Origin: a virus
IMG/VR virus record: IMGVR_UViG_3300035162_000814
Location: 1 to 33,600 of that record
Length of the DNA stretch: 33,600 nt
Direction: 5' to 3' (one strand)
Shown here: piece after piece, positions 1 through 33,600 of the stretch
How positions within the stretch are numbered: the first letter of the stretch is position 1
Layout: each line of letters starts with the position of its first letter
Made by a program: the position numbers and the translations under genes
Notes under the pieces: model-generated
What the model was told of the DNA's origin: nothing
Database searches by the model: none
What the model saw: the letters and a program-made list of their open reading frames with translations, nothing else

Positions 1-237
1 CTGCACAAGCCGCTGCACAAGCAGAAATTGACGCCGCTACACAAGCAGAAATTGACGCTGCTGCACAAGCCGCTGCACAAGCAGAAATTGACGCCGCTAC
101 ACAAGCAGAAATTGACGCTGCTGCACAAGCAGCACTCGAAGCAGAAGCCGCTACACAAGCAGAAATTGACGCCGCTACACAAGCAGAAATTGACGCTGCT
201 GCACAAGCAGCACTCGAAGCAGAAGCCGCTACACAAG
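1..237 (+). repeat. Tandem repeats inside the left-edge virion gene (60 bp and 78 bp units)
   Basis: Bases 1-60 and 61-120 are identical. A 78-base unit starting at 121 begins again at 199 and stays identical for 39 bases before diverging. All units are multiples of three and built from smaller blocks such as GCAGAAATTGACGC, so copy-number changes would keep the frame. The array probably continues left of the window. Confidence 0.9.
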
Positions 238-1820
238 GTGATGACGGTGTCGACACCACGCTACAAGAGATCATTGCTCTCAACACCGAAAACGACGGTG
301 ATGTTGACGCCACGCTAGCAGACCTCGCCCTTGATCTAGATACTACCGAGGCAGCTATACTTGATTATCTCGGGCTTACCCGCGCAGATATAACTGCACT
401 CACTGAGCTTAACATTGCAAACGACGGTGATGTTGACGCCACGCTACAAGAGATACTTACTCTTAACACTGAAAACGACGGTGATGTTGACGCCACGCTA
501 GCAGAGATCAAGGAGAAACTTGACACAAACAAAACTGGTGTTGACACTGCATTAAAAACACTCCTTGAGCTTAACACCGAAAACGACGGTGATGTTGACG
601 CCACGCTAGCAGACCTCGCCACTGATCTAGGTGCTACCGAAGCAGCTATACTTGAGTATCTCGGGCTTACCCGCGCAGATATAACTGCACTCACTGAGCT
701 TAACATTGCAAACGACGGTGATGTTGACGCCACGCTACAAGAGATACTTACTCTTAACACTGAAAACGACAGTGCTGTTGACGCCACGCTAGCAGAAATC
801 AAGACGAAACTTGACACAAACAGAACTGCTACTAACACTTCATTTGCAGCGCTTACTGCGCTTAACACTAGCAATTACAATGCCATTGACACTACGCTAC
901 AAACTTTTGGGGCGAAACTTGACACAAACCAACAGGAAATACTTGCCGAATACGCTGAAGGTGTACGGCAATTACAACTTGGCCAAGCGGAAACTAACCA
1001 GAAAATAAAAGCAGCAGCCGAGATGCTGTCCGGTGAACACGACCAGTTGTTTGAGCTGGCGCTGGAAAACGAATCCAAAGGCATGGCTCGAGACCAAGCC
1101 ATTCAAGTTGCGGTCGAGGAGGTAGCGTTATCGTTCGGCATAGGAAAAGTTGAACTACTTAATGCTATCGACGCAACAGAACTCTCTTTGTCAAACCAAC
1201 TCACGGAAACAGAACTTAACCTTGATACTGATATTCAGAATGTTGCGAACCTTGTAGGAAAACCATCATTCGATGTTACACAAGCGGATATTGATTTTGT
1301 AATTGATCTAATCGCACAAGAAAACATTAGTAGCGAGTTAATAACGCAGTATGATGTTACCGGAGACGGTATTGTTGACATAAATGACCAAACGTTGTTA
1401 GAAACAACATTACAGAGTGACAATACTACTATCCCGGCCACGGGGATGTATTTGCAACAAGAGCAAGATACAGAAACTACTATGGACACACTTGCCGATA
1501 TGAACACCAATATTCAAACTAACGCCCAGCAGACAGCATTGCGAGACTTGGCATCTTTGGAGCAGCAAGGGGCGTTTAAAGGCGCAAAGACCACCGTGTC
1601 TTCTGTGGACCCTATGAATATTGATTACTTATACGACTTTAACAGTGTTTTTGCTAATCCGTCTCAAGAAAGTTTGTTTGCAAGCCCGTATAGCACTACA
1701 ACGCGTAACAAACCTGCTAACAATTCAATGGGGCCAACGCCTATGGCGAGTGAGTTTGCCAAGGGTGGACAGGTAGAGGACGAAAATGATATGCTGTTAA
1801 AATTACTTGGAGAACTATAA
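3..1820 (+). CDS. Repeat-rich virion protein, 5'-truncated by window edge
   Basis: The reading frame is open from base 3 to the TAA at 1818-1820, about 605 residues, with no start codon visible in the repeat part, so the gene begins left of the window. Visible residues 1-79 are Ala/Gln-rich nonapeptide repeats of the type AQAEIDAAT. Residues about 94-285 are a 97-residue unit present almost twice, with the recurring motif LNTENDGDVDATL. After that come a helical stretch, a dockerin/EF-hand-like loop (DVTGDGIVDIND, visible residues 451-462) and a polar tail with FAKGGQVEDEND close to the C-terminus. Repetitive fibrous architecture and the position upstream of other virion genes suggest a tail, fibre or internal virion protein; the exact role is not recognised. 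An ATG at 1023 exists in frame, but the frame is plainly coding before it. The stop overlaps the next ATG by one base. Confidence 0.8.
   Translation, partial: AQAAAQAEIDAATQAEIDAAAQAAAQAEIDAATQAEIDAAAQAALEAEAATQAEIDAATQAEIDAAAQAALEAEAATQGDDGVDTTLQEIIALNTENDGDVDATLADLALDLDTTEAAILDYLGLTRADITALTELNIANDGDVDATLQEILTLNTENDGDVDATLAEIKEKLDTNKTGVDTALKTLLELNTENDGDVDATLADLATDLGATEAAILEYLGLTRADITALTELNIANDGDVDATLQEILTLNTENDSAVDATLAEIKTKLDTNRTATNTSFAALTALNTSNYNAIDTTLQTFGAKLDTNQQEILAEYAEGVRQLQLGQAETNQKIKAAAEMLSGEHDQLFELALENESKGMARDQAIQVAVEEVALSFGIGKVELLNAIDATELSLSNQLTETELNLDTDIQNVANLVGKPSFDVTQADIDFVIDLIAQENISSELITQYDVTGDGIVDINDQTLLETTLQSDNTTIPATGMYLQQEQDTETTMDTLADMNTNIQTNAQQTALRDLASLEQQGAFKGAKTTVSSVDPMNIDYLYDFNSVFANPSQESLFASPYSTTTRNKPANNSMGPTPMASEFAKGGQVEDENDMLLKLLGEL
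282..863 (+). repeat. 291-bp (97-codon) tandem duplication inside the left-edge virion gene
   Basis: The block starting near 282 reappears at 573 with an offset of 291 bases and only scattered differences, for example GATCTAGATACT against GATCTAGGTGCT. The second copy degrades after about 820. Near-identity at the nucleotide level, including synonymous positions, points to recent amplification rather than ancient protein repeats. Confidence 0.85.
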
Positions 1821-2569
1821 TGGGTATTATCGAAGATGGGCTTGATGCGTTAGGCGGGCTTTTTACAGATTCAAAAGGTAACACCGACTACGGTAACCTT
1901 ATTTCTCTTGGTGGCGCTATTCTAGGTGGCACAGGCGTTACAAAGACAAACACCCCTGTAACAGGCTATCAAGGCACAGTGCCCAAGTATGACGCCGTTC
2001 GTGCTCGTGTCCCCAACACATATGACCCTACCAGACGCCCCGGTAGTGGCGGACAACGTTATTTCACACAGACCCAGTACCAACCCAAAAGTGAAACTCC
2101 TGCTACTCCTCTAACCGCGGAAGGTTTAGCGACATTGAACGCGGCAAATCCGGCGCGGCAAGACCGGTCCACTACGGCGCTCCTACAACAGGGTGCCGCC
2201 AATATAGACAATACAGCTATTGCAGCCGACGGCGGCATACCAGTTGTACCCACGTACGGAGTTGAGGGGGACAAAGTAATAGAGATGGCCGCAGGTGGTA
2301 TTGCTCAACTAAAAAAGGGCCAGTACCTCAACGGCGCAAGCGATGGTATGGCAGACAAAGTGCCTGCACGTATCGACGGAATGCAAGAAGCACGGCTGAG
2401 TGATGGCGAGTTTGTCATACCTGCAGATGTAGTTAGTCACCTTGGCAACGGTAATTCTGACGCTGGTGCTACGGTGTTAAAAGATATGATGGCGCGGGTA
2501 CGTAAAGAACGTACAGGCTCCAAGAAACAGGGTAAAGAAATAAACCCTAACAAATTTATACCTGCGTAG
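1820..2569 (+). CDS. Virion-associated protein with conserved C-terminal phage module
   Basis: A 249-residue protein whose ATG at 1820 overlaps the preceding stop (TAATG), so translation is probably coupled. The N-terminus is Gly-rich (ALGGLF, SLGGAILGGTG) and the middle is low-complexity and polar. The C-terminal about 90 residues hold a block I recognise from marine phage structural clusters: a GGIA motif, then SDGMADKVPARIDG, then LSDGEFVIPADVVSHLGNG, then DMMARVRKERTG. I know no biochemical function for this block. Position between other late genes supports a role as virion or assembly protein. No membrane segment or catalytic motif is evident. Confidence 0.75.
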   Translation: MGIIEDGLDALGGLFTDSKGNTDYGNLISLGGAILGGTGVTKTNTPVTGYQGTVPKYDAVRARVPNTYDPTRRPGSGGQRYFTQTQYQPKSETPATPLTAEGLATLNAANPARQDRSTTALLQQGAANIDNTAIAADGGIPVVPTYGVEGDKVIEMAAGGIAQLKKGQYLNGASDGMADKVPARIDGMQEARLSDGEFVIPADVVSHLGNGNSDAGATVLKDMMARVRKERTGSKKQGKEINPNKFIPA

Positions 2570-2579
2570 GAGGTGAAAC

Positions 2580-3449
2580 ATGGTTACTCCTGTACTTATT
2601 ACTGGTGAAGAACCAATTAAAACAGGCGCTGAGTCTGGTCTAGCTACATACGCGGGTGATTATATCACCGACATGCTTGGCAAAGGTCAGGCGCTCGGTA
2701 ACGAAGATTACAACGCCTACATGGGGCCGCTCACTGCGGGCGCGTCTAGTTTACAAGATGCAGCGTTTCAGGGACTTGCCAACTTGGCACTTCCCACAGA
2801 GGCTATGGGCGTGGCGGGGTACACTCCACAAGAATTTACCGGTGCGAATGTGGGTATGTACATGAACCCGTACTTGCAGCAATCCCTAAACCCGCAGATC
2901 GAAGAGGCTAGGCGTCAAGCGGGTATCACCGCTACGCAAAATGCTAACAAGTTTGCTGGTGCGTACGGCGGCTCCGCACAGGCACTGTTTAACGCTGAAG
3001 CCAACCGTAACTTAGGACAAAACCTGTCTGCTATAACGGCACAAGGCTATTCAGATGCGTTTGACAGAGGTTTAGGGCAGTTTAATGTTGCTCAAGATAG
3101 GGCTTCTCTCGGGCAAGACAAAATAAACTTGTACGGGCAACAGGGACTTCAAAATTTAGCAGATATGGGCGCAACACAACGTGGTATAGAATCTGAAGGA
3201 ATAACCGCGGATAGACTGCAGTTTGAGGAAGAGCGAGACTTCCCTTACAAACAAGTGCAGTATATGCAGTCGTTGCTACAAGGTTTGCCGGTTGGTGCGC
3301 AAACAGTACAGTACGAAGAACCGGGATATTTACAAAAGATGGCAACAGGCGCAAGCGACCTTGAAGCGTTTTTTGACAAGTTGTTCGGTCCAACAACTCC
3401 AACAACTCCAACAACTTCAGCGACTACTTCAGAAACAGTAAGCGCATAA
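2580..3449 (+). CDS. Putative internal (ejection) virion protein
   Basis: A 289-residue protein preceded by a strong Shine-Dalgarno, AGGAGGTG at 2568-2575, five bases before the ATG. It carries the pattern YMNPYLQQSLNPQIEEARRQ followed by a long Gln/Ala-rich helical stretch (NANKFAGAYGGSAQALFNAEANRNL). I recognise this pattern from internal or ejection-type proteins of T7-like podoviruses. The last 20 residues are Thr/Pro/Ser-rich (PTTPTTPTTS), encoded by a nine-base direct repeat. Length and amphipathic helical nature resemble the small member of a three-protein ejection set, but family identity is inferred from the sequence pattern only. Confidence 0.65.
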   Translation: MVTPVLITGEEPIKTGAESGLATYAGDYITDMLGKGQALGNEDYNAYMGPLTAGASSLQDAAFQGLANLALPTEAMGVAGYTPQEFTGANVGMYMNPYLQQSLNPQIEEARRQAGITATQNANKFAGAYGGSAQALFNAEANRNLGQNLSAITAQGYSDAFDRGLGQFNVAQDRASLGQDKINLYGQQGLQNLADMGATQRGIESEGITADRLQFEEERDFPYKQVQYMQSLLQGLPVGAQTVQYEEPGYLQKMATGASDLEAFFDKLFGPTTPTTPTTSATTSETVSA

Positions 3450-3468
3450 AATACGGAGATACTAGATA

Positions 3469-5727
3469 ATGGCTTTAGAAACTGGCGGGTTAGACGCACA
3501 AGTAGAACAACGTATGGATGCCTACCGAGGCAACCCACAGAAACTACAACAGCGTTACGGGCAGAACAAAGAGCTTCTGGACCTGTTGGCGTTGCAAAAG
3601 CTGACTTCTGAAAAGAAACAAGTTGCGGCCAACATGCAGCTACAAGCGCAACAGAATCCAAACACAATAGCGCAGCAGCGCGAACAAGAAGCCCTAGAGC
3701 TAACAAAACAAGAGATGGGCGGTACGCTTGGACAGTTGGCGGCTAACACAAAAGGCACGCTCGACCAAAAAGCTGCTATGCAGAAAAAAAATATGAACCG
3801 TATGGCGCAAAACGCTTCTCGGCCACAACCCGGCCCCGGCGCAGGTCTTATGGGTCTTATGGGTGGTGGAGCAAGACCCCCAGCACGTCCTCCTATGGGG
3901 AACCCACAAGCAGGAGGTTTAGCTAACGCACGTATGGCACAGGCCGCTGCACAAGGTGGCCCCGTCCGTATGGCGCAAGGCGGCATAGTATCGTTTGTTG
4001 AAGGTCAAGAAGTTAATAGCCCAGCGTACCGCAAATATTTAGAGTTAAAACAACGCATAGGCAAAGACATGGCTTTGCAGCAGTTGCGGCAGAACGTAAA
4101 AACAAAATACGGTACATTCGCTTCTCCGTTTGGAGCATTGCGCCAGCAGTCCGACGAACAGAGGGCTTACGCAAAGCAAGTTTTAGCTCAAGCAGATTCT
4201 ATGGACGAACAACAACTTTTTGAACTAGCCAACACTAACTTTACAGCGGGCATGTCTCCAGACGATCTTAGTACCCTTCCACCCTTAGATATATCTACGG
4301 CACCAGAAGATGTTGTGATTGAAGATAGTGGCGTTGCTCCTGTTGTTACTTCAGATCAAGCTGACGCCGACCCTACGTTAGAGCGACCTGAAACAGGCAA
4401 TGTGACGTTTATGCCTGCGGAACAGGAAGACTTCTTTAAAGATGTCCCAACTTCTTATGAGCCTGTAACGCCAAAAGAGGCGGACAAAACTGGGTTAAAC
4501 ACCGCGGTTACTGCAATGACCGACCAAGCGGGTAGTACGCCTGTTATGGCCGCAGTTAGCGACTTGGAAGCTGCGCCGCTGGAATCTGTGGAAGCACCAC
4601 GCACCGACTCTGAACAAAAATTGTTTGACGAATTAACGCAACGATATGTGTCGGACTCAAATGAAGATGTTCAAGGGGCGCTGACAGGCGCTCGCGCTAG
4701 TTCTGATGACTATTTTAAGCGTGATGACAAAGCAGATATATACGCAGGGCAGGAAACCGAAGAACGTGCTTTGCAGGCGGAGACGCTAGACCCTGACAGG
4801 TTAAGAAAACTAGCGCGGATACAGACACTCGCTGGGGGTCGTAGAGGTTCGGGTGGAATTGGCGCAGCTTACGCAGCCACGCAGCTTGGGCAAGACAAAC
4901 GCCGTAGTGAAGGTTTGGGTACTATACGTGATATACAAGACCTTGGAGTTACTACTGATACAGGCATAGCATCATACGGTGCAGCCGCAGGGCAGAGCGC
5001 AGCAACACGCGCAGAAAACAGACGGACTACGGGTATGTCTGGGCTACAAGGTATTCTTGACGACTCGCAAACCCGCGCACTGCAGGGACAACGTGAACAA
5101 AATGCGGTTAACATAGAAAACAAACGCTACGAACAAGACGTTGCTAAAGGTAACTTTAACGCTGCGCGAGATGCTATAAACAACCAAGCCGCGTCACTAC
5201 GTAAAGTAGTGTCTTTGAACGCAGATGACGTTAACAATCAGGTTAAAGTAAACTTATCTGTAGCGGGGGATGAAAATCAAGCACGGTCTGATGCACTAGA
5301 AGCTAAACTAGAAGTAGCAAAAGCTAAGTCTGAGGAGCGTTTGAAGCTAAACGAAAAACTGTTTAACAGTGAAGTTGAACTACAGAAACTTGCGGACGCC
5401 CGTGCTAAAACTGTTACCACGCTTATAGCGGAGTCTATGAATAACAATCCGCAAGCTGTGGCCTTAGAACGACAACTTCTAAGACTGTCTAAAACTGAAA
5501 ACAGAGTAGAGTATGAACAAGTAGAAACGGAGCTTAACAAAATTAAGAGGGCTACTATAGAAACATTGTCTGGCATGTTTAGCTCTTTTGCGGATAACTA
5601 CACAGATATGATTACGCTAAACAACCGTATCCAACAAATCAGAGCGGCAAACACATCTGTCCAAAGTACCCCACGGCGGTTAGACCCAAGCAGTGTGACT
5701 ATGGACGAGATTCCCTCTGGACCGTAA
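3469..5727 (+). CDS. Large internal virion protein, function unknown
   Basis: A 752-residue protein with GGAGAT before the ATG at 3469. Residues 1-110 are Gln-rich and helical. Residues about 118-150 are a Gly/Pro/Met-rich linker (MGLMGGGARPPARPPMG). Next comes the motif MAQGGIVSFVEGQEV at about residues 167-181, a motif seen in variant form in the two genes further upstream. Residues 240-420 are acidic and probably disordered. The C-terminal 300 residues are helical and coiled-coil-like, rich in Gln, Asn, Glu and Lys. No enzyme motif is visible. Its place between the small ejection-like protein and the giant polyvalent protein suggests a T7 gp15-like position in the virion core; this is an inference from gene order and composition. 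Confidence 0.65.
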   Translation: MALETGGLDAQVEQRMDAYRGNPQKLQQRYGQNKELLDLLALQKLTSEKKQVAANMQLQAQQNPNTIAQQREQEALELTKQEMGGTLGQLAANTKGTLDQKAAMQKKNMNRMAQNASRPQPGPGAGLMGLMGGGARPPARPPMGNPQAGGLANARMAQAAAQGGPVRMAQGGIVSFVEGQEVNSPAYRKYLELKQRIGKDMALQQLRQNVKTKYGTFASPFGALRQQSDEQRAYAKQVLAQADSMDEQQLFELANTNFTAGMSPDDLSTLPPLDISTAPEDVVIEDSGVAPVVTSDQADADPTLERPETGNVTFMPAEQEDFFKDVPTSYEPVTPKEADKTGLNTAVTAMTDQAGSTPVMAAVSDLEAAPLESVEAPRTDSEQKLFDELTQRYVSDSNEDVQGALTGARASSDDYFKRDDKADIYAGQETEERALQAETLDPDRLRKLARIQTLAGGRRGSGGIGAAYAATQLGQDKRRSEGLGTIRDIQDLGVTTDTGIASYGAAAGQSAATRAENRRTTGMSGLQGILDDSQTRALQGQREQNAVNIENKRYEQDVAKGNFNAARDAINNQAASLRKVVSLNADDVNNQVKVNLSVAGDENQARSDALEAKLEVAKAKSEERLKLNEKLFNSEVELQKLADARAKTVTTLIAESMNNNPQAVALERQLLRLSKTENRVEYEQVETELNKIKRATIETLSGMFSSFADNYTDMITLNNRIQQIRAANTSVQSTPRRLDPSSVTMDEIPSGP

Positions 5728-5739
5728 TAAGGGCTAACA

Positions 5740-8700
5740 ATGGCACTTTATGAATTAACTGACGAAACTGGCAGTAAAGTACAGGTAGAGGGTCCATCTG
5801 GCGCGACTAAAGAACAGATTGTCACTATCTACAATAATACTATGGCCGTCAATGAACGCGAGCCAGAGCGCAAGCTCCGTGAAAATTTAGAAAATTACTA
5901 CGGCACACGTCAAGAAGCCGCGGGAAATATCGCACGAAGCAGGAAACCCACAGTAGGAGACTATTTTGGCGAGGTTCCAAAGGGTTTAATCGGCGGCGCG
6001 GCGGGTATGCTGGAAACAGGTGCCTTGGGTCTTGCGGCCTTATTACCTGAAGGCGCAGAGGACGTTGTACGCGATGGCATTAAAGCTGTAGGCGGGGCGG
6101 TGCAAGATTATGTGGTGCCTGATTTTAATTTAGAAAACAGCATACCGCGCAAAGTTAGTGAAGCCACGGGTTCCTTTGTGGGGCTTGCGGCCACGACCGC
6201 GCTTAACGTACCAGCAGGCATAGGACTAGCAGTATCTGCAGGCGCAGGCGAAGCGAGTGAACGTGCACGTGCCGAAGGCGCTTCTGTAGAAGATCGTAAC
6301 CTGTCAGCGGTACTGGGTATAATCCCCGGCGCTCTGGAACTCTTACCTATTAAGTTCTTATCAGTCATAAACAAAGCTCAGAAGGCTAAAATTAGAGATG
6401 CGTTAGCGCGTATTGTAGAGCAAGGCGGCATTGAAGCAGGGCAGGAAGCTGTATCTTCCATAGCCCAGAACCTCATTGCCCGTGAAGTCTACAAACCAGA
6501 TCAAAGCCTTATCGAAGGCACAGCAGAAGAAGCTGCATTAGGTGGTACAGTTGGTGCCATCATACAGAGTACCCTAGAACTTGTTACACCTAGAACCCGA
6601 GGCGGTACTAGCGACACAAGCGGCGAAGAGGTGTTAGCATTACCTGCACCGACAGAAGATGAACTACGTCTATCCTCCACACGGCAGCTCCAAGATTCCA
6701 CGTCTGGTGAACAAATTAATATGCCTCCACCACCAGAACAAATTACAGGGCCAGATGATCTTGGTATACAATTAGATGATGGCATTTATACAGACATACC
6801 GAGTGCTACTACACGAGATCAACGGACGGCCCGTACTTCTGAAGGAATAGCTAGTCTAACCGCAGCAACTAAAAACAAAGCTGCAGTAATAGAACAAGCC
6901 AAGGCTGAATTACAAAACGACGGTATGATAACGTCTAAAACGCGTAAAAACATAGAGGCTACCCTTACACCAAAAGAAGCTGCTGAGGCGTTAAAAGATA
7001 CACGGTACGAACCTGCATTAAGACTAACAGGCGCAGGTGCGCAAGATAACCGTGCTGTAGGTGACGTTCAACGCGATCTTGTACCCCCAAAAGAAATACA
7101 AGATAAACAACGTTTTGACGATGTCATTGCAAGTCAAAAACGTGATAGTCTTTCTCCTGACGCAAAAAGATCAGGCCGAACAGCAAGTATAGCTGTAGAA
7201 GAACAAGCCGCGCAGGCTAGAGCACGTGAACGCCAAGGACTAGCCGCCGCAGAACGTGGTGATGTAGAAGCCTTTGAGCAACCTGACCTATTTGCAATAG
7301 AACGCGAACAGGACGAACGTAAGTACGGCAAACCTGAAGCTGAAGCTGTGTCTGAGATGTTAGGACCAATAGATTCAGGTAGGGCAGCTAATCCCGAGGT
7401 AGATTTAGTTGATCGTATTGCTGCACTTGAAGCACAGGAGACAGGCGCAAACGTACGTAAAGCCACAGAACAAACGCGACAAAAACAAGAAGACATAGAC
7501 ATAGACACCGAACTGGGGCTGCGCGATATGCAGACGCGGGTTACTGAGCCTGAACGAAGAGCCGCAGATCGTGAGAGGCCAGAACAATTATCGTTTCGAG
7601 GTGAATTGCGTCAACCTAAGAAAACACCAGAAGGTATCACACCATTGGTGTCCTCTGCGTCTGTGCCTGATGCTATACCCGAACTGACCGCACCTGCAGG
7701 AAGGAAGGCTGATGTTAGAGCTGACGCAGAAGCAAGTAGAGCTGGCGCTCAAAGTATTAGATCAAGCAGTGCAGGCGCAGGAGGTGCAACCCCTAGTGGT
7801 GCCGTCCAGCCTCAAGCACTTAACAACGGACGATTGGGACGACCTGTGTCTGGCGTTGGAGATGCTGCTACAGGAACGCAGAAACAGCCAAGTGCATTAA
7901 CATCTACAGTCACAACCTCTTCTCAAGCCGTTCCCGGGGAAGCCGAGGTAACGCCCAAGCCAAAACCTGTTACACAGAAGATAGAACCCGCGGGCAGCAG
8001 ACGTACCTCGTTAGGCGGTGGAGCAACACCTAAAGGAGCCAAGCGTGGACCTATTCCTGCAGGAATAAAAGGCGTTAAACGCGTAAAAGCTAAAGAGCCT
8101 GAAGCAAAACAAGTTGCACGCCTGTATGCTGAAGAAACTCCTGATGCCGTCAAAACAGAATTTGGTGGCAAACAAGAAGAAGCCACAACAAACCCATTTA
8201 ACAATACAGACAACAAGAAAATTAAAGATAAACTGCTGGCAGGGTTCAGCAAGAGCGACAAGAGCAAAAAAGAAGATGCGCCTGTCGTCGCTTATTTGCG
8301 TGCGTACCCTAACCCGTTCGATGGTCTTAGTATGGCGCTGTATGATAAGATACACAGTGAACCTCTAGCTACCAACGAAGTTACTAATGATCCCGCAGCA
8401 CGTGCAGCGACAAAAGCACGGCAGTTTATGGGTGGTGTCCCTAGCAAAAAAGGACAAATAGCTCCTGCCGATAGGGTGATAGCATGGGCACGGGCCAACC
8501 TCAGTAAAGAAGCCAACGAAAAACTAGATCGGCGTGCCAAAGAAATACAGCTAAATCAAGTTCGCACCGTGGTGTTTGAAGGTGGTCCTGATCGTGTAAT
8601 GAACGCTTATGAAAAAAGATTACTACAAGATCGTAAGAGTTTAGAGGCAGCTATAGTTGGTAATTACGCTGACCCGAAAGAGTTGGTCAAAGACTACCCT

Positions 8701-11700
8701 GACCTGTACCCGAATCTTGACGCAGTGCGCAAAGCTATGGACGACCCTGCATTTGGGCGCATGGCTTTGGATTTAGGTGCAGTAGTTGGATTAGATATTC
8801 CTATGAACCCTTCCGTAGTCGAAGCGGTTGAAAAAGGTGACTTGGGCGATGTGCTATCAAATGTAGCGCGTACAAACCCCGTACGTCAAATCCGTACGTT
8901 GGCCCAAAAGTTTGCTGCTATAGCAGGCGACACAAAAATTGTTACCAAGAAGAACCTTAAAGCTGAAGACGGGCGCAAGGTTGCAGGGTTGTTTGATCCA
9001 AAGACCAACACAATATTGCTTGACGCGGGTACTGGTATCAACACGCATACTATAATGCACGAAATGTCTCACGCGGCTATGTCGGCATCACTGGCTGATC
9101 CTAAGAGTGCGTTCGCCAGAGACTTAAAGAAGCTGTTTAAAGACCTAGATGGTTATCTGGGTAGTGCGTACGGCGCACAAAACGTGGACGAGTTCCTATC
9201 AGAATCGCAGTCAAACGCGGAGTTTCGTTCTGACCTTGCCAGCATAAGCATCAAAGGTGAACCTGTTACGGCGCTACAACGCCTTCGTAACATTATACAG
9301 AACTTCTTTAGTAGAATTTTACCCTTTATAAAATCTCGCAACATTACTGCACTGCAAGAGGTAGACGCTCTTGTGGATGGGTTGATCGCGCCTGCACCGC
9401 AATACCGTAACGCTAATCAAATGGCGATGATGACCACAGCAGATGGGGTCAAGAAGTTTGCAAAAGAAGCGGTACAGGCTACGCAGAAATCAATAAACGC
9501 GGAAAGCCGCCAACAATACGGGTACAACGCTCGTGACTTCTTAACACAAGGCTTCTCAAAGAAATCTAAAAACTTGTTGATGAAGTTGACAGGTTTGCAA
9601 GGGCTTGGAGACATCGCAAGCGCCGTTGGTTTGGGTAGAATGGGGTACAAGCTAGACGAGTTAGTAGCCAAACAGCGTGGCGAAATACAAACTGCTAACA
9701 AGATGATCGAACGTAAGATAGAACGTATCCTCACTAAACTAGGCAAAGGCACATCCGAAGTTGCGCAGAAGCGTAAAGAAGCCTTGGACCGTTTAATCTA
9801 CGATACCGAGTACGGCGCAACGATCTACCAAGTAGACCCAACGAAACCACAGGGTGCGTACATCAACAAAGATGGTAGCCCTCGCATAGACAACGATGGT
9901 AACGACCTGTTGGCAGTGTGGAAGGCGCAACGTGCTGACTGGAACGCTATGAGTAAAGACGGACAAGAAGTCTTTAATGAAATGCGAGCCGTGTACAAAG
10001 ATCAGTACGAAAAGCTCCGTGACGTTGTTTTAAAACAAATTGACGAGTTGGTGCAGAACCCCGCTGACTCCGCTAAACTCAAGAAAGACATATTTGCCAA
10101 GCTGTTCGATGCTAGTAACCTAGCTGTCTACTTCCCGCTTATGCGTGAGGGCGAATACGTACTACGTTATGAGGTAAAGAACCCAAAATCTCCACGGGAA
10201 GCCACTGTAGTGCAGACTTTCACCACCTCTGCGGAGCGTGAAGATGCGGCTAAACAGTTTAGGGCAAACAAAGACTACAGAAACGTCGAGATTGTTGACG
10301 AAGTAAGCGCGGATACATTCAAGGGCACGGGCGTGGACCCTAGCTTCGCGTACGACACCTTGAACATCTTAGACAAAAATAAAGTAGACAAAGACGTAAA
10401 AGACCAGATATTAAAGCTATTCTTAAACTCACTGCCCGAGACATCATTTGCTAAGTCATTGCAGAAACGTAAAGGAACCCCGGGGTACATGCAGGACTCT
10501 GTGTACGCTCTCAAGACAAAGGGTTACAGCCTCGCAAGCCAGACAGCTAAACTTAAATATGGCGCTTTGCTACGGCAATACGAACAGCAGCTACGCGAGT
10601 TCCAGCAGCTAGATATACCTGAAGCCAAGAGTTTAGTGGGTAAAGGAGCCGAAAGGCTGACTGCCGCGTTCGGAGATGTAAAACTAGAACTGGAGAACCG
10701 TGCGAAATTTGCTCGCGTAGGCGCGGACAAGAAAAGCCTAGAGGAAGTGGCGCGTAGGCTAAACCAAACAGCCTTCATCTACACCATCGGTTTCAACGCA
10801 TCATCTGCCCTAGTTAACCTGTCACAAATTCCATTGTTTGTTGCTCCGTTCTTGGGTGGGAAACACGGGTACGTAAAAACGTACGCCGCTATCAAAGCTG
10901 CTTATGGTAACACATTACTTGGTGGTAAACGTGGTGGGAACATAAACTCTGTACTAGACTTCTATGATATATCCGACCAAGGCAACTTTACCTTGAAGAA
11001 AGGGCTTAAACTCCCTGAAGGTAAAGAAGCTGAACTAAAACGCATGGAAGCCTTGGTGCAAACAGCATCACAACGTGGCCTTCTTGGTCAAGGGTTCTTA
11101 GCAGAAGCTATGGGTTTAAACGAGGCGAGCCGCATCAAAAAGAGCGGCGCAGTCGGCAACGCTATGGATAACGCGTCTGTCCTATCTGCTTGGCTATTCA
11201 ACCATGCGGAGCAATTAAACCGCCAAGTAACCCTAATGGCCTCGTTTAATCTAGCGTTAGACAGCGTAACAAAAGGTAAAATTAATAACCCCAGCGCGGC
11301 GCAAATAGAAGAAGCCGTGCAAATGGCTATCTATGATACACAGCAAACAAACGGTGGTACGTTCTTAGAAACTGCTCCAAGTATCGCACGGGAAGGCATA
11401 GGCCGCGTTGCGTTTATGTACAAAAGCTACGGCCTACAGATGTACTACACCATGCTAAAGACCGCCAAGACTGCGTTTGATAGTGATAAAGGTAAGTTGT
11501 TTGGCCCAGACGGGTCACCCGAACGTAAAGCCGCGTGGAAACAACTTATAGGATTACACGGCTCTGCGTTGTTCTTCGCAGGTGTGCAGGGGCTTCCATT
11601 GTACGGCGCGGTAAAACTGATCGCTAACCTATTCTTCTTGGATGACGAAGAGGAAGATTGGGATACAATCGTACGTCAGCACATAGGCGAAGGTTGGTAC

Positions 11701-12381
11701 AAAGGCGCGATAACTCAGTTTGCAGGTATTGACGTTGCAAGTCGTATGGCCCTTACAGGATTGTTAATCCAAGAAAACAGGTTCAACAATGATCCGTCCT
11801 TAGAGGAAACTATAGGGTTCTACGCAGGTGGCCCAGCTCTAAGTGTAGCTAACCGTCTGTATCGTGGTGGTTCTGACTTACTGTCTTCCGAGGGAAATAT
11901 AGAACAGGGCATAGAAAACATTCTACCCGCAGGTGTAGCTAATGCGTATAAGGCCACGTTTGGTAGGTATGCAGATCAGGGCGGTATATACACAAGGCGC
12001 AACGATCCTATATATGACGACATGACAGGCGGCGAATTGATAGCGCAAGCCTTCGGTTTCCCCCCAACAGAATACACCTTCCGCCAAGAACAGAATGGCA
12101 TATCCAAGGGTATAGACATTGCGGTGGGTAAACGGCGTTCAGCGTTGCACAAGAAACTGTACGTAGCGCAGACGATGGGTGACTTCGATGCGGAAATGGA
12201 AATCTACGATGAAATAGACAAATTTAATGATCGTCATCCAGAGGCCATGATAACACCTAAATCTATAAAGCGTTCGTTGGACCAACATGCCAAGACTTCG
12301 GCAGAGATGTATAACGGGGTAACTCTCAGCCCACTATACCGTGACGCTCTGGAGATGATCCGCGAAGGGTATAAACAATAA
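5740..12381 (+). CDS. Giant polyvalent virion protein with zincin metalloprotease motif
   Basis: A 2213-residue protein starting 12 bases after the previous stop. The N-terminus (VEGPSGATKEQIVTIYN) is typical of large phage internal proteins. Hydrophobic Gly/Ala-rich stretches lie at about residues 82-102 and 145-170. Residues 370-860 are charged, Ala-rich and probably disordered. A zincin motif HEMSH occupies residues 1107-1111; E1151 or E1155 (DEFLSE) is a candidate third ligand. Downstream, FNASSALVNLSQIP (about residues 1685-1698) and the region around GIGRVAFMYKSYGLQMYYTM resemble the C-terminal part of PLxRFG-type large polyvalent proteins. A hydrophobic segment sits at about residues 1936-1960. 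Family knowledge suggests ejection with the DNA, as with T7 gp16. Protease activity is inferred from the motif only. It is the last gene of the late block. Confidence 0.75.
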   Translation: MALYELTDETGSKVQVEGPSGATKEQIVTIYNNTMAVNEREPERKLRENLENYYGTRQEAAGNIARSRKPTVGDYFGEVPKGLIGGAAGMLETGALGLAALLPEGAEDVVRDGIKAVGGAVQDYVVPDFNLENSIPRKVSEATGSFVGLAATTALNVPAGIGLAVSAGAGEASERARAEGASVEDRNLSAVLGIIPGALELLPIKFLSVINKAQKAKIRDALARIVEQGGIEAGQEAVSSIAQNLIAREVYKPDQSLIEGTAEEAALGGTVGAIIQSTLELVTPRTRGGTSDTSGEEVLALPAPTEDELRLSSTRQLQDSTSGEQINMPPPPEQITGPDDLGIQLDDGIYTDIPSATTRDQRTARTSEGIASLTAATKNKAAVIEQAKAELQNDGMITSKTRKNIEATLTPKEAAEALKDTRYEPALRLTGAGAQDNRAVGDVQRDLVPPKEIQDKQRFDDVIASQKRDSLSPDAKRSGRTASIAVEEQAAQARARERQGLAAAERGDVEAFEQPDLFAIEREQDERKYGKPEAEAVSEMLGPIDSGRAANPEVDLVDRIAALEAQETGANVRKATEQTRQKQEDIDIDTELGLRDMQTRVTEPERRAADRERPEQLSFRGELRQPKKTPEGITPLVSSASVPDAIPELTAPAGRKADVRADAEASRAGAQSIRSSSAGAGGATPSGAVQPQALNNGRLGRPVSGVGDAATGTQKQPSALTSTVTTSSQAVPGEAEVTPKPKPVTQKIEPAGSRRTSLGGGATPKGAKRGPIPAGIKGVKRVKAKEPEAKQVARLYAEETPDAVKTEFGGKQEEATTNPFNNTDNKKIKDKLLAGFSKSDKSKKEDAPVVAYLRAYPNPFDGLSMALYDKIHSEPLATNEVTNDPAARAATKARQFMGGVPSKKGQIAPADRVIAWARANLSKEANEKLDRRAKEIQLNQVRTVVFEGGPDRVMNAYEKRLLQDRKSLEAAIVGNYADPKELVKDYPDLYPNLDAVRKAMDDPAFGRMALDLGAVVGLDIPMNPSVVEAVEKGDLGDVLSNVARTNPVRQIRTLAQKFAAIAGDTKIVTKKNLKAEDGRKVAGLFDPKTNTILLDAGTGINTHTIMHEMSHAAMSASLADPKSAFARDLKKLFKDLDGYLGSAYGAQNVDEFLSESQSNAEFRSDLASISIKGEPVTALQRLRNIIQNFFSRILPFIKSRNITALQEVDALVDGLIAPAPQYRNANQMAMMTTADGVKKFAKEAVQATQKSINAESRQQYGYNARDFLTQGFSKKSKNLLMKLTGLQGLGDIASAVGLGRMGYKLDELVAKQRGEIQTANKMIERKIERILTKLGKGTSEVAQKRKEALDRLIYDTEYGATIYQVDPTKPQGAYINKDGSPRIDNDGNDLLAVWKAQRADWNAMSKDGQEVFNEMRAVYKDQYEKLRDVVLKQIDELVQNPADSAKLKKDIFAKLFDASNLAVYFPLMREGEYVLRYEVKNPKSPREATVVQTFTTSAEREDAAKQFRANKDYRNVEIVDEVSADTFKGTGVDPSFAYDTLNILDKNKVDKDVKDQILKLFLNSLPETSFAKSLQKRKGTPGYMQDSVYALKTKGYSLASQTAKLKYGALLRQYEQQLREFQQLDIPEAKSLVGKGAERLTAAFGDVKLELENRAKFARVGADKKSLEEVARRLNQTAFIYTIGFNASSALVNLSQIPLFVAPFLGGKHGYVKTYAAIKAAYGNTLLGGKRGGNINSVLDFYDISDQGNFTLKKGLKLPEGKEAELKRMEALVQTASQRGLLGQGFLAEAMGLNEASRIKKSGAVGNAMDNASVLSAWLFNHAEQLNRQVTLMASFNLALDSVTKGKINNPSAAQIEEAVQMAIYDTQQTNGGTFLETAPSIAREGIGRVAFMYKSYGLQMYYTMLKTAKTAFDSDKGKLFGPDGSPERKAAWKQLIGLHGSALFFAGVQGLPLYGAVKLIANLFFLDDEEEDWDTIVRQHIGEGWYKGAITQFAGIDVASRMALTGLLIQENRFNNDPSLEETIGFYAGGPALSVANRLYRGGSDLLSSEGNIEQGIENILPAGVANAYKATFGRYADQGGIYTRRNDPIYDDMTGGELIAQAFGFPPTEYTFRQEQNGISKGIDIAVGKRRSALHKKLYVAQTMGDFDAEMEIYDEIDKFNDRHPEAMITPKSIKRSLDQHAKTSAEMYNGVTLSPLYRDALEMIREGYKQ

Positions 12382-12425
12382 AAAACCCCCCGCCTTTGCA
12401 GTGCGAAACCTAGCCCAGCGGGGGG
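12380..12425 (-). terminator. Intrinsic terminator of the leftward replication operon
   Basis: CCCCCCGC at 12386-12393 pairs perfectly with GCGGGGGG at 12418-12425 around a 24-base loop. On the minus strand the stem is followed by six U residues (A-tract 12380-12385). The plus strand has no U-tract, so it mainly stops the leftward transcript. It abuts the stop codon of the giant virion gene, placing it exactly at the convergent junction. Confidence 0.85.
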
Positions 12426-12454
12426 AGTAGGGAGGAGAACAACAGTGAAGTAAG

Positions 12455-12469
12455 ACCTGTTGGACAGGT
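12455..12469. other. Small perfect hairpin downstream of the last leftward gene
   Basis: ACCTGT and ACAGGT form a six-base-pair stem around TGG, between the stop codon at 12478 and the terminator. It could stabilise the 3' end of the leftward mRNA; there is no U-tract of its own. Confidence 0.4.
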
Positions 12470-12477
12470 ACAACCTA

Positions 12478-12705
12478 TCACACAGTTCTCCACATGCGAA
12501 CCCCAAACATACCATTTTCCACGCGTATGCGTATTTCTACCTTCCAGTTTTTGCGTTGCGCTATACTAAGAAGCTGTTGACGCGCTTTAACATTGTTTAT
12601 GCAGGGCACAAAAACTGATGCGTTGACTACCATAACGTCCCAATCGACAACGATTTTCACCCCATCTGGTGATAGATCATCAAACCTCAGTGGCTTCTGG
12701 TACAC
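12478..12705 (-). CDS. Small hypothetical protein at the end of the replication operon
   Basis: About 75 residues, rich in Val, Arg and Trp (KIVVDWDVMVVNASVFVPC, WKVEIRIRVENGMFGVRMW). I chose the GTG at 12705 because GAGGG lies eight bases before it; a TTG two codons upstream at 12711 is too close to that site. The 5' end overlaps the 3' end of the primase gene by about 26 bases, which supports coupled expression. It ends just before the operon terminator. No recognisable family; the predicted strands suggest a small globular protein. Confidence 0.6.
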   Translation of the reverse strand: MYQKPLRFDDLSPDGVKIVVDWDVMVVNASVFVPCINNVKARQQLLSIAQRKNWKVEIRIRVENGMFGVRMWRTV

Positions 12706-15502
12706 CGACAAATCCCTCTAACTTCACTGCCAACACCCATATGGGCGGTAGGTTAAAGTTGGTGCCCTTGCTCAAACGCATTTTTACTTTCTTACCACTC
12801 ATTTGTTTCTCCATACCTTCCACCGCGCTAGTGTAATCTAGCTTTTGTTCTCCAAGCCACGTCTTAAATATCTTTGGCACGATGTAGAGCATGTGCGTAT
12901 CCGTCTCATAACGTGCTACAAACATACCCCTTGGGTTCTGTTCGGGTATGACCATAGGGGCCACACCGTCTGCATTGCGCATCGTCTCGGTGCTTTTGAT
13001 TTTAAGGATACTGCCCCAATGCTCAGTAGCAAATTCTGTAACCAAAGTCTGAACAGACGAAGTGCTATCATCCACAAACGCCTTGGTGCGCCGAAGCTGT
13101 CCAACCACCCACTTGAATAGCTTCTTCATGTCGTAGTTGATTATACCCGCACGTTTGGCGGCTAACGCCCCCGCTAGTATTGCAGAACAGCCCCCAGACC
13201 AGAAACGGTTCTTCTGGTCTAACCCCGCGGCTTTATCTAATTCCACCTTGATACGTTCATAATCTACAGTGATCGCTTCTTTGTTTGCTATAACGTATTG
13301 CACGAACTCTGGCCCGAAATGCCCGTAGTTGTCTTGTATATCCGCAAACAGTTTAGCCGATACAAGCGGATCAACATTCACTATGTTCATCTCGTCCACA
13401 CGTAGTTCTAACAGGCGTTGCATCTCAGCTTTAGTATCGCCCTTCGCCATAGCCATCTGTGCGTACATACTGACGTTACCAGAAGAGACAGCTATGAGCC
13501 GCCAAGGTCTACCCCTAACACGTTCTAGGTTGCCCCCACCTGCCATCCGGTTCTTCTGTGTCCCTTCGGATAGCTGATACGCGTAATTAGAAGCCGCCTT
13601 GCCTAGCACGTTCGTCATCTCGTCTGTGTTCAGTAGTAGGTTGTGCATGACTTCCGCTACGTTCATACGCGAGTTTGGGGTGTCTCCTTGCGTACCCGTT
13701 AGGCCACGTGGCTCGCCCCATAGAGCGGTGCCTGTATACATGGCGGTTGTTTTACCACCACCCGTGGAACCAAATAGATGTATGCCTAAACTGTATAAAC
13801 CTGTTAGGGGCATGAGGATCGTGCCGAACCCTGCGCATACAGTAAGTTGTTGTAGCTCCATGCCGTCTTGGTTGTAGAAATCCAATATTTCTTTGTTACG
13901 CTCTCTGGTGCCTGTAGGCTTAAACTTGCTTATATACCCTGATGTTTTACTAGATGGCGGGTTATACTCTATCCCCTTTGCGGTAATCAGTTGATCGCCT
14001 AATACGAACTCCTGCATTTTCTTGTCGTCAACCCACCCAAACTGTTGGTGCGCCTCACTGGCCGCGGTGGTCTGCTGTAATTCTCTAATCCATGCCGCTG
14101 TATAGGTCATTAGTTTATCTATATCCTTTCCAAAAGTGACTACGCCTTGCATAGACATGTTTTTACGAAACTCTTCCCTTGAGGTGACAGACGCTAAAGG
14201 CACGATAAACTCTCGTACTCCGTCTCTCGGTAGGTGCAACGCAAATGCTATAACTTCCCCTAGCTCTACATCATGTAGTCTACGGGTTACGTAAAAGTCG
14301 TCGGGGTATACACAAACTTCCTCGGGGTCGCCCTCTGCATTAGTGCCACGCAGATACACCCCACCATACTGCCCCCTAAAATAGGGCGTTGGCATTGTGG
14401 GTATGGTTACTTGTTTCGTACCGTCCCCGTCTGGCTCCTCCACCACGTTGTCTTCTGGCGCGGCTTCTTTAACCTCTTTGGTTAACTGCGCAGGTGTAGT
14501 TATCTTACCTTTGTTTGGGCAACCGTCACAACCATCGGGGTTTAACCGCTCTATAGTGCTACAGAAATGTGGACCGCCTGTGTCCTCCATCTTGCGTAGC
14601 GTGTCCTGCACATTGTAATCTTCGTGCTTCGCGGACATTATGTGTGCCGCTTCTGCCCCGTCCTCGCACACGTTAGCTATAGATAGCCCAGCCCTCCACA
14701 GGTCGTGCGACACGCTATCTTGGTTGCCAATTATGTATTTTATCTGGTCGCACCCTGTACCGTTCTTGGTCTTCAATAGAAGACGCCTAAAGCTACCTTT
14801 GTAGTTCTGGTACATAGCATCTTTAAACGCGCTAACCGCGGACGCCTCGCGTCTCTTGGGTACTGGTATCGGAGTGTCCCCTAGCAACACCGCGAACTTA
14901 TCAAAGTCTACCGTGGTTGGGTCTTCGATCCCATAAAAGTCTACAGGTAGGGGGTCACCGTATTTGTGGTTATGCGTACTTGGCACACGTAGTATCCGCG
15001 CCGCGTCTGACGTACATGATGGATCAGCGTCGAACCCTTGGTCTTCACATAATTTCTTTAGCCGTTCCGCGGCGGGTAACCAATCTTCCCGACACACAGG
15101 TTCCGACAGTATCCAATACACGTGCACACCACGCCCAGAATTTATTAGCGTGGGTGTAGGAAGCCCGTTGTTCTCGCAGAAGGCTCGCAAGTCGTCGATA
15201 GCCGCAGCCTGTGAAGGAAATTCTTTATCAGGGCCACAGTCTAAATCTAAGAAGAAAGACTTCATCCACTGCATATTATTAGCTGTGCGTGAACTAGCGT
15301 CGAAGAACGTACCCAACGCGAAGAAGGCGTTCCAACCATTACTGTCTAAATCACGCGCGGCCTGTAATAAATCATCGGTAGACGAATAAAACTTCTGCTT
15401 TATCTGTTCGTTTGGTTTACTGCCTTTTAAAGCCCATACACAATACTGTCCTTCGTGCGCTAGCACCAAGTCTAAAAATCGTTTGTTTTTCATTGTTACC
15501 AC
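12680..15502 (-). CDS. Primase-helicase: AEP primase fused to DUF927-type ATPase
   Basis: About 940 residues. The N-terminal domain is an archaeo-eukaryotic-type primase: FFLDLDCG gives D86 and D88, SGRGVHVYW gives H127, and SDAARILRVPSTHNHK gives the third acidic residue D166. A Cys cluster at C314, C325 and C328 may bind zinc. The C-terminal half matches the DUF927 helicase-like family: Walker A GSTGGGKT at 578-585 and Walker B LLLNTDE ending at E628. It would prime and unwind DNA at the phage fork. The frame can start at GTG 15502 or ATG 15493; ATG with GAGTGG upstream seems slightly better, and numbering here uses the longer form. It follows the SSB gene after a hairpin-bearing gap of about 50 bases. 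Confidence 0.85.
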   Translation of the reverse strand: MVTMKNKRFLDLVLAHEGQYCVWALKGSKPNEQIKQKFYSSTDDLLQAARDLDSNGWNAFFALGTFFDASSRTANNMQWMKSFFLDLDCGPDKEFPSQAAAIDDLRAFCENNGLPTPTLINSGRGVHVYWILSEPVCREDWLPAAERLKKLCEDQGFDADPSCTSDAARILRVPSTHNHKYGDPLPVDFYGIEDPTTVDFDKFAVLLGDTPIPVPKRREASAVSAFKDAMYQNYKGSFRRLLLKTKNGTGCDQIKYIIGNQDSVSHDLWRAGLSIANVCEDGAEAAHIMSAKHEDYNVQDTLRKMEDTGGPHFCSTIERLNPDGCDGCPNKGKITTPAQLTKEVKEAAPEDNVVEEPDGDGTKQVTIPTMPTPYFRGQYGGVYLRGTNAEGDPEEVCVYPDDFYVTRRLHDVELGEVIAFALHLPRDGVREFIVPLASVTSREEFRKNMSMQGVVTFGKDIDKLMTYTAAWIRELQQTTAASEAHQQFGWVDDKKMQEFVLGDQLITAKGIEYNPPSSKTSGYISKFKPTGTRERNKEILDFYNQDGMELQQLTVCAGFGTILMPLTGLYSLGIHLFGSTGGGKTTAMYTGTALWGEPRGLTGTQGDTPNSRMNVAEVMHNLLLNTDEMTNVLGKAASNYAYQLSEGTQKNRMAGGGNLERVRGRPWRLIAVSSGNVSMYAQMAMAKGDTKAEMQRLLELRVDEMNIVNVDPLVSAKLFADIQDNYGHFGPEFVQYVIANKEAITVDYERIKVELDKAAGLDQKNRFWSGGCSAILAGALAAKRAGIINYDMKKLFKWVVGQLRRTKAFVDDSTSSVQTLVTEFATEHWGSILKIKSTETMRNADGVAPMVIPEQNPRGMFVARYETDTHMLYIVPKIFKTWLGEQKLDYTSAVEGMEKQMSGKKVKMRLSKGTNFNLPPIWVLAVKLEGFVGVPEATEV

Positions 15503-15519
15503 TCATACCATAAGAGTAA

Positions 15520-15543
15520 CCACGGCTACCGAAATAGCCGTGG
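15520..15543 (-). other. Perfect 9-bp hairpin between SSB and primase genes
   Basis: CCACGGCTA (15520-15528) and TAGCCGTGG (15535-15543) enclose a six-base loop. On the minus-strand RNA the stem is followed by UUACUCUUA, which is not a full U-tract, so it is more likely a leaky terminator or an mRNA-processing or stability element. It would uncouple high SSB from lower primase expression. Confidence 0.6.
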
Positions 15544-15551
15544 ATTTGTAG

Positions 15552-16265
15552 TTAATCATCGTCGAACATACTGTCCACGATATCGTTCAAGTCACCTTTA
15601 GATGCAGGAGCCGCCGCTTTATTAGCAGTCTTTTTTACCGGCTCTTCCTCAAACATTTCTTCGTTGTCGTCCGCAACAACTGCCTTTTTTGCCAACACAT
15701 TGTTGGTTTTAGGCTTGGCCGCAAACGGGTTGGGGTCTTCCATAACAAACCCACCGTCCACTGCACCAAACGGATTAGAGCGTTGCATCGGTAGGTACTT
15801 AATTACCTGCACAGCTTTCAGCCGCAGAGATACGCCTTGTTTACCACCAAAATCGTATGGGATAAGTTGCACAGCTACGTTAACGGTACTGCCAGTAGTT
15901 AACTGAAAGTCCTCTGGTAACGTATTACCCTGTGAATCGTACTGCACTGGCGTGTCCGTGACCTGCCCGTTGTACGCACCCTTCAAACTAGACTTGTGAG
16001 TGATAGCGCCATTGTCGTCTTTAACAAACGGATTGACTAACTTTTCTGCCCACTTGTCTTCGCGGTTTGCGAGGTAGCACTCGCTCATAGTTTTTAACAG
16101 CGCCTTGGCTGTAGTGTTGTCCATACGGAATTGGATAGAAAACTCCGCATTAACTTCCCGTGGACCGCAGGGCATACTGCGATTGGCCTTTTTATCAAAC
16201 GCGTACGTCTGATCTATACGAGGCCATAGGGCTTCTACGCCCTCAATAATATATGATTCTGCCAA
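15552..16265 (-). CDS. Single-stranded DNA-binding protein
   Basis: A 237-residue protein with a beta-rich core (residues 30-160, including STVNVAVQLIPYDFGGKQGVS), a low-complexity linker, and a strongly acidic tail (DLNDIVDSMFDDD) of the kind SSB proteins use to recruit partners. The pattern fits phage SSBs of the T7 gp2.5/DUF2815 style, and the primase gene follows directly. It starts with TTG at 16265, supported by a strong AAGGAG seven to eight bases upstream (16274-16279); no ATG or GTG is better placed. It should coat single-stranded DNA during replication. The exact SSB family is not certain. Confidence 0.75.
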   Translation of the reverse strand: MAESYIIEGVEALWPRIDQTYAFDKKANRSMPCGPREVNAEFSIQFRMDNTTAKALLKTMSECYLANREDKWAEKLVNPFVKDDNGAITHKSSLKGAYNGQVTDTPVQYDSQGNTLPEDFQLTTGSTVNVAVQLIPYDFGGKQGVSLRLKAVQVIKYLPMQRSNPFGAVDGGFVMEDPNPFAAKPKTNNVLAKKAVVADDNEEMFEEEPVKKTANKAAAPASKGDLNDIVDSMFDDD

Positions 16266-16283
16266 TGTCGTTCTCCTTTTTGG

Positions 16284-16541
16284 CTATACGTCTGTGTCTG
16301 CGTCGAAGTTAAACTCCAACTGTTCTTCTACAGGCTCGTTTCTAATCTCGGCCTGTTCTGCTTCTTTGACCTTGCCTGTTAAGGACTCGGTTACGGAAGT
16401 CTTGTTAAAACGGTAGGTATTACCGATTTTAATATACGTGGACTTAGGGATGTGCCCCTGCCGTACCCACGCACGGATAGTGGAAATGGATACTGCGAAA
16501 TGCTTCGCCAAATCCTCTATCGGTACAAATGGTTCTGCCAT
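16284..16541 (-). CDS. Small helix-turn-helix DNA-binding protein
   Basis: An 85-residue protein whose N-terminal half is a MerR/excisionase-type winged helix: IEDLAKHFAVSISTIRAWVRQGHIPKS followed by the wing TYIKIGNTYRFN. The C-terminal half is acidic and ends LEFNFDADTDV. Its ATG overlaps the stop of the preceding gene (TAATG at 16539-16543). It is a candidate regulator, for example binding one of the dyads found in this genome, or a replication accessory factor. No target is shown by the sequence. Confidence 0.75.
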   Translation of the reverse strand: MAEPFVPIEDLAKHFAVSISTIRAWVRQGHIPKSTYIKIGNTYRFNKTSVTESLTGKVKEAEQAEIRNEPVEEQLEFNFDADTDV

Positions 16542-16942
16542 TATTTTTTCCTCACTGATATGACGTATTCGGTGTCAACGTTCATGCCCTTTGGTAGGAC
16601 ATCTGGGTTCTCCTCTAAAAACTGTTTTACATTGGTCTGGTTCAACCGCTTGTCTAGGAACTCGGGAACGTCATGCTCCTTTATGAAGCCATACATTTGC
16701 TCCCAATCGCTTGTCCAATACTTGGTTTTCGTAGACCTAAAAAACAAACCTTCAGAGGTTCTAACGCTCTCGACATTGTGGTTGTCACAATAATCTAGCA
16801 ACGCGTTCTTCAAGATTTCCTGTTGTCGTGACAACACTCCATCTTCTTCTTTGTACTGCGCGGATAGTTCTGCTCTTTTCGCCCTTAATTTTATGTAGGC
16901 TTTTGTCAGTTTATCCGCAGGGATGTCGGAATTATCCGCCAT
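16541..16942 (-). CDS. Hypothetical phage protein with N-terminal coiled coil
   Basis: A 133-residue protein with AGGAGAACGCAA before the ATG at 16942. Residues 8-55 are helical (KAYIKLRAKRAELSAQYKEED). The rest is a small globular domain with RTSEGLFFRSTKTKYW and a C-terminal strand TEYVISVRKK. The overall plan, helix plus a domain presented next to SSB genes, recalls Gp157-like recombination-associated proteins, but similarity is weak and I do not assign it. It is translationally coupled to the HTH gene downstream. Confidence 0.65.
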   Translation of the reverse strand: MADNSDIPADKLTKAYIKLRAKRAELSAQYKEEDGVLSRQQEILKNALLDYCDNHNVESVRTSEGLFFRSTKTKYWTSDWEQMYGFIKEHDVPEFLDKRLNQTNVKQFLEENPDVLPKGMNVDTEYVISVRKK

Positions 16943-16966
16943 TTGCGTTCTCCTCTAGTAACGAGA

Positions 16967-16972
16967 ATTATA
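16967..16972 (-). promoter_or_regulatory. Possible -10 element upstream of the HTH-SSB-primase genes
   Basis: On the minus strand TATAAT is found 25 bases before the ATG at 16942. TTGACT lies upstream at 16995-17000, but the spacer is 22 bases, longer than usual. It could be a weak internal promoter or coincidence. Confidence 0.3.
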
Positions 16973-16992
16973 CTCTAGTGGTATAGAATACC

Positions 16993-18528
16993 CTAGTCAA
17001 GTATTTCTTTGTATAAATCTATCATTTTTGTGTGTACGTCTATTCTGTTATCAAGAAGTGCGTAAACACGCTTTTCTACAGCAGAACCTTGCAACTGCAC
17101 GACCGTACTTGGGTGCTTCTGCCCTGCCCTGTGGACCCTTGCGTTGGCCTGTAGATAAGTCTCCAGTGAAGGTGTCGGCCCCCACCACACCACAGTATTA
17201 GCCGCTGTTAACGTAACACCGTGCGCCGCAGATTGCGGTTGGATAACTAACACACGTGGGTCACTGGTAGTTTGGAACCGTTTAAATATATCTGTGCGCT
17301 TCGCTACTGGCACGTCACCACGTATTACTTCAGTGGTAACTCCGTCATTACGCAGTTTGTCCGTCAATATGTCGATAGTGTGTTTGAATGGCACGAACAC
17401 CAGAACTTTCTGGCTACTCTCGTCTATTACTTCCTTTAACACCTTGTACCTGTGTTTTATGTCGAACTCTAACGTATCACCTTCGTCTGTGTAGACAGCC
17501 CCTGCCGATATTTGCAGTAGTTTGTTCATCATAACCGCGGCGTTAATCCCAGTAATTTCATCGTCACCCACAGTCATTACCATGCGCTTCTTTAGTATGT
17601 CGTAGTATTTCTTCTGTTGGCGGGTAAGCTCTACGATACGTTTGGTGTAGGTCATATCTGGCAGGTCAAGACATTCTTCTTTGGTGAACCGTATAGCTGG
17701 CTGTAATACGTTAAACACAGTATCAGAGGCGTGGGATTTTATGGTCCACCTAAACTGTGTCGCCTTAGTCATAACCATGTCGCGGAACGAACCGAAGAAC
17801 CTTGGCACCGAGTTAGGGTTTATCATCTTGGCAAGCCCGTAGGCATCAAGCGGAGACTGCGCGGCAGGTGTACCCGTCATCATCCACACCCACGTGTCGT
17901 CCTTAACAAGGTTCTTTAAAATCTTCCACCGTTTAGACTGTGCGTTCTTATAGTGTGTAGCCTCGTCAACAACGATAAGGTCAAAGCCACCTTTGGCAAT
18001 AACATCGGACACAATCTCTACACCGTCATAGTTTATTATCACAAAGTCCGCGCCTTGCTCGATAATCGCCCTACGTTTTTTTGGTGCGCCATACGCTATG
18101 TCTACACTGCGATGTGGGGCAAAGGTAAACAAGTCTTCCCGCCATGCGCTGTCCATAATTGACAACGGGCAAATGACCAACACACGGTTTATTTTGCCCT
18201 GCTTCATCAGGAAGTCAGCCGCCCATATAGCCGAGGCAGTCTTGCCAGTACCCTGCTCGTTAAAACAAAACGATTTCTGGTTCATGGTAAAGAACGCCGC
18301 TGTCTTCTTTTGGTGGTCAAACGGTTCGTGCTTCCCTGTCCACTGGTATCTGCCGTTTATGGGAGATGGCACATCAATGTTTAATTTGCGCAGGCTAAGA
18401 GCTTCGTCGATGCCCCATTTAACCAACACTCCGTTGTCTTGCAGTTCGCGGCTTTTTGGCAATACTGCGGTGACACGTTTTGGGTTGCGTAACTTTAACA
18501 GCAACGCCTTACCGCCTACTATTTGCAT
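16993..18528 (-). CDS. SNF2-family DEAD/DEAH-type helicase
   Basis: A 511-residue superfamily 2 ATPase. Walker A is EQGTGKT (residues 91-97), the DEAH-like box is DEATH (188-192), motif III is TGTP (218-221), and the C-terminal motif VI reads QANARVHRAGQ. A Q-like element DHQKKTAAFF lies just before Walker A. AGGAGG precedes the ATG at 18528. Proteins of this type remodel or translocate along double-stranded DNA, and phage versions act in replication, recombination or repair. It follows the Cas4-like nuclease and a small basic gene in the operon, which suggests joint action on DNA ends or branches. Confidence 0.9.
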   Translation of the reverse strand: MQIVGGKALLLKLRNPKRVTAVLPKSRELQDNGVLVKWGIDEALSLRKLNIDVPSPINGRYQWTGKHEPFDHQKKTAAFFTMNQKSFCFNEQGTGKTASAIWAADFLMKQGKINRVLVICPLSIMDSAWREDLFTFAPHRSVDIAYGAPKKRRAIIEQGADFVIINYDGVEIVSDVIAKGGFDLIVVDEATHYKNAQSKRWKILKNLVKDDTWVWMMTGTPAAQSPLDAYGLAKMINPNSVPRFFGSFRDMVMTKATQFRWTIKSHASDTVFNVLQPAIRFTKEECLDLPDMTYTKRIVELTRQQKKYYDILKKRMVMTVGDDEITGINAAVMMNKLLQISAGAVYTDEGDTLEFDIKHRYKVLKEVIDESSQKVLVFVPFKHTIDILTDKLRNDGVTTEVIRGDVPVAKRTDIFKRFQTTSDPRVLVIQPQSAAHGVTLTAANTVVWWGPTPSLETYLQANARVHRAGQKHPSTVVQLQGSAVEKRVYALLDNRIDVHTKMIDLYKEILD

Positions 18529-18540
18529 GTAGTCCTCCTG

Positions 18541-18558
18541 TTTAGGGATTTCCCTAAA
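18541..18558. repeat. Dyad repeat A, copy 1
   Basis: TTTAGGGATTTCCCTAAA, perfect seven-base arms around ATTT. It fills the gap between the stop of the small basic gene (18559) and the ribosome-binding site of the SNF2 helicase gene. Confidence 0.9.
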
Positions 18559-18816
18559 TCATTTTTTCTTTTTGTAGTTACGTGCGCGGTTCTTGCTCGA
18601 ACTCTCTATCGTCACGCCATCTTTGTTAGTGCCGCCTTTGACCAAAGCCTTCTTGTGACTAACGTCTTTACCCTCGCGCTTGTCAGCTTTACCGTTCTTG
18701 TTTTTGTCCGCGCTTTCACGATCCATCTTGCGTCTTGCACGTTGGCGTTCCATGCGGCGTTCAAAGGTTGCACTGCCCACAGGGGCGTTGACTTGTTTTT
18801 TACGTGGTTTTTTCAT
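18559..18816 (-). CDS. Small, very basic protein with HNH-like remnant
   Basis: An 85-residue protein dominated by Lys and Arg. The ATG at 18816 overlaps the preceding stop (TGATG) and has GGAG seven bases upstream; an alternative start eight codons earlier lies inside the nuclease gene. Residues 13-45 look helical (FERRMERQRARRKMDRES). The segment DVSHKKALVKGGTN resembles the conserved core of phage HNH-like proteins (DHKxxLxxGGxN), but no second His/Asn pair or zinc Cys is present, so nuclease activity is doubtful. More likely a nucleic-acid-binding protein. Confidence 0.65.
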   Translation of the reverse strand: MKKPRKKQVNAPVGSATFERRMERQRARRKMDRESADKNKNGKADKREGKDVSHKKALVKGGTNKDGVTIESSSKNRARNYKKKK

Positions 18817-19484
18817 CAGTTGGCTCCGTTGTGGACACATTCAATTATAGGACAGTAGCGTCTGCATAACCCGTTAGGCCGTGCGTTCCACATGTCTTCT
18901 TTCGCCGCGGTTTCCATTTGCCCGTACTTGCCAAGCCATTTCTCCCACAGCTTACTCTTATCATACTCCATGTATGTATCTTTTACCAAGTCATTACACA
19001 CCACAAACAACAATCCCGCACGAACTTTCGTTACTTGTGGGTAACGTGCCATGAGAGACAGGGCCATTAATTCTAGTTGCCCCTTGTCTGCGTACTTAGA
19101 CGACTTGCCTGTTTTGTAGTCCACGACTGTAGCCACTTCGCCATCTAATATTACTAGATCAGCAATCCCGCGGAACCAAACATCCGAGGCGTAGAAGTCA
19201 CAGGCTTCTAGGTTTTCTGTTAACCCCATCTTTATTTCACAGAGCTTTTCACCCTGCCTGTTCTTCAAAGATGTTAAGGCTTTGGACGCAAAACTAAACT
19301 TCGCTGGCACTGGTACGTCTTTACCAACAAAGTCTTCTGCCATTTTATGAAATTCGTTACCGTAGAGTATGGCTTCGGTCTGAACAAATGGCACCTCCTT
19401 CAAGATGTGTTTATGGTAGTATTGCTTTGGGCATTGCTCAAAATCTTTGATCTTACTGTAGGACCACGGGGCTACTTTAGTCAT
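18816..19484 (-). CDS. Cas4/RecB-like PD-(D/E)XK nuclease with Fe-S cysteines
   Basis: A 222-residue protein with the RecB-family nuclease motifs in order: H46 (GNEFHKMAED), D109 (GIADLV), D122 and K124 (VVDYKTGK), and Q136 (GQLELMAL). One Cys in the N-terminal motif FEQCPKQYY (C18) plus C207, C211 and C216 at the C-terminus have the arrangement used to bind a 4Fe-4S cluster in Cas4 and AddB. Expected activity is exonuclease or endonuclease on DNA ends. The ATG overlaps the GIY-YIG gene stop (ATGA), and SNF2 helicase follows downstream, a common phage pairing. There are no cas genes nearby, so a CRISPR role is unlikely. Confidence 0.88.
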   Translation of the reverse strand: MTKVAPWSYSKIKDFEQCPKQYYHKHILKEVPFVQTEAILYGNEFHKMAEDFVGKDVPVPAKFSFASKALTSLKNRQGEKLCEIKMGLTENLEACDFYASDVWFRGIADLVILDGEVATVVDYKTGKSSKYADKGQLELMALSLMARYPQVTKVRAGLLFVVCNDLVKDTYMEYDKSKLWEKWLGKYGQMETAAKEDMWNARPNGLCRRYCPIIECVHNGAN

Positions 19485-20200
19485 AGTCGTTGATTCCTTG
19501 TGTATTTCTCGCGCTTACCCAACGCAACCATTTGCCGCATACTGTACGGCGCGGCAAGGTTCCCATGAGTGCTACGACCCTGCTCAGACGGGCACAATGC
19601 GTGGATGTAAAGACTTTCTAACATATCTAACTCTTCTCTCTCACAGGGAGTAAATGCAAAAGAATCAAATACCTTACCCGACTGTTTGTGGGAATACACC
19701 CTAGCGTACACGTTAACGGACTGCCCAACATACACAACGACCCCATCACGCACTAGAAAATACACTCCACAAGCAAACTCGTACCCCTGCGCCCCCGCTA
19801 TTATCTCTTCTTCTAACAACATATCCCGCGAGGTTATCCGGTTACTAAGAATGTCTAAAGATAACGTGTGTGTTGAACGTCCCTTACGGTCTTCTAACTC
19901 CGCTATCTCCTCCCTTAGTTCCAACACCTTGGCGACGTGCATAGCGTGGGTGTAGGCTACTTTATCCACCTCAGTACGGGATATCTCCAATGCTTCTGCC
20001 CTTGCCCTAGCAACAACATCCAGAGGGCGATACCTTGCGAGTAACCTGTGTTTAGCTTTTATAGGTCTACCGATACGCGCGCACCGCGCCACGTAACTAC
20101 CCGCCTGCATATCACCGACCCGAAAATATTTGTTCAGTTGTGTAGTCGATAGGTACTGCCTAAACACTTCGGCGGGGATGAACTCTGGTCTTACCCCCAT
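19481..20200 (-). CDS. GIY-YIG nuclease-domain protein
   Basis: A 239-residue protein. The ATG at 20200 overlaps the previous stop (TGATG) and has GGAG upstream; in-frame GTGs exist three and one codons earlier. Residues 35-60 are basic. Residues 65-130 are helical. The C-terminal domain is GIY-YIG: GVYFLV at 145-150, VVYVGQS at 155-161, R167 and H171, and the metal-binding Glu E195 in ELDMLESLYI. The fold cuts DNA in homing endonucleases, UvrC-like repair proteins and some phage nucleases. It sits in frame with the operon rather than as a free-standing insertion, so a replication or host-DNA degradation role is more likely than homing. Confidence 0.8.
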   Translation of the reverse strand: MGVRPEFIPAEVFRQYLSTTQLNKYFRVGDMQAGSYVARCARIGRPIKAKHRLLARYRPLDVVARARAEALEISRTEVDKVAYTHAMHVAKVLELREEIAELEDRKGRSTHTLSLDILSNRITSRDMLLEEEIIAGAQGYEFACGVYFLVRDGVVVYVGQSVNVYARVYSHKQSGKVFDSFAFTPCEREELDMLESLYIHALCPSEQGRSTHGNLAAPYSMRQMVALGKREKYTRNQRL

Positions 20201-20568
20201 CACGCCCACTCCGCGTCATCAAAAAAATCTTCTGGTGTTAACACGTCAGCGTCTACTGCACGTACGCTCTCGCTTATACGCCTACGTGTCCTGTAAAAAC
20301 CTTTGTGGTCTGGGAAAGCACGCATATACCACCTTGCGTAGTACGCGCTATAGTTGTTGTTTAGTTTAAACTCAGACTTACCGCACACGTCTGCTTGGTC
20401 AGTCTCCCACCGAATACGTTCAAAAACACCCTTAGCTGAATAATTACGGAAGCCACGCGCGTATAGTTCACCCGTAAACCTAACAAATAAATCCCAAACT
20501 TTAGGGTGTGCTTTGTTAAAGGCTTCCGCGGCGCGTTCAATTTGGTCTTTCCTCGATTCCACTTCCAT
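20200..20568 (-). CDS. Conserved phage hypothetical protein
   Basis: A 122-residue protein whose ATG overlaps the PolA stop (TAATG at 20566-20570). I recognise the pattern FNKAHPKVWDLFVRFTGEL, then RGFRNYSAKGVFERIRWETD, then LNNNYSAYYARWYMRAFP, which occurs widely in phage and prophage genomes without a known function. It is mixed helical with many aromatic residues. It ends with an acidic stretch (LTPEDFFDDAEWA). Tight linkage with DNA polymerase suggests a replication-related role; that is an inference from context. Confidence 0.75.
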   Translation of the reverse strand: MEVESRKDQIERAAEAFNKAHPKVWDLFVRFTGELYARGFRNYSAKGVFERIRWETDQADVCGKSEFKLNNNYSAYYARWYMRAFPDHKGFYRTRRRISESVRAVDADVLTPEDFFDDAEWA

Positions 20569-22397
20569 TATTCACATTCTCCGTACGATTTTCCCACGCC
20601 GCTCTCGCATGTGATCGGTAAACCTTCAGCCCATTTAGGTATCTGGTTCATACATTCTTCCACATACGCTCTTGCGGTATCCAACTCGTCGTCGGTCACA
20701 CATGCCACAATGCTGTCATGTACTGTTAGCACAACTTTGTATCGCTTGGCAATAAGTAACATTTGGTGCCCTATGATGCAACGTGCAACGGCTTGGCACA
20801 CGTTCTCGACAACCTTCCCGCCGTATATACGGTTCGGACCTTTTCGGGTCTTATAGGTGTACTCGTAGCCACGTTCGGATTTTTCTGCGGTTAGGCCATG
20901 ATAGAACATAGGTAGGCCAGAAGGTAGAATTATTGCGCTCTGCTTTGCGTCCACGGTCAATATGCCTTTACGCCCAAAGTCTACGGCATCCCCCCGCTGT
21001 AGGTACTGCACTGTATTGTTGGCGGCTCTCCACAACGAACTGATAGAACCGTTGGCATCACGGTAAACCTGTATGATACGCCGAGCTTCGTCTAGCTCTA
21101 TGTAGACACCCATGCCCTGTAACTGCGCTTGGAACTTAACCGCGCCCATGCCGTACCCTGCACCAAGAATTGTAGTCTTACCCACAAATCTCTGGTCTTT
21201 GCTTACCCCGTCCACTGGCACGTTATATATACTGGACGCCATATACTTGTATACGTCCTCGCCGTCTGCAAATTGCTTGGTCAAATCATCCTGCCCTGCA
21301 AGCCACGCCAATACACGCGCTTCGATCTGCGAACTGTCACAGTCAATCAGAGAATGTCCTTCGGGTGCTACAATGCTACCCTTTAACTTCTTACCGTTTG
21401 GCCCACGACTAGGCAGGTTTTGGAGGTTTATCTTGTCGTCACCACCCCACCTACCTGTATGCGCCGCGTAGTATCTTACAGGAACGGGCAGAAGGCCACG
21501 GTCCGCGATGTCAATGAACCGCTGTGTGCGGGTTTCTTCCAAGGTAGACTTCGTGCCAAGCCTTGCGGCCACCAACGCTTGCACCCTATCATCCTCATGT
21601 TCTAACAAAAGTTTGAACTCCTCGTCGTTCTTGGCGAACGCAAAGGTTTCTTTTTCTGTGGTAGGACTGATCTTCGTAGGGGGTTTGACCCCAAAACCTT
21701 TTAGCAACTCCGCGAACTTCGGGTTGGACATCAGGTCTTTCTTGTCCGTAATACCCGCATCCGCTAACAGGTCTTCCTTGCGTTTCTTCACATCTTGCAA
21801 GTGTGAACGTAGTAGGTCGCGGTCCAAGTCTAGGGTTGGCTCAGTAAACATCCTCAGTGTGGCGTCTATCAGACGTAGTTCTTCACGAGGGAAGCGTTTA
21901 GCCATTATGCTAAAAAGTTTATAGGTTAGGTCCACGTCGTTGACGCAGTAATCCCCATACCTATCTAAATCTTCTGGTGCAAAATCTCCACGCCGTTTTC
22001 CGAGTGCGTTGAGTATCTCGTGCCCTTTAGTGCCGACACCGTACCTTTCAGATACCGCAGCGAGACTTGCGCGAGCTTCAGTCCCATGAAGGGCACGGGC
22101 AATACACAAAGTATCGGTATACATCCGAGGACAAATATCAAAACGCCAACTAAGAATGGCACCATCAAACATAGTGTTATGGCAAAGTAACATAGCCGTT
22201 TCCCAAGGGAACCCCTTGAGATATTCTTTAATCTCTTCGTGCGTCCCACTGGCCCACTCCGTCTGCTGTTTGTTAAGTTTTACGCCCACGCCGATCACCT
22301 CAAAACGAGGGTCACGAACGTAGGCTTCTGTTGTCATTTTACGCAGAGAAAAATCCCTGTCGTAGAATGTTTCAAAGTCTAGGGTTATAAGGTCCAT
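20568..22397 (-). CDS. polA: Family A DNA polymerase with 3'-5' exonuclease
   Basis: A 609-residue replicative polymerase. The exonuclease domain shows LDFET (D7, E9), HNTMFDG (D78) and YCVNDVD (Y150, D154). The polymerase domain shows motif A with D354 (DCDSSQIEAR), motif B R403-x3-K407-x7-Y415-G416, and motif C VHDS with H560 and D561. The residue matching E. coli Pol I F762 is Leu (L411). Motif C has Ser562 where HDE is usual. There is no 5'-3' exonuclease domain, as expected for a phage enzyme. It is coupled to the DUF6378-like gene upstream and the hypothetical gene downstream. Confidence 0.93.
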   Translation of the reverse strand: MDLITLDFETFYDRDFSLRKMTTEAYVRDPRFEVIGVGVKLNKQQTEWASGTHEEIKEYLKGFPWETAMLLCHNTMFDGAILSWRFDICPRMYTDTLCIARALHGTEARASLAAVSERYGVGTKGHEILNALGKRRGDFAPEDLDRYGDYCVNDVDLTYKLFSIMAKRFPREELRLIDATLRMFTEPTLDLDRDLLRSHLQDVKKRKEDLLADAGITDKKDLMSNPKFAELLKGFGVKPPTKISPTTEKETFAFAKNDEEFKLLLEHEDDRVQALVAARLGTKSTLEETRTQRFIDIADRGLLPVPVRYYAAHTGRWGGDDKINLQNLPSRGPNGKKLKGSIVAPEGHSLIDCDSSQIEARVLAWLAGQDDLTKQFADGEDVYKYMASSIYNVPVDGVSKDQRFVGKTTILGAGYGMGAVKFQAQLQGMGVYIELDEARRIIQVYRDANGSISSLWRAANNTVQYLQRGDAVDFGRKGILTVDAKQSAIILPSGLPMFYHGLTAEKSERGYEYTYKTRKGPNRIYGGKVVENVCQAVARCIIGHQMLLIAKRYKVVLTVHDSIVACVTDDELDTARAYVEECMNQIPKWAEGLPITCESGVGKSYGECE

Positions 22398-22924
22398 TAC
22401 TTGTGCTTCTGCTGTGTAGCGATTTCCCCACCACAGGCTAGATACCCTGCACCATCAATCCAGTTGTCGCTATTCTGCGGGTTTGATTTGATACGTGCGA
22501 TCTTTAACAAGGTCATCATCACCGCAACATCTTTACTGGTAATGATTAAGTCAAAGCCCAAATAAGCAGTCCACAGGTCAGAGATACGTTGAAAGTTGTC
22601 TTCCATGTCGCCGTGGTCTGCCGCCCGATCTTTGGTGACGTACTGTTCAGCTTGATTGAGGATACCAGTTCGCGTCCACGCGTTCGGGTCTACACCCGCT
22701 GTGTTAACACCATGCTTAGTCATTTCGTACGCCATGTCCAACACCGCAGGTTTAAACGGCGCAGGCTCCGCTTCAACTAACTTTTTTGGTGTGCCGATTT
22801 TCTGCGTCAGCTTCCACACATAGCTAGTGGAAGTACCCGTAGCCTTGGCTATTTCGCTTATCGTGGCCTTGCGGTGCTTCAGTTTATACGCCCAGATTTT
22901 TTCTGATTTTGTTTTCTTAGTCAT
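22397..22924 (-). CDS. HTH plus DUF6378-like protein
   Basis: A 175-residue protein with AGGAGAACGAC before the ATG at 22924. Residues 10-45 form a helix-turn-helix (KHRKATISEIAKATGTSTSYVWKL). The C-terminal domain matches the DUF6378 pattern: VTKDRAADHGDMEDNF, then SDLWTAYLG, then DVAVMMTLLKIARIKSNP, then DNWIDGAGYLACGGEI. That all-alpha family is common in phages and has been thought related to nucleotide-processing folds, but no activity is established to my knowledge. The HTH fusion suggests DNA binding. It is immediately upstream of PolA, with a one-base overlap. Confidence 0.75.
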   Translation of the reverse strand: MTKKTKSEKIWAYKLKHRKATISEIAKATGTSTSYVWKLTQKIGTPKKLVEAEPAPFKPAVLDMAYEMTKHGVNTAGVDPNAWTRTGILNQAEQYVTKDRAADHGDMEDNFQRISDLWTAYLGFDLIITSKDVAVMMTLLKIARIKSNPQNSDNWIDGAGYLACGGEIATQQKHK

Positions 22925-22933
22925 GTCGTTCTC

Positions 22934-23263
22934 CTATCTCGGTAACCCGAATTGTTTTTTTATTTTTCCCACAGTGCGAGGGCTTATTGACAGTATTTCT
23001 GCTATGTCAACTAATGTCATACCTCGAAATATCATGCGGTTAACCATATCTGCGTCTTTGGTTAATGGTAGTTTGTTTGCGGCAACCTCCTCTATCTGCT
23101 TGGGTCTATCACCCATTGCTCTACCTGCTCTGCCTTTGTTGCCATTCGCAACGTAGCGGTTTTGCCGCTCTAGTTTTGGATTAACTTGTTTATCCTTTAC
23201 AAGTAGGTTTACCCAACATTTGCGGTATAGTTCTTCGTATTTTATGCGCTCAAACTCGTTCAT
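22934..23263 (-). CDS. Small HTH protein
   Basis: A 109-residue basic protein. The ATG at 23263 overlaps the previous stop (ATGA). The C-terminal 35 residues form a helix-turn-helix of resolvase or sigma region 4 type (MTLVDIAEILSISPRTVGKIKKQFGLPR). The N-terminal half is helical with several Lys/Arg and a GNKGRAGRAMGDRPKQ linker. Probably a transcriptional or replication regulator. Its stop codon TAG is part of the next gene's Shine-Dalgarno (TAGGAG). Confidence 0.7.
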   Translation of the reverse strand: MNEFERIKYEELYRKCWVNLLVKDKQVNPKLERQNRYVANGNKGRAGRAMGDRPKQIEEVAANKLPLTKDADMVNRMIFRGMTLVDIAEILSISPRTVGKIKKQFGLPR

Positions 23264-23415
23264 ATGTCTTTTTCCTGTGCGGGGGTTAACTTCTTATCCT
23301 CACGTTCCACTATAGCTGCCCTCTGCTGTTTGATTAATTCTTGTTGGCGTTCCAGTTCAATAAACTGCTGGTCCACTTCGCTAATCTGCGGAAAGCATAC
23401 GATGTTTTTAGTCAT
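23260..23415 (-). CDS. Small hypothetical coiled-coil protein
   Basis: A 51-residue protein starting at ATG 23415, chosen because GGAGGT lies five bases upstream; the frame extends to 23469 without better signals. It is Gln/Glu/Lys-rich and helical (FIELERQQELIKQQRAAIVERED). No family recognised. Confidence 0.6.
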   Translation of the reverse strand: MTKNIVCFPQISEVDQQFIELERQQELIKQQRAAIVEREDKKLTPAQEKDI

Positions 23416-23440
23416 TGTAACCTCCATCTTTAAATTGGTG

Positions 23441-23460
23441 CCCTGTGTGGAAGAACAGGG
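23441..23460. other. Small dyad in the 180-bp gap before the 51-residue gene
   Basis: CCCTGT and ACAGGG pair around eight bases. The rest of the gap 23416-23594 holds no convincing gene, promoter or repeat; a self-complementary GAGCGCTC lies near 23520. Confidence 0.3.
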
Positions 23461-23594
23461 ACTAACCATATCGCGGTTTCTTCGGTACGATCACAAACGC
23501 GGATCATCATATCGGAGAGCGCTCGCTCGTACTGCTGTGGTTTTCGCGGGACAATGCCAAAAAACCGCCACCCACTCACAGCTTGGGCGTACTG

Positions 23595-23897
23595 TTAACT
23601 GTTTAGCACAATAGACCATGCTCGTAGGTCATCTCCTACTGTGTGCATATTGTCCTCGTTAACCACCATATCCAGACCACCTGCGGCGCGGATTTCCGTT
23701 AGGTTCTTTTCCTGCAATGGCGTAGCTTTATTGTTTCCCGCCTTACATTCGATCCCGAAGAACAAACCCTCGTAACATCCTACGATGTCAGGTACGCCGC
23801 TTTTGCCATAGCCGCCTGTAACGGGGTAGAAGTAGTACGCACGTAAATCTTTAAGTTGCTTTACTACGACCTTTTTAACTTTAGCTTCCGGTGTCAT
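23595..23897 (-). CDS. VRR-NUC domain nuclease
   Basis: A 100-residue single-domain protein with the VRR-NUC fold signature: GKSGVPDIVGC (D37), then FFGIECKAGNN (E50, K52), and Gln-rich helix PLQEKN. The ATG at 23897 is chosen because GGAG lies six to seven bases before it; a GTG four codons upstream overlaps more of the preceding gene. Stand-alone VRR-NUC proteins in phages act as structure-selective or Holliday-junction-type nucleases. Third nuclease of the operon, with a fold different from the GIY-YIG protein. Confidence 0.88.
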   Translation of the reverse strand: MTPEAKVKKVVVKQLKDLRAYYFYPVTGGYGKSGVPDIVGCYEGLFFGIECKAGNNKATPLQEKNLTEIRAAGGLDMVVNEDNMHTVGDDLRAWSIVLNS

Positions 23898-24078
23898 CTT
23901 TCTCTCCACGAATCCGTTTTAAATCTTTTAATATACTTTTGTTGTCGCGCTTCAGGCTTTCCACTACTTTGTTTAGCCTAGCGATTTCATTTCTCTGCAA
24001 CGCAAGTCTACTTTGTAACCGCGATATTTTGTTTGCGTCCATGTTATTTAAATTCCATTTAGCCAAGGTGACCCCCAT
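23881..24078 (-). CDS. Small coiled-coil protein
   Basis: A 65-residue protein, mostly one long amphipathic helix (SRLQSRLALQRNEIARLNKVVESL). The ATG at 24078 has AGGGG about nine bases upstream; a second ATG at 24042 lacks any Shine-Dalgarno. The 3' end overlaps the VRR-NUC gene by 17 bases. The start codon is embedded in a GGTACTGGTATCATG motif that recurs elsewhere. It looks like a lysis-spanin or structural coiled coil only in outline; function unknown. Confidence 0.6.
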   Translation of the reverse strand: MGVTLAKWNLNNMDANKISRLQSRLALQRNEIARLNKVVESLKRDNKSILKDLKRIRGEKDDTGS

Positions 24079-24093
24079 GATACCAGTACCCCT

Positions 24094-24117
24094 GTCGAGG
24101 AGCCGTAACTCCCCGAC
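24094..24117 (-). other. Hairpin in the leader of the small coiled-coil gene
   Basis: GTCGAGGAG (24094-24102) pairs with CTCCCCGAC (24109-24117), nine base pairs counting one G-U on the minus-strand RNA. It lies between repeat A copy 2 and the start codon at 24078. No U-tract follows. Confidence 0.55.
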
Positions 24118-24119
24118 TA

Positions 24120-24137
24120 TTTAGGGATTTCCCTAAT
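24120..24137. repeat. Dyad repeat A, copy 2
   Basis: TTTAGGGATTTCCCTAAT, one mismatch from the consensus. The TAG stop of the 83-residue gene lies inside its right arm (24133-24135). Confidence 0.85.
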
Positions 24138-24384
24138 TATAGACCCAGAATAGATATGGTCCTATCCTTGCACCAACGCCATCCACATCGTTAGGTGGCG
24201 GTGGAACTCTTAACAGGGACAGCGTAGCGAGCCGTTCCTGCATCCAATTTGGTAGTGCTTCGACACTAGAGTAATGCCCATCTACCTCATTGTCAACACG
24301 GTTAATGCCAAAACTTGTGATTGTGACACCTCTAGTGTTGTGTGATACATTTACGCGGTAGGTGATACCGTTGTGTGTGTTCAT
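24133..24384 (-). CDS. Hypothetical protein sharing a C-terminal module with its neighbour
   Basis: An 83-residue protein, ATG at 24384 with no strong Shine-Dalgarno. The C-terminal 40 residues (WMQERLATLSLL, then VDGVGARIGPYLFWVYN) resemble the C-terminus of the adjacent 298-residue protein (IQHKCAAMSIC, then VDGVGYRVDDHTFYVYV). The N-terminus is beta-like (ITYRVNVSHNTRGVTITSFG). Function unknown. The stop codon is inside repeat A copy 2. Confidence 0.65.
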   Translation of the reverse strand: MNTHNGITYRVNVSHNTRGVTITSFGINRVDNEVDGHYSSVEALPNWMQERLATLSLLRVPPPPNDVDGVGARIGPYLFWVYN

Positions 24385-24395
24385 GTTATAACAGC

Positions 24396-30888: not shown

Positions 30889-31060
30889 TAGGTGTCATGA
30901 ACTATCGTGTGGTGGGTAGACGCGGTATGTGACGCAATGTGACGTTGTGTAGGTCTGTAAGTGACTGATATTACACCAATGTTCCAAAGTTCAAATGTTC
31001 CAAAAGGATATGTCTAGGTTTGTGGGAGGTGTTTTAGCGCGAAGCCCCCCTCTTACCCTC

Positions 31061-31095
31061 TTCAATAATAGAAAGATATATATACTTAAAAACTT
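31061..31095. other. AT-rich stretch beside the GGAACA repeats
   Basis: Almost continuous A/T including AAAGATATATATACTTAAAA, flanked on the left by a GC-rich run and on the right by the direct repeats. Typical look of a DNA-unwinding element. Confidence 0.5.
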
Positions 31096-31196
31096 GGAAC
31101 AAATGGAACAATGGAACAATTTCAACAACTTAACCCTGTTTTTTTTGGAACAATGATGGAACAATGGGAACAATGGAACAATTTCAATGACTTAGC
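31096..31196. repeat. Clustered GGAACAATG direct repeats
   Basis: Three copies of GGAACA at 31096, 31105 and 31113, and four at 31147, 31158, 31167 and 31175. Each cluster ends in GGAACAATTTCAA followed by YRACTTA, so the two clusters are a duplicated unit. Spacing is 8 to 11 bases. Inverted copies (TGTTCCAA) occur near 30980 and 30996. Confidence 0.8.
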
Positions 31197-31207
31197 ATTT
31201 GCGTGAG

Positions 31208-31236
31208 GCGCAACGCTGTTGGGATACTGGTATCGG
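31208..31236. repeat. GATACTGGTATC dyad, copy with GGCG prefix
   Basis: GGCGCAACGC, then GGGATACTGGTATCGG. Arms GATAC and GTATC around TG. Repeat A copy 9 follows five bases later. Confidence 0.65.
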
Positions 31237-31240
31237 ATTG

Positions 31241-31258
31241 TTTAGGGAAATCCCTAAA
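31241..31258. repeat. Dyad repeat A, copy 9 (reversed centre)
   Basis: TTTAGGGAAATCCCTAAA, just after a GATACTGGTATC dyad. Confidence 0.9.
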
Positions 31259-31307
31259 TGTAGTGGGGAGTGCGCTAACCCGTTTGGAACATGACAAAAC
31301 ATGCTAG

Positions 31308-31336
31308 GGCGTGGCGCTACTTGAATACTGGTATCA
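31308..31336. repeat. GATACTGGTATC-like dyad, second copy
   Basis: GGGCGTGGCGCT, then TGAATACTGGTATCAT. Repeat A copy 10 follows at 31342, about the same distance as in the first copy, so dyad and repeat A form a repeated pair. Confidence 0.65.
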
Positions 31337-31341
31337 TGCCA

Positions 31342-31359
31342 TTTAGGGAAATCCCTAAA
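31342..31359. repeat. Dyad repeat A, copy 10 (reversed centre)
   Basis: TTTAGGGAAATCCCTAAA, lying two bases from the U-tract of the terminator at 31361-31385. Confidence 0.9.
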
Positions 31360-31360
31360 T

Positions 31361-31385
31361 AAAAAAAGACCCGCCGAAGCGGGCC
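31361..31385 (-). terminator. Intrinsic terminator, leftward
   Basis: On the minus strand GGCCCGC, TTCG, GCGGGTC and seven U residues: a compact stem with a stable UUCG loop. It lies about 100 bases behind another terminator, with no gene between. Confidence 0.9.
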
Positions 31386-31452
31386 TAGTGGGGCATTCTG
31401 GTATGAGCCGGTGCCAATGTACCACGTACTGTGCCAATACGCAACAGGCAGG

Positions 31453-31482
31453 GCGTACCGCAGCTGGAATACTGGTATCATA
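31453..31482. repeat. GATACTGGTATC-like dyad, third copy
   Basis: GGGCGTACCGCAGCTGGAAT, then ACTGGTATCAT. It shares the GGCG-rich prefix with the copies at 31208 and 31308. A degenerate copy (GGCATTCTGGTATGA) sits near 31391. Confidence 0.6.
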
Positions 31483-31488
31483 GGACAT

Positions 31489-31518
31489 AAAAAAATGGGG
31501 GAACCTTTCGGCTCCCCC
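31489..31518 (-). terminator. Intrinsic terminator behind the 82-residue gene
   Basis: On the minus strand GGGGGAGCC, GAAA, GGTTCCCCC, then A and seven U residues. Nine pairs including one G-U and a GAAA loop. It starts eight bases after the stop at 31526. Confidence 0.92.
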
Positions 31519-31525
31519 TAAGATG

Positions 31526-31774
31526 TTAGTCTTCCATAGCTGATAGTGGTAAATCCACTCCGTCCAGAACAAACTTGAGGTCTGCAATTTGTTCGTCTTG
31601 TGCTTCAATAGTAGCGCTCAATTCTTTAATCACTCTATCACGATCTTGTATCGCGTTGATGATTACGTTGATGTCATCCGGTGTTATATTAGCGTCTTTT
31701 AATTTGCCTGCGCGCGCCTTGTTTCCGATGTATGCAAGTAATCCCAAGTGTCTATCATCAATAAAGTTTGGCAT
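31526..31774 (-). CDS. Small hypothetical coiled-coil protein
   Basis: An 82-residue protein with GGAGGGAAT before the ATG at 31774. The C-terminal half is a helical, acidic coiled coil (VIKELSATIEAQDEQIADLKFVL), the first half has LGLLAYIGNKARAGKL. No family recognised. It forms a two-gene unit with the upstream 180-residue gene, and a strong terminator follows. Confidence 0.75.
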   Translation of the reverse strand: MPNFIDDRHLGLLAYIGNKARAGKLKDANITPDDINVIINAIQDRDRVIKELSATIEAQDEQIADLKFVLDGVDLPLSAMED

Positions 31775-31794
31775 GTTATTCCCTCCGGTTGGTT

Positions 31795-31818
31795 GGGGCA
31801 GACGTGATTGCCTGCCCC
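31795..31818 (-). other. Hairpin between the two genes of the right-hand minus unit
   Basis: On the minus strand GGGGCAGGC and GTCTGCCCC pair around AATCAC with one G-U. No U-tract. Both this hairpin and the terminator at 31489 follow the stop codon through CATCTTAGGGG, so the 3' ends look duplicated. Confidence 0.7.
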
Positions 31819-31825
31819 TAAGATG

Positions 31826-32368
31826 TTAGCGTTTGATTTGAAGTGTATCGAATACTGATAACACCGCCTTGCGTGTCGGCGTGTAATCTTTACCGAGTGC
31901 GTCTTTATTTTTCTCAACCCAATTCTTTACGTTGGTTATGAGTTGATCGCGCATCTCAATAGTCGTTTTATCAGCAGGCTTATCTTTAACCTTTGCCGCA
32001 CCGTTCTCGACCGCCTCAATCTTGCCAAGATTACCATCGGTCTTTTCAAACAAGGTAGGCTCTTGCCGCATCATTAGTTGATCTTTCAACCCTGCTATTT
32101 CAGAACCACATGCCGCACTATCGTGCGCACGACCTTTTGCCTTCAATACCTTTTCAAACAAGGTAACTAATTCGGCGCGGCTTTCTTTAGTCGCTGTTGA
32201 TTTGCCAGATGCAAGATTGTTCTTGGTAGGCGCGACAGCATCGGTCCAACGCATGTGCTGGGTTGCTACATCAAGATGCGTGGCAAACTTGGCTTCACCG
32301 CCTAACTTAGCATTCCATGCGTCCTTGATTGATTTTAGGGCGATCGCGTTATTGAGAATATTTGACAT
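31826..32368 (-). CDS. Hypothetical protein, 180 residues
   Basis: Start ATG at 32368 has GGAG seven to eight bases upstream; an upstream extension to 32416 has no binding site. The protein is Lys/Ala-rich and helical, with a central segment ESRAELVTLFEKVLKAKGRA and SEIAGLKDQLMMRQEP, a Lys-rich linker and a C-terminal helical domain. One Cys only. No motif recognised. It is transcribed away from the terminase genes and may be an early or regulatory protein. Confidence 0.7.
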   Translation of the reverse strand: MSNILNNAIALKSIKDAWNAKLGGEAKFATHLDVATQHMRWTDAVAPTKNNLASGKSTATKESRAELVTLFEKVLKAKGRAHDSAACGSEIAGLKDQLMMRQEPTLFEKTDGNLGKIEAVENGAAKVKDKPADKTTIEMRDQLITNVKNWVEKNKDALGKDYTPTRKAVLSVFDTLQIKR

Positions 32369-32467
32369 TGTTTTAGTCTCCGTTAATTCGGCTTGACATT
32401 GTGCCTTCCGATACAATCTTTATGCCATGTTATAACGTGTTACACAATAGATAGAACCGCACCGCTT

Positions 32468-32503
32468 GGCATTATATGGCATTGGATCGCATTACATACC
32501 ATT
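32468..32503. repeat. Helically phased CATT array
   Basis: GGCATT at 32468, GGCATT at 32478, CGCATT at 32488 and ACCATT at 32498: four units spaced exactly ten bases, directly before repeat A copy 11. Confidence 0.55.
32471..32476 (-). promoter_or_regulatory. Possible -10 for the 180-residue gene
   Basis: TATAAT on the minus strand, about 100 bases before the ATG at 32368. No -35 match; the CATT array occupies that place and repeat A copy 11 lies just upstream, a layout that fits an activator-dependent or repressed promoter. Confidence 0.35.
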
Positions 32504-32519
32504 TAGGGAAAGCCCTAAA
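32502..32519. repeat. Dyad repeat A, copy 11
   Basis: TTTAGGGAAAGCCCTAAA: arms intact, one change in the centre. The only copy on the terminase side. Confidence 0.85.
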
Positions 32520-32652
32520 TCAAGCATACGTTAGGCATACCCTACCCCCACCCCCCGCGCTGTCATGTGGGACTCCATGTTAGTCTAGTAATACTAATAC
32601 GCCCAAATAAATTGGTATTTTTTGAAAACCCCCCACCCCTTTTTAGAAACCC

Positions 32653-32681
32653 TTGTCAAAAAATTTTTTATAACCTATTAT
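32653..32681 (+). promoter_or_regulatory. Sigma70-like promoter of the terminase genes
   Basis: TTGTCA (32653-32658) and TATTAT (32676-32681) with a 17-base spacer; each differs from consensus at one position. Start of transcription would be near 32688, about 25 bases before the ATG at 32713. Confidence 0.7.
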
Positions 32682-32712
32682 TACGTTATCGGTTACCAAC
32701 CTGCGACGTATT

Positions 32713-33309
32713 ATGACAATGATTGCCACCCCAGAACTAGGGATTCCCTTGGAGGATGAGGTCAATAAAATGCCTCTACCAGAACGTGCATCCGCGTTGG
32801 GCAAAACTGTTGACGAATTAGAAAAGTACGGTGTGGACCTTGAACCTGATGACCAAGACAAGGAAGTTGCCTCTACTTTAGCCACTGCATATGCTAGTGC
32901 ACCAGACAAAACCTCTAATAAAGTAACACATAAGCGTGCCGCAGTTCTAACACCACCGTCCATACGGTTAACAAACGACATACTTACTGAGTTTAATCAT
33001 TCTGTAGTAGAATCTTCTAAGCAACTACGTAATTTGGTTACCAACAAGCTCGTAATTGAGTCCGAAAACCCCGATCCTCGTGTACGTATGCGTGCGCTAG
33101 AGCTTCTGGGTAAGATTTCAGACGTAGGGCTGTTTACAGAGAAGTCCGAGGTGACGATAACGCACCAAACAACCGACGATATCAAAGAAAAACTCCGTGG
33201 GAAGCTCGCAAAACTGGTAAATCCACCTGTTGTAGTAGAAGATGCCGTGGTTGTACCCGACGAAACCCCAGATATTGCCGAAGAATTTGGGTTTGACGAT
33301 GGCGACTGA
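32713..33309 (+). CDS. Terminase small subunit (putative)
   Basis: A 198-residue protein directly before the large terminase gene. The central helical domain (LTEFNHSVVESSKQLRNLVTNKL, then ESENPDPRVRMRALELLGKISDVGLFTEKSEVTITHQ) matches a pattern I recognise in phage small terminase subunits. The C-terminus is Val/Glu/Asp-rich. The ATG at 32713 has no Shine-Dalgarno; an in-frame ATG at 32770 has GAGGT seven bases upstream and is a real alternative. The 3' end overlaps the large-subunit gene by 11 bases. It should recognise DNA for packaging. Confidence 0.75.
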   Translation: MTMIATPELGIPLEDEVNKMPLPERASALGKTVDELEKYGVDLEPDDQDKEVASTLATAYASAPDKTSNKVTHKRAAVLTPPSIRLTNDILTEFNHSVVESSKQLRNLVTNKLVIESENPDPRVRMRALELLGKISDVGLFTEKSEVTITHQTTDDIKEKLRGKLAKLVNPPVVVEDAVVVPDETPDIAEEFGFDDGD

Positions 33310-33600
33310 TGGTCTGGACTTCAACGAGGCCGATATTGAGGTTATGCTGGCTAATCTGGACTCGTTCAGCACCGAAGAAGTGGCTGAAATCGACCGTATG
33401 GTGGACGAACTACAGACAAGAAACACTAATAAAGCCGCGTATGACGATCTGATTGAGTTCTGCAAGATAATGATGCCTGAGTTTATCGTGGGTAAACACC
33501 ACCGCATACTGGGTGACATGTTAATGGGTATTGAGCGTGGCGACAAAGACCGTGTTTGCGTGAATATCCCCCCGCGTCATGGCAAGTCACAGCTAGTCTC
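33299..33600 (+). CDS. Terminase large subunit, 3'-truncated by window edge
   Basis: ATG at 33299 overlaps the small-subunit stop. The frame is open to the end of the window (about 100 residues). After an acidic helical N-terminus and the segment LIEFCKIMMPEFIVGKHHRILGDML comes VNIPPRHGKSQLV, where PPRHGKS (residues 91-97) is the Walker A motif of phage packaging ATPases. Only the N-terminal part is present; the nuclease domain lies beyond the window. Confidence 0.9.
   Translation, partial: MATDGLDFNEADIEVMLANLDSFSTEEVAEIDRMVDELQTRNTNKAAYDDLIEFCKIMMPEFIVGKHHRILGDMLMGIERGDKDRVCVNIPPRHGKSQLV

Follow-up and report, generated by a model that had tools for sequence, protein, structure and literature searches.

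Comparison of a 33.6-kb linear phage fragment (33,600 nucleotides of the IMG/VR record IMGVR_UViG_3300035162_000814; the window) with its relatives, the longest of which comprise 58–65 kb, shows that each genome carries one network of short inverted-repeat sites, here called dyads, and that the letters of these sites change jointly and together with a candidate regulator gene. We consider it probable that the dyads are double-stranded DNA operators of a repressor encoded by gene 31826-32368, that they act mainly as roadblocks within the operon, and that they are under immunity-type selection.

Dyad Sites in the Window

A search of the window for TTTAGGGATTTCCCTAAA with at most 3 mismatches gave 22 matches, corresponding to 11 sites as both strands are counted, while 100 shuffled sequences gave a mean of 0.05 matches and none of them reached 22. 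This bears out the original prediction, which had listed eleven copies. The site at 18541-18558 (minus strand; TTTAGGGAAATCCCTAAA in the leftward reading) lies 1 nt ahead of the AGGAGG of the SNF2 helicase gene. Also on the minus strand, the site at 24120-24137 overlaps the stop codon of gene 24133-24384, that at 25342-25359 touches the stop of 25359-26015 and is located upstream of 24396-25331, and that at 27894-27911 lies 8 nt upstream of the start of the small ORF 27709-27885, within which the plus-strand site 27832-27849 is found with the opposite orientation of its centre. The minus-strand site 29052-29069 (given earlier as 29054, where its TAGGG starts) is placed upstream of the Shine-Dalgarno sequence of the MoxR-type ATPase gene (27940-29034), and 30135-30152 (minus) upstream of that of a DUF3150-like gene with a likely start at 30113, while 30612-30629 (minus) precedes gene 30357-30572 and follows the strongest leftward promoter match at a distance of ~230 bp. 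On the plus strand, 31241-31258 falls in a stretch without a convincing gene (30572-31526), soon after a copy of ATACTGGTAT, 31342-31359 directly follows a T-run hairpin that resembles a leftward terminator (31386-31367), and 32502-32519 is found ~210 bp upstream of terS, its core preceding the predicted -35 of the regulator by 71 bp. As an idea, the ATACTGGTAT copies beside 31241 and 31342 could drive rightward transcription, with an operator placed where it starts.

The same search returned no dyad site in the rightward arm, positions 1-12381. Scatter of the motif through coding regions, set beforehand as an observation that would speak against the network, was looked for, and all 122 exact-core sites in the window and 11 long relatives were located between the primase and terS genes.

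Distribution and Classes of the Dyads in Related Phages

As judged from the sequences collected, a large family of uncultured phages shares the dyad network. Of 303 sequences, 71 were discarded as parts of others; terS was present in 114 contigs, 95 of which had at least 500 bp upstream, and 84 entered the class table. Non-redundant contigs of 12 kb or more numbered 69; in 54 of them one dyad recurred at least three times, compared with 0/69 after shuffling, and in the other 15 no dyad reached three copies. Relatives repeat their own dyads, such as TTAGGG-N4, TCGGGC-N4, TTAGTG-N3, GTAGTG-N3 or others, in 7–13 dyads of 17–18 bp per record. Two contigs with TAGGGA-N3 dyads (L299 and L313; regulator or dyad present) were left out, as their dyad is outside the class list.

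When relatives are compared, the sites of one genome change jointly, including those in gaps that can be aligned. The gap at the SNF2 helicase gene, examined for conservation of the site in close relatives, contains a dyad there too, with letters differing by class: TCGGGC, TTAGTG or TTACGG dyads stand in place of the site of the window. Between contigs of class A (L183) and class B (G001) the flanks of this gap are identical at 94/100 and 77/100 positions and the site at 8/16. Gene starts are favoured, as 59/121 sites are located at most 45 nt from the following leftward start that has a Shine-Dalgarno-like sequence, compared with 14% of random points.

Within a dyad class the stem core hardly changes its letters, and the centre varies. 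The original prediction of an asymmetric centre and a shared orientation holds for the window, with 7/8 operon copies in one orientation, while in the relatives it is reduced to a bias: class A has the centres AAAT 47 times and ATTT 17 times, and AACT and AGTT 27 and 13 times, respectively, and in class B the counts are 34 vs. 12 for AACT and AGTT, 22 vs. 18 for ATCT and AGAT, and 22 vs. 18 for ACCT and AGGT. Symmetric centres account for 15/166 and 12/139 in classes A and B.

The Candidate Cognate Regulator

The candidate cognate regulator is encoded by the first leftward gene (31826-32368, minus strand; 180 aa), whose family was not recognised. No HTH was recognised in its product, and this gene tracks the dyad class in the contigs compared. 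Trees were built for 80/84 contigs, comprising the four largest classes, and terS, a linked gene, served as control for trees and pair comparisons, from which the DUF3150-like gene was left out because of a length error in its frame. On the regulator tree, whose deep branches rest on 10–20% identity, the dyad class changes three times, the minimum for four classes, and on the terS tree 13 times; for classes A and B only, the numbers are 1 and 10. In 16 A/B phage pairs with terS at least 95% identical, the regulators are just 9–23% identical, while in 80 same-class pairs with the same terS identity the median is 87%, with a range of 19–100%, so that same-class regulators with as little as 19% identity are a caveat to the tracking. 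With the window regulator as query, matches were obtained in 24/29 other class A contigs and in 0/30 class B contigs of the regulator set, and in 20/24 and 0/27, respectively, when contigs with at least two sites were considered. Class B contigs nevertheless carry a gene of the same family at the regulator position, and 81/84 regulators fall in one BLAST cluster. One contig (L020) combines a class B regulator and four B sites with one A site. A 2213-aa protein likewise separates class A (40–67% identity) from class B (26%) in 3 + 3 contigs.

The HTH proteins originally proposed as binders do not track the dyad. The one at 16287 has a median identity of 93% both in class A (10 contigs) and in class B (9), the one at 22937 has a median of 50% in class A (9) and of 50% in class B (10), and the D5-like protein at 25362 is present in 4 A and 6 B contigs only. 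The mixed contigs L020, L054, and L029 were left out of this comparison and of part of the regulator-match counts.

The model of the window regulator is nearly all-alpha (mean pLDDT 94), and that of a class B regulator has a comparable order of helices (mean pLDDT 88, pTM 0.59). The median pI of the regulators is 9.4 in classes A and C and 8.9 in class B. A Pfam and PHROG scan of seven proteins recognised no DNA-binding domain, the only hint being that one class D regulator weakly matched an Arc-like PHROG (E 6e-4). Foldseek returned no match at E ≤0.001 in PDB and BFVD for the window model, which is no proof of a new fold, and the best VIA-align Z of 5.7 over 42 residues carries no meaning for a helical model. 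In 50,697 phage records, tblastn gave no match for the window regulator, a class C regulator or terS.

Promoters and Neighbouring Elements

A promoter-like box is predicted for the regulator at 32419-32447 (minus strand; TTGTGT-17-CATAAA). It is a weak match to the consensus that is conserved in relatives; the consensus promoter scan, which gave 10 promoter-like sites in the sequence compared with 12.3 in shuffles, did not report it, and it was not found in 8/30 B, 4/30 A, and 7/13 C contigs. A dyad is located 49–91 bp upstream of this box in 26/30 A and 16/30 B contigs, and fills its spacer in 4/13 class C contigs. The distances of 49–91 bp between dyad and -35 fall near 5–9 of a 10.5-bp turn, which is only suggestive of a helical phase, as 10-bp repeats intervene; this estimate was made without the doubtful boxes of L189, L326, L328, G009, L164, L208, and L213 and without the leader sites of L149, L300, L303, and L305.

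The strong leftward promoter match at 30860-30888 (minus strand; TTGACA-17-TATATT with TG ahead of the second hexamer) agrees with the consensus at 11/12 positions and is likely the main promoter of the leftward operon. It has no dyad inside or adjoining, while the genes behind it do have dyads. In the opposite direction, a terS promoter without a dyad is predicted at 32653-32681 (plus strand; TTGTCA-17-TATTAT), and the same box is found in many class A and B relatives. The terS gene (32713-33309, plus strand) had no PHROG or Pfam family match and was named by its position before a fragment of the terminase large subunit, the following ORF matching terL in PHROGs. Terminator-like hairpins separate from the dyads are located at 31386-31367 and 31518-31497. 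Iteron-like repeats occupy 31096-31182 with some sites nearby, and a conserved G-rich stretch and 10-bp repeats ahead of terS are likewise close to some sites.

Proposed Mechanism and Alternative Explanations

If the regulator is the repressor, it would bind as a symmetric dimer with one subunit on each half-site. At the sites near its own promoter it may exert autoregulation, and in the leftward operon, where sites are squeezed between one gene's stop codon and the Shine-Dalgarno sequence of the following gene, it may halt the elongating RNA polymerase. Roadblocks are preferred over a block of the promoter because the best leftward promoter match is without a dyad and the genes behind it have dyads; they would shut down the replication and early genes transcribed from this promoter. 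The repressor of a resident phage would also silence an incoming phage bearing the same sites, so that rare specificities would be favoured, which in turn would account for dyads falling into discrete classes and for regulator cassettes being swapped between phages that are otherwise near-identical. The originally proposed reading of an L5-like repressor is retained in that a repressor at many gap sites fits best, while the dyad sites, their loose orientation and the HTH proteins named at that time do not agree with it. Tyrosine integrase (PF00589) and ParA (PF13614) were both found in 0/11 relatives, the records of which may be incomplete, and serine recombinase (PF00239) appeared in 1/11 at E 0.004, below the cut-off; since neither integrase nor ParA was found in these relatives, a lysogenic state as the usual setting for such a repressor lacks support.

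A further-reaching proposal, which is possible but on balance doubtful, is that 31826-32368 founds a repressor family with a fold absent from solved structures, ~10 symmetric roadblocks, cassette exchange and stepwise site conversion in phages without recognisable lysogeny genes. Cassette exchange would here diversify the specificity, the distant sites would subsequently be converted one by one, and L020 may be a phage caught in the middle of this conversion.

Instead of acting in DNA, the dyads could form RNA hairpins upstream of the Shine-Dalgarno sequences that are bound by the same phage protein as translational operators. Stems with loops of 3–4 nt fold at -5.4 to -11.2 kcal/mol, 55/121 site edges are placed 9–28 nt from a start codon, and several sites are probably transcribed because the best leftward promoter match is upstream of them. 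The spacer of class C, with a length of 3 or 4, is also easier to reconcile with a tolerant hairpin loop than with a rigid dimer. However, the letters are kept beyond mere pairing. When the arms were checked for covariation, positions 2-7 had no compensated pair in the 186 class A sites and a single one in the 152 class B sites, and positions 1-7 had none in the 155 class C sites, whereas the loop varies. A site in which at least two pairs are compensated would escape this count, and class D was omitted from it (65/159 matches have 3 mismatches, mostly chance). The outermost position 1, with 18 compensated pairs in class A, points the opposite way, and these pairs may represent a GTTAGGG subclass of the kind in G007. 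Moreover, no Rfam family was reported in the window at gathering thresholds, and some sites lie within the promoter box predicted for the regulator or upstream of it. RNA hairpins, the main alternative in the original prediction, are thus unlikely, and it is the fixed core letters with a free centre, together with the dyads within or upstream of the regulator promoter box, that argue for DNA.

The placement just ahead of gene starts and the co-change with one phage protein would also be expected of phage-specific promoters or activator sites for middle genes, with the regulator as a sigma-like factor or activator. This reading appears improbable, as the helicase-gap dyad ends 1 nt before AGGAGG, leaving no space for a transcription start after it, and visual inspection gave no constant -10 or -35 adjoining the intra-operon sites, though the DUF3150-like gene of some B and C relatives is preceded by a TTGACA-17 promoter match. 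A search for T7-type RNA polymerase (PF00940) gave 0/16 records, but control genomes were equally silent and the result is void rather than evidence. Marks for replication, packaging or partition, placed where they are tolerated, could account for the sites near the iteron-like repeats and near the G-rich stretch and 10-bp repeats before terS, but are very improbable considering that the sites span ~14 kb and are often at gene leaders, that no ParA was found in the 11 relatives and that such marks need not co-vary with the first gene of the operon. Short inverted repeats in gaps, two of which (27895 and 29053) satisfy a lax terminator pattern when the strand opposing the operon is read, might finally be ordinary intrinsic terminators or hairpins at mRNA ends. 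This is scarcely credible: no dyad was reported as a terminator in the direction of the operon in the scanned region 24000-32800, which does not include 18541, the clear terminator-like hairpins stand apart, and the same letters throughout a genome and their joint change would be left unexplained.

Actinobacteriophages are the best-known carriers of dispersed roadblock operators, and with the repressor reading favoured here a similarly working system would now be found in a large uncultured phage group, with a candidate repressor outside the known families. Numerous specificity classes occur in nature, among them pairs that are near-identical beside the cassette, and represent a ready protein-DNA recognition code to decode. 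They raise the questions how a phage changes the specificity of its repressor along with some ten distant sites, and whether superinfection immunity is still carried by phages without lysogeny genes.

Comparison With Known Systems

Two publications describe the stoperators of L5 and Bxb1 as 20–30 sites of 13–14 bp with fixed orientation and without dyad symmetry, and the L5 Rep as a monomer with an N-terminal HTH and a Stoperator domain (PMC6550527, PMC9283540). As in L5, many sites are located outside of promoters along operons, here all in one arm, a site is found in the control region of the repressor's own gene, here upstream of the candidate regulator, and the specificity of the motif co-varies with the repressor, here the candidate regulator. 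Unlike in L5, the sites are dyads with greater length, lower number per record and a weak orientation bias, no Rep-like protein was recognised (no clear match in Pfam, PHROG, Foldseek, and VIA-align, which leaves room for a distant relation), and integrase and ParA were not found in the 11 relatives. The best reading is therefore by analogy: the system appears to work like the L5 stoperators and not to be a member of them.

The lambda operators are clustered at two promoters, whereas the sites here extend over ~14 kb of operon and no HTH was recognised in the regulator. Shared with the lambdoid CI immunity regions would be dyad operators, an autoregulated repressor, and discrete specificities exchanged as a cassette. 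CI is described as a dimer on symmetric operators (PMC9283540). Phage P1 C1 offers a parallel for one repressor with many sites dispersed over the genome. P1 is a temperate plasmid phage whose C1 sites are asymmetric and mostly at promoters, unlike the dyads here. Small hairpin-capable repeats upstream of early genes are also reminiscent of the promoters of the N4 virion RNA polymerase, and the MoxR-type ATPase has distant matches in 73–79-kb phages, which we take to be N4-like; in contrast to N4, no virion RNA polymerase was identified, the sites abut Shine-Dalgarno sequences, and their letters co-vary with a 180-aa protein.

Searches of the open PMC literature, to which subscription papers and preprints do not belong, listed no title or abstract that deals with these phages or with a dyad network of this kind, and positions 1-25000 of the window have no near DNA match among sequenced phages. 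A genome scan aimed at the host gave two distant PolA relatives, with 47% in a Flavobacteriaceae MAG and 33% in an Endozoicomonas assembly, and in the stretch taken from each the five top-ranking dyads include none that is repeated. The phages KPP25, Rollin, and phiA008, of each of which 50 kb was covered, contain no dyad of the scanned kind more than twice. The closest cultured group by PolA (38%) is represented by Rhizobium phage RHph_TM3_14A (MN988472.1), with a similar order of the ATPase, metallopeptidase, PolA, nuclease, helicase, and primase genes. This phage too repeats a dyad of its own, GTTACC-N6-GGTAAC, in 13 copies in 50 kb; these, unlike the dyads here, are also located within PolA, helicase, primase, and the structural region, and may thus differ in function.

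Dyad sites in the window and in related phages

The eleven dyads of the original prediction were all recovered, at 18541, 24120, 25342, 27832, 27894, 29052 (for the full 18-mer, formerly 29054), 30135, 30612, 31241, 31342 and 32502, with a chance expectation of 0.05, and a scan with TTTAGGGATTTCCCTAA matched 56 viral-contig stretches. The linear 33.6-kb virus record opens with a rightward arm (1-12381, + strand) ending with a 2213-aa protein (5740-12381) that matches LPD39 and large polyvalent, DarB-like families; the arm's "structural" label is given by position, because four other of its proteins had no PHROG match. The leftward replication arm that follows encodes a DUF927 primase/helicase, a Gp2.5-like SSB, an SNF2 helicase, a PD-(D/E)XK nuclease, a family A DNA polymerase (PolA), an endonuclease, a DUF2201 protein and a MoxR-type ATPase, and beyond it lie a rightward gene taken as terS (32713-33309) and a terL fragment. 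The nearest cultured phages share 38% PolA identity (Rhizobium phages RHph_TM) or at most 34% (KPP25 group and others).

Relatives were collected by PolA (at least 590 confirmed, best 80 kept) and by the ATPase (285, best 80 kept). Most of those in which enough of the arm is present carry one repeated dyad each, which differs between phages: TTAGGG-N4-CCCTAA (class A, as in the window), TCGGGC-N4-GCCCGA (class B), TTAGTG-N3-CACTAA, GTAGTG-N3-CACTAC, and further TTACGG/C-N4, TTAGTC-N4, TTAGGC-N4 and TAGGGA-N3. One dyad is repeated at least three times in 54 of the 69 non-redundant contigs that are 12 kb or longer and in none of their 69 shuffled versions, and in 12 long records the interval from primase to terS holds all 122 sites, 7 to 13 per record. 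Unlike the family of the window, Rhizobium phage RHph_TM3_14A (MN988472.1) has its dyad, GTTACC-N6-GGTAAC, also within the PolA, helicase and primase genes. Its gene 32240-35323, annotated as putative integrase, is 25% identical to the DUF927 primase of the window over 92% of the latter and is probably a primase.

Placement and replacement of the sites

For 59 of 121 sites, the next leftward start codon that has a Shine-Dalgarno-like sequence is no more than 45 nt away, compared with 14% of points placed at random in this arm, and for 55 of these 59 the distance is 9-28 nt. At the helicase gene, stop codon, dyad, Shine-Dalgarno sequence and start follow each other with hardly any base between, a layout common to classes A and B, several class C phages and the TTACGG phages; the helicase gap of one contig, L168, has no such dyad. 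Within alignable gaps of relatives the dyad is swapped: between the related contigs L183 (A) and G001 (B) the flanks of the helicase gap agree at 94/100 and 77/100 positions and the site at 8/16, eight other gap comparisons being less clean (flanks 46/100 to 91/100). In this region, the top match to a leftward promoter (TTGACA-17-TATATT, 30888-30860) is without a dyad and several genes behind it carry dyads, as is expected of a roadblock more than of a promoter-blocking system.

A candidate regulator gene that follows the dyad class

Among 21 window genes compared, the first leftward gene (31826-32368, minus strand, 180 aa), the candidate regulator, splits by dyad. Where the locus is intact and two or more sites are present, its product matches 20 of 24 class A contigs (median 65%) and none of 27 class B contigs; in the whole regulator set the figures are 24 of 29 and 0 of 30. 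Class B phages encode a similar-sized protein in the same position, and one BLAST cluster takes in 81 of 84 regulators via intermediates. The four main dyad classes require three changes, the minimum, on a tree of 80 regulators as opposed to 13 when the tree is that of the adjacent terS gene, and A and B alone one as opposed to ten; in 16 A/B pairs terS is at least 95% identical and the regulators 9-23%. A profile search found one regulator in each of ten of the 11 long relatives, and in the eleventh, G005, terS lies at the contig end. The 2213-aa protein also differs by class (A 40-67%, B 26%), as judged from only three A and three B contigs; against phages like G001 it reaches 26% identity, the replication genes about 80% or more.

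Six aligned pairs lose their similarity 86-168 bp before terS and partly regain it, mostly around -1130 to -1410, with extra short common blocks inside the dissimilar stretch in some pairs; the regulator therefore travels as a cassette. Sites up to 14 kb away from it must have been altered separately. The contig L020 combines a class B regulator and four B sites with a lone A site at the far end of the contig, and L054 and L029 are also mixed in dyad class; all three are short contigs in which assembly joins are possible.

DNA operator or RNA hairpin

The stem letters are nearly fixed in each class and the centre is variable. At positions 2-7 of 186 class A sites there were no compensated changes and 22 other deviations, six of them G-U; compensated changes numbered one in 152 class B sites and none over positions 1-7 in 155 class C sites. 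An RNA stem mainly needs pairing and a DNA-binding dimer needs the letters, so that fixed stems around a free centre favour the dimer. Dyads also occur around a promoter-like box predicted before the regulator (32419-32447, minus strand, TTGTGT-17-CATAAA in the window). The spacer of this conserved box is filled by the dyad in four of the 13 class C contigs; three of the four carry another copy 70-72 bp upstream of the box's first hexamer. Of 30 contigs each of classes A and B, 26 and 16, respectively, have a dyad 49-91 bp upstream of the box. That these sites lie outside transcripts is a tentative reading, since the box matches the consensus weakly and the search for it came up empty in 4 A, 8 B and 7 C contigs. 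In the B contigs L149, L300, L305 and L316, and also in L171, a dyad stands immediately before the regulator's own Shine-Dalgarno sequence.

Proposed mechanism and known systems

Comparison of the genomes shows one network per genome, its joint change with one gene, its placement and the conservation of its letters; from these we infer binding of the dyads by the regulator, its action as a dimer, blocking, timing and immunity. In the simplest reading, an autoregulated repressor would halt elongation at dyads inside the operon. Most of the regulators are basic proteins, with a median pI of 9.4 in classes A and C and of 8.9 in class B. Seven members that were scanned gave no convincing Pfam or PHROG match, one of class D giving a weak Arc-like match (E 6e-4), and the confident, nearly all-helical AlphaFold2 model (mean pLDDT 94, pTM 0.75) found no convincing match in PDB or BFVD.

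The L5-type stoperators named in the original prediction are the closest system in behaviour; the present system acts in a similar way but is not one of them. L5 sites have no dyad symmetry, require orientation and bind a monomer of two domains (PMC6550527, PMC9283540), whereas the dyads here have symmetry and are weakly biased in orientation, and their protein is not recognisably related. Lysogeny is without support: searches of 11 relatives found neither a tyrosine integrase nor ParA, and no serine recombinase above the cut-off. The system may act in shut-off during the lytic cycle and in keeping out phages of the same kind, or it may belong to a carrier state that has escaped recognition.

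Other elements around the sites

At 30980-31182, seven GGAACAA repeats, five exactly TGGAACAAT, are opposed by two TGTTCC copies, with an A+T-rich stretch between, and form a candidate replication origin. A second repeated dyad, ATACTGGTAT, occurs at 31224, 31325 and 31469, near the 31241 and 31342 sites, with partial reverse-strand copies at 24080 and 25403; it may be a promoter of the extended -10 type or a further operator. Upstream of terS (32420-32600), a conserved GACAGCGCGGGGGGTGGGG-type stretch and 10-bp AATGCCAT-type repeats, in the same position in relatives, make a candidate packaging site. The stretch behind gene 31526-31774 holds two hairpins (minus strand, 31386-31367 and 31518-31497) that have T runs and clearly resemble terminators; small RNAs may be made there.
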